Positions 1 to 64,000 of a stretch of DNA of 64,000 nucleotides are shown here, piece by piece. The translations under genes and the position numbers were made by a program. The notes under the pieces are model-generated. The model ran no database searches and had not been told where the DNA came from. It saw only the letters and a program-made list of their open reading frames with translations. Within the stretch, counting starts at the first letter, position 1; every line of letters starts with the position of its first letter. The stretch comes from Arenicella chitinivorans (GTDB lineage Bacteria; Pseudomonadota; Gammaproteobacteria; Arenicellales; Arenicellaceae), in NCBI RefSeq assembly GCF_014651515.1, contig NZ_BMXA01000009.1, forward strand, positions 62,001 to 126,000, in the 5' to 3' direction.

Positions 1-1737
1 GCTACCGATTGGATTTCTCAGGCGGCTGAAAATGAGCGCGACCATTTAGCGCTAAAATTTGTTTCCCAGTTCGACCGCACGAGTTTAACGGGCTATCTGA
101 GTTACGATGATACGCAGGAAGATAATTATCAGCGAATCACGCTTGGGGAATTCGAAGCCGACCCAAGCACCGACCGATTGATAGCGGACTGGACTGGCAT
201 CCCCTATGTTGATCAAGTACATCGCCGAGGCTGGTCGACGTTACGCGAGAATATCTTTGGTTATCTCAAACTTGAAACCACGTTTGACAGCGGCCTTGAT
301 GTCACAGCCAGCCTCTATACGCACAAGAACGAAGGCCGAGGCGACTGGGTACCTCCGCAAATTGTGGACGTCATCGATGACCAAGGTGGTCCACAATCTG
401 AAATTACCGGCGGAGTGACCGCATTTGGCGACCCCATTGTTGGTGCTATTTACTTTGTTGACGCACAGGGTAATGCCCTGACAGCTCGTGCGGGTTGTGA
501 ATCCAGTATCACGTTTCCGTATGGTGGTGCTGGGGCTGAGTTTGATCCAGCCTGTTATCCCGCTGATGCCATTGCCGTACAATCGTACCGTCATACGCAC
601 TATGAGAAAGATCGGCTTGGCCTCACCGCAGACTTTACTTACGCCCTAGATTTGGGCGGCGTTGCCAATGAGCTACGCGGGGGTTTTTGGTATGAAGATC
701 AAGCCCGAAAAGAATGGCGTGACTGGCACAAAATCACAGACACTCGTGTTGGCCCTGAGTTCAATGCTCAACCATATTATGTTCAGTACGATCGCGAGTA
801 TCCGCGTGAGGTTCTAAATTACTTTTTGGAAGACAGCATTAACCTTGATTCGGTCACGATCACGCTGGGTGTACGCCAATTCTTCGTGGATGTCGAGCGC
901 CAAGACAATTTCAATGCAGCCAACGAAAGTCGCTTGAATTCAGATTCCGATGTTTTGTTTTCCGGTGGCTTCCGCTGGGATCTGCCAATCGCAGGTGCAG
1001 AGCTGTTTGCTGGGTATTCGGAGAACTTCAAAGCACTTAATGACCTGGTGTTGGAGCGTGATGCAGTCGACAGTTCAAACATCGAGCCCGAAACTTCTGA
1101 AAATCTTGAGATTGGGGTTCGCTACGACGGCGACGTGTTGCGTGGCAGTTTCGCTTACTTCAACACCACGTTTGATAATCGGCTGGAGTTTTTTGGTGCG
1201 CAGGAAGCCGGTAATATTCCTAATTACACGATCGGCACCGATGGTCGCTATGACAACGTAGGTGGCATTGAGACTGACGGCTTTGAGATTTCTGGTACCT
1301 ATTTAGCCAGTGACACATTGTCGTTGTACAGTGCTTTCACGTACATTGATGCGTCGTATGTCGGCACCGGATTAGGCGCAGCAGCCGATGCCGCGCTAGG
1401 GGTATTTCCTGACAATCAAGTCGTCAATACACCCGAGACTTCATGGGTATTCTCCGCGGATTGGGCTAACGAGGATTATCGTGCTGGCATCAGTGCAAAG
1501 CGTGTTGATGATCGTTTTATTGATCGCGCCAATACTCAGGTGGCAGAGGCCTACACCACAGCAGATTTATACCTAGGTGCCAAGGGCAGCGCCATCAGTG
1601 ATGAGTTAAGCGGTTTGGATTTCGGTTTGGTGGTAAACAATCTGTTTGATGAGTCGTATCTTGGCGGTATTTCTGGGTTTGGTGCCTGGTTAGGGGCCGC
1701 TCGTACGACAGTCGTCACAGTTTCCGCCGACTTCTGA
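1..1737 (+). CDS. TonB-dependent receptor, C-terminal part (5' truncated by window)
   Basis: Outer-membrane beta-barrel receptor for TonB-driven uptake of an unknown ligand. The reading frame is open from base 1, so the signal peptide, TonB box and plug lie outside the window and only the barrel is seen. The barrel shows alternating aromatic/polar strands, a late segment with the family pattern LDFGLVVNNLFDESY, and a C-terminal Phe (VTVSADF) as expected for BAM-inserted proteins. A PhoD-type phosphatase follows after a hairpin, so a link to organophosphate scavenging is possible, but this is inference from proximity only. Family assignment is firm; substrate is unknown. Confidence 0.9.
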   Translation, partial: ATDWISQAAENERDHLALKFVSQFDRTSLTGYLSYDDTQEDNYQRITLGEFEADPSTDRLIADWTGIPYVDQVHRRGWSTLRENIFGYLKLETTFDSGLDVTASLYTHKNEGRGDWVPPQIVDVIDDQGGPQSEITGGVTAFGDPIVGAIYFVDAQGNALTARAGCESSITFPYGGAGAEFDPACYPADAIAVQSYRHTHYEKDRLGLTADFTYALDLGGVANELRGGFWYEDQARKEWRDWHKITDTRVGPEFNAQPYYVQYDREYPREVLNYFLEDSINLDSVTITLGVRQFFVDVERQDNFNAANESRLNSDSDVLFSGGFRWDLPIAGAELFAGYSENFKALNDLVLERDAVDSSNIEPETSENLEIGVRYDGDVLRGSFAYFNTTFDNRLEFFGAQEAGNIPNYTIGTDGRYDNVGGIETDGFEISGTYLASDTLSLYSAFTYIDASYVGTGLGAAADAALGVFPDNQVVNTPETSWVFSADWANEDYRAGISAKRVDDRFIDRANTQVAEAYTTADLYLGAKGSAISDELSGLDFGLVVNNLFDESYLGGISGFGAWLGAARTTVVTVSADF

Positions 1738-1761
1738 GCTGTTGGCTGTATGATGAAATTA

Positions 1762-1788
1762 GACCGCGGGCACAGAAGGCGCGCGGTC
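1762..1788 (+). terminator. Hairpin after TonB receptor
   Basis: GACCGCG and CGCGGTC form a 7-bp perfect stem with a 13-nt loop, 24 nt past the receptor stop codon. The flanks are A-rich but there is no classical T run on the plus strand, so terminator function is only probable. Confidence 0.45.
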
Positions 1789-1828
1789 AAATAATGCCAG
1801 CAATGCACACACTACCAAACACTGACTT

Positions 1829-3511
1829 ATGCATCGACGAACCGTATTAACCGCGATCGCCAGCGCTGTATTGGCAGCTTGCGGACACCGCACACCACAT
1901 TTGCCTGCCACGAACACAGAGCTAGACGGTATTTCAAACTCAACGATCTTCCAGCACGGCGTTGCCAGTGGCGACCCGGATCAAACCAGTGTGGTTATTT
2001 GGACTCGAGTCAAGGTGAATGCGCCCGCATCGGTGCGTTGGGAAGTCTCGTTATCACCAACGTTTGCGCAACTCGTTGCCAGCGGGTCGACTGTCGCCAG
2101 TGTGGACACGGACTACACCGTGAAGGCGGTCCCAAAGAAGTTACAACCGGGCCAACGCTATTACTACCGGTTTATGGTGAAGGGTGTAACATCGCCGATC
2201 GGACGCACTCGGACGCTGCCGACTGGCAATGTTGAGCAGTATGGCATTGCGCTGGTGTCATGCTCTAACTTTGCCTTTGGCTATTTCAATGCGTACGATG
2301 CTATTGCCAATGACGCAAATGTCGATCTGGTTCTCCATACTGGGGATTATATTTACGAATACGGTGCCGATGGCTGGGGCGCTGACATTGCACGTAAACT
2401 CGACCGAGTACACAGCCCAGCACATGAAACGGTGTCGTTGAGTGATTACCGTACGCGGCATGCGCAATACAAAACGGATCATGGCAGCCAAGCAATGCAT
2501 GCTGCACACCCGATGATCTGCTGTTGGGATGACCATGAAAGCGCCAATAACCCCTGGTTAAACGGTGCGCAGAACCACCAAGCAGACAGCGAAGGCGATT
2601 GGTCTGATCGTCGCGCCGCAGCGGTGCAGGCATATTATGAATGGATGCCAGTGCGTGACCCAATCGATGCACAGAAACGTCTCGCTTTCTCTCGTCGCTA
2701 CAATATTGGAAACCTCGCGACCATTGTCACCTTGGAGTCACGTCACACCGCACGCACGCAACAAATTGACTACCTTGACTATGTGAATGACATCCAGTCA
2801 CAAGCCGATGCGGACGTGTTTAAAGCCAACGTAGTTGCTGATCCTCAACGGGAAATGGTATCGCCAGCAACACAGAAACTGTTAGTCGATGCCTTCGCGC
2901 AGTCCCGGCAGCAACACCAGCCATGGCGACTGATTGGCAATGCCAGTCCGATTGCGCGTATGCTGGTTCCGGATGTCGCGGCGAGCGGGATTACCGATAA
3001 TGAGCCAGCCGCGCAGCTCGAAAGCAACGCCGCCAAAGCGCTATTTTGGAAGGGGAAATATCACCTGCCGTTTTACACTGATACCTGGGACGGGTACCCC
3101 GCAGCGCGTGAACGCTTGTACGCGCAATGTCGAGCGCATGGGATCCAAGATATGGTGTTCTTAACCGGAGACAGTCACAGTTTTTGGCTAAACCAACTGG
3201 CCGACGAGCGGGGCAATGCGATGGGAATCGAAATTGGTACTGCAGGTGTTTCCTCACCCGGTGATTTTGTCGAAAGTGGTTGGAGTTTGCCGGTAGCGGC
3301 GCAACTCGACAGACTGTTTGAGTCTGAATTAGACGAAGTGATCTGGACTGACAATCTGCACCAAGGCTATGTGCGCGTCGACCTGACATCGGAAAAGCTA
3401 ATTAATCACTACATTGCGGTAAACACGGTATTGTCTGAAACCTACACCGCGAAGACCATTAAACAAGCCACTATTACCACCACGCAAGGGCAGCTTACGG
3501 TGGCACACTAA
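1829..3511 (+). CDS. PhoD-like alkaline phosphatase/phosphodiesterase lipoprotein
   Basis: Predicted exported metallophosphatase releasing phosphate from organic phosphoesters. The N-terminus has an RR pair (HRRTVL) and a hydrophobic stretch ending in a lipobox-like LAAC (Cys18), suggesting a Tat- or Sec-exported lipoprotein. The PhoD N-terminal domain pattern FQHGVASGDP...VVIWTRV is at residues 41-60. Metal-site motifs follow: HTGDYIYEYG, CWDDHESANNPW, and LTGDSHSFW near the C-terminus, then the family's EIGTAGVSSPG. The 560-residue length is normal for the family. It lies between a TonB receptor and an S9 peptidase on the same strand. Family call is firm; substrate range cannot be read from sequence. 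Confidence 0.9.
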   Translation: MHRRTVLTAIASAVLAACGHRTPHLPATNTELDGISNSTIFQHGVASGDPDQTSVVIWTRVKVNAPASVRWEVSLSPTFAQLVASGSTVASVDTDYTVKAVPKKLQPGQRYYYRFMVKGVTSPIGRTRTLPTGNVEQYGIALVSCSNFAFGYFNAYDAIANDANVDLVLHTGDYIYEYGADGWGADIARKLDRVHSPAHETVSLSDYRTRHAQYKTDHGSQAMHAAHPMICCWDDHESANNPWLNGAQNHQADSEGDWSDRRAAAVQAYYEWMPVRDPIDAQKRLAFSRRYNIGNLATIVTLESRHTARTQQIDYLDYVNDIQSQADADVFKANVVADPQREMVSPATQKLLVDAFAQSRQQHQPWRLIGNASPIARMLVPDVAASGITDNEPAAQLESNAAKALFWKGKYHLPFYTDTWDGYPAARERLYAQCRAHGIQDMVFLTGDSHSFWLNQLADERGNAMGIEIGTAGVSSPGDFVESGWSLPVAAQLDRLFESELDEVIWTDNLHQGYVRVDLTSEKLINHYIAVNTVLSETYTAKTIKQATITTTQGQLTVAH

Positions 3512-3605
3512 TTGAATGTCGGCGTACTGTCGGTCAGGTGTACATTATCTAAGCAAATGGGCTAGACTCCCTAGACCGAAAAACAGTCTACGTGGACCCG
3601 AATTT

Positions 3606-5690
3606 ATGATGCTTAAAAAGTTGTTTGTTGCCTTGGTCATCTGCAGTGTGCCAGTCAACGCCGTAATGGCGAAATCCCAGCCGTCAGAGCCTGAGCCCGC
3701 TGACCCGCGTAAGTTTACCTCCGATCGTGTGTTTGATTTGGAGTATACGGATTCGCCACGCGTGTCACCGGACGGTCGTACCGTGCTTTACCTACGTAAA
3801 TCCATGGACAAATTTCAAGACAAAGTGGTCGGCCGCTTGTGGTCGTATGACGTGCGTAGCAAACGACACCGTCCAATGTTCGACGGCGACAGTTCAATAT
3901 CGTCGGTGCAATGGTCGCCGTCAGGTGATCGCATACTGTATGTCACCAGCTATGAGGGTAAACCCAGCCTGCGAGTTCGCTACATGGATTCGGGCGACAG
4001 TTTTCAGATCGCGCAATTTGAGCATGGTCCTCGCAATCCTGTTTGGTCACCCAACGGCAAATTGATTGCGTTTTCCATGTTCGTGCCGAGCGATAAAGCC
4101 TCTTTTGCCACGGCACCCAAGGCGCCCAAAGACGCTGAATGGTCTGAACCAGCCAAAGTCATCGACGATCTGGTATTTCGTTTTGACGGCGCAGGAGAGC
4201 TTGAGAAGGGCGTCTCGCAGGTTTTTGTGATCAGCGCTGATGGTGGTACCGCACGTCAAATCACCGAGAGCAAAAATGGCTTGTCATCTCCTGCCTGGCT
4301 GAGCAATGATGCGCTCGTGGTTGATGGCAATGAGTCGGCTTTCCCAGAATTAGACCCGGTCGAATCGGAGGTCTACCGCGTTAACCTTGATGACCAAAGT
4401 ATCACTGCATTGACTGAACGCGATGGGCCTGATTATGCGCCAGCCGTCTCACCTAATGGCCGATTAATTGCTTATCGCGGCTACGACGACCAGCTCAAGG
4501 CTTATCAACAGACAGATCTTTACGTGATGGATGCCGACGGTAGCAATAAACGCAACCTGACAGCAGATTACGACCGAACCATTGGTGGTGTGCAATGGAC
4601 GAGTGACAACACACTGTTGGCACAAGTGAACGTCGACGGAGAAACGCACCTGCTGTCAATCAACTTGTCTAGCAAAGTGTCAACCATCGCAACCGATGTC
4701 GGTGGCACGTCCATTGGGCGCCCCTACGCCTCCGGCAGCTTTGACTCTGCTAAGGGCCTGATCGCATACACACAAGCAAGTGCGACGCGACCAGCAGAGC
4801 TGGCCCTGCATTCAGGTGGTAAATCGAACACCGTGACCGACCTCAACAGCGACGCGCTCGCTCATTTGGATATTGCGCCGATAGAAGAGTTCAAAGTTAA
4901 ATCCAGTCACGATGAGCGCGAAATTGAAGCTTGGGTAGCACTGCCAAAAGGTTTCAAAGCAGACGGCAGCTTTCCACTGATTCTCGAAATTCACGGTGGC
5001 CCATTTGCGATGTACGGTCCATTTTTCGCTGCCGAGATTCAACGGTATGCCGCTGAAGGTTACGTCACAGTGTACGTCAACCCGCGTGGTTCAACGAGCT
5101 ACGGCGAAGAATTCGCGCAGCTTATCGATAAAGCGTATCCGAGCTTTGATCACGATGATTTGATGTCGGTAGTGGATGACCTAGTAGCGCGCAAATACGC
5201 CGACCCTGAGCGTTTGTTTATCACTGGCGGGTCCGGTGGTGGTGTTTTGACCGCCTGGGCAGTGGGCAAAACCGATCGTTTTGCAGCAGCAGCAACCATC
5301 AAGCCGGTTATTAACTGGGCAACGATGGCATTGGCGGCAGACATCTCAGCCTATGTTGCACGCCACTGGATGGGCATGATGCCCTGGGAGAATCCTGAAT
5401 TTTACTGGAAGCAATCACCGATCTCTCTGGTTGGTAATGTCACTACGCCAACCATGGTGATGGTGGGCGAACAGGACTGGCGTACTCCAACTTGGGAAGC
5501 AGAACAGTTCTACACCGCACTCAAACTACAAAAAGTCGATAGCGTACTGGTCCGCATACCTGGCGCATCGCACTCCATTGCGTCCCGTCCAAGCCGCTTA
5601 ATCGCCAAAGTGGACAACATTCTGGGTTGGTTCGCTAAGTATGATCCGGCGAATAAACAAAGCGCTGAATTAGAAGCAAAAGACGAATAG
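3606..5690 (+). CDS. Exported S9 family (prolyl oligopeptidase/DPP-like) peptidase
   Basis: Serine peptidase of clan SC with an N-terminal beta-propeller and C-terminal alpha/beta hydrolase. I choose the ATG at 3606 over the upstream one at 3516 because it gives MMLKKLFVALVICSVPVNAVMA, a clean signal peptide; the protein is then 694 residues. Propeller repeats show the WSP(N/S)G and ISADGG patterns of TolB/DPP blades. The catalytic triad is visible: Ser543 in GGSGGG, Asp624 in GEQDWRTP and His656 in GASHSI. It probably acts in the periplasm on short peptides. It is co-directional with PhoD, only about 95 nt downstream. Confident on family, not on specificity. Confidence 0.92.
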   Translation: MMLKKLFVALVICSVPVNAVMAKSQPSEPEPADPRKFTSDRVFDLEYTDSPRVSPDGRTVLYLRKSMDKFQDKVVGRLWSYDVRSKRHRPMFDGDSSISSVQWSPSGDRILYVTSYEGKPSLRVRYMDSGDSFQIAQFEHGPRNPVWSPNGKLIAFSMFVPSDKASFATAPKAPKDAEWSEPAKVIDDLVFRFDGAGELEKGVSQVFVISADGGTARQITESKNGLSSPAWLSNDALVVDGNESAFPELDPVESEVYRVNLDDQSITALTERDGPDYAPAVSPNGRLIAYRGYDDQLKAYQQTDLYVMDADGSNKRNLTADYDRTIGGVQWTSDNTLLAQVNVDGETHLLSINLSSKVSTIATDVGGTSIGRPYASGSFDSAKGLIAYTQASATRPAELALHSGGKSNTVTDLNSDALAHLDIAPIEEFKVKSSHDEREIEAWVALPKGFKADGSFPLILEIHGGPFAMYGPFFAAEIQRYAAEGYVTVYVNPRGSTSYGEEFAQLIDKAYPSFDHDDLMSVVDDLVARKYADPERLFITGGSGGGVLTAWAVGKTDRFAAAATIKPVINWATMALAADISAYVARHWMGMMPWENPEFYWKQSPISLVGNVTTPTMVMVGEQDWRTPTWEAEQFYTALKLQKVDSVLVRIPGASHSIASRPSRLIAKVDNILGWFAKYDPANKQSAELEAKDE

Positions 5691-5700
5691 ACGTCACGCT

Positions 5701-6651
5701 ATGTTAAGGCACCCAGAGCAGCACAATTTGAGTAGCCGGTGGTTACTGGTGCTCACTTTGTTGACTGCTCTGGTGTACTCGACGAGCGCCACCGCTCGGA
5801 TGGAGCCCATCTGCTGGTATCAACTCATTGATAAGAGCCAACTGATTGTCAAAGGTCAGGTAACTGCATTAAAACTGGTTAAATCGCGGAGTGGAAGCGC
5901 CTTTGTAAAGCACACTGTCTCAGTTTCAGATTTCATTAAACTGACAGCAACGCCAGCCTCAGACATCGAAATAGAATCGGAACTGGCTATTTATAGTGGA
6001 CGACCAACCAGCGAACTGCGTATTGGTGACACCGCCTACTTTTTTATTAACTCTAATTTCGGTAAATGGTTTCTATCAGATCCCGACGTCGCTGCCTGGC
6101 GTTTAACGCATGAAATCAAAATGTGGGCAGACGCTTGGGTGATCTTTGATTTAGGTTCAACCTATGTGCTAACGCCAGAGCGCCCAGATGTATTGCTGGA
6201 CGTACCTGAAGAGTTAAAAAGGAACAATAACTACATCTTAAGGTCTGAGATCCTTAAAATCGCTGCGCCACACACTGGGGCGTTTTACACGGAAGACGCA
6301 CTTTTAGCGTATTTCAAGGCAGAAAAATGTGACCTGAGTTTGGCACAGCAGAGACGCGCTAACTCGTTGATCAGTGACTCTATGCAACATAATGATCGGT
6401 GCTTTAGCCCGCCTAACAATTTGACCTTCAAGCCAACTCGGCAACTCGGCCAAATGTGTGAATTTGAAGCCGTTTATGAGTACAAAATCGCCGATCATTC
6501 CTCGGTTCAAAAGGTGGTCGCTGTAGCAGATATGGACGCTCAGCGTATCGACGGTGCTTTTTGCTTTATACCATACGAAATTATACGGACTCGAGGCCAA
6601 GACCACCCAATGTACGTACGCTATGCGCAGGACATGTGGTCACTGGAATAG
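5701..6651 (+). CDS. Exported protein of unknown function
   Basis: Begins 10 nt after the S9 peptidase stop, so probably co-transcribed with it. The N-terminus (residues 1-33) has a hydrophobic core LLVLTLLTALVYS followed by an Ala-rich cleavage-like site (SATARM), indicating export. The mature part of about 280 residues includes a segment resembling small periplasmic beta-domain proteins (IVKGQVTALKL...FVKHTVSVSDFIK) and several Cys residues that could form disulfides. I do not recognise a family. A Ser/Thr-rich first half and Cys-containing second half are all that can be described. Confidence 0.75.
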   Translation: MLRHPEQHNLSSRWLLVLTLLTALVYSTSATARMEPICWYQLIDKSQLIVKGQVTALKLVKSRSGSAFVKHTVSVSDFIKLTATPASDIEIESELAIYSGRPTSELRIGDTAYFFINSNFGKWFLSDPDVAAWRLTHEIKMWADAWVIFDLGSTYVLTPERPDVLLDVPEELKRNNNYILRSEILKIAAPHTGAFYTEDALLAYFKAEKCDLSLAQQRRANSLISDSMQHNDRCFSPPNNLTFKPTRQLGQMCEFEAVYEYKIADHSSVQKVVAVADMDAQRIDGAFCFIPYEIIRTRGQDHPMYVRYAQDMWSLE

Positions 6652-6656
6652 GGTGT

Positions 6657-7580
6657 TCACGGGTTACGGAGTGTTTGTGTCAACCCGGTTCGATAGGGCG
6701 TGATTTCAAACTCAGGGAAGCGTTGTTTGAATTTGTCAGACACAAAGATATTGTCGTGAGCATAACGCGGTAACAATTCGAGCGTGCCGCGTACCGACTT
6801 ATTAAACAGACCCATGACGTGTAGTTGCCATGCTTTAAGCACTTTGTGGTCGCAGGGGCGTTGCAGTATGTCAGATGCTAACGCAATGAATTGTTGATAC
6901 GTCAGCCGTTGATCATCACAAGGAAGATGCCAAGTCTGATTAAAGGCGTGATCTGTATTGCCGAGTAGCGCCATCGCGCGACTCGCATCCGGTGTGTAGA
7001 TCAAGGTCCGCAGCGTGTTGTCGGCAATAAAGACCCGCGCTGGCTTACCTGCGCGTAATGGCGACAATATGGTCGCGTTGGTGATGCTTTGGGTTTTACC
7101 GGGTCCGTAAAATTCTGGCGCGCGACAGATCAGCGCCTCGATATGTCCCGCTTGCATTGCCGCAAGGAGCTGGTTCGCAATCTGCGCCCTAACTCGACCC
7201 TTGGCACCGTTGGGCTTAAACCGCGTCTGTTCTGTCTGTGGTTCACTGGTCTGCGCATACATATAGGTATTGTCAAAGAACACCAGTTTCGCACGATGCT
7301 CGCGACAGCCTTCAATCACGTGCTGCATGATCAGCGGCCATTGTTTTACCCAACGCGCGGTATCCATTGGCAGTCCTGCCGTGAGGTAGACGACCGTTGA
7401 ACCTGCAATCGCTGCCGAAGTCTGCGATGGATCCAGTAGGTCTGCACTCATAACTGAGTCAGATTCGTTAATCTTTTGCGGATAACGACTGACCACGCGA
7501 ATTGCATCAGTGTGATGCGCATTGAGAGCAAGTGCTAGTTCAGTGCCGATCTGGCCGCTTGCACCGAGGATGGTCTGCAT
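6657..7580 (-). CDS. NAD(P)-binding epimerase/dehydratase-like protein
   Basis: Atypical short-chain dehydrogenase-fold protein of 307 residues. The N-terminal Rossmann motif is TILGASGQIG (residues 3-12), followed by a strand ending VVSRYPQK. A VVYLTAGL strand matches the second nucleotide-binding motif. A classical YxxxK is not obvious (the region reads FFDNTYMYAQ), so it may belong to the NmrA/atypical SDR group rather than to catalytically classical epimerases. It is convergent with the preceding gene (5 nt between stops) and divergent from the ANR-box-controlled gene at 7708. Reaction unknown. Confidence 0.8.
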   Translation of the reverse strand: MQTILGASGQIGTELALALNAHHTDAIRVVSRYPQKINESDSVMSADLLDPSQTSAAIAGSTVVYLTAGLPMDTARWVKQWPLIMQHVIEGCREHRAKLVFFDNTYMYAQTSEPQTEQTRFKPNGAKGRVRAQIANQLLAAMQAGHIEALICRAPEFYGPGKTQSITNATILSPLRAGKPARVFIADNTLRTLIYTPDASRAMALLGNTDHAFNQTWHLPCDDQRLTYQQFIALASDILQRPCDHKVLKAWQLHVMGLFNKSVRGTLELLPRYAHDNIFVSDKFKQRFPEFEITPYRTGLTQTLRNP

Positions 7581-7630
7581 AATGTTTGGCTTGTGTATTG
7601 TGAGTGCGTCGTTGGATGAAGGCTAATATA

Positions 7631-7644
7631 TTGATCTGAGTCAA
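7631..7644. promoter_or_regulatory. ANR/FNR-type box
   Basis: TTGATCTGAGTCAA matches the TTGAT-N4-(A/G)TCAA dyad used by FNR/ANR/DNR regulators. It is 64 bp upstream of the start at 7708, a spacing compatible with a class II (-41.5) activator site. It lies in the divergent intergenic region, so it could also affect the minus-strand gene. Confidence 0.55.
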
Positions 7645-7707
7645 TTTTTCCGCCGCGGCGGCTGCTATGGTTAATGTGAGCTGACTTCCAACTATGAGGT
7701 ATATCCT

Positions 7708-7896
7708 ATGTTCACTGCAAATATTAACTCTACTGATCGAATCATCCGTTTGATTCTTGGTCTGGTCCTGATTAGTCTGGCGTTCTTTGGTCCACAAACG
7801 CCGTGGGGCTATCTGGGCATTATCTTGGTGGTGACGGCATTTATCAATTTCTGCCCGCTGTATGCCGTATTTGGGTTCAGCACCAAAAAGAAATAA
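7708..7896 (+). CDS. DUF2892 (YgaP-like) small inner-membrane protein
   Basis: A 62-residue protein with the family pattern N-(I/V)-xxxDRxIRLxLGLxL at the start (INSTDRIIRLILGLVLISLA) and two predicted membrane spans (residues about 15-30 and 35-55), including NFCPLYAVFG, the usual C-terminal signature. A GAGG ribosome-binding site sits 8 nt before the ATG. DUF2892 proteins are often near rhodanese or redox genes; here a phosphatase-like lipoprotein follows 22 nt downstream and an ANR-type box lies upstream, suggesting oxygen-responsive expression. Function is not established. Confidence 0.85.
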   Translation: MFTANINSTDRIIRLILGLVLISLAFFGPQTPWGYLGIILVVTAFINFCPLYAVFGFSTKKK

Positions 7897-7918
7897 CTTT
7901 TAACTGAGGAAGTACACC

Positions 7919-8464
7919 GTGATCAACCTGCATAACGCCCGCGCCTTGTCCGTTGCATTCGCAACTATACTAACGGTATTAACTGGCTGTACCAATCACC
8001 AAACCACCACACACGAGTCGCACCCCTCTGAAATCGCGTATCCGGCCTCGATTAAGCACGTTGAAAATGGCATGTACTCGGCATCTCAACCCTCGCAAAG
8101 CGACCTGCGTGCGCTCAAAGCGCTAGGGGTTAAAACGGTAATTAGTCTGCGTAACCCAGCGGAAATTGATTGGGATGAGGCAGCGTTGGTGTCTGAACTC
8201 GGCATGCAGTTTATAAATCTTCCGGTTGCCGGCGCTGCTGGCGTCAACGAAGAGAATGCGCGTGAGCTTGCTCGCCTCATTGGTCAGCATGATGATGAGC
8301 CATTACTTGTTCATTGTGGCAGTGGCAATCGCGTCGGTGCATTGATGGCCACCGCCGCTAACAAGGTTGACCAGCAAGATGCAGAGACGTCAATCGCGAT
8401 CGGAAAAAAGTGGGGAATGACAACCTTAGAGCCCAAAGTTCGTTGGCTTATCGAGTCTGAGTAA
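7919..8464 (+). CDS. Dual-specificity/beta-lactamase-hydrolase-like phosphatase lipoprotein
   Basis: Starts with GTG at 7919, preceded by GAGGA. The N-terminus is a lipoprotein signal with LTGC as lipobox. The body matches the DUF442/cysteine phosphatase fold: SASQPSQSDLRALKALGVKTVISLR, then the active-site loop VHCGSGNRVG, which fits the HCx5R phosphatase signature (Cys nucleophile, Arg phosphate ligand). Length 181 residues is normal for this family. It forms a two-gene unit with the DUF2892 protein. Substrate unknown; members of this family occur in sulfide and redox loci. Confidence 0.82.
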   Translation: MINLHNARALSVAFATILTVLTGCTNHQTTTHESHPSEIAYPASIKHVENGMYSASQPSQSDLRALKALGVKTVISLRNPAEIDWDEAALVSELGMQFINLPVAGAAGVNEENARELARLIGQHDDEPLLVHCGSGNRVGALMATAANKVDQQDAETSIAIGKKWGMTTLEPKVRWLIESE

Positions 8465-8547
8465 TCAGGCTCGAGTTTTGCCGCTATTCGGTTTATTATT
8501 GTTGCCTATTGTGTACTCGTAAATAGTCTCGAACCCAACCGCTTCGC

Positions 8548-8934
8548 ATGTTAGCTCACATCACAGATCGAACTCGCAAATCACAGCGCAATAGTCGCTG
8601 GATCGCGCAGTGGCTTGTGTTGTTGATGTTGGTCAACACGCTCGCAGCAGCCACACAATCAAGCACACCAACGCAAGTGCTGTTGTGCACCAGTCAGGGT
8701 TATCAATGGGTTTCAATTGAAGAGCAGGGCAGCTCTGAATCCAAGCAGAGCGTTTACCATTGTGCATTCTGCTTGTTCAACACGGATGTCGATCTGCCAA
8801 TCGTCAATAGTGTATCCGACTGGTCTGGCCCGATTCTGGCGCACCAGTTTTTGCGCCAACCGAACGCGCACCATCTACTCTCGACCGATCGCGTCTATCG
8901 TCACCCGAACCGCGCACCACCTTATACCTGTTAA
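8548..8934 (+). CDS. DUF2946-like exported protein, probably copper-related
   Basis: A 128-residue protein with an N-terminal hydrophobic segment (WLVLLMLVNTLAAA) acting as signal or anchor, then VLLCTSQGYQWV, a paired-cysteine motif HCAFC (residues 73-77), and an Arg-Ala-Pro-Pro C-terminus. This order (CT.G, HCxxC, RAPP end) is what I associate with DUF2946 proteins found next to copper TonB receptors. It precedes such a receptor by 131 nt on the same strand. Cysteine pairs make metal binding plausible. Role inferred from neighbourhood. Confidence 0.65.
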   Translation: MLAHITDRTRKSQRNSRWIAQWLVLLMLVNTLAAATQSSTPTQVLLCTSQGYQWVSIEEQGSSESKQSVYHCAFCLFNTDVDLPIVNSVSDWSGPILAHQFLRQPNAHHLLSTDRVYRHPNRAPPYTC

Positions 8935-9065
8935 TTTTTCAGACCTAATTCGTCGCTGTCATGGTTGCTCACACGCAGAATGCGGGTAAGCCTGATCTCG
9001 ACAACAAAACTGATCGAACACCGTGCTGACAAAACCATGGTGGACAAATTAAGAGGAATCACATT

Positions 9066-11147
9066 ATGCGTCATACTACTGCGCTGATCGGGTTGGCTTG
9101 CTTGGGCATGCCACATACATGCTTACACGCTGACGAATCACCGATTGAGGAAGTAATCGTCATTGAAAAATACGCCAAACGCGCGATTTACTTGGAAGAC
9201 GCGTTGTCAGTCTCACCGGATACCGCGCAATTATTGAAAGAGGTACCGGGTGGCAACGTGAATGGCAACGGCCCACTCACAGGAATACCTCAGTATCGCG
9301 GAATGTACGGCCCGCGAATTGGTATAACCGTGAACGGTGCAACGATCGCGCCGGCAGGCCCAAACTGGATGGATCCACCACTATCCTACGCGGCACCATC
9401 GCAACTGGTTTCACTTGAGGTGTATCGTGGAATTGCACCGGTCAGTGTGATGCCGGAGTCGATTGGTGGTGCCATCGTGAGCAATACTAAGCTCGGCGAT
9501 TTCACTCACACGCTTGACTGGCAGAGCACCGGTCGTGTGTCATTTTCGGGCCAAACGGTTAACGACGCATCGCTATTAGGTGGCATGGCAGCATTCGCAA
9601 ATCAGTCACACCATGTCGCGGTGGCGGCCATGTCTGAGCAGGGGGATGATCAGTCGTTTCCTGGTGGCAAGATTCTACCCAGCGAATTTGATCGTCAGCG
9701 CGGCGAAGTCGCTTATGGTTATCGATATGGCGCACACACACTGGAGTTCGGTTACACACGCAATGAGACTGGCAATGCCGGCACGCCGGCTTTACCGATG
9801 GATATCGACTATTTTGACGGCGACCTTTACCGCGCAAAATATCAGTACGACGGTGAACGCTGGCAAATCGATGCCCAGCTCAACGCGAGCGAACTCGTAC
9901 ATGGCATGACCAACTACCATCTTCGTCCGGTACCGCAGAATCTTGCCTTGTGGCGACAAAACACCACCGATGTTGATAATTTTGGTTTCGGCCTAAATGC
10001 GCGTCGCATGGATTCTCAAGGTCATTGGTTACTTGGTTTGGACTACTTTGACGAACAGCACAATGGGTTGATTGACAACCCCAATAATTCCATGTTCTTT
10101 GTCGAGGGTTTCAATAATGCCAGCCGTGAGGTGTTAGGGGCCTTCGTAGAACGGGAACAGCGGTTTACTGACACGCTCGTTGCTGAAATCGGTGTGCGTG
10201 TAAATCAGGTTACCGCCGATGCGGATGCGGTAGATGCGACACCGGCACGCATGATGCCGCCAGCCATGATGTTGCGTAACACATTCAATGCTGCTGACCG
10301 TAATGCTGACGACACCAATGTCGATGCGGTGGCAAAGTTGTGGTGGTCGCGTAGCGATCAATTGGTGTTGTACGCCGGTTTGGCGCGTAAAACGCGCTCG
10401 GCCTCGTTCGTGGAACGTTATTTGTGGTTGCCGTTGCAAGCCACTGGTGGATTAGCGGATGGCTTTACCTACACTGGAAACCTGGATCTCCAACCAGAGC
10501 AATCAACTGAAATAGAATTCGGTACCGACTTGACGTTAGGTCGGTTCAGCTTGTCGCCGCGCATATTTGTTCGAGACGTGGATGATTTTATTCAAGGCAC
10601 ACCAAGCACAGACGCCAGCGCGGTAATGATGGTGAGGATGATGAATATGGCTAACGGCACGCAAGTCCCAGACCCGTTGCAGTTCAATAACGTCGATGCG
10701 CGTTTCTATGGCTTTGATATGGATTGGCGTGTCAGCATCAACGATGAGTGGTCGGTGACAGGTCTTCTCAATTATGTTCGTGGGGAGCGTCGCGACATCG
10801 ACGACGATTTATATCGTATCGCGCCGCCTAACGCATCATTCCAACTTAATTATGCAGCACACAAGATTGATGCCAGCCTTGAACTGGTAGCCTATGACGA
10901 TCAAGCACACGTCAGCCTAACCAATCGTGAAGTGAGGACCGACGGCTACGAGTTACTCAACTTGACGGCGGCTTACCAGTTCAACGACACCTTACGACTC
11001 GCAGTTGGCGCAGAAAACCTGCTGGATGAAACCTATCTTGACCACTTGGCAGGCTATAATCGCGTGCAAAACCAAGACATTATGCTGGGGAGCCGTTTAC
11101 CGGGAACTGGTCGCAATGTCTTTCTGCGTGCCGATATCGCATGGTAA
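9066..11147 (+). CDS. TonB-dependent receptor, OprC/NosA-like (probable copper uptake)
   Basis: Complete 693-residue outer-membrane receptor with signal peptide and a TonB-box-like EEVIVIEKYAK. The plug contains LKEVPGGNVNGNGPLTGIPQYRG and then NWMDPPLSY, which resembles the RMDPPTSY segment of OprC/NosA copper receptors. Two methionine clusters, ARMMPPAMM and VMMVRMMNM, lie in extracellular-loop-like regions and are natural Cu(I) ligands. The barrel ends in a C-terminal Trp (ADIAW) and has the LDETYLDH signature. An SD (AGAGGAA) precedes the ATG. The adjacent DUF2946-like protein supports copper transport. Receptor: firm; copper: inference. Confidence 0.85.
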   Translation: MRHTTALIGLACLGMPHTCLHADESPIEEVIVIEKYAKRAIYLEDALSVSPDTAQLLKEVPGGNVNGNGPLTGIPQYRGMYGPRIGITVNGATIAPAGPNWMDPPLSYAAPSQLVSLEVYRGIAPVSVMPESIGGAIVSNTKLGDFTHTLDWQSTGRVSFSGQTVNDASLLGGMAAFANQSHHVAVAAMSEQGDDQSFPGGKILPSEFDRQRGEVAYGYRYGAHTLEFGYTRNETGNAGTPALPMDIDYFDGDLYRAKYQYDGERWQIDAQLNASELVHGMTNYHLRPVPQNLALWRQNTTDVDNFGFGLNARRMDSQGHWLLGLDYFDEQHNGLIDNPNNSMFFVEGFNNASREVLGAFVEREQRFTDTLVAEIGVRVNQVTADADAVDATPARMMPPAMMLRNTFNAADRNADDTNVDAVAKLWWSRSDQLVLYAGLARKTRSASFVERYLWLPLQATGGLADGFTYTGNLDLQPEQSTEIEFGTDLTLGRFSLSPRIFVRDVDDFIQGTPSTDASAVMMVRMMNMANGTQVPDPLQFNNVDARFYGFDMDWRVSINDEWSVTGLLNYVRGERRDIDDDLYRIAPPNASFQLNYAAHKIDASLELVAYDDQAHVSLTNREVRTDGYELLNLTAAYQFNDTLRLAVGAENLLDETYLDHLAGYNRVQNQDIMLGSRLPGTGRNVFLRADIAW

Positions 11148-11177
11148 TTCGCGAGCGAAGTTAACTTTATCCTGTAG

Positions 11178-11218
11178 GCCACGATGGTCGATGACCGACA
11201 ACAACACACCATCGTGGC
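11178..11218. terminator. Hairpin between convergent genes
   Basis: GCCACGATGGT and ACCATCGTGGC form a perfect 11-bp stem with a 19-nt loop, located between the receptor stop and the stop of the convergent CBS-domain gene. Such placement fits a bidirectional transcription stop, although there is no long T tract. Confidence 0.6.
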
Positions 11219-11225
11219 GCTGCTG

Positions 11226-11783
11226 CTAATGTGCCGCTGTGTGAATCCGATAGAAATCAGATTTCTCTTGGATATGGATTGGCATTTGTAGCTTAGCTGA
11301 AATATCGACCGCGGAGAAAATACCACGGATGAGGTGGTCTTCGCGGTCAATCACCAAACAATGCGGTTTGCCGCTCTGCTTAAGGGTCTCAATCACTTCA
11401 GCGATTGTGGCTTTGCAGATCTCATCATAGCCAATAGTGCGCAGTGCGCGTTTTGGAATCATGAAGTCGGTGGCGAGGATTTCACTTCGGCGATGTCCCT
11501 CAGAGACTTTCTTGGTGATCTTTCGTTCAATAATATCGTCGGCACTGATAATGCCCAAGAATCGACCAGCATCGTCAAGAATGACTTCAGTGCTAACGTC
11601 TGCTGCTTGCATAAGACGTCGTGCTTCCACAGCAGACAAATTAGCTTTGAGTGTTTGCGGTCGTGTTTTTTTGAAATCGACTAGAAAGTGAACTGCCGGT
11701 GACGATGTGGTCAAATCGAGTTCTTCATTCGGCCAAGCTAGCTCATCAATATCGATTGTTGGCGTGAGTTTAAGCGTATTCAT
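11226..11783 (-). CDS. CBS-domain pair protein
   Basis: A 185-residue cytosolic protein built from two CBS motifs: the first ends VILDDAGRFLGIISADDIIERK, the second has PHCLVIDREDHLIRGIFSAVDISAKL. CBS pairs (Bateman modules) bind adenosyl ligands and regulate partner proteins. No second enzymatic domain is present, so this is a stand-alone Bateman module with an N-terminal extension of about 45 residues. It is followed downstream only by the terminator hairpin. The target protein is unknown. Confidence 0.85.
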   Translation of the reverse strand: MNTLKLTPTIDIDELAWPNEELDLTTSSPAVHFLVDFKKTRPQTLKANLSAVEARRLMQAADVSTEVILDDAGRFLGIISADDIIERKITKKVSEGHRRSEILATDFMIPKRALRTIGYDEICKATIAEVIETLKQSGKPHCLVIDREDHLIRGIFSAVDISAKLQMPIHIQEKSDFYRIHTAAH

Positions 11784-11846
11784 GGTGTTTACCTTAGAGT
11801 TAAAAATACTGTGCGCATCATGTTGCGCAAGGCTAAAAAGTGAACT

Positions 11847-12140
11847 CTAGGTAAGTGGTGGGGCACGAATCGGGTGTGTGTTGGGGAATGCAACCTGGAC
11901 AAGGGCCGCGAATTCACCAACGGGTAAATGATAGTTAGGAGCGACAAATCCTAATACGTGATTGCGAGTGTCACCGTCGGCATCATCTGAATCTCGTTCC
12001 AGCTCAATTGCTTGATCACACTGCTCACAGATGGGGATACTGACTGTGGTTTTTTCATCCAGCAACAACGTCTCAACGCCACCGGGTAGGCCGGAGGTCA
12101 GTAGGAAGACGATGTAGAGAAATAAATTGATCACAGTCAA
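11847..12140 (-). CDS. Small membrane-anchored protein, possible DUF2946 relative
   Basis: A 97-residue protein with an N-terminal hydrophobic segment (LFLYIVFLLTSGL), a CxxC motif (PICEQC), an acidic stretch (ERDSDDADGD) and a C-terminus HPIRAPPLT, which closely resembles the HPNRAPPYT end of the DUF2946-like protein at 8548. This shared tail and the paired cysteines suggest that both are metal-related and flank the copper receptor. No strong start signal is seen and the similarity is limited, so the call is tentative. Confidence 0.5.
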   Translation of the reverse strand: MTVINLFLYIVFLLTSGLPGGVETLLLDEKTTVSIPICEQCDQAIELERDSDDADGDTRNHVLGFVAPNYHLPVGEFAALVQVAFPNTHPIRAPPLT

Positions 12141-12303
12141 ATCAACAATACGCGATATTTAGCGAATATAGAGCTCGCTGCGGAGAAATCAAATTAATTT
12201 GTAATTAATCTTCAGTTTCAGCTGTTGCCTCCAGCATGATCAAACTCAAATTCGAACAGACTCATCTCAGAACACAGTTTACACTCCGGGTGTCAATAAC
12301 CAC

Positions 12304-13128
12304 ATGACTTCAATAATCACCGTGGATTTTTACCAAGAACACCCTGTAAGCGAGACCAGTCAACGATTTGTTAACAAAGTGTGGTCGCTGAATAACCGTG
12401 AGGCAGCAGATCCGGTTGGCCCCAAGTACCTCTTGCCCAATGGCTGTTTCAACTTCGCCGTGTTGCAGGGCGGCGACGCTAAGGTAAGTACTGTACATGG
12501 ATATTATGAGCTTAAACCCGGTCTTTATCTCTGTAGTCAAATGACAGGCAAAGTCGAGCTAACACTGGGCGCGTTTTCACATGCCACGTTAGTTCAGTTG
12601 CACGCGTGGTCATTGGCGAGCTTTTTATCTATCGATCTAGGGCAATTCACGGATCAGGTCACGTCCGTCAAGCAAGTCCCAAATCAGCTGGGAGTATCCC
12701 CGGACTTAAATAGCGGAATCTCCGCATCCAACTTGGTGCTGGAAGTGAATCAATTTTTTGATGATCTTGGCTCGACACCGCGCGTTGGATTAATAGAGTC
12801 TGTCTGCCGGCAGGTGCTCGATTGTGTAGGCGAAGGCAGCGTCAAAAGCTTGGCAGATGAGCACCAAGTCTCCGTTAGAAAGCTGCAGATGGACTTTAAG
12901 CAGGCGATAGGGCTGACGTTAAAGCAATACATGAACATCGTTCGTTTACGTGCCGCGGTGGATAGTTTGACCGACGAATCAAAGTCAGAGCGCAATATCA
13001 GCAGGGTAGCGATGCAGCACAATTACTTCGATCAAACGCACTTTAATAAATCGTTTAAGAAGGTCGTGCAAATGACGCCGCTGGCATTTGATGAGAGCGG
13101 GTTTTTATTGTCGGAAAAATCAGATTGA
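12304..13128 (+). CDS. AraC-family transcriptional regulator
   Basis: A 274-residue protein with a C-terminal AraC/XylS double HTH: first helix set around VKSLADEHQVSVRKLQMDFKQAIG, and a second with ISRVAMQHNYFDQTHFNKSFKKVVQMTP, the classic GFxDQSHFxRxFKxxxGxTP-like signature. The N-terminal half (PNGCFNFAVLQGG...) resembles the DUF6597-type sensor found in AraC regulators. It precedes the amidohydrolase lipoprotein by about 90 nt on the same strand, which may be its target. Ligand unknown. Confidence 0.85.
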   Translation: MTSIITVDFYQEHPVSETSQRFVNKVWSLNNREAADPVGPKYLLPNGCFNFAVLQGGDAKVSTVHGYYELKPGLYLCSQMTGKVELTLGAFSHATLVQLHAWSLASFLSIDLGQFTDQVTSVKQVPNQLGVSPDLNSGISASNLVLEVNQFFDDLGSTPRVGLIESVCRQVLDCVGEGSVKSLADEHQVSVRKLQMDFKQAIGLTLKQYMNIVRLRAAVDSLTDESKSERNISRVAMQHNYFDQTHFNKSFKKVVQMTPLAFDESGFLLSEKSD

Positions 13129-13217
13129 TGCGTATTTTTACTATCCAGTACTCATGAATGAACCCTATGCTGATGTGCTGTTAAATCAGCCACGCCGTGA
13201 CCAAACACTGACATCGC

Positions 13218-14666
13218 ATGAAATCTACCAAAATCTCCGCACTCGCTCTGAATTTGCTTCTCTGTACACTGCTAGGCTGCACGACTACAAGCATTGAATC
13301 GACAGCACCATCGGCAGATAAGCCATTAACTTCGCCAATCTATGTCATTGAGAACGTCAATGTAATTCCAATGACTGAAACCAATTTAGTCATCAGGAAT
13401 GCGGATGTTGTGGTAAGCAATAAACGCATTGCCAGCATTAACGGCCTGGTACCCAGCTCAGCGACGCGCATCGACGGCGCTAATCAGTGGCTGATACCTG
13501 GCCTAATTGATATGCATGTGCATACCAATGCTGACATCAATCTGCGAGGAAATAAGCCAACTGCTGGCCCAACGATTAAATTCAATATGCAAGATGTGAT
13601 GACTACGCATATTGCGAATGGCGTAACCACCATTTTCGAACTCACTGGCCGGGTTCAACACTTCGCGCAAAGGAATGCCATTGTTCGAGGTGACATTATC
13701 GGTCCTCGCATGGCGATTGCTCGCCTGCTGGATGGTGGCGATGTGGGTGATCCACACAGTATTAACTCTGCTAGTGATGCGCGACAAGCGGTGCGGAGTG
13801 CAAAAGCTGAAGGCTACAATTTTATAAAACTCTATTCACGATTAAGCAAAGACGCATTCTTCGCCGCGCTGGATGAAGCAAATAGCCATGGAATGAAGGT
13901 CGTCGGTCACATTCCTGACGCATTCAAGGGTCAGACGGAAGAAGCGTTTGTTCCCCATTTTGACCTTGTTGCGCATGCGGAGGAATACTCAAAACAGATA
14001 CGCGAGCTGCCTAAGACGGAGGAGGAGGCGGACACTTTCGCAAAAATATCCAAGGCAAACAACACCTGGGTCATCCCAAACCTGATCGCCATCACTACGA
14101 TTCGCGACCAGGTCGCGTCCATAGACGCAATTCGCATCATGGACAGGTTGAAATACGTGCACCCGTTAATTCGTGACAAATGGCTGAATGCTAATAATTA
14201 TCAGGCCAACGCGAGCCCTGAATTTTTAGCGTATTTGAATGAACTAGTCGAATTCCATAAAAAGCTGGTAGTCGCCTTGCATAAAGCTGAGGTGCCCATG
14301 GTGGTTGGAACCGACGCTGGTGTATCGGGTGTGATGACCGGGTTCGCAATGCATGACGAACTCGCGCTCTTGGTCGAGGCAGGTTTAAGTGCCGAAGAAG
14401 TTTTGATCGCCGCCACACGCAAAGGCGCCGAATGGCTGTCAATTGATGAACTCGTTGGAACAGTCGAGGAAGGTAAATATGCTGATTTACTACTCTTGGA
14501 TGCAAATCCGCTAGACGATATCAGCAATACTCGACGGATTAACGGCGTATTTGTTGATGGTCGCTGGCTAGATAAATCCAAATTGAGTGGCATGCTGACA
14601 GAGCTCGCTGAGTGGAATCAAAGAACGAGAGACCGATACCAATGGCGGAATAGACGCGAATATTGA
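13218..14666 (+). CDS. Amidohydrolase (imidazolonepropionase-like) lipoprotein
   Basis: Metal-dependent hydrolase of the amidohydrolase superfamily, 482 residues. The N-terminus is a lipoprotein signal (LLLCTLLGC). A small beta-domain precedes the metal motif IPGLIDMHVHTN (HxH), followed by VVGHIPD (His ligand) and VVGTDAGVSG (Asp ligand). The C-terminal EEGKYADLLLLDANPLDDI is typical of prolidase/imidazolonepropionase-like exported enzymes that cleave peptides or cyclic amides. It lies downstream of an AraC regulator and is convergent with an M20 peptidase. Substrate unknown; family firm. Confidence 0.88.
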   Translation: MKSTKISALALNLLLCTLLGCTTTSIESTAPSADKPLTSPIYVIENVNVIPMTETNLVIRNADVVVSNKRIASINGLVPSSATRIDGANQWLIPGLIDMHVHTNADINLRGNKPTAGPTIKFNMQDVMTTHIANGVTTIFELTGRVQHFAQRNAIVRGDIIGPRMAIARLLDGGDVGDPHSINSASDARQAVRSAKAEGYNFIKLYSRLSKDAFFAALDEANSHGMKVVGHIPDAFKGQTEEAFVPHFDLVAHAEEYSKQIRELPKTEEEADTFAKISKANNTWVIPNLIAITTIRDQVASIDAIRIMDRLKYVHPLIRDKWLNANNYQANASPEFLAYLNELVEFHKKLVVALHKAEVPMVVGTDAGVSGVMTGFAMHDELALLVEAGLSAEEVLIAATRKGAEWLSIDELVGTVEEGKYADLLLLDANPLDDISNTRRINGVFVDGRWLDKSKLSGMLTELAEWNQRTRDRYQWRNRREY

Positions 14667-14791
14667 CGCAGTCTAAGGTAATACGATTAAGATTAATACT
14701 GCTCGAGAAGGTAAACGCGCACGCCAACGTGCCGTGCGAAAAATTACATTCGGCTATGCCGTATACCCCTCGAGTATGAATAAAAATGACA

Positions 14792-16072
14792 CTAATCAGT
14801 TTTGAGACGACTGTAAAGTAATGTTGAAAAACGTGTGACACCAAGGCGAATGACTTTTTCATCAACATTAAAATTCGGCATATGTGGGAAAGAGACGATA
14901 CCTTTGCCGGCATTGGACGCGCCAATGAAAAAATACACACCGGGAACGCGCGTTTGAAAATGCCCAAAGTCTTCACTCGCGAAGGGGACTTGTCCGTAGT
15001 AAGTCTCCAATACCTGATCACCGAAACGTGCAAGCAACAACTGCTTGGCCTGGTCTACCAAGCGCGCATCGTTATCGACGCCTTGTCGAACGTGTGATAC
15101 CCGCACAGCGTGGACTCGATCTCGGTATTCGCGCCGGTCTAACTGTTTTTTAAGTCCGCTCACAGTCGCGTCGATGTCACCTTTATTCGCGGTATACAGT
15201 TCGGCGAAGAGTACTGTGCGACTATTGTTGGTCGATACTTGCGGCGGGCCAGCAAAAAAGACGTAGTCCTGATAAATCGTGTTCGGATTTGCTAGGCCAT
15301 GCGTCAGGCTCATCGCATTGTTTAGATCGAAAAATAGCTTGGGTGAAGATACTCGCGTCAAGCCATTCATGATTTTGTGAACATCTGATGCTATGGATTC
15401 AGCAGCGTCAGTCCCGTTTAATTCAATTTCAAGATAACGCGAGTGCGAAAATAGGTTACCAGTCTTGGTGCTGATCACACCGGTGGCAGAAGGGCCGATA
15501 TGCGACGCATAAACCTCGTCGACCGCCAACATCTCGAACAACCCGTCAGCAATCATGGCCTTGGCACCTTGCTGGCTTTCTTCTGCTGGTTGAAATAGAA
15601 AAACGACGGTTCCTGCTAAATTATCGACGTCTTGTGACAGGGTGTTAGCAATCCCGAGCGCAATCGTGGTGTTGAAGTCATGGCCGCAAATGTGTGACAA
15701 GCCCTGATGCCCATGCGCCCCCATTCGAAACGTTGCTGCGTCCATATCTGCTCGCCACATAACGGTTTTGCCTGGTTTTGCGCCTTTTAATACGCCAACA
15801 ACACCATGCCCGCCGATATTAGTTTTTACTTCCAAACCAAGTTTCTTTAAGTAGTTCGCGACAACGCGCGCGGTGCGCTCTTCTTTGCCGGAACTTTCAG
15901 GGTTGTCAAACAAGTCGTGTCGAACCTCGAGCAACTCGGGGTAGATAGCCATGGCGTGCGAGTCAAACGTATCGCTGTGCATAGACTCGGCGTTAGCAGA
16001 TGAAATACCGAGTAAAATGTGAAGAGTAACCAAAAGGGAGAGATTAAAAGGCGTTGAATACATGATAGCCAC
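14792..16072 (-). CDS. Exported M20 family amidohydrolase/peptidase
   Basis: M20D-type zinc hydrolase of about 426 residues with an N-terminal signal peptide (LSLLVTLHILLGISSANA). Motifs: LRHDLF-like VRHDLFDNPE, metal-binding ICGHDFNTTIALG (Cys-Gly-His-Asp), catalytic FLFQPAEE, HIGPS, and C-terminal FPHMPNFNVDE. These enzymes hydrolyse N-acyl amino acids or peptides. The first start is GTG at 16072; an in-frame ATG at 16063 is equally possible. The promoter region holds a tandem 19-bp repeat next to an AraC-type regulator gene, so regulated expression is likely. Confidence 0.88.
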   Translation of the reverse strand: MAIMYSTPFNLSLLVTLHILLGISSANAESMHSDTFDSHAMAIYPELLEVRHDLFDNPESSGKEERTARVVANYLKKLGLEVKTNIGGHGVVGVLKGAKPGKTVMWRADMDAATFRMGAHGHQGLSHICGHDFNTTIALGIANTLSQDVDNLAGTVVFLFQPAEESQQGAKAMIADGLFEMLAVDEVYASHIGPSATGVISTKTGNLFSHSRYLEIELNGTDAAESIASDVHKIMNGLTRVSSPKLFFDLNNAMSLTHGLANPNTIYQDYVFFAGPPQVSTNNSRTVLFAELYTANKGDIDATVSGLKKQLDRREYRDRVHAVRVSHVRQGVDNDARLVDQAKQLLLARFGDQVLETYYGQVPFASEDFGHFQTRVPGVYFFIGASNAGKGIVSFPHMPNFNVDEKVIRLGVTRFSTLLYSRLKTD

Positions 16073-16128
16073 ACTGGGGTTGATTAAAGTCTGGCTATTT
16101 CAACAGGCAGGGCGCGGTTTTTCGCACG

Positions 16129-16169
16129 GTTTTATAATATTGAACGCCCCGTTTTATAATTCTGAACGC
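16129..16169. promoter_or_regulatory. Tandem direct-repeat operator, likely AraC-type
   Basis: Two near-identical 19-bp copies, GTTTTATAATATTGAACGC at 16129-16147 and GTTTTATAATTCTGAACGC at 16151-16169, start 22 bp apart, i.e. two helical turns. Direct repeats at this spacing are characteristic of AraC-family DNA sites. They lie upstream of the M20 gene (read leftward) and just downstream of the AraC-type regulator gene. Confidence 0.65.
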
Positions 16170-16208
16170 GGTGAACGGCCGACTTTACTGCGTTGTGAAA
16201 TTCCTCTA

Positions 16209-17333
16209 TCACTGATCGTTACGCTGTAATCGGTACTGGGTCGGCGTCATACCAACCAGCTTTTTGAATATCGTATTAAAGGTGCTTTTTGACGCAAAGC
16301 CAGCCTTAAGCGCAAGATCCAGCACCGGAGTCGTATTTGAGGCATTCAGCTGCTCACAAACCTCCTTAACGCGATACTCATTCACAAATTGATTGAAGTT
16401 TTTACCCGCGTATTGATTCAATACTTCAGATAAATGGTGCGGCGATAAACCTGTCAACTGGGCTAATTTTGTGAGGCTGAGTTCTCGGTCTCGATAGCTC
16501 TGCTCACGTTGCATATGGTCGATCAGGGTCTCATACATGATGGATCGAACCTCGCTATCGATTGCACCGACGTCAGAGGATTGGTTTGATGCAAGGCTGT
16601 GCGGGTTGCCCGAAGTTTGCTCGGTTTGGGCCACCTCAAAAAATCGTGGATATCGCCACTGGGTTAGAGCGATCAACAGAATAATCAGAACGATAAGCGC
16701 ATCGGATACAACCAGCATTGTCATGGTGGCAATGTTACTAAACGCCATGACGCCCTTGAGTACAAAAATACCGATAAACGAACCGATCAGAAGCCCCAGC
16801 CATTTAAAAACAGCCGGGTCGAAGTTTGACAGGGTGTTTTCCGCTCGCCGAAAATATCGAACAATTAATACGGCAGTCGCAAGCAAATACGCAGCGGGTA
16901 CGACAAATAGAATAAACTCACTGAGCCAGAGTCTTTGTGTCGGTGCCGCGGCACCGTTAATCCAAAGCCTCAGCCCCTCGTGCCAAAAGAGCAACGAATC
17001 ATAGTTCAACGCATAACAAACTATGAGCGGTGTTAAATGGACTAGATCACTGGTGGTTAGCGGCGCGTTAAAGACAACCTTCTTACAATATAAATAGAGC
17101 AGGGGACCATACATAACCGGCACAAAAAACAACCAGGCTGCGAGCGGATGGAACACCGACGGTGTAACCCCAAAGCTAATAAATGGCAAGAAGAATGCTA
17201 AGCCCATTGTTAGGCAGTACAGCCCTAGTACTTTACTGGCGGCGCTGGTGTTTTTGTCGCATACCAATAGAAAGAAAAGCAGGACGCCTTGAAAGCTGCC
17301 GACCGCGGAAATGTACTGGTGTAGTGCTGTCAT
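16209..17333 (-). CDS. Membrane-anchored AraC-family regulator (multi-TM N-terminus)
   Basis: A 374-residue protein. The first ~230 residues contain about seven hydrophobic spans (for example GVLLFFLLVC, VLGLYCLTMGLAFFLPFI, SDALIVLIILLIAL), and the C-terminal ~110 residues form an AraC HTH with LTKLAQLTGLSPHHLSEVLNQYAGKNFNQFVNEYRV and a GFASKSTFNTIFKKLVGMTPTQYR finish. This architecture (inner-membrane sensor fused to cytosolic HTH) is known in Bacteroidetes and gammaproteobacteria. It lies directly upstream of the M20 gene in the same direction, with the tandem repeat between them. Confidence 0.88.
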   Translation of the reverse strand: MTALHQYISAVGSFQGVLLFFLLVCDKNTSAASKVLGLYCLTMGLAFFLPFISFGVTPSVFHPLAAWLFFVPVMYGPLLYLYCKKVVFNAPLTTSDLVHLTPLIVCYALNYDSLLFWHEGLRLWINGAAAPTQRLWLSEFILFVVPAAYLLATAVLIVRYFRRAENTLSNFDPAVFKWLGLLIGSFIGIFVLKGVMAFSNIATMTMLVVSDALIVLIILLIALTQWRYPRFFEVAQTEQTSGNPHSLASNQSSDVGAIDSEVRSIMYETLIDHMQREQSYRDRELSLTKLAQLTGLSPHHLSEVLNQYAGKNFNQFVNEYRVKEVCEQLNASNTTPVLDLALKAGFASKSTFNTIFKKLVGMTPTQYRLQRNDQ

Positions 17334-17716
17334 TAAGAGATCGTTTGCGGGACTTTTAAGTTCTAAACGTTATTGGTGTCAAGTTCCCGGTGTCGAGTTA
17401 GAACAGGAGGTTGGGCCGGATGTCGGTTGGGGTCACCGTTTTATCAATTGAACTACGGTTTTGATCTAATTCTTCATTCTATGCTGCTTGCTAGGTAAAT
17501 GCCAAGGCTTCGCCTAAAACCTGCGACCCTCGTAGCGACAGGATGACGACGCAGCTTATTGGTCAGTTATCCTCTTAAACTGGACCTCATCGGTCTTTCA
17601 ATGCATGAATACCGGCGCGGATTACTGTGGCTTATTTGCCTCAGTGGCGGCTTGAACGCCTCAGTTGTTTACCGCCTTACCGTACGCGCATTTAAAGCTG
17701 AATGGCGGTGAATCGG
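17334..17716. other. Intergenic region upstream of T6SS
   Basis: No gene is recognised. A half-site ATTTGCCTCA (17634-17643) recurs exactly at 17726-17735 inside the dyad described next, and another GCCTCAG lies at 17658-17664. These may be additional activator contacts for the sigma-54 promoter downstream. Confidence 0.4.
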
Positions 17717-17736
17717 GTGAGGTGAATTTGCCTCAC
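17717..17736. promoter_or_regulatory. Dyad, candidate enhancer (UAS) of T6SS promoter
   Basis: GTGAGGTGAATTTGCCTCAC is a 20-bp imperfect palindrome (16 of 20 positions symmetric). Its centre lies about 90 bp upstream of the start predicted from the sigma-54 promoter, a usual place for a bacterial enhancer-binding protein. The activator encoded at 49157-50539 is the obvious candidate binder. Confidence 0.5.
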
Positions 17737-17788
17737 GATATGGTTCAGGATGAAACTATATGCCATTGAAATATAAGGATATTTATAG

Positions 17789-17806
17789 TTGGCATGAAAG
17801 ATGCTT
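17789..17806 (+). promoter_or_regulatory. Sigma-54 type promoter of the T6SS operon
   Basis: TTGGCATGAAAGATGCTT contains GG (17791-17792) and GC (17803-17804) separated by exactly 10 bp, as required for RpoN promoters, and matches TGGCAcG-N4-tTGCT at all but two of the conserved positions. It sits about 56 bp upstream of the first T6SS gene start at 17862. Confidence 0.75.
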
Positions 17807-17861
17807 TGTACGTTAGCACAACGAAATGTACATCCATTTAAAAACGTGTTTGGTTCTTAGT

Positions 17862-18101
17862 ATGAAGAAAAACGATCGTCAATTACGCATCCAGTCTGTA
17901 GCTCAGGAGATCTCACGATACATCGATAAACGCCCCAATGCGGCTGAGACTGTCGAAGGTGTGACGAGCTGGTGGATATCACGTCAACGGATAGAAGAGT
18001 CGGTTGAGGTTGTCGAGAACGCGCTGGAATATTTGGTGGCGCAGAAGACGCTCGTCAAGCGTAGTCTCGGGCGACGCACGCTTTATATGAAAGCAAAATA
18101 A
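17862..18101 (+). CDS. Small winged-helix-like protein heading the T6SS operon
   Basis: A 79-residue basic protein starting at the ATG at 17862 (an upstream in-frame ATG at 17826 adds 12 residues but is closer to the promoter). It reads RPNAAETVEGVTSWWISRQRIEESVEVVENALEYLV, then a basic LVKRSLGRRTLYMKAK wing-like end, consistent with a small winged-helix fold. Similar small proteins sit beside tssB/tssC in other T6SS clusters, but their role is not known to me. It is the first gene after the sigma-54 promoter and is 40 nt from tssBC. Confidence 0.7.
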   Translation: MKKNDRQLRIQSVAQEISRYIDKRPNAAETVEGVTSWWISRQRIEESVEVVENALEYLVAQKTLVKRSLGRRTLYMKAK

Positions 18102-18141
18102 ATTTTCAAGTATGTCCATTCATTAATCGAGGTAAGCAACA

Positions 18142-20133
18142 GTGAAAGGTAGTCTACAAGAAACACTTGGTCGCGTTAGGCCCCCAAGAGTACAAATCAC
18201 CTACGATGTCGAAACAGGGGACGCAATCGAGCTCAAAGAATTGCCATTCATCGTCGGTATTATGGCGGACTTATCTGGCGATATTGTCGATGAGTTACCA
18301 CCGATGAAAGAACGTCAATTTATCGAAATAGATCGGGATAACATCGACTTGGTGATGAAGAAAATAAAGCCCCGGCTTATGCTTAGCTGGTCCGACTCGA
18401 CATCAACAAGCTCAACTGAAGAAAACGACGAGACAGAAGCCGCCAAGCCTAGAGCGCCGGTTGAACTGTTTTTCGAGTCGATGGATGACTTCTACCCGAC
18501 CAAGATTATCACCCGAATAGCGTCATTGAATGACAACTACCAGCAACGTAGAAACTTGCGTGACTTGATCGCAAAACTTGATGGCAACGACAAGCTCATC
18601 AATATGTTGAATGAAACGGTCGCGGATAAAGATCAGCAGAAGCAGCTAAAGGCGACCTTCGACGGCAAAACCGTTGATGAGTTTAGTACCTTGGACGCCA
18701 ATGAAGTCACTCAAAAGATCATCGATGATGGCGGCATGGTTTTGCACGATAGCCAGAAACCCTATGCGATGGAGCAACTCGGTTCGTTCACTGTGGGCGT
18801 AATCGGCAAGGGTATTGAGGTTGAGGACGCTACGCAAGTCGATTGTATCGGATTAATTAACAAGCGGATTGACGACATCGACCATGTGCTGGCCGCGGCT
18901 TTAGATGACATCCTTCACCATAAAGCATTTCAAAAACTCGAAGGCTCGTGGCGCGGGTTGCATTATTTGGTGAAACATACAGAGACCAGTAAACACCTCA
19001 AGCTTAGACTGCTCAATGCCTCGCGAGATGACTTGTTTAAAGATCTCACCAAAGCGGTCGAGTTTGATCAGTCAGGTCTGTTTAAGATGATCTATGAGAA
19101 GGAGTATGGAACCTTCGGTGGCGAACCTTATAGCGTGTTAATTGGTGACTATGAAATAGGTCGCTTGCCGAATGATATTAAATTCCTAGAGTTGATGAGT
19201 CAGGTTGCTGCAGCTGCGCACGCACCATTTATCACGAACGCCTATTCGAGCTTGTTTGACTTGGCAGACTTTTCAAGTTTGCACAAGCCTAGAGATCTGG
19301 CCAAGATCTTTGAGAGCCAAGAATTAGCAAAGTGGCGCAGTTTTCGTGAAACCGAGGACTCACGCTACATTAGCTTGACATTGCCACGGGTACTGATGCG
19401 TTTACCATATGACCCTAAAAAGAATCCAGTAGAAGGAATTAATTACAAGGAAACTGTCAACGGCACGGATGCGAGTAGTTTTCTCTGGAGCGGTTCGACC
19501 TTTGCGCTGGCGCAGCGTATCACCAATGCCTTTGCGTTATACGGTTGGACCGCAGCGATTCGCGGTGTTGAAGGTGGTGGCCTAATTGAAGGGTTGCCTA
19601 CCTACACATTTCCCACTGCACAAGGGGATACCGCCTTGACCTGTCCTACTGAGGTGGCGATTACGGATCGGCGTGAAAAGGAGTTGAATGATCTGGGCTT
19701 TATGGCGATTTGCCATTGTAAAGGCACTGATAAGGCAGCGTTCTTTGGCGGGCAAAGTACCAATCAGCCACGCAAATACAACACCAACGAGGCGAATGCG
19801 AATGCCGCTATTTCGTCGATGCTGCCTTATATTCTGTCCGCCTCGCGTTTCGCGCACTACATCAAGGTGATCATGCGTGAAAAGATTGGCTCCTTTATGA
19901 CTCGTAGCAATGTTGAGGATTACCTCAACACCTGGATCGCGCAGTACGTGTTGCTCGACGATGCACCACCACAGGAAGTCAAAGCACGTTATCCGTTACG
20001 CCAAGCTCGCATCGCGGTGTCTGACGTGCCCGGCAAGCCGGGTGCTTACAGAGCAACCGTGTTCCTAAAACCGCATTTTCAACTAGAAGAATTGACCACA
20101 TCAATCCGTCTAGTTGCCGATCTTCCATCTTAA
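18142..20133 (+). CDS. tssBC: T6SS sheath: TssB (VipA) and TssC (VipB) fused in one polypeptide
   Basis: Contractile sheath of the T6SS, 663 residues, GTG start preceded by GAGG. Residues 1-165 are TssB: RVRPPRVQITYDVETGDAIE, ELPFIVGIMADLSG, FESMDDFYPTKI, and RRNLRDLIAKLDGNDKL. Residues from about 235 are TssC: INKRIDDIDHVLAAALDDILHH, FQKLEGSWRGLHYLV, FGGEPYSVLIGDYEIG, then the usual C-terminal half (FLWSGSTFALAQRI, YILSASRFAHYIKVIMREKIG, YPLRQARIAVSDVPGKPGAYRA). A linker of roughly 70 residues joins them. In most systems these are separate genes; here there is no stop or start signal between. The N-terminus of TssC, where ClpV docks in characterised systems, is buried in the linker. Function as sheath is firm; consequence of fusion is inference. 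Confidence 0.95.
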   Translation: MKGSLQETLGRVRPPRVQITYDVETGDAIELKELPFIVGIMADLSGDIVDELPPMKERQFIEIDRDNIDLVMKKIKPRLMLSWSDSTSTSSTEENDETEAAKPRAPVELFFESMDDFYPTKIITRIASLNDNYQQRRNLRDLIAKLDGNDKLINMLNETVADKDQQKQLKATFDGKTVDEFSTLDANEVTQKIIDDGGMVLHDSQKPYAMEQLGSFTVGVIGKGIEVEDATQVDCIGLINKRIDDIDHVLAAALDDILHHKAFQKLEGSWRGLHYLVKHTETSKHLKLRLLNASRDDLFKDLTKAVEFDQSGLFKMIYEKEYGTFGGEPYSVLIGDYEIGRLPNDIKFLELMSQVAAAAHAPFITNAYSSLFDLADFSSLHKPRDLAKIFESQELAKWRSFRETEDSRYISLTLPRVLMRLPYDPKKNPVEGINYKETVNGTDASSFLWSGSTFALAQRITNAFALYGWTAAIRGVEGGGLIEGLPTYTFPTAQGDTALTCPTEVAITDRREKELNDLGFMAICHCKGTDKAAFFGGQSTNQPRKYNTNEANANAAISSMLPYILSASRFAHYIKVIMREKIGSFMTRSNVEDYLNTWIAQYVLLDDAPPQEVKARYPLRQARIAVSDVPGKPGAYRATVFLKPHFQLEELTTSIRLVADLPS

Positions 20134-20172
20134 TACATGCTGACAACCAGCACTTTAGACAGGTGACTAACT

Positions 20173-20757
20173 ATGGATCTCGTACTTCTCCAACCAGGCA
20201 ACACCGATATTGTTACCAACCCAGGTGAGGGCGGCAGCTTGATTGCCGGTAACGTGAACGGTTTGCCGGACGACATCAAGCTCGATGGTTGCATCGAACT
20301 GCTTTCTTATCATTATGGTATGAAACAGCAGATGACAACGGATGTGAGCAACTCAGCCAGAACCTCCGGGCGGCCGTCGTTAACCGATATCACGTGCGTC
20401 AAATACTATGACAAAACATCAACCGCTTTTTACCAACAATGTTTGATTGGCAAGCCGATTGACAGCGGCGATCCTAAGGCGCCAACTAAACTGTTTCTAT
20501 TACGTAACGCGCCAGGCAAGGATGATACCAATACGATTGCCAACATCATGACAATTGAAATGCAGAACGCCATGATCAGTTCTATTGAATGCCAATCCCA
20601 TCCCAATGATATGGCGACTGAGCAGTTCACATTAAACTTCACGGATATCCAATGGACTTACTCAGCGCAACTGGCGGATGCAACCATAAAAGGCCAAAAG
20701 ATCGCGAATTGGAGCGTGGCCCGCAATCGCCCATCGGCGTTTACCACTTACTCTTAG
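20173..20757 (+). CDS. tssD: Hcp family tube protein (TssD)
   Basis: Forms the hexameric-ring inner tube that the sheath propels. The 194-residue protein has the Hcp beta-barrel pattern: IKLDGCIELLSYHYGM near residue 40, SLTDITCVKYYDKTSTAFYQQCLIGKP (the common FTKxxDKSSPxLxxAxxxG region), and IECQSHPNDMATEQFTLNFTDIQWTY (family ExVSLxFxxIxWTY). It is about 20-30 residues longer than classical Hcp. AGGTGA lies 6 nt before the start. It follows the sheath gene directly, as usual. Confidence 0.92.
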   Translation: MDLVLLQPGNTDIVTNPGEGGSLIAGNVNGLPDDIKLDGCIELLSYHYGMKQQMTTDVSNSARTSGRPSLTDITCVKYYDKTSTAFYQQCLIGKPIDSGDPKAPTKLFLLRNAPGKDDTNTIANIMTIEMQNAMISSIECQSHPNDMATEQFTLNFTDIQWTYSAQLADATIKGQKIANWSVARNRPSAFTTYS

Positions 20758-20785
20758 TTTGGCGGCATAGGCCAGGAGTTGTCGA

Positions 20786-21205
20786 ATGCGATCATTGTTT
20801 GACCGAATAGCGAAACCCGCGGCTCAGAGTCTCCCACTGCCTGACCAGGTTCTCTGTGACGAGTTAGCCTCGGTAGAGGCAGAGTTGAATCGACTGCTCA
20901 ATACACGCTCTTACATAGCAGGCACAACGCGACGCCGCTCGCGAACCGTCGTCGACTATGGCCTCGACAGCATAGTCAATGCAGGTTCAACGCTGAACAG
21001 TCGAGTCAGCGAAGTGGTCGAAGGCGTTAAATCCGCAATCGACACTTATGAGCCTAGATTAGAAAATATTCTGGTTCGAGGTGTACTCCAAGATGGCGAC
21101 CCCACCAAGCTGCTCGTCAACGTCAAGGCACGGTTACGCCAGAGTCAAACACCCATACATTTTCAAATACCGATCGCCATGCCAACGAAGCATGCAATGA
21201 CATGA
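20786..21205 (+). CDS. tssE: T6SS baseplate protein TssE (gp25-like)
   Basis: A 139-residue gp25/TssE-family baseplate wedge protein that helps initiate sheath assembly. Features: SLFDRI at the start, ASVEAELNRLLNTRS, VVDYGLDSI (family pattern SVLNYGLPD), and ISTYEPRL-like IDTYEPRLENILV, ending with the gp25 strand QTPIHFQIPIA. Its TGA overlaps the tssF start (ATGA), indicating translational coupling. GGAG precedes the ATG. Confidence 0.92.
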   Translation: MRSLFDRIAKPAAQSLPLPDQVLCDELASVEAELNRLLNTRSYIAGTTRRRSRTVVDYGLDSIVNAGSTLNSRVSEVVEGVKSAIDTYEPRLENILVRGVLQDGDPTKLLVNVKARLRQSQTPIHFQIPIAMPTKHAMT

Positions 21206-23082
21206 TTTCGAACGGAAATGAAAAGGTCATTGACTACTTTTTGTCAGAGTTACAATCTCTGCGTAAACGTGCCGTACAGTTTTCACAAGACTACTCTGAA
21301 GTCGCAGATGAATTGCGTCTGGGCGGCGGGCGCTCAGACGATCCGCATGTTGAAATGCTACTACAATCGTTTGCGTATCTCACCGCGCGCTTGCGCTATA
21401 ACTTGGATTCCGACCTTCCGGAAATCCCCACAAATTTGCTTCGGCATTTATATCCACACCTTGAAACACCACTGCCATCAATGGCTGTGGTGCAACTTGA
21501 TCCATTCCCTGAGTCCGTGGATTTTAAGGATGGTTACCCGTTAAAACGGGGCAGACAATTCAAACGGCAGGTAACCGGCAGAGACAATATAGCCTACGAT
21601 TGCTATTTACGAACGGCACAGGATACTGAGCTCTGGCCGATTAAGATCGTCCAAGCACAACTGCAACCAACCAATCGATTTGAACAAATCGAATTGTTAA
21701 ACAAAGATGTTCGTTCTGTGCTTCACCTCCGGTTACAAACAACCAGCGATATTGAATTCAGTGAGCTGAATCTGGAACGTTTACGCTTGTTTATTAACTC
21801 AGCGTTGGGGCGAAGCTGTTTCAGGCTGTACGATCGGCTCCATCGTAATTTGAACTCGGTCATCTATCGCGGATCAGAAAACAACGACTTTAAAACTGCG
21901 GATATCTCCTGGCTAGGGTTCGAACCAGGCCACGCTATTTTACCGTACAGTAAGCGATCTCACCCGGGCTATCGCCTGTTACAGGAATACTTTGCTTTTC
22001 CCGAAAAATTTATGTTTTTTGAGATCAACAACATACAGAGCACGGATGTTGGGAATCAGCTTGACCTTTATTTCTTATTTGATGTTGACCTGTCAAATGA
22101 AAACATCCTCTCTGATGACAGTTTGTTGTTGAACTGTGTACCGACCATTAATCTGTTTCATACCGTCACTGAGCCTGTGCGGCTAAACCAACGCGAATTT
22201 GAATACCTGCTTATCCCCGATGTGCGTCAGTATCGCGCCTGTGAGATTCACTCGATCAATAAGGTGGTCGGCACGGATGTGCAGGGTCGATCAACGGAAA
22301 TACAGGCCTTTTTACCGGAGCGTGATATTTACCGAATGGAACAGGGGTCTGATTATTGGTCATCTCGTCGTGACTACCCTGAACTGAAACGGTTTCCCGG
22401 CACCGAAACCTTCATCTCGTTTCACGATCAGCGCTTCAATGTATCGCTACCCGCCACCGAATCTATCTATGCGGAAGTGACGTGCACCAATCGCGATGTG
22501 GTTCGAAATATGCGCCCCGGTACCAGTTTGCGTCTTGTTGGCGAAGGGCCGGCCAATGAAGCGCTGCTGGTCACTAAACCGACCCGGTATCAAGAACCAG
22601 CCGTCAGGGGAAAACAACCCTGGGAGTTGGTATCTCAGCTCACACTCAACTTTGCGTCGCTGAGCGGCTCACTCAACCGGCCTGACAGCGAACATGGGTC
22701 TGCTCGGGAGAATGCGGGTCAAACATCGCAACAGGAAAACGTCCTGATGGTACAAAACCTGCTGCGAATGTACAGCGATGCCGATAACTTAAACCACCAA
22801 TCATTGGTCGATTCCATCATCAATATTCAGGCCGAACCCAGTGTTGCGCATACCGGGCTCGACGCTTGGCGTGGATTCACACAAGGCATGGCGATCACAC
22901 TGCTGGTCGACGAATCGAGACTCGACCATACCAGCGTGTACTTGATGAGCGAGATATTGCACCGTTTTTTTGCGCTTTACACCACCGTCAACTCTTTTGT
23001 AAGTCTAACCCTATTTAGTATTCAACGTGACGAGGCAATCAAAACATGGCCACCATTGATGGGCGAGAGAGCTCTTCTGTAA
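21202..23082 (+). CDS. tssF: T6SS baseplate protein TssF
   Basis: A 626-residue wedge component. The N-terminus carries the family block YFLSELQSLRKRAVQFSQDY followed by DPHVEMLLQSFAYLTARLRYNLD and LLRHLYPHLETPLPSMAVVQ. The middle shows the usual beta-domain with DYWSSRRD, and the C-terminal part ends with a TssF-like MSEILHRFFALYTTVNSFVSL. Starts inside the tssE stop (ATGA) and overlaps tssG by 37 nt, so the three baseplate genes are translated as a unit. Confidence 0.94.
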   Translation: MISNGNEKVIDYFLSELQSLRKRAVQFSQDYSEVADELRLGGGRSDDPHVEMLLQSFAYLTARLRYNLDSDLPEIPTNLLRHLYPHLETPLPSMAVVQLDPFPESVDFKDGYPLKRGRQFKRQVTGRDNIAYDCYLRTAQDTELWPIKIVQAQLQPTNRFEQIELLNKDVRSVLHLRLQTTSDIEFSELNLERLRLFINSALGRSCFRLYDRLHRNLNSVIYRGSENNDFKTADISWLGFEPGHAILPYSKRSHPGYRLLQEYFAFPEKFMFFEINNIQSTDVGNQLDLYFLFDVDLSNENILSDDSLLLNCVPTINLFHTVTEPVRLNQREFEYLLIPDVRQYRACEIHSINKVVGTDVQGRSTEIQAFLPERDIYRMEQGSDYWSSRRDYPELKRFPGTETFISFHDQRFNVSLPATESIYAEVTCTNRDVVRNMRPGTSLRLVGEGPANEALLVTKPTRYQEPAVRGKQPWELVSQLTLNFASLSGSLNRPDSEHGSARENAGQTSQQENVLMVQNLLRMYSDADNLNHQSLVDSIINIQAEPSVAHTGLDAWRGFTQGMAITLLVDESRLDHTSVYLMSEILHRFFALYTTVNSFVSLTLFSIQRDEAIKTWPPLMGERALL

Positions 23083-24092
23083 GGCGTGGCCTTCAAGGTC
23101 ATCCTTCGTACTACAATTTCTACCAAGCGGTTAGCCTGCTGGCTGCACAACCCAACGTCGACGACGGTGGGCTGGAACAGCTTGACCGGCATATTCGATT
23201 TAAAACCGAAATCGGTGGTCAGTTTCCACCCAACGATATCGCGAACATTCGCGTAACAGGACCGATGAGCGAAATTACCGTTGCGACATTCGGCCTGACT
23301 GGACCGCTTGGACCACTTCCACAGCAGCACAGCGAATGGATCGACCAGGAAAGCCGACACGGCAGAACCGCGCTCAAGGACTTTATGAACCTGTTTGAGC
23401 ATCGCTTTATTGGTTTGCTCTATCTCATCAAAAAACAAACTCATCAAGGACTGCATAAGGGCATGCGGTCGACCTCGCCGATTTTTCGATACCTAATGAA
23501 TTTATGTGGCTGGCGCGACCAGGATCGGGCAGCTTGTCTAAGCCAGGACACGATCGCTAGGACTTTATTGCCCTTTGCCGGGTTAATTGCCGGCGGCAAA
23601 ACATCAGCGGCTGCCGTAGCCAATATTCTGTCTGTTACATTGGGGACGAGTGTGCGCTTTGGCACGACACTCGGCGGGTTTATGCCCCTAGATCGTCGAT
23701 ATCGCGCTGTACTTGCAACTCACAAGAAGGGCAATCAACCAGCCACAACGCCTCGTCTAGGCGACGCTATCGCGATAGGGCGCCGGTCTTGGAATACACA
23801 TCAGGTTGTCAATCTTTCAATCGGACCGCTGGACTATCAGCAAGCCGAAACATGGTTGCCAGGCACCGACACCTACTCATTATTTGAAACGCTCATACGT
23901 TTTTCCACCAATGGGCAATGGGCCGTTCGTGCTGAACTGCAGGTAAACGAAAATTCGATACCCGCTACACGGTTTAAAAACAACCTTAGGCTGGGGTTTA
24001 ACAGCTGGCTAAAGTCTAAGCCAAATCAGTCGCAGTCTGATCAACAGCCACTTAGAGTAACGGCGCGCATCATTCATCCCACGGTGAGTTGA
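23046..24092 (+). CDS. tssG: T6SS baseplate protein TssG
   Basis: A 348-residue wedge protein working with TssF, TssE and TssK. It has the family opening GHPSYYNFYQAVSLLAAQ, the strand IRFKTEIGGQFPPNDI, VATFGLTGPLGPLPQQHSEWI, and FMNLFEHRFIGLLYLIKKQ. The C-terminal DAIAIGRRSWNTHQVVNLSIGPLDYQ is also typical. The N-terminal 37 nt of the gene overlap tssF in another frame. Length is normal. Confidence 0.94.
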   Translation: MATIDGRESSSVRRGLQGHPSYYNFYQAVSLLAAQPNVDDGGLEQLDRHIRFKTEIGGQFPPNDIANIRVTGPMSEITVATFGLTGPLGPLPQQHSEWIDQESRHGRTALKDFMNLFEHRFIGLLYLIKKQTHQGLHKGMRSTSPIFRYLMNLCGWRDQDRAACLSQDTIARTLLPFAGLIAGGKTSAAAVANILSVTLGTSVRFGTTLGGFMPLDRRYRAVLATHKKGNQPATTPRLGDAIAIGRRSWNTHQVVNLSIGPLDYQQAETWLPGTDTYSLFETLIRFSTNGQWAVRAELQVNENSIPATRFKNNLRLGFNSWLKSKPNQSQSDQQPLRVTARIIHPTVS

Positions 24093-24107
24093 TAAGGAGT
24101 CCTAATT

Positions 24108-26381
24108 ATGTCGAGCATTGAATTCCTCTCACCAACTACGCCGGTCGAAAACGTTTACCCAAATAACGACTTAAAGCCGCCCAGAACGTCACTGGATTTT
24201 GTGATTCGTCAATCTGGCATCGAGCTCGACGACCAGTATGTTCGAATTCAATCACTGTCAGCGCGCGACAGTGTAGGCGAGTTATTTGAGTACCAAGTTG
24301 AGTTTCGAGCGAACGATGCGTTGGAGAGCGGCCAAAACTCGGCACCACTTGACTTCGCTCAGGTGATTGGCAGTAACGCGACAATTCGCATTGGTCTGGC
24401 AGAGGATGCTTCAGTTGGCACGTATCCAGACCCGGCGTTTGTCAGCTTTTTCAATGGCATTATCAGTGATCTCAGTTTACAAGAGTCGGGTGTGTACACC
24501 TGTACGATAAGGCCCGCTTTGTGGCGACTGACGTTGGTCAATGATTATCGAAGGTATTCCCAGATGACCATTAAGGAGGTGATCGAGACCGTCGTAAAAG
24601 AGAAATGGGGATTGGAGTGTGACACGAGCGGCTTGGGTTCGCTGGCGACCTATCGCACGCAAGACTGGATGCAACTTGGTGAATCAGATTGGGAGTTTAT
24701 TCACAGCTTGTTACACAAGGTCGGCGGCTTTTTCTACTTCATTCATGATGACACCAGCCACACGGTGGTGTTCGCAAATAATCCCTCTCGAAATACATAC
24801 TACCAAAACATTCCGCCTGCGGGTTCAACCGATTCCAGTCAGGTAATGCCCGTGTTCTACACTTTTAGCACCCAAGTTTCATACGACGAAGAGGACTATC
24901 TTAAGTCATTTCGTTATGAACAAAAGCTGGTTTCACCGTCGGTACGTAATGTGCTTGCAGAGCCGCAGGCGGCCTGGGAACAGAATGCGGTTGCGGATCT
25001 ACATACTTACACCAATGGACCAGAAGACACCAATGGGTTCCAGCGGTATCGCGCCTTTCAGTTTGGTGCCACACAAACGCTGGCAACCACGTTAAACAAA
25101 GAAGACGCCTGGACCATTGAATCTTCGGGATTCCGACTATCTGGCGAATGTACCAGTCCGAGATTTAAACCAGGCTACGTATTTGAAACCCGTTTAGCCA
25201 AGGCTGACGGTGAACGGACCGATGTTTGTCTGATGCGCCCCGAACTCGATAAACAACGATTCGTGATTTTATCCGTCCAGCATCGTGCCAATGTCGATGG
25301 CAGTTACTCGAATCAATTCACGGCCGCCCCAGCGCTTGGCAATGCCACGGAGCTGAGCCTCGGAGCAACGCGTATTGGGTCTGTTTTAGGGCAAGTGGTT
25401 AGCAAGTCCGACCAACGCGCGAAGTATAAAAACCACTGGCAACTTGAAAAAGGACTGCCAAATTTCGACCCGGAGGTAAAAACCTTTTATTCGGCTGACG
25501 GTACACCCTATAAGGCCTTAGGTGTCTATGTTGACTTTCCAGGTTTGGCCATGGACGAAGGTCCTGTTTGGGTCAAACTATCCGAAACCATGACCACGAT
25601 CCCTGAATCTGGCGTCACGGTGTTGGTTGATCGCTCGCGCGATGATACCGATGTACCGCAAATTTCTATGATATACGAGCAAAAAGGCAGTAAAACAATT
25701 ATGCCCAATGGGACGCTCGAGAATACCCGTATTGGCGATGATTACGCTACGTCGTACGGTGATAGCCGCAACATCAGCTATGGAGCCAAATCTGCGGTCA
25801 ATCTGCCCGCCGCTATTGCCAAGATCGATGGCGAGTACGCCAGTGGCAACTTTAAATCCGCACAGTATTCTATTGGGGGAAATTACAGCTACTCATCATC
25901 TGATAAAGGCAAATCCGGTATCTTATCCAAGAGTTATGCCGAAGGGATTACGTATCAAGAGAGTCACGGCGATAGCCATAACAAAGTCTATGCAGACTCC
26001 ACCACCAATCACAGCGAGATTGGCTCGTCACAGGATTCGTCAAAGATTGGTAGCAGTGCGCGCACAACCACTATTGGTACCACAACGGAATCCTCTGCAA
26101 TTGGCGCGTCAAACTCCAACACGGTGACCGGCGCAAGCAATGTCAACAGTCTGACTGTCGCTTCGAATACAAATCAAGCAGTCGGTGTAGGTTTAAACAT
26201 TAACGCCACCGGCTTTGAAACCAATGTGTCATTTGTGGGAATGCGTATTTCAGCCGGCGTACAGAACGAGTTGGCACTACGTGTACGCGGTGGCCTAAGG
26301 TTGGTCGATACCGGGGCTGAAATGGAAGCACGGCTCGACGGCTTGCAAGCACAAATCAAAGAGTTACAACTCAAGATGTAA
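24108..26381 (+). CDS. vgrG: VgrG spike protein (TssI)
   Basis: Trimeric tip protein, 757 residues, SD AAGGAG. Residues ~30-350 form the gp27-like base (YQVEFRA, QLGESDWEFIHSLLHKVGGFFYFIHDD; cf. QYGESDxxFxxRLxEEEGxxYxF). The gp5 OB-like region follows near residues 420-500 (RAKYKNHWQLEKGL...VDFPGLAMDEGPVWVKLSE). Residues ~560-690 are a beta-helix-like repeat rich in Ser/Thr/Gly with an IG or SxxG every 8 residues (SEIGSSQDSSKIGSSARTTT pattern). The last ~30 residues form a short coiled coil (EARLDGLQAQIKELQLKM). There is no obvious C-terminal toxin domain. It is followed by adaptor-like genes. Confidence 0.93.
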   Translation: MSSIEFLSPTTPVENVYPNNDLKPPRTSLDFVIRQSGIELDDQYVRIQSLSARDSVGELFEYQVEFRANDALESGQNSAPLDFAQVIGSNATIRIGLAEDASVGTYPDPAFVSFFNGIISDLSLQESGVYTCTIRPALWRLTLVNDYRRYSQMTIKEVIETVVKEKWGLECDTSGLGSLATYRTQDWMQLGESDWEFIHSLLHKVGGFFYFIHDDTSHTVVFANNPSRNTYYQNIPPAGSTDSSQVMPVFYTFSTQVSYDEEDYLKSFRYEQKLVSPSVRNVLAEPQAAWEQNAVADLHTYTNGPEDTNGFQRYRAFQFGATQTLATTLNKEDAWTIESSGFRLSGECTSPRFKPGYVFETRLAKADGERTDVCLMRPELDKQRFVILSVQHRANVDGSYSNQFTAAPALGNATELSLGATRIGSVLGQVVSKSDQRAKYKNHWQLEKGLPNFDPEVKTFYSADGTPYKALGVYVDFPGLAMDEGPVWVKLSETMTTIPESGVTVLVDRSRDDTDVPQISMIYEQKGSKTIMPNGTLENTRIGDDYATSYGDSRNISYGAKSAVNLPAAIAKIDGEYASGNFKSAQYSIGGNYSYSSSDKGKSGILSKSYAEGITYQESHGDSHNKVYADSTTNHSEIGSSQDSSKIGSSARTTTIGTTTESSAIGASNSNTVTGASNVNSLTVASNTNQAVGVGLNINATGFETNVSFVGMRISAGVQNELALRVRGGLRLVDTGAEMEARLDGLQAQIKELQLKM

Positions 26382-26385
26382 GCAC

Positions 26386-28935
26386 ATGCAAATTATTAAG
26401 CCACTTAAACTCGGACTAATTCATCGCGCACTGTATTTAGATGGGCGTCACCAGCTATGTGTTTCACCGTTGTTGTGGTTTTCCTTGTCTGACGGCACCG
26501 TCGTTCCGGAACAGCTTGCGTGGAACAAGATGATGGCCTGTTTGGACGAGGGCACTGTATTGGATACCGGCGCGCCTAAACAGTTCCCTGAAGTATTGCT
26601 CTCTGGCAAGGCGTATGCTCGTAATCCCAAAAAAGCTGTCTCAATGGAGGTGGGAGTCAGGCTAGGGGATAAATTCGAAAAACGCGTGCAGGTCGTTGGT
26701 GAGCAGTCTTGGTTATTTACTGATCAAGGCTGGACCCTCACACAAGAAGCACCTTTTGACGAGATGGATTTGACCTGGAAAAACGCCTTCGGTGGCAATG
26801 GTTTTGCTGAAAACACCGTAGGGCAGGGTTTCATTAGCCCCGACGAAATGCGCAATCTTGCTGTCGGCGCAAGCGTGTCTAGACCAAGCCTACGTGCCAT
26901 AAACGAAACGCAGCGTAGACCGGAAGACCGAATGACGGCTTCGTGTTTTGGCCCCGTTGCCATTACTGCACCAAGTCGCGTTACACGCGCTGGCACATAT
27001 GACGATGACTGGCTGGCGAATCACTATCCTGGACTTCCTCCGGATCATGACCCAGCCGTATTTAACACCGCGATGGCGGACCAATGGATTCATGGCAAGG
27101 TACAAGGCAACGAGTCATTCGAACTGTGGGGTGTTAGTCCGACCTCGCCTACGATCCAGGGTACGCTGCCCAATGTTCATGTACGTGCATTTGTAAGGAA
27201 GCATGCCCAGACCAGCCTCGAAGAAGTCTCAACGCGGATCGATACCGTATGGTTTTTCCCTGACCAAGACGTTGGTTTGATGGTGTATCGTGGCTTATCG
27301 GATATTGACGACAGTGATGCTTTGGATATTGCATCACTGATGCTCGCATATGAGAGTCAAAAGGATGCACCTCGGTCTCAAGCTGAGTACCAGAAAATTT
27401 ACGCAGCCAGAACAGACCATCAGACCGCGATAGCTCATGTGCTCAATGAAAGTCAGCTTTCCCCACGTAAATCCAAGGAAGAGCAGGCTCGACTAGACGC
27501 AGAAAAACTCGATTCCCAAAGTCAGTTGCACGCTCAAGTAGCGCAATCCAAACAGGCGATTCTTGACAGAGTTGATCCCGATGCAAGTATTGCCGAAGCC
27601 GTGCAGCAAACGCCAACCAAAATATTAGTGCCCCCGGTTCCCAAGCAAGCGATTCAACGCGGCGATGTCGATTTAACCGACACCTTGCAAGCTTTAACAC
27701 GGCTAGCCGAGCAGGCAAAGTCCGACAGCGAGTCTAAACTTGAATCTTTGGATCTAACGCCCAGCGAGTCGCCAACCGAACAACCACTCACAACAAGCGA
27801 CTTAGGACGACGATTCGACGCAATACAAGCCGCACCAGATGTAGGTATTTCTTCTGAGAAACAACAACATCTGCATTCTTTAAGTATCACGGGCCGTCGC
27901 CTAAGTCCGACTGATACCACTGCTTCGGACCAACTTACTCAGACAGCTAGGCAACGACTGCGTGAGGCGGTACTGTCAGCAATGGCTCGAGGCCAATCGT
28001 TGGCTGGGTTGGATTTGAGCGGCGCGGATTTGCGGGACCTTGATTTCACAGGTGCGGACTTAGAAACAACGCAATTTGAAGGCGCTGACTTAACGGGGTG
28101 CCTATTTACCGGCACCAACCTCAAGGATGCCGTGTTCACAGGGGCGAAGCTGGATCACGCTAACCTCAACCAGTGTCAATTGGGCGGTGCTAATTTTTCA
28201 AAAGTAACAGCCGCTAATTGCCAGTTTAAACATGCAAAAATTGGCGCCACGATGACACTCGAAGCGAATTTCACGCGGTGCGACTTCAGTGGTGCCAAAC
28301 TTGACGGCGCGTCGTTTATCAATAGCCATTTCACTGATTGTTTATTGAATGGCTGCCTATTGAACAATGTCCGTTTCATGCAATCTGCATTTATCAAGAC
28401 ATCATTCATCGGCGCGACATTCTTTCAGGCGATGTTCCTTGATTCATCGCTTACGGCGAACTCGTTTCAACAGAGCATCATTACGCGCAGCATCTTTGCG
28501 CAGGTTAACGCCGCCGAAGTAGACTTCCAACATGCTGCGCTCGATCGTGTGCAGTTCGGCGGCGCATGCGCTTTGGTCGGAGCCAACTTTTCCAGCGCAA
28601 CAGCAAACATTATTGGATTTCAGGGTGCCGACCTAACCGAGTCGAATTTTGCGAACGCCGCGATAAAGCAAGGCAACTTTACTGACTGCCCCTTGAATAG
28701 AGCCGACCTGCAAAGCGCGGCGTTTTACCAGTGCGTATTCTCAGGGGCGCGGTTCGATAATACTTATGCCCGGCAGGCAAACTTTGCCGAATCCCTCATG
28801 CGTAAAAGTCGCTGGCGTCAATCGGAACTAAATTGTGCGGAGTTTTTTGGGGTAAACGCCAAAGAGAGTTCGTTTGATCAGTGTAACCTGACCGATGCCA
28901 AGAACCTACCAAGCCACATCGAGGTTCGAATATGA
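26386..28935 (+). CDS. DUF2169-pentapeptide repeat fusion, T6SS cargo adaptor candidate
   Basis: An 849-residue protein. Residues ~15-320 match DUF2169 (ALYLDGRHQLCVSPLLWFSLSDG, then MDLTWKNAFGGNGF and NIHYPGLPPDHDPAVFNTA-like segments), a T6SS-associated domain usually encoded beside PAAR-like tips. Residues ~330-520 are a charged, Gln/Ser-rich linker. From residue 540 to the end, pentapeptide repeats (A(D/N)LXX, e.g. LDLSGADLRDLDFTGADLE) form a right-handed quadrilateral helix. It starts 4 nt after vgrG and overlaps the next pentapeptide gene (ATGA). Probably assembles or loads the spike; mechanism is inference. Confidence 0.87.
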   Translation: MQIIKPLKLGLIHRALYLDGRHQLCVSPLLWFSLSDGTVVPEQLAWNKMMACLDEGTVLDTGAPKQFPEVLLSGKAYARNPKKAVSMEVGVRLGDKFEKRVQVVGEQSWLFTDQGWTLTQEAPFDEMDLTWKNAFGGNGFAENTVGQGFISPDEMRNLAVGASVSRPSLRAINETQRRPEDRMTASCFGPVAITAPSRVTRAGTYDDDWLANHYPGLPPDHDPAVFNTAMADQWIHGKVQGNESFELWGVSPTSPTIQGTLPNVHVRAFVRKHAQTSLEEVSTRIDTVWFFPDQDVGLMVYRGLSDIDDSDALDIASLMLAYESQKDAPRSQAEYQKIYAARTDHQTAIAHVLNESQLSPRKSKEEQARLDAEKLDSQSQLHAQVAQSKQAILDRVDPDASIAEAVQQTPTKILVPPVPKQAIQRGDVDLTDTLQALTRLAEQAKSDSESKLESLDLTPSESPTEQPLTTSDLGRRFDAIQAAPDVGISSEKQQHLHSLSITGRRLSPTDTTASDQLTQTARQRLREAVLSAMARGQSLAGLDLSGADLRDLDFTGADLETTQFEGADLTGCLFTGTNLKDAVFTGAKLDHANLNQCQLGGANFSKVTAANCQFKHAKIGATMTLEANFTRCDFSGAKLDGASFINSHFTDCLLNGCLLNNVRFMQSAFIKTSFIGATFFQAMFLDSSLTANSFQQSIITRSIFAQVNAAEVDFQHAALDRVQFGGACALVGANFSSATANIIGFQGADLTESNFANAAIKQGNFTDCPLNRADLQSAAFYQCVFSGARFDNTYARQANFAESLMRKSRWRQSELNCAEFFGVNAKESSFDQCNLTDAKNLPSHIEVRI

Positions 28936-29996
28936 ATTTGCTCGAATTGAGTCGGCATGTTGAGGCTGGCCAGCCCCTAGTAAATGTTGATCTATCAAAT
29001 CGTGACCTGAGTCAGGTCACGCTCAATGGCGGCGTTTTTCATAATGTAAACCTAGCCGGTTCACGTCTGAATGGGCAGACCATGAATAACTGCATCTTTG
29101 TCGAGTGTGATTTGTCTCGTTGTGAATTTCTGGGTTTGCATCTCGAAAAAACACGCTTTGTCAGCTGTCAACTCTCAGAACTTGCCTTTGCAGCTGGACA
29201 TATGACTGAGTGCGCATTAATGAAATGTCAATTTACCGGTACACAGCTTGAGGAGATTCATATCTCGCGCTGTCAGATTGCCGAATGCGATCTCTCAAAC
29301 TCGGTTTGGCGCGCTGTGACGATAGACACCTCTGCATTGCTGCAAAATACGGTTACCGATCTGCGCATCCTTGGCGGGAAACAAGTGAATGTAGCCTGGG
29401 CAAAGACAGATTTTAGCCGGATTGAATTTGATCCGTCGCACCTTGAGCAGGCGCTATTCGTGGGTAGCCGTCTTACTGCGTGGTCGTTTCAAGACCGTTA
29501 TCTGCTTCGCTGCAACTTCTCAGAGTGCGAAATTGTGGAATCAGATTTTCGTGGTGCACAGATGGAGCAATGCATCTTCATTCAGGCAAAGCTGGAAGCG
29601 TGTGATTTCGGCGGGACTAATCTGACTCAGTCAATATTCAGCGAGGCCAATATTGAGCATTGCCAGTTTGGCGCAGCCAATTTATCCATGGCCTGTTTTC
29701 AGAATGCCAACATCAAACAATCCCGATTTAAGGGTTGTGATCTTCAATGTGCGAATTTTAGTTATGCATCAGTTGCTGACAGCGTGTTTTCCAATGCACG
29801 CCTAGATCGCAGCACATGGGCGCGTGCACAACTGTATCAGTGTGATTATCAAAACGCCGAGGCAAGCCACTTGAACGCCTTTGGCATGCTGGTCGAGCAC
29901 GCCAGCGCCGAGGTATTCCTAACCGCCACTCCCACGCCGGAGCTGGCCGGTCGAGCCGAAGCAGAAAGGTTATTAGTACAACGAGGTCTCATCTAA
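28932..29996 (+). CDS. Pentapeptide-repeat protein, second T6SS adaptor candidate
   Basis: A 354-residue protein consisting almost entirely of pentapeptide repeats (for example NVDLSNRDLSQVTLNGGVFH and CDLQCANFSYASVADSVFSN), interrupted only by a short loop near residues 150-165. Many repeats carry Cys (CDLSRCEF) which is common in such helices. It overlaps the DUF2169-pentapeptide gene by 4 nt and its stop abuts the DUF3540 start, so it is part of the same translational unit. It presumably pairs with the pentapeptide half of the upstream protein. Function unknown. Confidence 0.85.
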   Translation: MNLLELSRHVEAGQPLVNVDLSNRDLSQVTLNGGVFHNVNLAGSRLNGQTMNNCIFVECDLSRCEFLGLHLEKTRFVSCQLSELAFAAGHMTECALMKCQFTGTQLEEIHISRCQIAECDLSNSVWRAVTIDTSALLQNTVTDLRILGGKQVNVAWAKTDFSRIEFDPSHLEQALFVGSRLTAWSFQDRYLLRCNFSECEIVESDFRGAQMEQCIFIQAKLEACDFGGTNLTQSIFSEANIEHCQFGAANLSMACFQNANIKQSRFKGCDLQCANFSYASVADSVFSNARLDRSTWARAQLYQCDYQNAEASHLNAFGMLVEHASAEVFLTATPTPELAGRAEAERLLVQRGLI

Positions 29997-30545
29997 ATGA
30001 ATGCACTACTCACGTTAGCAACAGCCGCGTCGACTGACCAATCAGCGACACTTTCTTTTGATTACATCAAGGCAGTCAACCAGGGCTCGGTGACCCTCGA
30101 TGAACAACACGTTGCCAGAGTGGCGCATGGTCTCGGCATACGACTCGGAGTAGGGGATTATGTTGCAGTTCTAGACACACCTGAGGGTAAGTTTGTTGTC
30201 GCACTGCTCATAGCAGCACCTCGCGAGCAAGCCTACTTCGAGCTGCCATTCGCTGAACAGCTTCAGATTCGCGCTAGACACGTTGATGTTACCGGGGACG
30301 AGTCGGTGACAGTACGCAGCGCGTCGGACATCACCATGGAATGTGGCCAGCACATTCGACTTACTTGTACCAATTTGTTTTTGACCGCCCTAGATTCAAT
30401 GGTCAACGTCATGCGCCATTGGGTGAGTAAGTTTGACACCGGCTTGATTCGAGCAGACCAAGTCCTTCATTCAGACGCGGAGAATCACATTATTACCGCA
30501 AACAAGGATCTGCGATTAGATGCTGATCGTATCAATATGGGGTAG
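29997..30545 (+). CDS. DUF3540 protein, T6SS spike-associated
   Basis: A 182-residue protein. It begins with an OB-like beta segment (VARVAHGLGIRLGVGDYVAVLD), continues with FVVALLIAAPREQAYFELP and a beta-helix-like region (IRARHVDVTGDESVTVRSASDITMECGQHIRLTC), and ends with ENHIITANKDLRLDADRINMG. DUF3540 genes co-occur with DUF2169 and DUF4150 in T6SS loci; the beta-helical look is like VgrG C-termini, so it may extend or cap the spike. It starts immediately after the preceding stop (TAA-ATG). Confidence 0.78.
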   Translation: MNALLTLATAASTDQSATLSFDYIKAVNQGSVTLDEQHVARVAHGLGIRLGVGDYVAVLDTPEGKFVVALLIAAPREQAYFELPFAEQLQIRARHVDVTGDESVTVRSASDITMECGQHIRLTCTNLFLTALDSMVNVMRHWVSKFDTGLIRADQVLHSDAENHIITANKDLRLDADRINMG

Positions 30546-30547
30546 TT

Positions 30548-30946
30548 ATGTTTCAAAATACCTTCTTTCCAGCTATTCATTTTGCGTTCCCAGATGTGTG
30601 CAATACCCCGACGCCAGCGGGTCCGGTGCCGATTCCATACCCGAATATCGCACTGACATCGACGTCAATTCCGACCGTCTTCAATCAGTTCATTCAGGCC
30701 ATGCCAATTCATAATTTAATGACAATGGCCTACATCAGTAACGGAGATAATCCGGGCGTTTTGGGTGGCGTTGCTTCGGGCATGGTGATGGGCCCTGAGC
30801 GCCACATTCTGGGAAGTTTCAAAGTGTTCGCCACGGCTTTTCCGGTGGTGAAGATGTTAATGCCAACCGAGCAGAATGGCCCGATGGGAAATATGGTTGG
30901 CGCCACCCTGTCACCCAGTCAACTCAAAGTGATGGTGTTGACATGA
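30548..30946 (+). CDS. DUF4150 PAAR-like tip protein
   Basis: A 132-residue PAAR-like protein expected to cap the VgrG spike. It has the family opening HFAFPDVCNTPTPAGPVPIPYPNIALTS, then NPGVLGGVASGMVMGPERHILGS and PVVKMLMPTEQNGPMGNMVGATLSPSQLKVMV. There is no C-terminal toxin extension, so effectors would be delivered through other contacts such as the adaptor set upstream. The gene overlaps tssJ by 4 nt (ATGA). Confidence 0.87.
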   Translation: MFQNTFFPAIHFAFPDVCNTPTPAGPVPIPYPNIALTSTSIPTVFNQFIQAMPIHNLMTMAYISNGDNPGVLGGVASGMVMGPERHILGSFKVFATAFPVVKMLMPTEQNGPMGNMVGATLSPSQLKVMVLT

Positions 30947-31437
30947 ACAACGCAGTAACACAAAGCCTGTTGCTCTCGATGATGATGGTCAGTCTATCCA
31001 GTTGTACGCAACTTGAATTGGTATTGCCACGCTACAGTGACAACGCAATTCAAACCGTACATTTAGTCGCGACCGATGACGTGAATCAATCTACGGCAGT
31101 TGCAGTGGATCTTGTCTTTCTGTTTGAGGACACGCTGGTCACACAACTTAGCAAATACACCGCACGCCAGTGGTTTACCGAACGCCGACAATTTCAACTT
31201 CAATATCCCGGTAAATTTGTCGTTTTCTCATATGAGCTGGTGCCGGTGTCACAAGTCATTCTCAAACCAGACAAAGAGCACAGCAAATTCCCGATTCCCT
31301 ACCAGAAGGCCTACAAGGTGTTGCTGTTTGCAAACTACCTGAAAGAGTCACCCGATTACACACTCGATATCTCACCGTTTAAGAAGCCGCGCATTACCTT
31401 AGACAAAGCCCAAATAGACATTGTTGAGACGAAATAG
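30943..31437 (+). CDS. tssJ: T6SS outer-membrane lipoprotein TssJ
   Basis: A 164-residue lipoprotein with signal ending LSSC (lipobox). The mature domain is a transthyretin-like fold: VHLVATDDVNQSTAVAVDLVFLFED, then LSKYTARQWFTERRQF and VLLFANYLKESPDYTLDI, all typical of TssJ. It anchors the TssM periplasmic domain to the outer membrane. The start overlaps the previous stop. Confidence 0.9.
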   Translation: MNNAVTQSLLLSMMMVSLSSCTQLELVLPRYSDNAIQTVHLVATDDVNQSTAVAVDLVFLFEDTLVTQLSKYTARQWFTERRQFQLQYPGKFVVFSYELVPVSQVILKPDKEHSKFPIPYQKAYKVLLFANYLKESPDYTLDISPFKKPRITLDKAQIDIVETK

Positions 31438-31463
31438 GATTCAACGCACTGAGGAATATACCG

Positions 31464-32813
31464 ATGCAACTTGTAAAACAACGTCAATTTCCAGTCCAGT
31501 GGCACGAGGGTATGTTGTTATCGCCACAGCATTTCCAGCAAGACCAGGCGTATCATGAGAACGAACGCATGCACCAACTGTCGTTGCTCGCGCCTTATTT
31601 TTGGGGATTAGTGCAACTGCGCTACGATGGCACGTCATTACTCTCGGGAACGTTACGTATTCGCTCTTTGTACGGCATGATGCCAGACGGTTTGGTGGTC
31701 AATCATGATGACAAGCTGGACGCCGAATTAACAATTGATCTGACGTCTTCAGTAGCCTTCGAACGCGAGGGCGCTGAGGCATTGGTGCACCTTGTTGTAC
31801 CCATCCGAGACAAAGGCGCGGCGCACCAGTTGTCTGAAATTCAACGCTTTGACTCAATGACGGACAACACACCAGTGGTTGATGAAAACACCGGAGAAAA
31901 CGGGGTAGAGGTGTATCGGCTCAAGCCCCGATTGAGCCTATTCGTTGGTGATACGCCTCCGGGTAAATATGTCGCCATGCCCATTATGCGGATTAAACGC
32001 GAAAACGATGGGACATTTAAACATACCCGCTATGTACCGCCGGTCCGAAGTGCTGGTGCCAGAGACATAACCAGTGCCGCCGCATTGTTCACCAACCTTG
32101 AACGACTGGTGCAAGGTATTCGTCAAAAGGCGATACAACTTGCAGGGATTTCCGCATCCGAAGCCAGTGGGTTGACACGATCGGTGCGAATGCGAAAACG
32201 CGAGATGTCCGAAATATTAGGCGCAGTCTTGCCGCCATTGGAGCTAGCGCTTAATTCAGACATTCACCCATTCGATGTCTACCGCACTTTTTGCGATGCC
32301 ATCGGAAAGCTGACACGGCTCACTGCCAATCCTGTTCCACCCGTGATGCCAATCTATGACCACAACGATCTTAATGTTGGCTTTAGTTCCGTTATTTCAT
32401 GGTTGGCTAGTCTGATCAGCACCATCAAGTCCGAGTTTCATCTGCTCAAATTTGATCAGCAAGATACGCTTTTTAGCATCATGCTACTCAAACAAAACGA
32501 CACAGATACGCTCACTATCGAATTACGCGGTGAGCGCGGGGTCACGGAGAAAGCGCTCATGGAATATGTGAAATCTGTGCGAATCGTCAGCGAATCTAAA
32601 CTCGACACCGCTGATCAAAAACGTCTGCTAGGGGCCCAGCGACGTATTTTGGCAAAACCGATCTTCGAGTCGGAGTCGGACCAAGAGCGGGTAGTCATTG
32701 TGATCGACACCACGGACAGCTATATCCGCTTTGGCGAGCGACTGGTTATTCGCAGTGCCAGTCAGCGGGACGACGATATCCTCCCAGAGTCTATCTGGTT
32801 GTACACGAGCTAG
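31464..32813 (+). CDS. tssK: T6SS baseplate adaptor TssK
   Basis: A 449-residue protein connecting baseplate and membrane complex. The family N-terminus VQWHEGMLLSPQHFQQDQAYHENER is nearly canonical, and LYGMMPDGLVV follows. The C-terminal neck/head region includes PFDVYRTFCDAIGKL and YIRFGERLVIRSASQRDDDILPESIWLY, as in other TssK proteins. An SD (AGGAATATACC) precedes the ATG; tssL follows 20 nt later. Confidence 0.95.
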   Translation: MQLVKQRQFPVQWHEGMLLSPQHFQQDQAYHENERMHQLSLLAPYFWGLVQLRYDGTSLLSGTLRIRSLYGMMPDGLVVNHDDKLDAELTIDLTSSVAFEREGAEALVHLVVPIRDKGAAHQLSEIQRFDSMTDNTPVVDENTGENGVEVYRLKPRLSLFVGDTPPGKYVAMPIMRIKRENDGTFKHTRYVPPVRSAGARDITSAAALFTNLERLVQGIRQKAIQLAGISASEASGLTRSVRMRKREMSEILGAVLPPLELALNSDIHPFDVYRTFCDAIGKLTRLTANPVPPVMPIYDHNDLNVGFSSVISWLASLISTIKSEFHLLKFDQQDTLFSIMLLKQNDTDTLTIELRGERGVTEKALMEYVKSVRIVSESKLDTADQKRLLGAQRRILAKPIFESESDQERVVIVIDTTDSYIRFGERLVIRSASQRDDDILPESIWLYTS

Positions 32814-32833
32814 GTGCGATTGAAAGGTATGCC

Positions 32834-33583
32834 ATGAACGCCGCACTGGAATGGAAAGAACTGAATAATATCGCTCTGTTCAAAGAGTTCTATTGCCGTG
32901 TTCGCCATGTTAAATCCATGATCATGCAAGGCGCTATCGACTGGCCCTCGATCACGGACGAAGATATTCCAGCTAATTTGTCTGAGCGGGAATCTACACG
33001 CTTGCTTTCCTCTTATCTGCGCGCTGCGTTGGCTAGTCAAACCGAATACGTGGCAAGTCACACCAGCCAGCTTGAATTCGCGGCTTACCGCGACGCGAGC
33101 TATTTGATGTGCGCGCTGGCCGACGAGATATTCTTGATTCAGCTCAATTGGTTTGGGCGACGATATTGGCATGAGTTTTCACTGGAATCGGGGGCGTTTT
33201 CCACCGCGATAGCAGGTGACGAATACTTTCGACGTCTTCAGACCTTGCTCAAGAAAGACGTACTGAGCCATTTCGAAAAACAGTTGGCAGCGTTGTTCAT
33301 TCTTACTTTGCAACTTGGTTTTAGAGGTCGCATACGCGGTAACGAAAAACTCGTGAAAACGTTGCTCGATAGATTGCTGCCTAAAACCGGTGTACCCAAC
33401 CAGACACCACACTTGTTCCCGGCCGCTTACGGGTCAATCGTTAACCCAACCAGCGCCACACGACTTGAGCCTTTTTCGCGCTGGCATAAGATCATCTTCT
33501 GGTCGCTGATTTCGTATCTCATCCTCACCAGTAGTGTCTGGCTTTGGATTTCCACTTCGTTCTTCCTCGGGTTGAGTGAGTGA
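32834..33583 (+). CDS. tssL: T6SS inner-membrane protein TssL (DotU-like)
   Basis: A 249-residue tail-anchored protein: a cytosolic helical bundle with YLMCALADEIFLIQLNWFGRRYW and GFRGRIRG, then one C-terminal span (ISYLILTSSVWLWISTSFFLGL). It lacks an OmpA/peptidoglycan-binding extension, so peptidoglycan anchoring must come from elsewhere. Its TGA overlaps the tssM start, supporting coupled translation. Confidence 0.92.
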   Translation: MNAALEWKELNNIALFKEFYCRVRHVKSMIMQGAIDWPSITDEDIPANLSERESTRLLSSYLRAALASQTEYVASHTSQLEFAAYRDASYLMCALADEIFLIQLNWFGRRYWHEFSLESGAFSTAIAGDEYFRRLQTLLKKDVLSHFEKQLAALFILTLQLGFRGRIRGNEKLVKTLLDRLLPKTGVPNQTPHLFPAAYGSIVNPTSATRLEPFSRWHKIIFWSLISYLILTSSVWLWISTSFFLGLSE

Positions 33584-36500
33584 TGGCGATGCTTCAGCAA
33601 ATACTGCTCGAATTCCGCCAAGTGGTGGCCGCATACCCTGCATTGGTTATTGTGTGCATCGTGCTGCTCATTTTTGCCGCGTTTCTATGGATATGGTTCA
33701 AAGTTCCCGCACAGCAAGTGAGCACCGAAGAAAGTGGTTTGTCTCGCGTTCTAAAACATTTCAAAGCACGAATCTATGCATTAATTGAAGTGTTCAGGGA
33801 AATTGTTCGTCAGGGCTTTAATCGCTCGCAGGAAGTCTACGATATACCGTGGTATTTGGTACTTAACCTCGTCGCAGATAAACCGTTGTTACGAACCATC
33901 TCACCCAGCAGCATACGTCGTATGGCACCGCGTTTTATGAATGCTGTTTTACGACAAACCAAGCAAAACAGGTGGTATTTTTTAAAAAGTCTCACCGTTT
34001 ACGACCTCATTGATACCGAATCTGGAAAACGGCTGGAGTCTGACATTCGGACCATTTGTGAGCGACGTCCTCAGAGGCCACTAGACGGCATCATCCTGTC
34101 GGTTCCGGGCCGATCACTTATCGATGCCGACACAGAGCAACTTGCCGCACTGATCGACAAGGCGCTCGTTGACCTCACCATCATTGACAGTAATGTGCCT
34201 TTTGAACTACCGATTTATTTCATTGTTAGTGAATGTGAGTCGATTAGAGGGTTCGACGCATTTCTGGCACAAAATTGGACGCAGCGTGATCAAATATTTG
34301 GCTGGTCTAGCGATCTCGATGTAAACGACCCATATCGCAGCCGATCTGTCTCAGACGCGTTCGCTTCGGTCATCAGAGACCTCAATCGCAATCAAGTTCT
34401 GATATCATCAAGCGTGCTGAAACTCGCAAAAGGCGACGATTTCGTCCTTCTTGATCAGGAGTTAAAACGCTTGCAAACCAAGCTGTCAACGCTCTGCGAT
34501 GCCTTGTTCAAAGCGACCACCTACAACAATCGTTTCTTATTCAGAGGACTTTACTTCACCGGTCACAACAACAATCAAACGCGCGCCAGTGACGACGTGT
34601 TTGTGGTAGAGCTATTTGAGAAGAAGATCGTCGCTGAATCAAACCTCGCAACACCAACTAACCAAGGGCTTTTATCTCACCAACGAATGCTAGCCCGCTA
34701 TAAAAGGGCGAGTACTGTTTCGTTAGTGGTGCTGTTTATCCTAGGGGCCTGGAGCTTGTGGAGTGTGAAATCACAGTTTGATACGGCAGGGAGTGCGTTA
34801 AACCAAGTTCGTCCATCAGCGTCCATCAATTCGACCGGGTATAACGATGTGTATCGTGTTCTGAATCAGTTAAGCACCGTGGATGCACGCTCTTTCTCTC
34901 GTGCAGCGCTACCGATCTCCTGGTTTTCCGGCGCTGATGACGAACTGATCAATAGCATCGCCGACAATCAGTTCGCAAAACAGGTCTTTCCGGCATTGGA
35001 GTGTCGGCTGTCACAGAACTTTAAGTCATTGATGGGATACCAGCCGCAACTAAACGAAGACGACATCAACCAACGGTTTCAGCAGTGGCCGTTTGTTAGC
35101 GTGTGGTTAGAGAAGCTCCACACGTTTCACCGGAGTAGACACGACTTTATTAGCTTATCGGAGCCTGCAAGGTATCAAAACCCGAACATTCTTACCGAGT
35201 TTTCCGAACTGATAAAAGCCCTCTACGGCATCAATCCTCCGCAAGGCTTCTTCCGTCGCAGCACGCTGTATGAAGCCGCGCTGAACCAATTGAACTATAA
35301 CTACGAGAGACCGAATCCGCGCTGCCCAGATCTGCCCGGAAGTGTGGATGGCGACTCATCAGATCTATTCTGGCGGCGAGTCGGTCAGACCAGTAACACC
35401 ATATACACACGGATTCAGGCGGACGCCGTCAGTCCGGTTAATGTGGTGAGTAGCGTGGGGGCAAGCGGGTCAACTTTGCTCAAGACCAGCATTGGCATGC
35501 TTGAGGGCAACGACTATGTACTTATGGATCGTTGGTTTGATTTCTTAGAACAAAACTGGATTGCACCACAAGAAAACTTAAATCCGTGTCAACGCATGTT
35601 TGAAAGCCTATCAAACATAAATGCTGTCTGGCTAAATCATTCAACGTCGAGCAGTCGAAACGCAAACAGCACCATAGGATTGTTTGAGTCTCGTCACTGT
35701 GAAGAAAACTTTGTTATCCAGTTGCTAAAGAATCAAAGCAACAATGGTTCCGCGTTGTTTGTACAAACCGAATTGGGCGAAATTGATTTCAGCGACCAGG
35801 TTAAAGCGTTTCGTAATAGCCTCGGTAGCGTTCAAGGTCTGGCATTTATGAGCGTAAATACCAACAATGCGCCGGTTACTCCGAAACAAGTTTCCTACTG
35901 GGACACGAATCATTTAGCCAACGCGATTGGTTACTATAAAGAATACGAAGCCTACGCCACGAGTAATTTTGGGGCCATAGCACTCTCCGAGCAAACCCCA
36001 GAATCCAGAGCAACCTATTTGCTCCAGCAAGACATGTTAATTCAGCTCAGAAGCGCGCTAAAGCAGGAGATTTCACTCGCAACGCGCATGTCAATCAGCG
36101 AAGTTACCCGTAAACAGAGCGGTAAGGCAACACCTGAGCAACAGCTCATTGCGCAAGTACAGAACTTTAATGAAGCCACACAACAGTTCTATCAACTAGG
36201 AAATATATTTAACCAGCTTGGCGTGCAAACTGACGCCAAGCTCTGGTCTAAACTGTCGCGGCAATCCGCTCTCATGATTCTTCGATCTGCAGATGAGCTA
36301 GTAGCGAGCAGTGGCTTGTACCAACCTAAGAATACATTTGACGCAACCCAACCTACGGCACTCGCTCGCCTGTACGGGTTGACGGACAAATCCAGTATGG
36401 ACGATTACTTACTGGCTCAACGCCAACGAGCACAGTTTATCGCGCTCAATTACACGCAAGGTCCAGTCACCTACCTTTTGAATACGGATTCAGGGCAGGG

Positions 36501-37560
36501 CGGCGATCAGTCTGGGCTTGAAAAGCGCTGGAAATCAACCTTGGTTGTGCTCAGCAACTCAGCGTTAAAAAACCCCAGTAACGCCTTAGCGGTACTGGAA
36601 AAGCGCTTTGCCGAAACTCTGACTATGACCGTCGATCAATGTCCGCCTGCTTACACAGTCGATGCTGGCGACGATATCTTTACGGCTTTCCAAACAAGCT
36701 TTCTCACCGCCGTAATGGGGTTTTGCAGTGACTCAAGACAGGACATCACCCAGAAAAACTATGCCTGGGTCGTCGAGCAATTCAATGCGACATTGAGTGG
36801 CAAATATCCGTTTGTTGGGACCATGCCTTCTATCAAGCAGGATGCAAGCCTAGCCGCAGTTAAACAATTCTTCACACAATTCAACACGGTCCGTGCCGAG
36901 TTACTTGCCGACCTCACATTAAAAGCCAAGACTGACGCGCGCTATTCAGAGGCACAAACATTCATTGCGCAGTTGAGTAAGGTATCCGATTTTTTTGCCG
37001 ACAACTTAGTGACTTCGTCGGGTGATGACAACCCAATTGCCAGCTTAACCGTTGAACCTAAATTTAAGGTACTGCTCACACCGTCTGTCGGTGAAGCGCA
37101 GGTCATCAGCCAGTACTTAGTCAGCAATGGCTTGGGAATTGGCATCCCGGGCAGTGCAACCCAGTTGGTATGGAATTACGGGGCCGATGCCGAGTTTGTC
37201 GCTCGTCTCGCTGCATCCTCAGCGTATCAGCTCGCGCCTTCCAATACGGCGGCTACGAGCGTATCTGAAGGCGTTATTCGATTTACCGAAACAGGCGCTT
37301 GGTCTTTGTTCCGTCTTATTCAGCGGTATAAGACAGCGCTTGAGACACAGGCAACTAAACCGGATTCAGGTTCACTGTTGTTGCAGTTTGGGGTTTCAGC
37401 AACACGCCCCTCTACCACTCCGGGCAGTACGCCAGATACCGTGTCGACGACGATTGACCTCGTCGTTGGTCTGGACATTTACAGCCTTAATTCAACCACC
37501 AAGCAGTTAGAAAAGCGCGAGTTTCCGCCTGTCTTTCCTGCTAGGGCACCCAACCTGTGA
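33583..37560 (+). CDS. tssM: T6SS inner-membrane protein TssM (IcmF)
   Basis: The largest membrane-complex protein, about 1325 residues. I place the start at the ATG at 33583 (a GTG at 33580 is one codon upstream). Spans: residues ~18-38 (YPALVIVCIVLLIFAAFLW) and ~380-400 (VSLVVLFILGAWSLW); the long C-terminal part is periplasmic and binds TssJ. In the cytosolic domain, where TssM proteins usually carry a Walker A, the sequence reads IPWYLVLNLVADKPLLRTIS (around residues 89-108): the IPWYLVL lead-in is kept but no GxxxxGK(S/T) follows. NTP binding is therefore unlikely. Known TssM homologues without a functional Walker A exist. Confidence 0.94.
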   Translation: MAMLQQILLEFRQVVAAYPALVIVCIVLLIFAAFLWIWFKVPAQQVSTEESGLSRVLKHFKARIYALIEVFREIVRQGFNRSQEVYDIPWYLVLNLVADKPLLRTISPSSIRRMAPRFMNAVLRQTKQNRWYFLKSLTVYDLIDTESGKRLESDIRTICERRPQRPLDGIILSVPGRSLIDADTEQLAALIDKALVDLTIIDSNVPFELPIYFIVSECESIRGFDAFLAQNWTQRDQIFGWSSDLDVNDPYRSRSVSDAFASVIRDLNRNQVLISSSVLKLAKGDDFVLLDQELKRLQTKLSTLCDALFKATTYNNRFLFRGLYFTGHNNNQTRASDDVFVVELFEKKIVAESNLATPTNQGLLSHQRMLARYKRASTVSLVVLFILGAWSLWSVKSQFDTAGSALNQVRPSASINSTGYNDVYRVLNQLSTVDARSFSRAALPISWFSGADDELINSIADNQFAKQVFPALECRLSQNFKSLMGYQPQLNEDDINQRFQQWPFVSVWLEKLHTFHRSRHDFISLSEPARYQNPNILTEFSELIKALYGINPPQGFFRRSTLYEAALNQLNYNYERPNPRCPDLPGSVDGDSSDLFWRRVGQTSNTIYTRIQADAVSPVNVVSSVGASGSTLLKTSIGMLEGNDYVLMDRWFDFLEQNWIAPQENLNPCQRMFESLSNINAVWLNHSTSSSRNANSTIGLFESRHCEENFVIQLLKNQSNNGSALFVQTELGEIDFSDQVKAFRNSLGSVQGLAFMSVNTNNAPVTPKQVSYWDTNHLANAIGYYKEYEAYATSNFGAIALSEQTPESRATYLLQQDMLIQLRSALKQEISLATRMSISEVTRKQSGKATPEQQLIAQVQNFNEATQQFYQLGNIFNQLGVQTDAKLWSKLSRQSALMILRSADELVASSGLYQPKNTFDATQPTALARLYGLTDKSSMDDYLLAQRQRAQFIALNYTQGPVTYLLNTDSGQGGDQSGLEKRWKSTLVVLSNSALKNPSNALAVLEKRFAETLTMTVDQCPPAYTVDAGDDIFTAFQTSFLTAVMGFCSDSRQDITQKNYAWVVEQFNATLSGKYPFVGTMPSIKQDASLAAVKQFFTQFNTVRAELLADLTLKAKTDARYSEAQTFIAQLSKVSDFFADNLVTSSGDDNPIASLTVEPKFKVLLTPSVGEAQVISQYLVSNGLGIGIPGSATQLVWNYGADAEFVARLAASSAYQLAPSNTAATSVSEGVIRFTETGAWSLFRLIQRYKTALETQATKPDSGSLLLQFGVSATRPSTTPGSTPDTVSTTIDLVVGLDIYSLNSTTKQLEKREFPPVFPARAPNL

Positions 37561-37568
37561 GGTAACTA

Positions 37569-38699
37569 ATGGACGCAGTCATATCCGAACTAGAACGTGT
37601 TTTTAAACAACACATGTCAGCACCGCTCTCTGAGTATGTTTCGCCAATCTCTGCCGAAAATCCAACTGGTCCATACCTTGCAGATGAGGAGGTCTACCAA
37701 CGTATTCAGGCCGCACGTGTTCAAGATGATAATTCAACCCCGCGGGGCGTATGGGATATTGAATTGCGCAGTGCTGATTGGGAGGCCGTATCCAAGGGAT
37801 GCCTGACGACGTTGGCGCATCAGAGCAAGGACCTACAGCTCGCCATTTGGCTATTGGAGGCACGTCTGCATACCGACGGATTCGGCGCGCTGGCCCCATG
37901 CCTGCATTTAATTACAGAGTTAAGTCACCAGTTCTGGCCTGACATGCATCCTTGTTCGAAAGAAGCTGACCTAGAACACCGGATTAATCTGTTTGCCTGG
38001 ATCAACACCAAACTGATACTCGCTCTTAAACAGGTCCCGATATCAGCGCGCGTTGACACAGAGGTCAACTACAGTTGGACTGACTGGGAGCTCGCCTTGC
38101 GGAACACCCAGTTGAAACAAGCGCACCCTGAGACAAAATTTGACCCCAAAGACCTTGACGTAGAGAGGGTGTCAATGAATATCAATCAAACGCCAGTGAC
38201 GTTCTATCAAACACTTTACGCCGACCTTGAACTCGCGCTACTTGCAGCGGACAGGCTGGTATACCTGTTGGATGCGAAGCTGGCTGGCGAGTCACCAAGT
38301 ATGGCGGATTTTATCGGCACACTAGAGGAAATCGCCGGACTCGCGTATCAACAACTTGAGCAGCGTGGCAGTCACCTACGGCCAATTGAAGACACATCAG
38401 CCGACGGAGTGCAAAACGAGGACTCGATGCAGATTCACAGCTCGGTCACCGAAGCAACGCAGTCACTGCAGAATCGCCAGGATGCGTATCACGCGCTGCG
38501 CAGTATTGCTGATTATCTCGTCCAGGACGACCCTCACAGTCCTGCACCATACCTCATCTACAAAGCCATTGACTGGGGGCAAATGAACACCAGCCAACTG
38601 TATCAGGAACTGTTTGTACAACAACAAGGGCATATCAATATTTTTGACATGTTAGGGATTCAACAAAAAGACGCGTCACCCGATGCGCTGCACTCCTGA
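37569..38699 (+). CDS. tssA: T6SS cap/priming protein TssA (ImpA-like)
   Basis: A 376-residue protein with an ImpA_N domain: PISAENPTGPYLADEEVYQRIQAARVQ, then DWEAVSKGCLTTLAHQSKDLQLAIWLLEARLHTDGFGAL and FWPDMHP. The C-terminal part (AYHALRSIADYLVQDDPHSPAPYLIYKAIDWG) resembles short TssA classes that organise the baseplate or cap the growing tail. GAGG precedes the ATG. It overlaps the next reading frame only if the most upstream start of that gene is used. Confidence 0.92.
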   Translation: MDAVISELERVFKQHMSAPLSEYVSPISAENPTGPYLADEEVYQRIQAARVQDDNSTPRGVWDIELRSADWEAVSKGCLTTLAHQSKDLQLAIWLLEARLHTDGFGALAPCLHLITELSHQFWPDMHPCSKEADLEHRINLFAWINTKLILALKQVPISARVDTEVNYSWTDWELALRNTQLKQAHPETKFDPKDLDVERVSMNINQTPVTFYQTLYADLELALLAADRLVYLLDAKLAGESPSMADFIGTLEEIAGLAYQQLEQRGSHLRPIEDTSADGVQNEDSMQIHSSVTEATQSLQNRQDAYHALRSIADYLVQDDPHSPAPYLIYKAIDWGQMNTSQLYQELFVQQQGHINIFDMLGIQQKDASPDALHS

Positions 38700-38724
38700 G
38701 CGCATACCAATGGAGAACAAGATC

Positions 38725-40956
38725 ATGAGCAACGACAAAGTGACCACCTCTTCGAAAGCATCATCCGGCCACGACGCAGAATGCCTGGTGGAATTTAGCG
38801 AAAGTCGTGTCTGGCAACGTGTCGATGATCAACCAACATATGCAGAATTCCAGGATGCTGCCCCACTGCAGAGTCGCGGCATGGCGACCGATTACGCCGA
38901 TGCCATCGTGCGGGTTTGGCGACAGGCACTTAACGCCGGACATTTCGATACCGAGCAGCCTGGCTATATATTGCAGCTCGAAGCTGGGGATGGCCAGTTT
39001 GCGCACTGGTGTTTGGATGCGCTCAAATCCACCTTAAATGACGATGAGTGGAGCCGGTTTAATCCGACCTACCTACTTGCAGACAGCCGAACGGAACGTG
39101 TTTCCGAGTGCTGGTCGCACCCTGTGTTGTCTTCTTGGATCAAAACTGGACACCTTGAACCGGTTCATTTTAACGCACTCACTCATTCGTATATCGAACT
39201 TTCCAGCACACAGCTCACGCTTGGACACCGAAGCATTGAAAACCCGCTGTTCGTTATCGCTAATGGCGTATTTAGTGGTCTGCCTCATTCGTTTATCAAC
39301 ATCCACTACGGTCATTGCAACACAGCCTACGTATCCAAACAAACCAGCGCGAGTGAACCGATTCAGTTTCATTGGTACCAGAAAACTGACTTGAGTCCTT
39401 TAGAGCAACGGTACCTCGCTCGATTTGACAGCGCTTACACGCTCATCCCAGATGGTGCATTTGATTGCATACAGCATATTCGTCAGATTGCTAACCACGA
39501 GTGTCTATGGCTAACCTCTCATCGTGGTTTCCACCTTGAGTCAGACCTACGACAGCAAGGTCTGCCTCAGTTGGTCGACTCACCCAGATTATTCTTACCC
39601 GTCAATGGCCATGCATTGACCTGGTATGCGTCGGAGCAGGGCGGGCAAGCCCTACACGCTCAGCGCTCCAGCCAATCGCCATTGACATCACTCATTTACT
39701 TCGGTAGCCCGCGACGTGCTTCGTTCTGCGACGCCGCGCAATTGAGCACCGTTCTTACGACCGTTCGTCATGAGTCTGCTCATTACGCAAATCATGTTGC
39801 CGGCGTCGCCAATCCGGCTAACGGCGGCGCCGATTTTATATACTGGCTGGTATCAGAAGTGGCAGATGACGCCAGGCTGCTATTTCGCTATTTAGATGAG
39901 TTAAGCGCGGCGTTAGCCGGATTGACGGTGCAGCAACTGTCAGATTGGCGCGCACTGTTTAACAAGATGTGGGACGCAGTCTACACCTTTCGTGAAGAAC
40001 ATGAGGATTACGTTCACTTAGCCATGATTGCTCAGCAGTTTAACGCGCATCAGCTGGCATGCCGAATACTGATGGCTGTGCTGGAAAGTAACCCAGATAA
40101 TCATGAGGCCAGATTTGCCTATGCTCTGTCCTGTCTCAGTCGCGGCAACATTGACCAGACAATTACCAGTCTGCGCCGCATTACTCAATGCGACGACTTA
40201 GAAAACTCGAATTTGTACGAAGAAGCTAAAGGACTGTTGAACTACGTGGTCACCATACCATCTCAAATGCCATTCGAACTCAACTCAACGACTGCTCGAC
40301 TTGACTCTGGAACGCTTCGGTTAATGCCGCTATCGCCGCATCATGCGCAGGACTTTTGGCTCCAATATCGTGATCCTTCCATTGCGGTGATGACCGCATT
40401 GCCGGCGTTTGAAGCCATGGAGGATCTCTTGGCTTGGATTGAACAACACACCCAGCAAGATAACAAATTTGTTTATGCCGTGATCGATAACGAAGTCGGC
40501 TTCGTTGGCGTAGTGTCCGCGTCGTGCTTTAAGCACAGCGCATTCTTTTACTTTTGGATTGGCGCGGACTATCAAGGTCAAGGCTTCGGACAACGCGCGG
40601 CCGTTACTCTGTTTAAACACCTAAGCGCTATCCACCGGATCAATGCAGTGTACACCTGTGCATTTGCTGACAATTCTCGCTCGATTTCTGCCCTGAGCGA
40701 ACTTGGTTTTTGTGCGCTTCCAGACCAAGCTATCCCGCCAGATGAAGCATACCAATTCTACGTTAAGGCGCTGACAGATTCAGTAAGCCCACATTCGGAT
40801 CAGCCGCACCACTCACACGCACTGCAAACCCTGTTGAACGGCATCAACTCCCCAATTGAGCTCGCTGAACCAATGTCGACCTCGATTAGTCAACCAGGAC
40901 TGGAAACAAAATCCGTGCGCAAGTCGACAATAAAGGAAGCTACTAATGCCCGCTAG
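38725..40956 (+). CDS. Methyltransferase-like/TPR/GNAT tri-domain protein in T6SS operon
   Basis: A 743-residue protein starting at the ATG at 38725, which has GGAG 9 nt upstream; longer starts at 38683 and 38710 are less likely. Residues ~60-340 resemble a MidA-type SAM methyltransferase (ILQLEAGDGQFAHWCLDAL, then PLFVIANGVFSGLPHSF). Residues ~435-520 contain TPR-like helices (LACRILMAVLESNPDNHEARFAYALSCLSRGNI). Residues ~530-680 form a GNAT acetyltransferase, with acetyl-CoA loop ADYQGQGFGQRA and FADNSRSISALSELGF. The combination suggests protein modification tied to the apparatus or its cargo; no partner is identifiable. The catalytic competence of the methyltransferase part is uncertain. 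Confidence 0.8.
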   Translation: MSNDKVTTSSKASSGHDAECLVEFSESRVWQRVDDQPTYAEFQDAAPLQSRGMATDYADAIVRVWRQALNAGHFDTEQPGYILQLEAGDGQFAHWCLDALKSTLNDDEWSRFNPTYLLADSRTERVSECWSHPVLSSWIKTGHLEPVHFNALTHSYIELSSTQLTLGHRSIENPLFVIANGVFSGLPHSFINIHYGHCNTAYVSKQTSASEPIQFHWYQKTDLSPLEQRYLARFDSAYTLIPDGAFDCIQHIRQIANHECLWLTSHRGFHLESDLRQQGLPQLVDSPRLFLPVNGHALTWYASEQGGQALHAQRSSQSPLTSLIYFGSPRRASFCDAAQLSTVLTTVRHESAHYANHVAGVANPANGGADFIYWLVSEVADDARLLFRYLDELSAALAGLTVQQLSDWRALFNKMWDAVYTFREEHEDYVHLAMIAQQFNAHQLACRILMAVLESNPDNHEARFAYALSCLSRGNIDQTITSLRRITQCDDLENSNLYEEAKGLLNYVVTIPSQMPFELNSTTARLDSGTLRLMPLSPHHAQDFWLQYRDPSIAVMTALPAFEAMEDLLAWIEQHTQQDNKFVYAVIDNEVGFVGVVSASCFKHSAFFYFWIGADYQGQGFGQRAAVTLFKHLSAIHRINAVYTCAFADNSRSISALSELGFCALPDQAIPPDEAYQFYVKALTDSVSPHSDQPHHSHALQTLLNGINSPIELAEPMSTSISQPGLETKSVRKSTIKEATNAR

Positions 40957-41480
40957 GTCATCCAATCGTATCGCAGGTCAAGAATTAAAGCGACAGCAGA
41001 CCGCAGGCCACCGCTCACGGATTGTCGGACAGCATCTTGCGCCCAGCAATATCATTAGCGGGCAACGCCGCCGCGCGCGGCCACATCGATTTGTGGCCGG
41101 AACACACCCATACGCTCGGATCGTCCATTTTACCGATCCCGGTGGAACACGGCGACGCGGACTTGAGCCGGGCGGCACGGCCAGAGCATCTTTCGAAATC
41201 CGCCTCGGTGCGGATCGCAGCACAGATTTTGCGCGGGCTGATGCCAGCGCCCGACGCGCCCACATTCCTGCGCGGCGTGCCACCGAAGTCTGGCATCACC
41301 ATCATGCTGTTCGCATTGGGCATGGTGGGCGCATGTACGGCCGCTTGTTTCTGATGGATCGGGCTGTTCACGAGGCGGCACCACATTTTGGTAGCCGTCA
41401 TGTCGGAGGGCAACACGTCACATTCGGCGCGGGAATTTGGAGTTGACTTTGACACTGCTCATTATCAATTGCTGGTTTAA
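40946..41480 (+). pseudogene. Ambiguous ORF region, possibly a broken T6SS gene
   Basis: A strong ribosome site (AAAGGAAG, 7 nt spacing) precedes the ATG at 40946, overlapping the previous gene. The frame it opens (to 41446) is extremely Arg/His-rich and G-rich at codon position 2, unlike its neighbours. A second plus frame (TTG at 41022 to a TGA at 41352-41354) reads like normal protein (RPAISLAGNAAARGHIDLWP..., ending in a hydrophobic MLFALGMVGACTAACF) and continues after the TGA as MSEGNTSHSAREFGVDFDTA to a TAA at 41478-41480. One indel plus one nonsense change would join these into one gene. Alternatively only one of the frames is real. No family is recognised. Confidence 0.35.
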
Positions 41481-41494
41481 CACAGAGAACTCAA

Positions 41495-42517
41495 ATGGCT
41501 AATATCACTGATCCTTTGTTAGGTAACGCTCATCCTAGTGAGTCTCAACGGGCGCGCTCGAATAGTGCGCCGCTGGCGCCGAATCAAGGGCGAGGGCAAT
41601 ACGGACCCCCAGTCATCGGTGCTTCCGCAGCGGTTACCTCCGCGCTCGCTACTGGTAGCGCATCTCTCCCGAGCGGTGCAAACGTTGCCTCCGCAGCTTT
41701 GGGCGTCACCAGTGGCGCGTTATGGAGTGGTGGTGCAGTAATGGATCAACGCTCCAATCCACGTAGTAGCTATGATGATGGCGCACGGACGGTCGGAAAT
41801 CTGGCCAGTATTGGTGCGGGCTTGAGCAGTTCGGTCGCCAGCGTCACATCCGAATCCGCGTCATTCTGGAGTGCGACTACCTCATCTGCGTTATGGGGAG
41901 TGAGTAGTGGGGTATCGATGTTGCGTGGCGCTGCGGCGACCGTTTCCGGTCTTCGAAGCCGCGATGTTTGGCAGTCCGTAAGTGGCGCCGCGCAAACATT
42001 AAGTGGTGTTGCGAATGCTGGCGCCGCCTATATGAGTTACGAGGCGGCCCGACATACGGCGAACCATGATACCACCACGGCCAGCAGTTATGCCTATGGA
42101 TCAGCAGGTGCCTGGCTTGCCGGCGAAGCCTTGGGGGCTTTGTCGACTTGGGCAGCTACACCTCCTCGGCAGGCAAACGTACCGGACATAGAGTCTGGTT
42201 TGGGTTCACATAGTCCCGCGTTACAGCGGTCCCATAGCCATTCGTCCTTGCCGATAAACGTTGAGTCACCATCAGCCTCGCCGGTTAACGCGCGTCACAG
42301 CCCGAGGGCAAGTTCAGTGCGATCCGATTCCAGTAACTCGTCTAATCACGCCGCCAGCGCGCCCATACCGCCAGTTCAACTCGCGCCGCCACCCGTTTTG
42401 TCAGGAGCCAGTTCGCAGCCAAGGCGAGCCCGACGCCACAGCATGACAGCGTTGCCGAAACAAAGTTCAGCCGCGCCTTCGCCGCCTAGAGCGCGCAGCA
42501 ACTCACTAGGGCAATAG
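41495..42517 (+). CDS. Ser/Ala/Gly-rich candidate effector with RSNS motifs
   Basis: A 340-residue protein of unusual composition. Residues ~40-215 alternate short hydrophobic, glycine-zipper-like segments (VASAALGVTSGALWSGGAV, NLASIGAGLSSSVASV, SSGVSMLRGAAATVSGL, GSAGAWLAGEALGALSTW) that could insert in membranes. Residues ~220-340 are a Ser/Pro-rich disordered tail. RARSNS occurs near both ends: residues 19-24, where RSNSAP fits the 14-3-3 mode I consensus RSx(S)xP, and residues 332-337. It lies at the head of the effector-like array, 2 nt before the next gene. I recognise no family; effector status is inferred from position and composition. Confidence 0.7.
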   Translation: MANITDPLLGNAHPSESQRARSNSAPLAPNQGRGQYGPPVIGASAAVTSALATGSASLPSGANVASAALGVTSGALWSGGAVMDQRSNPRSSYDDGARTVGNLASIGAGLSSSVASVTSESASFWSATTSSALWGVSSGVSMLRGAAATVSGLRSRDVWQSVSGAAQTLSGVANAGAAYMSYEAARHTANHDTTTASSYAYGSAGAWLAGEALGALSTWAATPPRQANVPDIESGLGSHSPALQRSHSHSSLPINVESPSASPVNARHSPRASSVRSDSSNSSNHAASAPIPPVQLAPPPVLSGASSQPRRARRHSMTALPKQSSAAPSPPRARSNSLGQ

Positions 42518-42519
42518 AA

Positions 42520-43206
42520 ATGAATCCAAATCGATTCCAGGGCTTTCCGGCAACCACATCGTGGAAAAGTCATCAATCCGACGTAAACAGCGGGGCCGAC
42601 GTTGTGGGTTTTCGGTTTATTGAAGATGTGGAGCAACAGAAGATTACCAGCACCGCACCGGCTAAGTTTCCAGTGCGCCAGTTACCATTCCCGCCCTTAC
42701 ATAACCACCCATTCGGCGAGGACATTGCACCGGACCTGGCTCATTTTGAAAAGCACACCGCGAAAAATACGCGTAAGTACTTGCTCGCAAAAAGATCAGG
42801 CGATCTGCGGCGTATGCGAATTGCACGCACGCGGCAAACGGAGATTATCGGTGAGTTTACAACTATGCGACGCATGACCAAGATGCGTGATGCGAAGCCG
42901 CTGATGCCTATTCGACCTGGACACGGTACCGGAATCGATCAGATGTGGGAGAGTAAGAGGCGTAGGCAAGCCTGGGTGGTTGAAGCGAAAGGCCCGATGG
43001 CAAAACTACAGCCTGGTCAAATGACGGATAAATGGATTACCTCGCGTATTAAGTCTCAAGCAAATTCCCGTGATGCTCGTCGAGCAAAATCCGCGAAACG
43101 CATACAGCATCTATGGAACAAAGGGCGCGTCTACAAGACAACGCAAACATCGATTGAATACCCGGGACATTTTTCATCGTCCGGTGGTTTTAAAAAAATC
43201 ACGTAA
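42520..43206 (+). CDS. PD-(D/E)XK (REase-fold) nuclease toxin candidate
   Basis: A 228-residue basic protein. The C-terminal half carries a restriction-endonuclease-fold toxin signature: GTGIDQMW with Asp140, then VVEAKG with Glu155 and Lys157, and QMTDKWI at residues 167-173. The order GxD...(V)VEaK...Q-(S/T)-D-x-WI is characteristic of polymorphic-toxin REase domains. It presumably cleaves DNA or RNA in target cells. The N-terminal ~90 residues are unlike known T6SS markers and may mediate loading. It follows the preceding gene by 2 nt. No immunity-sized gene is adjacent, which is odd if it is used against bacteria. Confidence 0.78.
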   Translation: MNPNRFQGFPATTSWKSHQSDVNSGADVVGFRFIEDVEQQKITSTAPAKFPVRQLPFPPLHNHPFGEDIAPDLAHFEKHTAKNTRKYLLAKRSGDLRRMRIARTRQTEIIGEFTTMRRMTKMRDAKPLMPIRPGHGTGIDQMWESKRRRQAWVVEAKGPMAKLQPGQMTDKWITSRIKSQANSRDARRAKSAKRIQHLWNKGRVYKTTQTSIEYPGHFSSSGGFKKIT

Positions 43207-43235
43207 CGCGGTGATCTCAGCATACGGAGTACAGC

Positions 43236-44303
43236 ATGAACCCAAGAACCGTTAAAACACACGTCTACTTACCCGGCTTATCGGCACATGACAGCTCGCA
43301 CGGGAGGGCCGCATTTGAGGAGTTAAACAAAGCAAACGTCACCAGTGGCAATATCTTTGTCGACACTCAGGCAGCGCAAGCTGTTATGCGCGCTCGTTAT
43401 AGATCGCTCATCAACGATCGGTTAACCAACAATGTCAATCTGTCCGTTAGAGATCGAATCAACCTGCGTGAGCAGCAAGCGAACGTGAATGCACGGGTCC
43501 AGATTATCAACCCTCAGGTTGCGCCTGTCCCAGGGGTCAATCAACCCAACAATGGCCCCGCCGACATTCTTTGGGTTAAAGGGCACGGAAATGCCCAGAA
43601 TACCAATTCCATTTCGACCCGAGTTGAGTATCAAAAGGATCAGGGTTTCTTGCCAACAGGCGGAAGATTAACGGTTCGACGAGGCTACCGTCAGAGCCAC
43701 ACTGCGACTGATATAGCGACCAGTGTCCGACGAATTTCGGCCATGATCACACCACAAACTCAGTCGGACGGCCTGGATGTTCGAATTTCATCTTGCGGCT
43801 CAGCGGGGACATTTCGACGAGATCCGCTGGGCGGGGTCGTGCCGGTTCAGCCCAGTTTTGTCGGCAGTGTGTCGGCCGCATTGGATACCCAGGGCGCAAA
43901 TCCGAGGATTCAGGTCAGCGGGTTTCGAGGTGATTCGAATTCGTCACATCCGACTGGTGGCCAGTTCGTAACCAAGATCAAACAGAAAGCAAAATCCGCT
44001 AATCCGACCCAGGGATTCACCAATGCATTCACCCGTATGCAGGTTGCCACACAAACGGTCCCGCAGGTGGGATTGGTCCCTGTGATTGACAAAATTGGCC
44101 CCAATCACCCAAGGCGTGCGCGACTCGACAATGACGTCATTAATCATCTGGCACCGCGTTTACCGGCTCGATTGTCGATCTCACCGCAACTGCGAGCAAC
44201 GATTCAGCCTTACACCAAAGTAGAGGTGCGCAACGGGCTATCGAAACCACAAGCCAGTGTCCCGCGCTCGAGTGCGCGTGTGCCAGTTCCACGCAACATC
44301 TAG
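43236..44303 (+). CDS. Clan CD-like cysteine protease candidate effector
   Basis: A 355-residue protein with GGAG before its ATG. Two motifs fit the catalytic dyad of clan CD peptidases (caspases, MARTX CPD/C80): a hydrophobic strand ending in His-Gly, ILWVKGHGNAQ (His117), and 70 residues later a strand ending before Cys, LDVRISSCGSAG (Cys187). The GHG...SSC(G/A) arrangement is what C80-like domains show. The C-terminal ~150 residues are Pro/Arg/Ser-rich with an oddly basic end. It could process host or toxin proteins. No sequence family is certain; this is a motif-level call within an effector-like array. Confidence 0.6.
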   Translation: MNPRTVKTHVYLPGLSAHDSSHGRAAFEELNKANVTSGNIFVDTQAAQAVMRARYRSLINDRLTNNVNLSVRDRINLREQQANVNARVQIINPQVAPVPGVNQPNNGPADILWVKGHGNAQNTNSISTRVEYQKDQGFLPTGGRLTVRRGYRQSHTATDIATSVRRISAMITPQTQSDGLDVRISSCGSAGTFRRDPLGGVVPVQPSFVGSVSAALDTQGANPRIQVSGFRGDSNSSHPTGGQFVTKIKQKAKSANPTQGFTNAFTRMQVATQTVPQVGLVPVIDKIGPNHPRRARLDNDVINHLAPRLPARLSISPQLRATIQPYTKVEVRNGLSKPQASVPRSSARVPVPRNI

Positions 44304-44354
44304 CGCTCGTGCACACGATCATCAGTCACCGCATTAATCAACAGGAGGTTCACC

Positions 44355-45542
44355 ATGTCGAGTTCATCGGGTAACAGCAATAGAATGCGTGGTCGTAATA
44401 AGAAACCGTCGCCGAAAATTTCGATTAGCTCAGGGTTACAGAAACCACGACGCAGCCGACGGGACATGCGCATCGAACGTGGTAAACAAAATCTGCAAAA
44501 AATGCAGGCCCGTGCGGGTTCCTATGATCACGGGCCAGTAGTTGGTATTAGTCACCGGCCCGGTCACGGCTATGATCTGCATGCAGTTCAAAGCACGATG
44601 CCAAATGTGATCGCAACGTCGTCCCCACCTGATTTACAAGCACCAGACAGGAAAGCCAGTAAAGACAAAAAACTAACGAACGAGATAGTTGCAACGAAGA
44701 TCAAGCGGGAAATGATCGCCAAAAAACATATTGCACAGCACTTAAAAAAATTAGATGGAATATACATTCCTGGCGGCCAGGACATACCGAACGACGTTCA
44801 TCAATCACGTGAGGTGCGCTTGCAATATGAGGCGGAACTGGTTCGGGGCGCTCGAGAGCGTGGCATACCGGTGCTCGCCATCTGTGGTGGTTCTCGGCGT
44901 TTAGCGCAAGGCTATGGCGTTAACGAGGTGGATCTGTCCAGTCCAAGACTGGATATGCATAACCGTAGTGGAACACAAACAATGGCGCATGGTCTCAGCA
45001 TGCCGGACCCCAACACAATCTTGGGTGGAAATCGGATAACGGGAAAACGACAGAGCCAAGTTGATACCATCAACTCAACACACAGCAAAGTAGTGGAAAC
45101 GGAGCCCGAGCCCGTTCGGTTTCCCTGGAGCGTACCTAAGCTCAAGGGCGTTGATACTGTGAGCTCGCCGGATCGCGTGCGGTTTCAGTTTGGCTCATTT
45201 GTCCCCGAGCCAAGCTACTCGCCGCTATTGTCAGTAACGGCCATCGAGCCCAAGCACCGAACCGTCGAGGGCTTTGAATCGACGTTTGGCGCGCCTCATA
45301 TTGGCGTCACATCGCATCCCGAGGCCATCGCTGGAGGCAGTAGCAAAGCAGTAAAAAGCGCCAGCAAGGACGGAACGCAGTGGTCAAAGCATGTGATGCG
45401 TGCCTTCGAACAATCAACCCAGACATATCAGCGCCGTCGTCTGGTAAACGCTCAAATTATGGGACAGTTACCTAAATTCTATAAGCAAGATCAACAAGAT
45501 TTGCGTGCGCTTAAGTTGATACGTCGAAAAACCAAGGCGTAA
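44355..45542 (+). CDS. Class I glutamine amidotransferase/gamma-glutamyl hydrolase-like candidate effector
   Basis: A 395-residue protein with a strong AGGAGG site. The first ~58 residues are basic and disordered. From residue 60 it follows the PuuD/peptidase C26 order: GPVVGISH, then DGIYIPGGQDIP (residues 134-145), the nucleophile elbow VLAICGGSRRLAQG (Cys177), INSTHSKVVE (cf. VNSxHHQAV) and the catalytic His-Glu pair GVTSHPEA (His321, Glu323). All elements of a gamma-glutamyl amide hydrolase are therefore present, although C-terminal residues 330-395 are basic and helical. Possible substrates are gamma-glutamyl peptides or glutamine side chains; which one cannot be read from sequence. Unusual in a secretion locus. 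Confidence 0.8.
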   Translation: MSSSSGNSNRMRGRNKKPSPKISISSGLQKPRRSRRDMRIERGKQNLQKMQARAGSYDHGPVVGISHRPGHGYDLHAVQSTMPNVIATSSPPDLQAPDRKASKDKKLTNEIVATKIKREMIAKKHIAQHLKKLDGIYIPGGQDIPNDVHQSREVRLQYEAELVRGARERGIPVLAICGGSRRLAQGYGVNEVDLSSPRLDMHNRSGTQTMAHGLSMPDPNTILGGNRITGKRQSQVDTINSTHSKVVETEPEPVRFPWSVPKLKGVDTVSSPDRVRFQFGSFVPEPSYSPLLSVTAIEPKHRTVEGFESTFGAPHIGVTSHPEAIAGGSSKAVKSASKDGTQWSKHVMRAFEQSTQTYQRRRLVNAQIMGQLPKFYKQDQQDLRALKLIRRKTKA

Positions 45543-45645
45543 TTTAAAATGACTCAAACGGCAGAAAAAAGCGTCGCCAATAACTCGAGATTGAGAAGAT
45601 GTACTACTTGCTAATCTCAACACGCGTTAACCAAGAGGCTGAAAT

Positions 45646-46707
45646 GTGAATTACTTAAGGGGGCTAAGCTCTACAATCAACGCCGGGGCGTCTGCCGTAT
45701 GGCACGGCTCCGGTGCGTCCAGTGTATATCAGGGCGGTCAGGAAGTAATTCGTCATTCACAAACCGGCGGTACCTGGTCGGGTTTAGGGCAGGGCGTCGC
45801 AAGAATGGTGGTCGGCAGTGCAGCACTGTACAGCTTGCCAAGCGCGCCACTGCGCGCGCTAGGCTTCAGCGCGTTGAGTCATGTGCTTGCCCCAGGCGTA
45901 AATACTGAGTCGGTCCGAGAAACGGCAGGTCCAGTCATTAAGCACATGGGGAAGAAGATTGGGAATCAGCGACTTATTGACGCAGGGCGCAGGCTTCACT
46001 ACGGACACCTATCTGCGGATCAGTTGTTTCAGCGGCACCCATCGGCTTTTTTAAGGCACTATGCGATTCAATCGGTCATTCAGCCAGCTGATGAACCTGG
46101 TGGCCGGACGAACTATAACGACCAGTTTCAAATTCGAACAATTACAACAAGGTCGTCGGCATTTCCGCAGATGAATCGCATTACCGATTCATCTGATGTG
46201 ACTCGAGTGCCGACTCAGCATGTACAACTCGTGCGTGCAACCGAAGGAGAGAGCCATCAAGCAAGGAATCACAGTGTCCAGCTTGGCAGTAATTTCTCCG
46301 CCGCGTTTTTGCCGATGTTGCAGGCGAAAAACGATCATTTAACCTTCCGCGGTAGTCGAGGTCCCAGACTGTCGCCCCTGACCGTCCACGGGTATTCAGA
46401 GGGTCGAGTACGTGACAAGCACATGCGTCATCACCAACAATCGCTCACGGTGACAACGCAACTGACGGGCTGTTCAGTGACTCGGCAGGGCGCTTCATTG
46501 ATGCATATTCGACCACAGCAAAGCGGTGAGGCCTTACAAAGGGCACTGCCAGGGCGCGGCACAAACACATTTGGACGCCAGTCGTATGGCAATAATAACA
46601 AGGCCTTCGTGATGCTTCGACGTAAAGCCAATGGGCGCACTAAGCTCTACTTTCAAGTCCACAATGAGCGAACCAATCGGATACATTCAGGGAGTCGGTA
46701 TGTCTAA
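45646..46707 (+). CDS. LxGC deamidase-like candidate effector
   Basis: A 353-residue protein, GTG start with GAGG 6 nt upstream. The first ~85 residues are Gly/Ala/Ser-rich with hydrophobic runs (MVVGSAALYSLPSAPLRALGFSALSHVL), like the protein at 41495. The C-terminal ~90 residues contain TVTTQLTGCSVTRQGASLMHIRP: LTGC with Cys276 and His287 eleven residues later. LxGC followed by His at 12-17 residues is the catalytic layout of CNF1/BLF1/CheD-type glutamine deamidases. A compact beta-rich end (KAFVMLRRKANGRTKLYFQVHN) fits that fold. The call is motif-level, and the spacing is near the lower end. Confidence 0.55.
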   Translation: MNYLRGLSSTINAGASAVWHGSGASSVYQGGQEVIRHSQTGGTWSGLGQGVARMVVGSAALYSLPSAPLRALGFSALSHVLAPGVNTESVRETAGPVIKHMGKKIGNQRLIDAGRRLHYGHLSADQLFQRHPSAFLRHYAIQSVIQPADEPGGRTNYNDQFQIRTITTRSSAFPQMNRITDSSDVTRVPTQHVQLVRATEGESHQARNHSVQLGSNFSAAFLPMLQAKNDHLTFRGSRGPRLSPLTVHGYSEGRVRDKHMRHHQQSLTVTTQLTGCSVTRQGASLMHIRPQQSGEALQRALPGRGTNTFGRQSYGNNNKAFVMLRRKANGRTKLYFQVHNERTNRIHSGSRYV

Positions 46708-47251
46708 ACATTCAACGCCGACAAACCAACGCGTAGTTTTGGGAGACGCTTTAGCGCTCTTGGCGTCGTTCACTTTGATACAGGTAGGAGAGAAACGTGG
46801 TGCTGTACCAAGTTTGCATGCGGACATGTTGCGCCCGAAATCGTGGATGCTCACAACATGCAGTGTGACGTCTCTCATCGGGGTAAACCGCATGGTGCTG
46901 TTGAAAATGATAAGCAGCGGGGCCAACACCTTGCAGTCCACGCACCGATACTGTGCCACGATAGGGGCGCTCCGTCGTAGTGTGTGCCAAACCTCTGAAC
47001 GGACCAGGCTGCGCCATAAAACCGGCACTGTGAACCCGGGCAACTGGCGTATTAACGCGCGCAGCGTGCCAAGAATTGAAGTGTTTCGATGTCATCGTCA
47101 TTGCCTCCCTGAGTCACTCCCTACGCCGAAGGGTGGTCTGCGAGACCACGATTCGATGCTTAACATTCCGATCTACTATACGACCTCTGCCACCAACTTA
47201 CCAGAAAAATGCGGGATGCGCGCGTCACGAAGCGTTATTGGTCTCGCGTAT
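46708..47251. other. Unresolved stretch downstream of effector array
   Basis: No confident gene. Three competing frames exist: a plus ORF beginning ATG at 46700 overlapping the previous stop (GGGAG nearby), the plus frame continuing after the effector's own stop for about 90 codons with several Cys/His, and a minus ORF at 46687-47043 with a CxxC and hydrophobic patch. None has recognisable motifs and composition does not decide. This could be decayed effector or immunity DNA. Confidence 0.3.
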
Positions 47252-47704
47252 CTATTCCGATGGTGGCGTAACCACTCGCTTAGTGGTTATGTTCGCCTTG
47301 TTCATCAATTCATATTGCGCAAGTTGCAAATTGGCTTCGTTTTTGAACGGATTGAGGATAACCACATACACACGCTGACTGCTCGGGCCAGCAAACGGTC
47401 GTACCGTCGCGGGGTAACCCAATTCAGAGACTCGAATGGCCATTTGATCGGCGGTTGCCACGTCATAGAACACGCCGGCCTGCAGATTCAGCGGCAAGGG
47501 GTTGGTATCCGGAGTCAGCAACAAGCTATCGAAGGAAGGCAATGTTTCAGCATCTTCGGCCGCACTGTCTCCATCTTTCGTATTCGAGTCTTGCTTAGTG
47601 TTGGTTTTGGACGCGGTGGAGAACGGCTGCTGGCCGAGAATATACCCAGTCAATCCCCCCAACAAAACGGCGCAGGCCACAATAAATATCAGCGTTTTCT
47701 TCAT
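47252..47704 (-). CDS. SPOR-domain protein
   Basis: A 150-residue protein with an N-terminal membrane anchor (TLIFIVACAVLLGGLTGYILG), a charged Ser/Asp linker, and a C-terminal SPOR domain at residues ~74-145: LNLQAGVFYDVATADQMAIRVSELGYPATVRPF followed by RVYVVILNPFKNEANLQLAQYEL. SPOR domains bind peptidoglycan lacking stem peptides, often at the division site. It is divergent from the trimeric autotransporter, and its link to the T6SS, if any, is only positional. Confidence 0.85.
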   Translation of the reverse strand: MKKTLIFIVACAVLLGGLTGYILGQQPFSTASKTNTKQDSNTKDGDSAAEDAETLPSFDSLLLTPDTNPLPLNLQAGVFYDVATADQMAIRVSELGYPATVRPFAGPSSQRVYVVILNPFKNEANLQLAQYELMNKANITTKRVVTPPSE

Positions 47705-47838
47705 ATGCCAGGGATGAAATCGTTGGTTTGTACTACAGTTAGTAGATCGGATGGTATACGCAGGCTCGTGTCCTTAATCAAGGTTCATGTTACGCGTAAT
47801 CTGTGCAGTTGGGAATTATTTTACATTCGGAGGTTTCT

Positions 47839-49143
47839 ATGCGGTTTCCAATCGTATTCGCGCTGTCAGTAGTATTTGTGGTGTCTGTCGGCAGTGTTTT
47901 TAAGTATGGTCATTGTCTGGATTGCCCATCAGACTCGCCCGCTGCGCATTATGAAGCTACGGCAACTGCACTAGCACAAGCTGTAACAAACACCATTGTC
48001 TTTACCGACAGCGGTTTTCCAGTCCGGCTAATCGAGGCCAGTCAAGTGAAAACGACCGATACTCGGATCCATGATGCGGTCTTGTTCGATGCCATTGGTT
48101 CACCCGTCGATCAAGGTTCACTAGTCGCAATTTCTGTGTATCAGAGTCAACCAGCCCCACCACTTGACAAGCCTGAACCACCGTATGCGTTAGCTTCGTT
48201 GGATGGTGGTGACATGAGTCGTAAGACCGCAGTCAATGATGAGCCGATAATCGGTTTTGATCGACCCAAGGTAACGGCAACGACAATTCGTTACACCGAT
48301 GCGCACGTGCATAATCATACCCGCGAACCCGACTCCAGCCTCGTCCGTGACAAATCCGCCATTCCTGATCAGGCCTTCGGACAGGCATGGTCTGACACAA
48401 CCGTAACGAGAACGCCTGAACATCACGACCGGCGAGCGCAAGCCAAGCCGCATAAATCGATAACGTCAAGGCGTACGCCAACACTATACAGCCCACCCGA
48501 TGATTATTGGGGGCCGAGATCGCTGGGACGTGAAGCCCGCATAGCGCAGTTCACAGCATCCAGTTCGCCGATTTCGTCTGACCATTCAGCACGCCTCAGC
48601 GCGCCAGAATCTGCCAATCAGGGCATCGCAGGAAAAATGGTGGCGCATGCGGATGACGGCAGCGATGACTCCGGCTCCTCCAGTAACTCGGACGATATAG
48701 AAGACTCTGTTGATGACATAAGTGATGATCTGGACGATCTCTCCGACACCGTTGATGATTTAAGCGCCACGGTGGATGACGTCAAGGATTCGCTTAGTAC
48801 GGTTGAAGATCAAGTGGGGACGTTGCAAGGGCAAGTGGGGGACGTCGATGTGACCTCACTGTCGTCCAATTTTGACGACTTGAGTTCGCAGGTCACTTCG
48901 TTGGAGAAAAAAACCTATGCGGGTATCGCCGCAACGGCGTCCCTGGTCACGGCCATTCCAAGTGATCCTGGAAAAACAATTTTGAATGTGGGTTATGGTT
49001 ATTACCAAGGTCAACAAGCAATGGGGATTTCACTAAGCCGACGCATGTCGACGATCAACGGGTATTACTATAGCGGATTGGCCACAGGGCTGTCAGACAC
49101 CAAAATCCCACTGGTGCGAGTTGGTGTGGGGATCGAGTTCTAG
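47839..49143 (+). CDS. Small trimeric autotransporter (YadA-like anchor)
   Basis: A 434-residue surface protein with signal peptide (MRFPIVFALSVVFVVSVG), starting at the ATG at 47839 preceded by CGGAGG. Residues ~40-280 are low-complexity without recognisable head repeats. Residues ~285-350 form a heptad coiled-coil stalk rich in DD (DDIEDSVDDISDDLDDLSDT). The last ~80 residues are a YadA anchor: TYAGIAATASLVTAIPSDPGK, LNVGYGYYQGQQAMGISLSR, ending VRVGVGIEF with a terminal Phe. No known head domain means the adhesive part, if any, is novel. Confidence 0.85.
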   Translation: MRFPIVFALSVVFVVSVGSVFKYGHCLDCPSDSPAAHYEATATALAQAVTNTIVFTDSGFPVRLIEASQVKTTDTRIHDAVLFDAIGSPVDQGSLVAISVYQSQPAPPLDKPEPPYALASLDGGDMSRKTAVNDEPIIGFDRPKVTATTIRYTDAHVHNHTREPDSSLVRDKSAIPDQAFGQAWSDTTVTRTPEHHDRRAQAKPHKSITSRRTPTLYSPPDDYWGPRSLGREARIAQFTASSSPISSDHSARLSAPESANQGIAGKMVAHADDGSDDSGSSSNSDDIEDSVDDISDDLDDLSDTVDDLSATVDDVKDSLSTVEDQVGTLQGQVGDVDVTSLSSNFDDLSSQVTSLEKKTYAGIAATASLVTAIPSDPGKTILNVGYGYYQGQQAMGISLSRRMSTINGYYYSGLATGLSDTKIPLVRVGVGIEF

Positions 49144-49156
49144 AGTGCGCGTTGTA

Positions 49157-50539
49157 TTAACGCTCAGCATTATGACCAGCCTCGAAATCTCGACGATCCA
49201 GCTGATACTTCTGCATCAGACGCATGAACGATCGTCGTTCTTTTCGGGCTATTTTCGCGGCTCTCGAGACATTGCCTGCACTCAAGGCAAGCACACGCTT
49301 TAAGTAGGAGGACTCAAACGCTTCGACGACTTGGCGCTTTTCCTGTTGCATACCGAGCGGTACAGATAAGTGCGTTTCTTTCACCAGATAGGCTGACCAG
49401 TCGACGCCAGCCAGGGTACTAGCTGGCGACAGGCGTATAACGAATTGCTCTGATAGCAAACATAGACGAGTCACAATATTCTGCAGTTGGCGAATATTAC
49501 CCGGCCACTGGTAGGCAGACATAGCTCGGATCATATTTGGTGAGAACACCTTTGCTTGCAAATTATACTCTTTTGCGGCTTTGCGCATAAAAAACTGTGA
49601 TAAGAGATGAATGTCGCTGTCTCGTTCACGCAGCGGCGGCAAATCAATATGCAAGACATCCAACCGAAACAACAAGTCGTCTCTGAATTGGTTACGCTCA
49701 ACCAAATCTTGAAGCGACTTATTGCTCGCCGCTACCACTCGAATGTTGGTTTTCTTAAGTGTGTTACCGCCTTGTGGCCGAATTTCTCGGTCCTGTAAAT
49801 ATCGAAGAAGTGCAACCTGGGCTTTACTCGATAAGCTATCGATCTCGTCCAAGAATAATGTGCCATTCTCCGCCTGCTCGATCAGACCAACCCGATTTGA
49901 AACCGCGCCGGTATAGGCACCTTTAGTGTGTCCGAACAGTTCACTCAACAATAGTTCGTCGCTAAATGCGCCGCAATTTATCGGCACAAAGGGATGATCA
50001 CGCCGTTCACTTTCATAATGAATAAGCCTGGCAATCAGCTCTTTACCGGTTCCGGTTTCGCCTTGAATGAGCACGTCGCAGTCAATTTTGGCGATCTTCA
50101 TTGCCAGTTTCATAGTGCCATTGAAAGCCATTGAGTTGCCAATAATGCTGTTCAACCACAGATTATGCGACGTAGAGAATTGCACTGACTCGCGCCGGAT
50201 ATGGGATTGGATAAGCGCTGACACACAGTCATCGAGCGACAACGAAGTTTTCTGTGGAGCGATGTGTGAAGCAAAAGAAATCAGGTGTCCTCGCTGTGGC
50301 GCGCTAGCTTGCCACAGCATGTAAGTTACTTCACGCTCATTCAATGTGTGAAGAAGGTCCGCGTGGCGCTCACCGTCGTGAATACACACAATGAGTGGCG
50401 CTAGATCCATCTCATCGTATTTCGAATACGGAATTAAACGTACTTCAACGCCTAATTGTTGCAGGTTGTGATGCAACTGAGTGACGTCGAATGGCAGGTT
50501 TGGGACAGCCACGACAACAGGTCCTATAAAACTCAGCAC
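49157..50539 (-). CDS. Sigma-54-dependent enhancer-binding protein (T6SS activator candidate)
   Basis: A 460-residue activator, GTG start. Residues 1-115 form a receiver-like sensor (VVVAVPNLPFDVTQL) without a clear phospho-Asp pocket. Residues ~130-365 are the AAA+ module: Walker A GETGTGKE (160-167), GAYTGA (207-212, the sigma-54-contact loop with Tyr in place of Phe), Walker B TLFLDEID (227-234). The C-terminal Fis-like HTH is at ~425-455 (AGNVSRAAKIARKERRSFMRLMQKY). It bounds the T6SS island and most likely acts on the RpoN promoter at 17789, as VasH-type activators do elsewhere. Confidence 0.9.
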   Translation of the reverse strand: MLSFIGPVVVAVPNLPFDVTQLHHNLQQLGVEVRLIPYSKYDEMDLAPLIVCIHDGERHADLLHTLNEREVTYMLWQASAPQRGHLISFASHIAPQKTSLSLDDCVSALIQSHIRRESVQFSTSHNLWLNSIIGNSMAFNGTMKLAMKIAKIDCDVLIQGETGTGKELIARLIHYESERRDHPFVPINCGAFSDELLLSELFGHTKGAYTGAVSNRVGLIEQAENGTLFLDEIDSLSSKAQVALLRYLQDREIRPQGGNTLKKTNIRVVAASNKSLQDLVERNQFRDDLLFRLDVLHIDLPPLRERDSDIHLLSQFFMRKAAKEYNLQAKVFSPNMIRAMSAYQWPGNIRQLQNIVTRLCLLSEQFVIRLSPASTLAGVDWSAYLVKETHLSVPLGMQQEKRQVVEAFESSYLKRVLALSAGNVSRAAKIARKERRSFMRLMQKYQLDRRDFEAGHNAER

Positions 50540-50778
50540 TGGTTCCCTCCCATGGAGGCTTGTTGGTTACTCCCAAAATCCGATTTACTGCCAGTGAATA
50601 AGAACACAATATGGCGCTGCCTTTCCAACACAGCATAGGCGCAGACAAACTCAACCTGTGTTGGCAAGTCAGTCGTTAACGCCGCCAGATCACGTAGGAG
50701 ACGTACTGCGATAAAAGCAGGCTTTGACATCCATGCGTCGGGCAAAACCTTTCCACCAGTACCATCGTAGGCGTTCAC
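50533..50778 (-). CDS. Possible small gene upstream of the sigma-54 activator
   Basis: An 81-codon ORF on the same strand as the activator; its stop overlaps the activator's start (TGCTGAG). It begins with GTG at 50778 or ATG at 50730 (MSKPAFIAVRLLRDLAALTT). The reading is more protein-like than neighbouring frames (LPTQVEFVCAYAVLERQRHIVFLF) but has no recognised family and no strong SD. Could be an upstream coupled regulator peptide, or chance. Confidence 0.4.
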   Translation of the reverse strand: MNAYDGTGGKVLPDAWMSKPAFIAVRLLRDLAALTTDLPTQVEFVCAYAVLERQRHIVFLFTGSKSDFGSNQQASMGGNQC

Positions 50779-51206
50779 TGCTCAGAAGCACATTCTTCCT
50801 GCATTGCAGTCACGAAACAATTGGACGAAAGTCCAATAAGCAAGCGCACCGCTCTGGAAGTCGCCCGCGAGCCGGGTTCACGCAGGTGCTAGGACTGAAA
50901 TTCCGTACAGTCGCATTCAGCTGATTCCTTCCAGCAACTGGCTACGAACAGGGGAAATGGCCGAAATTGGTACGCGATATTCAGCAACATCGGTACTATA
51001 GAACAAACGATGCAGTAATGCCCTCGGTGAGTGTTCGCGGAGAAACCAGATCCAAGACAAGATGATCTATCGCTCAATCTCGTCGGCGCTGCAGCATAGA
51101 TTTTGGCATCGCGCATAATCGCGGTAATTTGGCGTTTGACGTCGACTGAAGTACTACGATGGCGATGGGGCCAACTAAACAATCAATCCGATTAGAGGTA
51201 AGTACG
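50779..51206. other. Intergenic, nothing recognised
   Basis: About 430 bp between the activator unit and the DUF1428 gene. I see no convincing ORF, hairpin or known site apart from the AGAGG ribosome site just before 51207. Confidence 0.5.
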
Positions 51207-51560
51207 ATGAACTACATAGATGGGTTCGTGGCCGCTGTGCCCGTGAAAAACAAAGATGCGTATTTGGCGCACGCCAAGAAAGCCGCCGATGTCTTTATGG
51301 AACACGGTGCATTAAACCTGGTCGAAACCTGGGGCGATGACGTTCCCGACGGTAAGGTCACGTCTTTTCCCATGGCGGTCCAATGCAAAGAAGACGAAGC
51401 GGTGGTGTTCTCTTGGATTACCTGGCCGTCCAAAGAAGCGCGTGACCTCGGTATGCAAAAGGTGATGCAGGACGAGCGCATGACCAACCAGAGTAACCCC
51501 ATGCCATTTGATGGAAAACGACTTATCTATGGTGGTTTTCAGGTGGTTTTAGTCGTTTGA
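51207..51560 (+). CDS. DUF1428 family protein
   Basis: A 117-residue cytosolic protein starting at the ATG at 51207 (AGAGG upstream; a longer in-frame start at 51159 is less likely). It matches DUF1428 (YbaA-like, dimeric ferredoxin fold): MNYIDGFVAAVPVKNKDAYLAHAKKAADVFMEHGALNLVETWGDDVPDGKVTSFPMAV, then FSWITWPSKEARDLGMQKVMQDERM and MPFDGKRLIYGGFQ. The whole length is typical. Biochemical role is unknown. Confidence 0.92.
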   Translation: MNYIDGFVAAVPVKNKDAYLAHAKKAADVFMEHGALNLVETWGDDVPDGKVTSFPMAVQCKEDEAVVFSWITWPSKEARDLGMQKVMQDERMTNQSNPMPFDGKRLIYGGFQVVLVV

Positions 51561-51786
51561 TGAGAAAAACGGATGAAGAAGTTGCGACCTGAAACCAGTG
51601 ATTGTCGAAGCGAACTGCGTTCGAGGTTTCCTCTCACTAAGCTAGTAGTCTACCGTCCCTAAAACGCGTCACAATTCGGTGGAGTCGAGATCGCGTGCCC
51701 CGGTTTTTAGCTGCCTCGAATTAATGAGCTTGGGTGTGAGAATTGCTAGGCGATCTACCAGAACGCGACCACGGTTGTTGGACGCG

Positions 51787-53016
51787 CTAAGCCTCAACAA
51801 CAAAACTTGCGCAGGTGGTGGTGCTGCCGCCAACATTAAATGTCATCATTGTTTTGGCGTTGTCGATTTGGGTGTCGCCTGCGGTGCCGGTGACTTGTTT
51901 ATAACAGTCCAGCACCATGCGAATGCCGGTAGCACCGACCGGGTGCCCCAGCCCTATTAAGCCACCGCTGGCGTTGACGGGCAGCACGCCGGTTTTCTCG
52001 AAGTAACCGGATTCGATTGCCTGCCAAATCTCGCCATTGGGCCTAAGCCCCATGTGATCCAGAATTAGGTACTCAGTGATATTGAAGCAATCATGCAGCT
52101 CAATACCATCGATGTGTTTGATCTGGAGTCCGGCGCGCGTTAGTGCCTGTATCACCGTTTGTTGTACGTGAGGGAAGGGCATGCTCTTGCTTTGGTGTGC
52201 GAGTCTTAGTTTTTCCGCAAATCGCATAGGGGCGTTCACGTGTCCCCAACCGGTGATTTTAGGCAATCTCTGTACTGAGATTCGGTGGCTGTTGGCATAC
52301 GCTTCGGCACCGCGCTGATTAGCTAGAATCAAAGCGGCTGCGCCATCAGTCACCTGCCCACAATCGAGTTTTCGAATGTGGCTATGAATGGTTGGATTAA
52401 TCGACTCAATCTCGCTGGCATACGCACTTGGCTGAATATCCCAATTCCGGGATTGTGCATTCGGGTTAGACCTCGCGTTAGCGAAATTCTTTTTGCTGAT
52501 TGCCGCTAGATGTGCTCGCTCAAGTCCGTAACGATCTTGATAAAATTCGATCAGGTCTGAAAACGCAGCTGGCCACATGTAATCGGCATCTTGCCATTCC
52601 TCACCAACCCAGCCCGCGCCTTTCAAACGATCTTTCTGGTCTGAATTGCACCGCATGACTTCCAACCCGACCACGCACGCTGTGTCGTAGTTCTCGCTTT
52701 TCAGGTCGGCCATCGCCGCTAACAATGCCATCGAACCAGACGCACAGGCAGCCTCATGCCGCGAGGCGGGCAGGTAGGTGAGGGCGGGGTCAACATGGCC
52801 GAAAAAGCCACCTAAGTGCGACTGCTCGGTGTAGAGTGCGCTCTCAAAATTCGCCACGTGCCCGACACCAATGTGATCAGGATTGATGTTGGCATTATCG
52901 ATAGCTTGGCGCGTGACCTCGGCAAACAAGTCAAAGATACTGGCGCCTTCACGTGCAATATTTCTGGAAAGATCGGTCTGGTGACCACCCAAAATATAGA
53001 TTGGTTCGCTCTTCAT
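51787..53016 (-). CDS. Thiolase-like (acetyl-CoA acetyltransferase/SCPx-type) protein
   Basis: A 409-residue thiolase-fold enzyme for C-C bond formation or cleavage on acyl-CoA. Nucleophile Cys91 in HEAACASGSMALLA, His in LHDCFNITEYL (replacing the usual NEAF), and C-terminal ASGGLIGLGHPVGATGIRM. This divergent form is typical of the SCPx-like/lipid-degrading thiolases. It overlaps the carotenoid oxygenase gene by 4 nt, so the pair is an operon, perhaps handling apocarotenoid or other isoprenoid side-chain products. Substrate inference is weak. Confidence 0.88.
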   Translation of the reverse strand: MKSEPIYILGGHQTDLSRNIAREGASIFDLFAEVTRQAIDNANINPDHIGVGHVANFESALYTEQSHLGGFFGHVDPALTYLPASRHEAACASGSMALLAAMADLKSENYDTACVVGLEVMRCNSDQKDRLKGAGWVGEEWQDADYMWPAAFSDLIEFYQDRYGLERAHLAAISKKNFANARSNPNAQSRNWDIQPSAYASEIESINPTIHSHIRKLDCGQVTDGAAALILANQRGAEAYANSHRISVQRLPKITGWGHVNAPMRFAEKLRLAHQSKSMPFPHVQQTVIQALTRAGLQIKHIDGIELHDCFNITEYLILDHMGLRPNGEIWQAIESGYFEKTGVLPVNASGGLIGLGHPVGATGIRMVLDCYKQVTGTAGDTQIDNAKTMMTFNVGGSTTTCASFVVEA

Positions 53017-54503
53017 CTGCTTCGTGTCTCAGTCGCTTTAGCCGCTCTGACCGCAGGCCCGTCAGCCCAAGTCGCATGGGTGCCGCTGCAAATTCGATGT
53101 GGTAAGAAAATCTCGCAGACTGGGCCTGCTTCAATGTTCTTGGCGTCGACCACGATACAGCTGGAGCGCCGCCAGCGCATGTCCGTGATAAAGCTCACCA
53201 GGTAGCCATCGTCTTCACTTTTGGCATCTTTACGCGGAATAAACGGCGCTTCACTGCCAAAACGTTTTTTACCAAACGGCAAGCTCCAGGACTCACCCGT
53301 TTCCAAATCGTGCTTGACGATGCCAGAGAACAAAAACCAACCCGGATGTGACCAGGTCGAATAGGAATAGCGTGACTTACGACCAGCGTATTGTTGATTG
53401 AAGGTACCAAACTCCAGCACGCGATCATCCAAATGATATTCTCTGACCGCGCCGGTCTTGAGATTGAAATGCCAGCGGTGCAATTTCGATTTAAAGGATC
53501 TCTGGTCGAGCGATGCCATAAATTTACCCATCAACTTGGGCATATTCGGGATCGGGTCAGGGTCTGGATTCTCTTGAAAATAGCCATCCACGATGATTTC
53601 GTCGCCGTCTTCATAGGCATTATTCCAGTGCAACACATAAGTTGGATCAGCCTCAAACCAACGAATGTCTTTCTCGGTGCCGTAGCGCGGCAGAATCGCA
53701 AACCGTGTGGGCTGGGTCTTACCGTAGTACGTCGGAATATGCCAACCCTGTTTGAGTTTCTCTGGGTTCCAGTAGAAGGGCAGGTCAACCAGAATCGAGT
53801 AGTTTTCAGTGAACGCCATATCGTGTGGCAAGCGGGGTCCGGGCAATGGTACGGGCGTGTAATGGATCAACTTATTGTGTTTATCCACCACGCCATAATG
53901 TTGATAAGGCGCTTGTTTGCTGTAGTTAAAAAACAGCAGTTCGCCAGTGCGTTCATCGACTTTCGGGTGCGCTGAAATACCTTCTTCCGGCACCCAGTTT
54001 TCTGTTCCCAGGGTTTCCAAGGTATAGGGATCCAGTCGGTATCCTTCACCGCACTGCCAGAAGGTCGACAATACCTGGCCATTGTGCACAACCACATCTG
54101 TCGACGACGCGTCTTTCACATGCCCAATCGTGCCCCAGCCGGGGCGCTTTGACTTGGCTGGATTGTTCACAAAGCCTGTCCACAAGGCTTCGCCAGCCGC
54201 TTGCTCTTCAACGAACCCATTGGTGCGAATGAACTTATTACGGTATTCCACTTGACCGTCTTTGAAACTCAAGGCATGCAACATGCCGTCGCCATCAAAC
54301 GGATGATAATGACCAATCGGCTGTTGAACTGGGTTCTCGGTATTGCGAATGTACACGCCATCGATGTCTTTTGGCACAGTACCTTTGACCTTTAATTCCG
54401 TGGCATGGTACTCGGTAAAATTGGGTTTCCAAGCCCCGTTTAAATACGGATGCATGTTGAATTTCAACGACTTTTTGATCTTGTGCTTCTCTAAAATTTT
54501 CAT
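53013..54503 (-). CDS. Carotenoid cleavage oxygenase (RPE65 family)
   Basis: A 496-residue non-heme iron dioxygenase cleaving carotenoids, apocarotenoids or stilbenes. The family pattern RNTENPVQQPIGHYHPFDGDGMLHAL is at residues ~53-78. Four iron-binding His are visible in HPKVDERTGELLFFNY, HDMAFTENYSILVDLP, HWNNAYEDGDEI and near the C-terminus HATWADG. The family's FNQQYAGRKSRY is also present. It is the first gene of an operon with the thiolase, divergent from a tandem HxlR regulator, with a palindromic operator in between. Confidence 0.92.
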   Translation of the reverse strand: MKILEKHKIKKSLKFNMHPYLNGAWKPNFTEYHATELKVKGTVPKDIDGVYIRNTENPVQQPIGHYHPFDGDGMLHALSFKDGQVEYRNKFIRTNGFVEEQAAGEALWTGFVNNPAKSKRPGWGTIGHVKDASSTDVVVHNGQVLSTFWQCGEGYRLDPYTLETLGTENWVPEEGISAHPKVDERTGELLFFNYSKQAPYQHYGVVDKHNKLIHYTPVPLPGPRLPHDMAFTENYSILVDLPFYWNPEKLKQGWHIPTYYGKTQPTRFAILPRYGTEKDIRWFEADPTYVLHWNNAYEDGDEIIVDGYFQENPDPDPIPNMPKLMGKFMASLDQRSFKSKLHRWHFNLKTGAVREYHLDDRVLEFGTFNQQYAGRKSRYSYSTWSHPGWFLFSGIVKHDLETGESWSLPFGKKRFGSEAPFIPRKDAKSEDDGYLVSFITDMRWRRSSCIVVDAKNIEAGPVCEIFLPHRICSGTHATWADGPAVRAAKATETRSR

Positions 54504-54533
54504 GATGCGTAGGTAAACCCAAATAACTTCGTT

Positions 54534-54562
54534 TATGAGACTAAGTTTGCATTAGTCTCATA
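54534..54562. promoter_or_regulatory. Palindromic operator, likely HxlR-type
   Basis: TATGAGACTAA and TTAGTCTCATA are perfect 11-bp inverted arms separated by 7 bp (GTTTGCA). This lies in the divergent promoter region between the carotenoid oxygenase operon and the tandem HxlR regulator, the natural place for autoregulation and operon control. Confidence 0.75.
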
Positions 54563-54602
54563 TTCAAAGTCAATCGATTCAAAAATTAAAAAATCCAATT
54601 AC

Positions 54603-54610
54603 GAGACTAA
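54603..54610. promoter_or_regulatory. Additional operator half-site
   Basis: GAGACTAA, a third copy of the half-site found in the palindrome at 54534-54562, lies about 50 bp upstream of the HxlR gene start. Confidence 0.5.
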
Positions 54611-54660
54611 ATTTTCGATACTCGGGTCCGAATTCAGCGTACCCCTGCTAAACTCCGGTT

Positions 54661-55578
54661 ATGCAGCACACGCTAATACTCAACGAAGCACTGGCCGAGG
54701 GTTTGGATTTGATCGGCGACAAATGGACACTTTCGATCCTGCGAGAAGCGTTTTATGGGTGCACCCGTTTTGAGGAGTTTCGGCAGAATACCGGCATCAG
54801 CAAAGCGACCTTAACGCGTCGTCTGTCCACACTCACCGACGCTGGCGTGTTTCGCAAACAAACCACACAGACCGGGGCCAGAAAGGCGTACCAATTGAGC
54901 CGCAAAGGGGCGAGCTTGCTCGACGCTTCCTTACTCGCACTGCAATGGGAGGCACAATGGAATCAAACTAACACCAAAGCCAAACAGGTGCTCGGTTCGA
55001 TCGTGCATAAGCCATGTGGTAAACACCTAAAACCGAAGGTGGTGTGCGCGCACTGCGATGAACCGATTCACTATTCGCACATCAAATGGTTAGACAGCGA
55101 CGCTCAATTTGACGATCAGGTAAGTTCGATCAAAGCATCCCACAGTAAAACCCGACGTCGCAGCGCCAAAGCCGCCACGCCCGAGAAGGCTAATTTAATC
55201 GACCTGATCGCCGACCGCTGGAGTATTCTGATCCTAATGGCGTGCTTTTTCGATACCACGCGATTCGACACCTTCATCAAGCAACTCAACATACCAAGCA
55301 GTATTTTGTCGGAACGCTTACGCTTTATGCGCGAGCACGGAATTCTACTAAAAAGCGAGTACCAACAAAGCCCACCGCGATTCGAATACGGCCTGACCGA
55401 CAAAGGAAAATCCGTATTCCCGTTCGTGATGGTCCTGCGCCAATGGGTCAACGACGTCATGCTCCAACAAGCACCTAACCAACGACTAATCCACACCGAC
55501 TGCGGCCAGGCACTCAAATTTAAACTGGTGTGTTCGTCTTGCGGTGAGCAGCCTGGGGTAGGGGATATCTCGTTTTAG
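54661..55578 (+). CDS. Tandem HxlR-family regulator with zinc-ribbon-like tails
   Basis: A 305-residue transcription factor with two complete HxlR winged-helix domains. First: LDLIGDKWTLSILREAFYGCTRFEEFRQNTGISKATLTRRLSTLTDAGVF. Second: IDLIADRWSILILMACFFDTTRFDTFIKQLNIPSSILSERLRFMREHGIL. Each is followed by a Cys motif (CGKHLKPKVVCAHCDEP and CGQALKFKLVCSSCGEQP), which could bind metal or sense redox. A single chain carrying both half-domains would act like a covalent dimer. It is divergent from the carotenoid oxygenase operon. Confidence 0.9.
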   Translation: MQHTLILNEALAEGLDLIGDKWTLSILREAFYGCTRFEEFRQNTGISKATLTRRLSTLTDAGVFRKQTTQTGARKAYQLSRKGASLLDASLLALQWEAQWNQTNTKAKQVLGSIVHKPCGKHLKPKVVCAHCDEPIHYSHIKWLDSDAQFDDQVSSIKASHSKTRRRSAKAATPEKANLIDLIADRWSILILMACFFDTTRFDTFIKQLNIPSSILSERLRFMREHGILLKSEYQQSPPRFEYGLTDKGKSVFPFVMVLRQWVNDVMLQQAPNQRLIHTDCGQALKFKLVCSSCGEQPGVGDISF

Positions 55579-55811
55579 AATGCGGATGCCGCAAGAATTG
55601 CAAAACCCGGTTTAGCAGGGTAAAACTTAACCGACGTTTTAACTTCGGTTAATGCCGCGATTATCTGATTCACTCAACATGTCTGTTCTCATAACTCACC
55701 AGAGCGTGGTTTACCGATGACAATGACATTTTTTGACGCAAGCAAGCGAGCCAAGCGCCCGATTAGCAACAACCGGCTTTCAATACAGACCAACTATCCC
55801 AAGTGGTCGCG

Positions 55812-56492
55812 ATGAAAGGGCTCATAAAAATTATGCTGACGCTCGCACTGATCTTTGCGAGCACATTTGTGATTGCGAAATCCACCGGCTTTTTATCCAT
55901 CGATAAAATCGAACAATGGTTGACGCACGCTCGCACAGTTTCTCCGCACTATATCGCCGCAATCGTGGTGGGATTACTGTTTGCGGATTTGTTTGTCGCG
56001 GTGCCCACGCTAACCATCATTATCTTAAGTGGTTTCTTCCTGGGACCGCTCGCGGGGTTTGCCGCAGCAGTTACGGGCTTATTCGCCTCCGGAATCGGAG
56101 GTTACAGCTTGAGTATCTTGTACGGTGATCGCTTATCGAGGTTTCTGATTAAAGACGCAGCGGAAAGACAAAGCGCCAAGAATGCTTTCTTACGACACGG
56201 TTTTTTGACAATACTCATATCGCGCGCGATGCCAATCTTGCCAGAGGTGAGCGCCTGCATGGCTGGAATTACGCGTATGCCTTGCTTGAAGTTCCTTCTA
56301 GCGTGGACGATCAGCGCGGTACCTTACGCGGCCGTCGCCACCTACGCAGGGTCTGTCAGCTCACTCGACAACCCCAAACCGGCAATCGTCACGGCTGTCG
56401 GCTTAACGGTATTTTTCTGGTGGTGCTGGTTTTTGCTCCGGCGACACTTCAAACAGAGCGCGTGGTCTCAAATCGACGATACACGCCTTTAA
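55812..56492 (+). CDS. TVP38/TMEM64 (DedA-like) inner-membrane protein
   Basis: A 226-residue protein with about five membrane segments, starting at the ATG at 55812. The SNARE-associated/VTT motif is visible: FVAVPTLTIIILSGFFLGPLAGFAAAVTGLFASGIGGYSL, then FLTILISRAMPILPEVSACMAGITRM, which fits F-x-LR-x-(V/P)xxP with conserved Arg and Pro. Family members may scramble or transport lipids. The surroundings give no further hint. Confidence 0.88.
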   Translation: MKGLIKIMLTLALIFASTFVIAKSTGFLSIDKIEQWLTHARTVSPHYIAAIVVGLLFADLFVAVPTLTIIILSGFFLGPLAGFAAAVTGLFASGIGGYSLSILYGDRLSRFLIKDAAERQSAKNAFLRHGFLTILISRAMPILPEVSACMAGITRMPCLKFLLAWTISAVPYAAVATYAGSVSSLDNPKPAIVTAVGLTVFFWWCWFLLRRHFKQSAWSQIDDTRL

Positions 56493-56510
56493 GCAGCGGT
56501 TGTTCACACA

Positions 56511-57035
56511 CTACGAAAGCCTGGACTTGATGCGGCTTAGCGCAACAGGCGTAATGCCGAGATTGCGGGCAATATCATTTTGAGTCACTCGGTCAACCAT
56601 AGTCGGTTCGCGTTCAAGCATCAAACGGTAGCGATCTTCCGCGGTTAAGCACAAGAACTCGTACTCCCGGCGCTCTTTTTTCATAGCGAGTTCAAGTAAG
56701 CCTTGGATCATGTACTGTGCCACCTGCATATTCTCTTTAGAGATTCGCTTCAGCTCGTCAAAAGGCAAGCGGTATAGATCGGTATCTTCCAGGCACATCA
56801 AGCTGAAAGAACATGTTTGCTTACTGTGGCAGGCGGTCATGCTTCCGATAAACGCGCCAGGGAGTAAAAGCGACTTTACTTTCTCCTTGCCATCCATACT
56901 CAAGTAATAGGCCTTTAAGAGACCTTTTTTAACCACGTAAATATGCCTGTCTTGATCGCCTTGACGATAAATATGATCGCCTTTTTGAGCGCTGACCTGT
57001 GTGCCAACTTGACTTACAAATTGAGAAAAATCCAT
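56511..57035 (-). CDS. Crp/Fnr-family transcription regulator
   Basis: A 174-residue protein: cNMP-binding beta-roll at residues ~14-110 (GDHIYRQGDQDRHIYVVKKGLLKAYYLSMDGKEKV, LLLPGAFIGSM) and a short winged-helix region at the end (VTQNDIARNLGITPVALSRIKSRL). The chain is short for the family (~220), and there is no Cys cluster like FNR, so it should sense a nucleotide or another small ligand. It faces an SDR gene across a short intergenic region. Confidence 0.88.
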   Translation of the reverse strand: MDFSQFVSQVGTQVSAQKGDHIYRQGDQDRHIYVVKKGLLKAYYLSMDGKEKVKSLLLPGAFIGSMTACHSKQTCSFSLMCLEDTDLYRLPFDELKRISKENMQVAQYMIQGLLELAMKKERREYEFLCLTAEDRYRLMLEREPTMVDRVTQNDIARNLGITPVALSRIKSRLS

Positions 57036-57053
57036 TGTTTTTATCTTCGGTTA

Positions 57054-57063
57054 ATTCGCGAAT
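57054..57063. promoter_or_regulatory. Short palindrome between Crp-like gene and SDR gene
   Basis: ATTCGCGAAT is a perfect 10-bp palindrome about 20 bp upstream of the Crp-like start and 50 bp upstream of the SDR start. Operator role possible but not strong. Confidence 0.3.
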
Positions 57064-57112
57064 CTCAGTTTACCAATAAACTGATCTGACTATTAACAAT
57101 CGAATCCGTAGC

Positions 57113-57844
57113 ATGAAACTAGTCAACAAACGAATCCTCATCACAGGCGGCACTTCCGGTATCGGGCTGGAACTTGTGAGGCAGCTCAGCCCAGATAACG
57201 ACGTGATCGTCATCTCTCGCAGCGCGGCGCTCGCCGGTGAATTGCCAAACGATGCAAACGTAGTGAAGGTGTTTCGGGCCAACCTCGCAAACCAAGCGCA
57301 GGTGACGTCGGTTGCGAACACCATCGTGGAACAGTATTCGCATATCGACGTATTGATCAACAATGCGGCGATTCAAAACACGCCAGAGTTTCTTTCGGAT
57401 GAATTCGAGTTCGAAGGGATTCGAAAAGAGATTGATATTAACTTTGCATCACTTTGCCAGCTTACGTATCTGATGTTGCCTCTGCTGCTCAAAGACGATG
57501 ATTCAGTGATTCTAAACGTCAATACTGGATTAGCCTTGGCGCCAAAACGCTCATCCGCTGTTTACTGTGCAACCAAGGGTGCGCTCAACTCGTTCTCTCA
57601 GTCACTGAGGTATCAGCTCGCGGACACCAATATACACGTTCAGCAAGCCTTCTTGCCGCTGGTCGAAACCAATATGACCCAAGGCAGAGGAAGCGGCAAA
57701 CTCACCGCCAGCGAGGTGGCCCAATCGATCAAGCAAGGCATCGAGCAGGGCAAGGTTGTCAATGACATTGGGAAAGTGAAATTACTCCGTGTGATCCAGC
57801 GCGTATCGCCCGCACTTGCTGCTAAGATCATGCGTAACAGTTAA
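57113..57844 (+). CDS. Short-chain dehydrogenase/reductase (DltE-like)
   Basis: A 243-residue NAD(P)-dependent oxidoreductase: TGGTSGIG (TGxxxGIG) at residues 11-18, the NNAA motif (DVLINNAAIQN), and the catalytic YxxxK in SAVYCATKGALNSFSQSLR. The DltE-like subgroup matches the LINNAAIQ and LAPKRSSAVYCATKGAL pattern. It is divergent from the Crp-like regulator. Substrate unknown. Confidence 0.92.
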   Translation: MKLVNKRILITGGTSGIGLELVRQLSPDNDVIVISRSAALAGELPNDANVVKVFRANLANQAQVTSVANTIVEQYSHIDVLINNAAIQNTPEFLSDEFEFEGIRKEIDINFASLCQLTYLMLPLLLKDDDSVILNVNTGLALAPKRSSAVYCATKGALNSFSQSLRYQLADTNIHVQQAFLPLVETNMTQGRGSGKLTASEVAQSIKQGIEQGKVVNDIGKVKLLRVIQRVSPALAAKIMRNS

Positions 57845-58210
57845 TTGGTCATCTTAACCCTCGGTTCAAAACGCCGACATTCACCGCGATTCATACGATT
57901 AGGTACATCACCGGCCATAGACCTACGTGGTTTTTCTCGATCAGTTTCCAGGAGCTATACTAAACACTTGGCGTTTGTTCTCATGAGAGGAATATGCGGA
58001 AAAATGAATTCGCAGGGCTGCCACAACAACCAAAAAACCGCTGACTACCGTTGTCATGATTCTGGTGCGAGTTAGTAATTGGGATTTACTTCGGGTAGAA
58101 GGTACCAGCTCGCTCGGAATTTACCGGCCTCTGAGTCACTATCCAATTGAACATCAAAGCTGCTACTATGCCTAATATGGAGATTTAGCTGATTTTGGAG
58201 AATCACATAC
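57845..58210. other. Intergenic, nothing recognised
   Basis: About 365 bp with no convincing gene. GGAGAAT just before 58211 fits the ribosome site of the next gene. Confidence 0.5.
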
Positions 58211-58936
58211 GTGGAATTAAGCAACACGCCTGAAACGCCGGCAGCGCGCTTTAAAGAAGACGTCGCGGGCGTCTATGAGCACATTATTCGATATCGTGCC
58301 AAGATGAATCTTGCCGCTGATGAATCTGAAACCCCGTGGATTAAGTCGAGGCTTGGAATATCGACCATCATAGTCATTGGTATATTCGCTGTGCTATTCG
58401 CTGCAATGTACTTTCTACCCCCGACCGTTTGGGGAGACACTGATGAGAGAATACGCTTGGTAGTGCAGCTGATAGTGTTGTGCGTATACTTAATGGCAGG
58501 TGGCATCATAGCAGCCCACTACATCTCTCTAAAAAGGATGTTTACGGACATTGCCGGTCAGATGGTTGGCATTTTAAAAGACGTATCTAAAGATGAAACA
58601 GCGTTGTTCTCAAGTCTCGATGCTTATTCGGTTGCATCAATTCGCTACGTAGCTAATCGCATGGAACAAACTGCAAACCAAATGGGCCTAATTAGATCAT
58701 TTTTATTAGGCGCAATTGACAAGGTCGGCATTATTCCTGGCTTAGTCGCAACGGCACTTGCAATCAGTAAGGTAGCTCAAAGCAACGGTTTCTCTTGGGT
58801 AGAGATTCTTTCAGTGGCGCTTGTTGCTCTATACCTCATGATGTTTCCAATCTTTGACGCTGATGTAAAGCTTAAACGCATTTCAATGTTGTTGGATCAG
58901 TACTTGGTGTTGGTTCGTAAAGAGGAGGGGACTTGA
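58211..58936 (+). CDS. Membrane protein of unknown function (four spans)
   Basis: A 241-residue protein with a GTG start preceded by GGAGAAT. Predicted spans: residues ~50-70 (ISTIIVIGIFAVLFAAMYF), ~83-105 (VVQLIVLCVYLMAGGIIAA), ~172-188 (IIPGLVATALAISKV) and ~197-213. The order and the PGLVATALAISKV segment slightly resemble MotA/TolQ-like proteins, but no signature is clear. It may be part of the accessory stretch before the IS remnant. Confidence 0.7.
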   Translation: MELSNTPETPAARFKEDVAGVYEHIIRYRAKMNLAADESETPWIKSRLGISTIIVIGIFAVLFAAMYFLPPTVWGDTDERIRLVVQLIVLCVYLMAGGIIAAHYISLKRMFTDIAGQMVGILKDVSKDETALFSSLDAYSVASIRYVANRMEQTANQMGLIRSFLLGAIDKVGIIPGLVATALAISKVAQSNGFSWVEILSVALVALYLMMFPIFDADVKLKRISMLLDQYLVLVRKEEGT

Positions 58937-59047
58937 ATTTATCTTCGTGCGCAACAGGGTAACAATATGAGAAAAATATCACCTGCTGGCACCATGCGAC
59001 ACTTTTTTGTTCACAAACAGAACCACGCCATTGAAACCCCACCAAGT

Positions 59048-60128
59048 CTAAAGACAAAAATTCACCACACTGCCGTTTGAAGCTCTAATCACAAAACACT
59101 GCTCGGAGTCGTCATCTATCACTGGCGGGTCGTCTATGCGTACGTAGTTTTCACCGAGAAATATTAACGCAGTCACGTTTTTTCTTGCATCTAGATCGAC
59201 CAGCACGTTTCGTTCACCGTAGATCGAGTCGGGCACGGTATGCAGTTCTCTATCCACAACCATAAATTGCCAGCTCACTCCAGCCGCGTTGGTCCAGGTG
59301 AGCACGCCTTCTTCGTCGATGGTGACGGTGACCTGGTGATACTCGTTTTCAACCGGCTGACGTTCAAATTTTCCGGTCAGCTTTTTCAATGGAAATGTAC
59401 CGAAGTCGACCATCGCTGGCCGATCAATCACACGCTGGTAGATCGGGCTGCGCGCCCAGCAAGCGCTTTTGCAGTGCTTCTGCGTAGTAGTCTGGCTCGT
59501 AGATTCCCTCAAAGTCGCCTGGCCAAGTGGTTCGATCAAACCATTGGTGACCCGATTCTTCCAACCCAAACTCAGGAAAGATGCGAAACAGGTTGTGCAT
59601 GAATTCATGCTGAAACCATTGCGGCATGTACAAACGACGTTCCGCTTCTGAGTAATCACCTGTGCCTAAATGTGTGGGCTTACGCAGAAACCAGGCATCG
59701 TCCGACAAGAATACGGGTGCCCCCGTGTCAGCTACGCCCATGCCCCCGGTGATGAAGAATCGATCAAAGTCGCTACCATCGCCCGGTACGCCGGAGGGCA
59801 CCACAATCCACCAGATGTCGGTGTCTGCCAGTGTCTCAAATGGTAAACCGGCGAGCAGACTGTTGGTGTCCGGATAGCTAAAAATCACATTGGGGGCCAA
59901 GTCAAAACCAACGGTGGTGCACTCTTCAAAAACATGCACATTAAGCCGCACATTGGCGCCATCGGCAATCGCTGAAAGCCAGCGGCGAAAAAAATCGGTC
60001 GATTGACGCAGCACCTTGGCGTTATCCGCCAGGATACGATCATCAATATTACGCCGGAGCGTTTCAGGCTCCAGGTCTGGGAGGATAGGTCGCGTCACAT
60101 CGGCACACAAGGGAACCACAGCGGTCAT
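59048..60128 (-). pseudogene. Frameshifted HExxH zinc metalloprotease-like gene
   Basis: Two overlapping minus frames read as one protein. The first (60128 to 59424, 234 residues) holds the metalloprotease-like motif FQHEFMHNLF (His174-Glu175...His178), with ESGHQW as a possible further ligand. It runs ...EALQKRLLGA, then shifts into QPDLPACD-stop. The second frame resumes exactly here (SPIYQRVIDRPAMVDFGTFPLKKL) and continues to 59048 with a beta-rich domain. A single extra base in the GCGCGC run near 59442-59455 explains the break. It could be an assembly error, a true frameshift mutation or, less likely, programmed slippage. The gene overlaps the one upstream (ATGA). Confidence 0.7.
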
Positions 60129-60520
60129 GTGATGGTTTTGCCGTTACTGCTTTGCTCCAGAGCAAGCAATTGATCCAACATTCTTAACCCGTAATAGGCA
60201 ATAGGGTGGCCCACATTTAAGTCGAAAAGGGTAGCTCCATCGGCCCAGATATCGGCCGAGTAGGGCATCTCGTTAAACACCGCATCCACGCGTTGTTTGG
60301 CGGCCTGTCGTTGCCCCGCAGCCAGCTCATCCTGCGCGTATAAAAAGGCTTCTATGGCACGCTGGTAGTGCTCAGGGAACTCAGATCGGCCCCCTTGTGC
60401 CTGATAAAACGCCTGTAATTGTGCGTCGGTGTCCTCTACCTGAGCAACCACCTGAGTCTGAACAAGCAGGCTAAATCCAACACAGAGCACCAACTGCAGA
60501 AATAGTTTGAAATAGTTCAT
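60125..60520 (-). CDS. Small exported protein coupled to metalloprotease-like gene
   Basis: A 131-residue protein starting at the ATG at 60520 with GAGG upstream (a longer in-frame start is at 60535). It has a signal peptide (LFLQLVLCVGFSLLVQTQVVAQ) and a helical mature part (FPEHYQRAIEAFLYAQDELAAGQRQAAKQRVDAVFNEMP) that resembles TPR-like helices. Its stop overlaps the start of the metalloprotease-like gene, so the two form a translational pair. Function not recognised. Confidence 0.65.
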   Translation of the reverse strand: MNYFKLFLQLVLCVGFSLLVQTQVVAQVEDTDAQLQAFYQAQGGRSEFPEHYQRAIEAFLYAQDELAAGQRQAAKQRVDAVFNEMPYSADIWADGATLFDLNVGHPIAYYGLRMLDQLLALEQSSNGKTIT

Positions 60521-60631
60521 AGGTCCTCGGCCCACAAAAATACGCCACTTTTTGTATTTTGTGTTCCCAAATGCGCTATTGGTTCAATGTAGGCTTCAGT
60601 TTTGGTAGGTAAATGAGCTTTTCTAGCTGGT

Positions 60632-61231
60632 TTGAGAGGTGAGGGGAGCCTAGCTGAGATTTCTTTCAACCCTGACATGTTGTATCGGGTTCCTTTACGT
60701 ATGGTTTACCTCTCATCGTTAAGTTACATTGTTTACTATGAAACGTGTCAGGTAAACTCAGGCCTTACCAATCAGGTGTGGTCAATCGACTTCATGCACG
60801 ATCAGCTCTCGGATCAACGTAACTATCGGTTGTTCAACGTTATGGATGATTTTAAACGAGAAGGTCTGGCGATTGAGGCTGGGTTCTCGCTTCCCTCAAT
60901 ACGCGTTATTCGAGTCTTGAATCAGCTGCTGGAGTGGCGCGAAAAACCCGTCGCGATACGCTGCGATAATGGCCCTGAGTTCATCAGCAATGAATTCGTG
61001 GAATGGGCTAAATCGAAGAATATTCGCATCGATTATATTCAGCCTGGAAACCCGCAGCAGAACGCTTATATTGAACGGCACAATCGAACGATTAGGTTTA
61101 GCTGGGTCAGCAAACACTTGTTTGATTCACTGGAACAGGTGCAGGACTATGCAACAAAGTGGCTCTGGTTTTACAATAACGAACGACCACATAAAGCTAA
61201 CGGTGGACGGCCTCCCTTGATGGCCGCATAA
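60632..61231 (+). pseudogene. IS3-family transposase (orfB) remnant
   Basis: The DDE integrase core of an IS3-family (IS407/IS51-like) transposase: VWSIDFMHDQLSDQRNYRLFNVMDDF (first Asp), IRCDNGPEFISNEFVEWA (second Asp), IQPGNPQQNAYIERHNRT (Glu), and WFYNNERPHKANGGRPP. The catalytic core is complete, but orfA and the N-terminal HTH of orfB are missing; the first ~40 residues before GLTNQVWSID do not look like transposase. So it is a truncated copy. Confidence 0.85.
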
Positions 61232-61270
61232 ACTCTACTTTTAGACGTAGTTAAAAATGGGAGGATTACA
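60755..61270 (+). mobile_element. Truncated IS3-family element, right end
   Basis: Contains the transposase core above, and may end at GGGAGGATTACA (61259-61270), compatible with an IS3-type inverted-repeat end terminating in CA. The left end could not be found. It marks the junction to the AT-richer accessory genes. Confidence 0.55.
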
Positions 61271-61450
61271 AGGCCCTGAATCTCAGTTCGTCGCGTCTGA
61301 TTATTCCTCATTGGATCGAATATTGATGTCGTAGTCAATATAAGCCTCAAATTTACCATAACGGACATTCGAAAAACTTCAGCCCATGCGCACTATGAGT
61401 AAGTTTCTGCGTACATAGTTTTCGGACTAGACAAGCGTTTTGCTAGAATC

Positions 61451-63115
61451 TCAAAGTCCCTCAAAACAATTAAACCTTTTCTCATCCTTATTTGTCGGGC
61501 ATTGAGGTCTAACTTCACACTTGCCTTCTTCGTTCCCCTTAACGATCTGCTTAATCCTACTTCTTGTCCACTCAGGAATGCAATCGCATGAGTCAACTGG
61601 ATATTTTTCCTCCAAATATTGATCTAGGTTTTTAACATTCTTCAAATATTTAATCAGGTTCTTTGGCCGGTAAGGACCTTTCCTCTTATTTCTTCCATCT
61701 TCGTATTCAGTAGTGCATGAAGACATTCTCCTAAAAACAGATGGGTGAACATCTAGGGTAGAGTTCGGATAGTCTAGTTCTTGGTCAAAAGATCGTACTC
61801 CACTTCGCCAAAATTGAAACCACTCAAGTGAGTACAATAGAGTCTTAGAGTCGTACAACATATCAGTAGGGTAATATGGTTCATAAAAACGAGTATATTT
61901 TGCGTCTAACTCCAAACCGCGATCTTTTGCACCTTTGTGAACCCACTTTAGTGCTATGTTGGCCAACCCATCTTTAGTGTAGCCACCACCCACATTTGTG
62001 TGTACACCAGCGAACCATTTTTGCTCTAATCGGGCACAACTGGTACAGTTAGTAATATCACTAAATGGCCAAGGTTTAAAGTTCTTGCGCCTCTCGTCTA
62101 TTGCTAACGCGTGCCTAACATGCTTAGCCTTCTCCGGCGGAGTTTTAGATAGATAGAATTTGTTTTTTCTACTGCCCAACTCGACAACTGTGTCCCACAG
62201 GCCTAAATATTTCACCTCCACAGATGAGTCAATCATCGTATCTTGCGATTCTGATTTGCAGGTGTTTTCTTCAACTAGATTACGTTTCCTTGTAAGAGAT
62301 GATTTAAAAGTGTTTCTCTTTTTTTCTATTTCAACAGCATCTCCTTGTAACTTCGAAAGGGATTCGTGTTCGACAGTTCGGAAAAGTTCATCGAGCTCGT
62401 GATCGTCCATGTTTTTCCAGTTTGGAAGGTCCTCAATTAGAACTTTACGTTTATTCTCCTTTTCTATTTTATCTAGAATTATCCTGTAATTTCCGTCGTA
62501 TTGATCTAGTATTACTTCTTGTTCAATGGCGGAATCAATTTCTTTGAACCTACCGTTTCCCTCGCTCGCTAAATAGTAGTCAAATAACCTAGGTAACCAA
62601 TAACCACAACGTCTTTTAGGTATTCCACCCATCCAATCAATTAGTCGCACGACTGTCCTCGCAGTAGCTGCACCACGACTGAAACCAAAGATATAGATTT
62701 CATCCCCCGGTTGGTAGTTGAGGTGTAAAAATCTCAAGGCGTTTTCTACATTTTTCTCATAGCCAGCACCTCTCGTGCCACCTAGAATTTTGTCGGAGAG
62801 ATACACTGAAGTATCCCAACTCCCCTTGTAGTTTCGATATCCACCAACCCCAGTTGTATAGTGTGTTATTTGAATAGTTCCATCTTTCGCCACAGGTAGT
62901 ACCGCCCTACACGTTTTCAAAACGTTTGTCGGTTTATAGATCTTGAAGTTGTCTTCATGTTTCTTTTCCATGCTCGGGTTGTTCCACGTTCCATCCAAAC
63001 ACAAGACAAGCCTCTTAGCTTTGTACTTTGAAACGCTCCCTTCTTCTGATTTTGCGATCAACGGGGACGCTAGCATCATTATTAAAAAAGCACACATAGT
63101 ATATTTATGCTGCAT
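61451..63115 (-). CDS. Exported DUF2235 (Tle1-like) alpha/beta hydrolase
   Basis: A 554-residue protein from the ATG at 63115, which has AGGAG 6 nt upstream; the longer start at 63175 would mask the signal peptide TMCAFLIMMLASPLIAKS. DUF2235 motifs: LCLDGTWNNP, GYEKNVENALRFLHLNYQPGDEIYIFGFSRGAATAR (nucleophile Ser146 in GFSRG), LGLWDTVVELG, and WFAGVHTNVGGGY, where the usual HxDVGGGY has Asn for Asp. A ~120-residue insert with many charged residues (LVEENTCKSES) is unusual. Sec export argues against a T6SS cargo role. Base composition is AT-richer than most of the window, suggesting acquisition. Confidence 0.85.
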   Translation of the reverse strand: MQHKYTMCAFLIMMLASPLIAKSEEGSVSKYKAKRLVLCLDGTWNNPSMEKKHEDNFKIYKPTNVLKTCRAVLPVAKDGTIQITHYTTGVGGYRNYKGSWDTSVYLSDKILGGTRGAGYEKNVENALRFLHLNYQPGDEIYIFGFSRGAATARTVVRLIDWMGGIPKRRCGYWLPRLFDYYLASEGNGRFKEIDSAIEQEVILDQYDGNYRIILDKIEKENKRKVLIEDLPNWKNMDDHELDELFRTVEHESLSKLQGDAVEIEKKRNTFKSSLTRKRNLVEENTCKSESQDTMIDSSVEVKYLGLWDTVVELGSRKNKFYLSKTPPEKAKHVRHALAIDERRKNFKPWPFSDITNCTSCARLEQKWFAGVHTNVGGGYTKDGLANIALKWVHKGAKDRGLELDAKYTRFYEPYYPTDMLYDSKTLLYSLEWFQFWRSGVRSFDQELDYPNSTLDVHPSVFRRMSSCTTEYEDGRNKRKGPYRPKNLIKYLKNVKNLDQYLEEKYPVDSCDCIPEWTRSRIKQIVKGNEEGKCEVRPQCPTNKDEKRFNCFEGL

Positions 63116-63189
63116 AGTTACTCCTAGTTTTTCTTCAAGATATGGCTCCAAAACAATTAGCCTATCCGTGTGCAATGAGTGAATTTAGC

Positions 63190-64000
63190 CTAATCTAGCG
63201 GCATTGCATAACAAACACCTTGCCCTGAGGTTGTACTCGGCTCAACAATATTGAAAACACTCTCTAAGTCAGGAAGAACATCATTTGCCCAGTCAGATTT
63301 TTTATCGATGTGCCACAATATCTTTGCTGAAGCGGTAATCGGGTCATCAACAATTGGAGAATGGCTACTACTAAAACAACCATCATCGATATAAGGCCAG
63401 TCGTCACTTAAATCATGATTAAACTGTGCCTCTAATTCCTGTGTATTTAGATCGAACTCAGCATAGTTCGTAAAGCGAGTAATTGGCTTGCACACAATTT
63501 TGCTAACTGGGATTGGGTTGTCTACGCTCTCTGGATTTGAATCAAAACAATTGCCCCTCACATTATGACTCTGAGAGAATGAATCTTGAATGAGATGAAG
63601 TAGTGCTCCAATTGCGGAGACAACTGTATTGTCTGCCCGCTTAGAACCGTTATTTATTAGTTCTTCCTTACAGCCAAGTATCGATGTAAATGGGTTATCG
63701 CAACTAACTCCATATAGAGTGGCTATATCCCAAGCGGGATAGGGCTTCGCAATTAACTTTGGTACCCATCCCCAAATAAGTCTCTCATCGCAAAATGGGT
63801 AGTTTTCGGGTTTCATAATTGCGCTAATACTACTCTCATTTTCTCGAAAGTATTTACAGTAGTCGTCTTGGGGCTCTATCTTTCCTACAGCGACTTCGTA
63901 ATTGAATTTAGCCCAATCAAGGATTTTTTGCCTAGTTTCTTTTGAACTCTCATTAGCAGTTGAAGATTGCGCATGCCAAAATTGGTAGTTTCCAAAGTGT
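63190..64000 (-). CDS. Zinc phospholipase/S1-nuclease-like protein (5' end outside window)
   Basis: The minus frame is open to the right edge, so the gene starts beyond base 64000; the internal ATG at 63816 is probably not the true start. It contains LLHLIQDSFSQSHNVRG, an HxxxDxxxxxH motif identical in spacing to that of zinc-dependent phospholipase C and S1/P1 nucleases, and, further upstream, HFGNYQFWHAQSS. The rest has many Cys and Asp/Ser residues (CFSSSHSPIVDDP). AT-rich like the DUF2235 gene, which starts 15 nt away from the stop in the same direction, so they likely form one unit. Confidence 0.55.
   Translation of the reverse strand, partial: HFGNYQFWHAQSSTANESSKETRQKILDWAKFNYEVAVGKIEPQDDYCKYFRENESSISAIMKPENYPFCDERLIWGWVPKLIAKPYPAWDIATLYGVSCDNPFTSILGCKEELINNGSKRADNTVVSAIGALLHLIQDSFSQSHNVRGNCFDSNPESVDNPIPVSKIVCKPITRFTNYAEFDLNTQELEAQFNHDLSDDWPYIDDGCFSSSHSPIVDDPITASAKILWHIDKKSDWANDVLPDLESVFNIVEPSTTSGQGVCYAMPLD

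Follow-up and report, generated by a model that had tools for sequence, protein, structure and literature searches.

T6SSs are usually distinguished from phage tails by two features, a sheath built from two proteins and the recycling of that sheath by ClpV. The sheaths of phages, R-type pyocins, and eCIS are single polypeptides that carry both N- and C-terminal linkers, and these systems have no ClpV.

Sheath subunits are connected through N- and C-terminal linkers that belong to the inner domain; adding two residues to the N-terminal linker of VipA is reported to abolish contraction in V. cholerae, and the outer Domain 3 has a role in recycling (PMC5797969). The N-terminal helix of TssC is where ClpV docks in V. 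cholerae and related systems, at a motif of the LLDEII type; the H1 class of P. aeruginosa is a known T6SS class without this motif (PMC4239648; for docking of ClpV to the TssC N terminus, see also PMC5048182). The Francisella sheath is reported to be disassembled by ClpB (PMC5481754).

We examined a window of 64,000 nucleotides from the genome of Arenicella chitinivorans in which TssB and TssC are encoded by one gene. In the ORF reading of the window, the frame starts with GTG and continues for 663 codons (663 amino acids) with no internal stop. Pfam matches to the product are T6SS_VipA (TssB) at residues 10–172 (135.8 bits), VipB at residues 241–540 (421.9 bits), and VipB_2 at residues 550–661 (154.8 bits), each far over its cut-off; these are the only Pfam matches, and the phage sheath family is absent. 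The NCBIfam models also score over cut-off, with positions 2–156 of the 160 in TssB matching residues 7–172, and positions 5–473 of the 473 in TssC matching residues 190–662. Both TssB and TssC are thus complete within one frame, and the first-pass annotation was right in calling the gene a T6SS sheath fusion. No other TssC match occurs in this genome. Seven further fused proteins were scanned, and each has the same Pfam domains; four of them also match NCBIfam TssB and TssC.

The junction is shorter than that annotation supposed. A linker of ~70 residues, with TssC beginning near residue 235, is rejected because most of this stretch is the TssC N-terminal region, as seen with NCBIfam and by alignment with PDB 9n4v. 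This nearest solved relative consists of a 493-amino-acid TssC and a 187-amino-acid TssB on separate chains, which align with TssBC at 685 and 129 bits, respectively; homology to the TssC chain (9n4v_A) runs from residue 190. Overall, TssC homology begins near residue 186–190, and the linker without homology spans ~14–18 residues (about 15). Because both halves lie on one chain, a 1:1 ratio of TssB to TssC is predicted.

Table 1. The fused sheath gene, its regions, and the surrounding cluster (gene order: tssBC-hcp-tssE-tssF-tssG-vgrG-DUF2169-pentapeptide-DUF3540-PAAR-(tssJ?)-tssK-tssL-tssM-tssA)
Feature	Position	Strand	Basis
tssBC, fused contractile sheath protein	18142..20133	+	Pfam, NCBIfam, PDB alignment
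tssBC: TssB domain	residues ~7-172		
tssBC: short linker	residues ~173-186		
tssBC: TssC N-terminal helix region	residues ~187-240		
tssBC: TssC core	residues 241-540		
tssBC: C-terminal gpW/gp25-like handshake domain	residues 550-661		
Hcp/TssD tube protein	20173..20757	+	PF05638, 75.3 bits; below NCBIfam cut-off
TssE baseplate	20786..21205	+	TIGR03357 over cut-off
TssF baseplate	21202..23082	+	PF05947, TIGR03359
TssG baseplate	23046..24092	+	PF06996, TIGR03347
TssG-VgrG gap, 15 bases, empty; clpV site in most related split clusters	24093..24107		
VgrG spike	24108..26381	+	PF05954
DUF2169 + pentapeptide-repeat protein	26386..28935	+	Pfam
Pentapeptide-repeat protein	28932..29996	+	Pfam
DUF3540 protein	29997..30545	+	Pfam
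PAAR-like tip protein	30548..30946	+	PF13665
Candidate TssJ lipoprotein	30943..31437	+	Lipobox-like LSSC; adjoins tssK here and in relatives
TssK baseplate	31464..32813	+	TIGR03353 over cut-off
TssL membrane complex	32834..33583	+	PF09850
TssM membrane complex, divergent	33580..37560	+	Pfam N-terminal domain over, NCBIfam TssM under cut-off
TssA	37569..38699	+	PF06812

Judged by its predicted products, the cluster downstream from tssBC is a T6SS in which all core parts except ClpV are found or plausible (Table 1). Matches were obtained for Hcp, VgrG, TssE, TssF, TssG, TssK, TssA, TssL, and TssM, with Hcp and TssM recognized through Pfam. The candidate TssJ has no family match in Pfam or NCBIfam. 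Beyond these genes, a frame that overlaps the end of tssA (38683–40956) encodes a 757-amino-acid protein with a GNAT acetyltransferase domain. Five consecutive frames farther downstream (41495–46707) are possible cargo; the only Pfam match in this interval is a glutamine amidotransferase-like domain (C26-type) at 44355–45542.

The window can be compared with three described arrangements. As with the canonical TssB/TssC sheaths (VipA/VipB, HsiB/HsiC), both domains align, and the cluster genes and TssB linker spacing are equal. In contrast to those systems, the sheath of the window is one chain, its LLDxII motif is lost, and no ClpV was found in the cluster or genome. The Francisella T6SS resembles the window in having no ClpV of its own and ClpB as the nearest chaperone, but IglA and IglB are separate proteins and the window cluster has recognizable TssE, TssF, TssG, TssK, and TssA. 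Like the sheaths of phages, R-type pyocins, and eCIS, that of the window is one polypeptide with both linkers and without ClpV, although it belongs to the VipA and VipB families and is encoded beside a T6SS baseplate and membrane complex.

Close relatives exclude an artifact. TssB is present in nine of the 109 genomes of the window's order. Within the genus, a TssB match occurs in three of 18 genomes (G000, G011, and G017), all three of which are fused, whereas the other six TssB-positive genomes of the order have TssB frames of ordinary length. TssBC of the window shares 65% and 79% identity with the two congeneric fused proteins. Values of pN/pS are 0.10–0.54 in all compared parts of the fused gene, including the junction, with synonymous sites near saturation; in the congener comparison, they are 0.42–0.54 at the junction versus 0.10–0.23 in TssC. 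Because the congeners share the fusion and pN/pS is below 1 on either side of the junction and across it, a missed stop or indel is ruled out. The break between residues 165 and 235 that the first-pass annotation had allowed for is therefore not borne out. Assembly error is likewise rejected, since the genome assemblies of three congeneric species carry the fusion, as do those of many other taxa. One congener (L016, G017:C185) carries an alanine-rich insert of ~48 residues in the TssB part of its fused protein.

The fusion is not unique to the window and was seen in five or more groups of bacteria. In a GTDB-wide scan, 24 of the best 80 of 549 loci are fused, a fraction that is not a prevalence: loci were ranked on a single tblastn stretch, which enriches those in one frame. 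Among these best 80 loci, fused genes come from Arenicella, Planctobacterium, another Alteromonadaceae, Thalassomonas, and Algicola. Further fused loci within the same 80 belong to two Marinomonas, Aliagarivorans, Oceanobacter, Endobugula, Chitinolyticbacter, and a Rhodocyclaceae MAG, and to SAR324, Paracaedibacteraceae, Holosporaceae, other Alphaproteobacteria, and Planctomycetaceae. Among split loci, 56 of 60 have both domains in the same frame, and in 32 a single stop lies between them, although the ranking enriches such loci. L023 (the same record as L016) was dropped from the counts, as were L019 and L022, which have no TssB by BLAST.

Samples by taxonomy give lower frequencies. In a sample of the class (370 genomes), one of 66 TssB-positive genomes has a fused sheath gene, and this is the window's own; the long frame of G424 is TssB alone, and 23 weak TssB matches (22 below 70 bits and one of 99.5) were excluded as another family, ten of them having been examined. 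In a sample of the phylum Pseudomonadota (397 genomes), four of 96 TssB-positive genomes are fused, with the window's included and the three new ones checked. The alphaproteobacterial order of G483 (42 genomes) has 12 fused among 39 scorable; here G905, G907, and G931 (fragments or no TssB) were left out, the fusion of G904 was judged from frame length alone (a 650-amino-acid frame), and G917, a fused genome with a second TssB piece at a contig end, counts as fused but stands outside the fused-only and split-only totals given below.

In total, 35 fused proteins or fragments were collected, including that of the window. A few records are imperfect: the reading frame is broken within TssC in L148, L147 stops prematurely, and L149 and L151 extend past the ends of their contigs. 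No support was obtained for dissemination of the fusion by phages or other mobile elements. No relative of the fusion was found in viral contigs with two peptide patterns. Only six of 50,697 phage records matched such patterns, the three best in two pieces, and the best 20 of 436 plasmid records match in two pieces, which would fit split genes.

Phylogenetic trees suggest that the fused state has changed repeatedly. Four changes are needed on both the TssC tree (86 rows) and the TssB+TssC tree (82 rows), and well supported branches force at least three and at least two of these, respectively. When all fused rows are constrained together on a 60-row tree, the likelihood falls by 49 units (AU p = 0.02). 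A single origin is therefore disfavored, with caution regarding long branches, and the changes could be gains or losses. The window lies within a fused clade of 15 rows that is well supported on the TssB+TssC tree. L017, L018, L020, and L021 are not in the concatenated tree, and 22 close relatives were omitted from the 60-row tree.

In the window's genome, no protein scores as ClpV over cut-off. The best match reaches 827 bits against a cut-off of 885 and is housekeeping ClpB, which scores 1435 bits, over the ClpB cut-off. More broadly, ClpV over the curated cut-off is found in none of 27 fused-only genomes versus 33 of 51 split-only genomes (Fisher p = 3e-9, uncorrected for kinship), and within the order of G483 in none of 12 fused versus 15 of 27 split (Fisher p = 0.0009, also uncorrected). 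When kinship is respected, only two to four independent pairs are available, too few for the association between fusion and ClpV to reach significance. Many of the genomes are MAGs, so ClpV absence may reflect incompleteness. The fused-only genomes have either one TssC match each (G000, G011, G017, G476, G478, G480, G483–G490, G492, and G501–G504) or one TssB gene each (G523, G571, G902–G904, G906, G913, and G914). The single-sheath status of G523, G571, and G902–G914, like some split statuses, was taken from the TssB search alone. L097 was left out of the ClpV pairing, and the fused-only genome G487 holds two ClpV-search fragments that are not assignable with certainty.

Genomes with both kinds of sheath provide an internal comparison. 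ClpV is found in seven of these eight (G475, G477, G479, G481, G482, G491, G493, and G700); the ClpV search in G491 gave only a fragment that is not assignable with certainty. The ClpV gene adjoins the split TssC in G475, G477, G479, G493, and G700, and is on another contig than the fused gene in G481 and G482. Thus, where fused and split sheaths coexist, ClpV adjoins the split sheath wherever it can be placed. Local gene order agrees. ClpV follows TssG in none of the 11 fused loci with room for it. Of 41 split loci with room, 33 have it there under a strict distance criterion and 38 when judged by gene order, which adds five loci with overlapping open frames (L029, L049, L052, L069, and L070); the split loci without it at this site are L035, L063, and L072.

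Fusions are not alone in lacking ClpV, because no ClpV over cut-off was found in 18 of the 51 split-only genomes either; in one of these, G512, a fragment at the end of a contig scores 852 bits and probably represents ClpV. Split neighbors of the fused alphaproteobacteria (L035, L060, L094, L098, and L102) likewise lack ClpV over cut-off, a pattern that fits loss of ClpV before fusion in this group.

The docking site on TssC also differs between the two kinds of sheath. Scored as [LIVM][LM][DE]x[ILMV][ILMVF] in aligned proteins, an LLDxII-type motif occurs in 52 of the 60 split proteins and in none of the 26 fused proteins, with the alignment being less sure beside the linker. The window protein reads VTQKII at this site, and three fused proteins come close to it (DLDKLL, DLDKII, and DLDKLF). 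Together with the lack of ClpV in the genome, this loss agrees with the earlier proposal that fusion bears on ClpV. Split proteins keep the motif in 17 of 19 cases where the genome has ClpV and in four of six where it has none; since most of the latter retain it, motif loss tracks fusion more than ClpV absence. Hydrophobic positions 5 and 6 remain in 24 of the 26 fused proteins. The helix is thus for the most part retained while its docking half is lost, and this conserved helix (residues ~190–200) may have another partner. In five fused proteins (L096, L097, L143, L144, and L145), the TssC N-terminal G-x-M helix appears to be diverged or gone.

In the reading that we favor and consider probable, the product is a naturally fused sheath protomer, a single chain that serves a T6SS operating in the absence of ClpV. 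The TssB half would contribute the N-terminal linker strand and the TssC half the C-terminal handshake domain, all on one polypeptide. Such protomers would polymerize around Hcp on the TssEFGK/VgrG baseplate, and contraction would proceed as in an ordinary T6SS sheath. The covalent joint runs from the TssB C terminus to the TssC N-terminal helix, which is the recycling region, and lies outside the linkers that transmit contraction. Since the N-terminal linker comes from TssB and the C-terminal linker from TssC, this joint should spare both. TssB linker spacing is 16 residues in all 21 fused and all 48 split proteins that could be measured (the pattern was unmatched in five fused and eight split proteins). 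After firing, no dedicated ClpV would extract the fused sheath. We infer these steps of assembly, contraction, and fate from the gene and its relatives. For the organism of the window, slow turnover of the sheath by housekeeping ClpB or proteases is the likeliest outcome, a proposal that we hold to be evenly balanced.

An alternative with appreciable, though lesser, credibility is that only the ATPase has been swapped, with housekeeping ClpB taking on active recycling of the fused sheath, as it does for the sheath of Francisella. The ClpB gene in the window's genome and the precedent of ClpB-mediated disassembly speak for this possibility. However, the Francisella sheath consists of two proteins, the canonical docking motif is lost in fused proteins, and within the Holosporaceae clade, a group of reduced genomes, four that carry the fusion (G486, G488, G489, and G504; MAGs of 0.9–1.0 Mb) have no match at the level of either ClpB or ClpV. 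In this clade, because of these four genomes, the sheath may perhaps be single-use. If so, contraction there would be irreversible, since no Hsp100 disaggregase was found. Sheath genes without a ClpB- or ClpV-level match were seen in six genomes of the Holosporaceae clade and among Holosporales MAGs, namely these four together with G509 and G510.

The chain order of the TssB–TssC fusion equals that of phage and pyocin sheaths. A broader and rather doubtful extension of the single-chain protomer reading is that the fusions represent a recurrent class of T6SS that has returned to a phage-like, single-use sheath of one protein. ClpV loss would have come first, freeing the TssC N terminus and allowing fusion to occur repeatedly.

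It is improbable that the product is a polyprotein, made as one chain from which cleavage within the linker releases normal TssB and TssC. The linker is indeed short, its sequence varies, and it is less constrained than TssC, and the junction measures 23–78 residues in the 20 of 26 fused proteins in which a crude pattern could measure it. Nevertheless, no common cleavage-like sequence is apparent by eye in the junctions, and no protease family match occurs among the T6SS genes (20173–41446). Moreover, cleavage would make a recurrent fusion inconsequential and leave loss of the ClpV motif without explanation. Internal initiation of translation, giving some free TssC and a mixed sheath, is very unlikely. 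In-frame codons near the TssC start (TTG 184, ATG 199, and TTG 201) are accompanied by weak Shine-Dalgarno-like hexamers (four of six), but a strong internal ribosome site is absent, and M199 is not a leftover start because it belongs to a G-x-M motif that also occurs, far from the protein's start, in many TssC proteins of split systems. Decay of the T6SS, with fusion as one step, is equally hard to credit despite the missing ClpV and the sparse TssB matches in the genus, since the frames of the core genes are intact, purifying selection acts on the fused gene, and the arrangement persists in distant lineages.

No characterized natural TssB–TssC fusion was found in phrase and word searches across 5.39 million open-license papers, in keeping with the first-pass annotation, which knew of no characterized fused sheath. 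Literature matches for such a fusion proved to concern fluorescent tags, and the portion of a 2009 genome survey consulted names no natural fusion. The fused TssB–TssC protein is thus an apparently new form of T6SS sheath. Both the two-protein sheath and ClpV recycling are missing together in several lineages, which makes it testable whether the split between TssB and TssC and the exposed TssC N terminus are kept for recycling. Natural fused sheaths also allow contraction to be studied structurally with a single gene, and they are available in named isolates, among them the marine Oceanobacter mangrovi SM2-42 and Marinomonas arctica 328, whose genomes additionally encode a split T6SS with a clpV next to it.

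Gammaproteobacteria also have another family in which TssB-like and TssC-like parts lie on one protein (frames of 480–714 amino acids; L009:1426–2961 and L133–L142). These are the weak TssB matches set aside above. All ten sampled of the 23 have a TssC-like part, their TssB-like part is recognized by PF05591, and four of the ten also match the window's TssB by BLAST. Unlike TssBC of the window, they match TssB weakly (23–100 bits), and L009 has no VipB_2 and falls below the TssC cut-off. Because nine of the ten genomes (the exception being G297) have a separate, stronger TssB match, this family is probably a paralog and not the sheath; we take it to be possibly a sheath paralog such as ImpD/TssC40. 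Two further arrangements were observed. An Azoarcus MAG has a 682-amino-acid open frame around TssC (G521:C165:8125–9033) that is possibly another fusion, and some split clusters contain an adjacent pair of TssC-like genes (G475:C5; G477:C4, C5, and C18; G506:C20; and L155).
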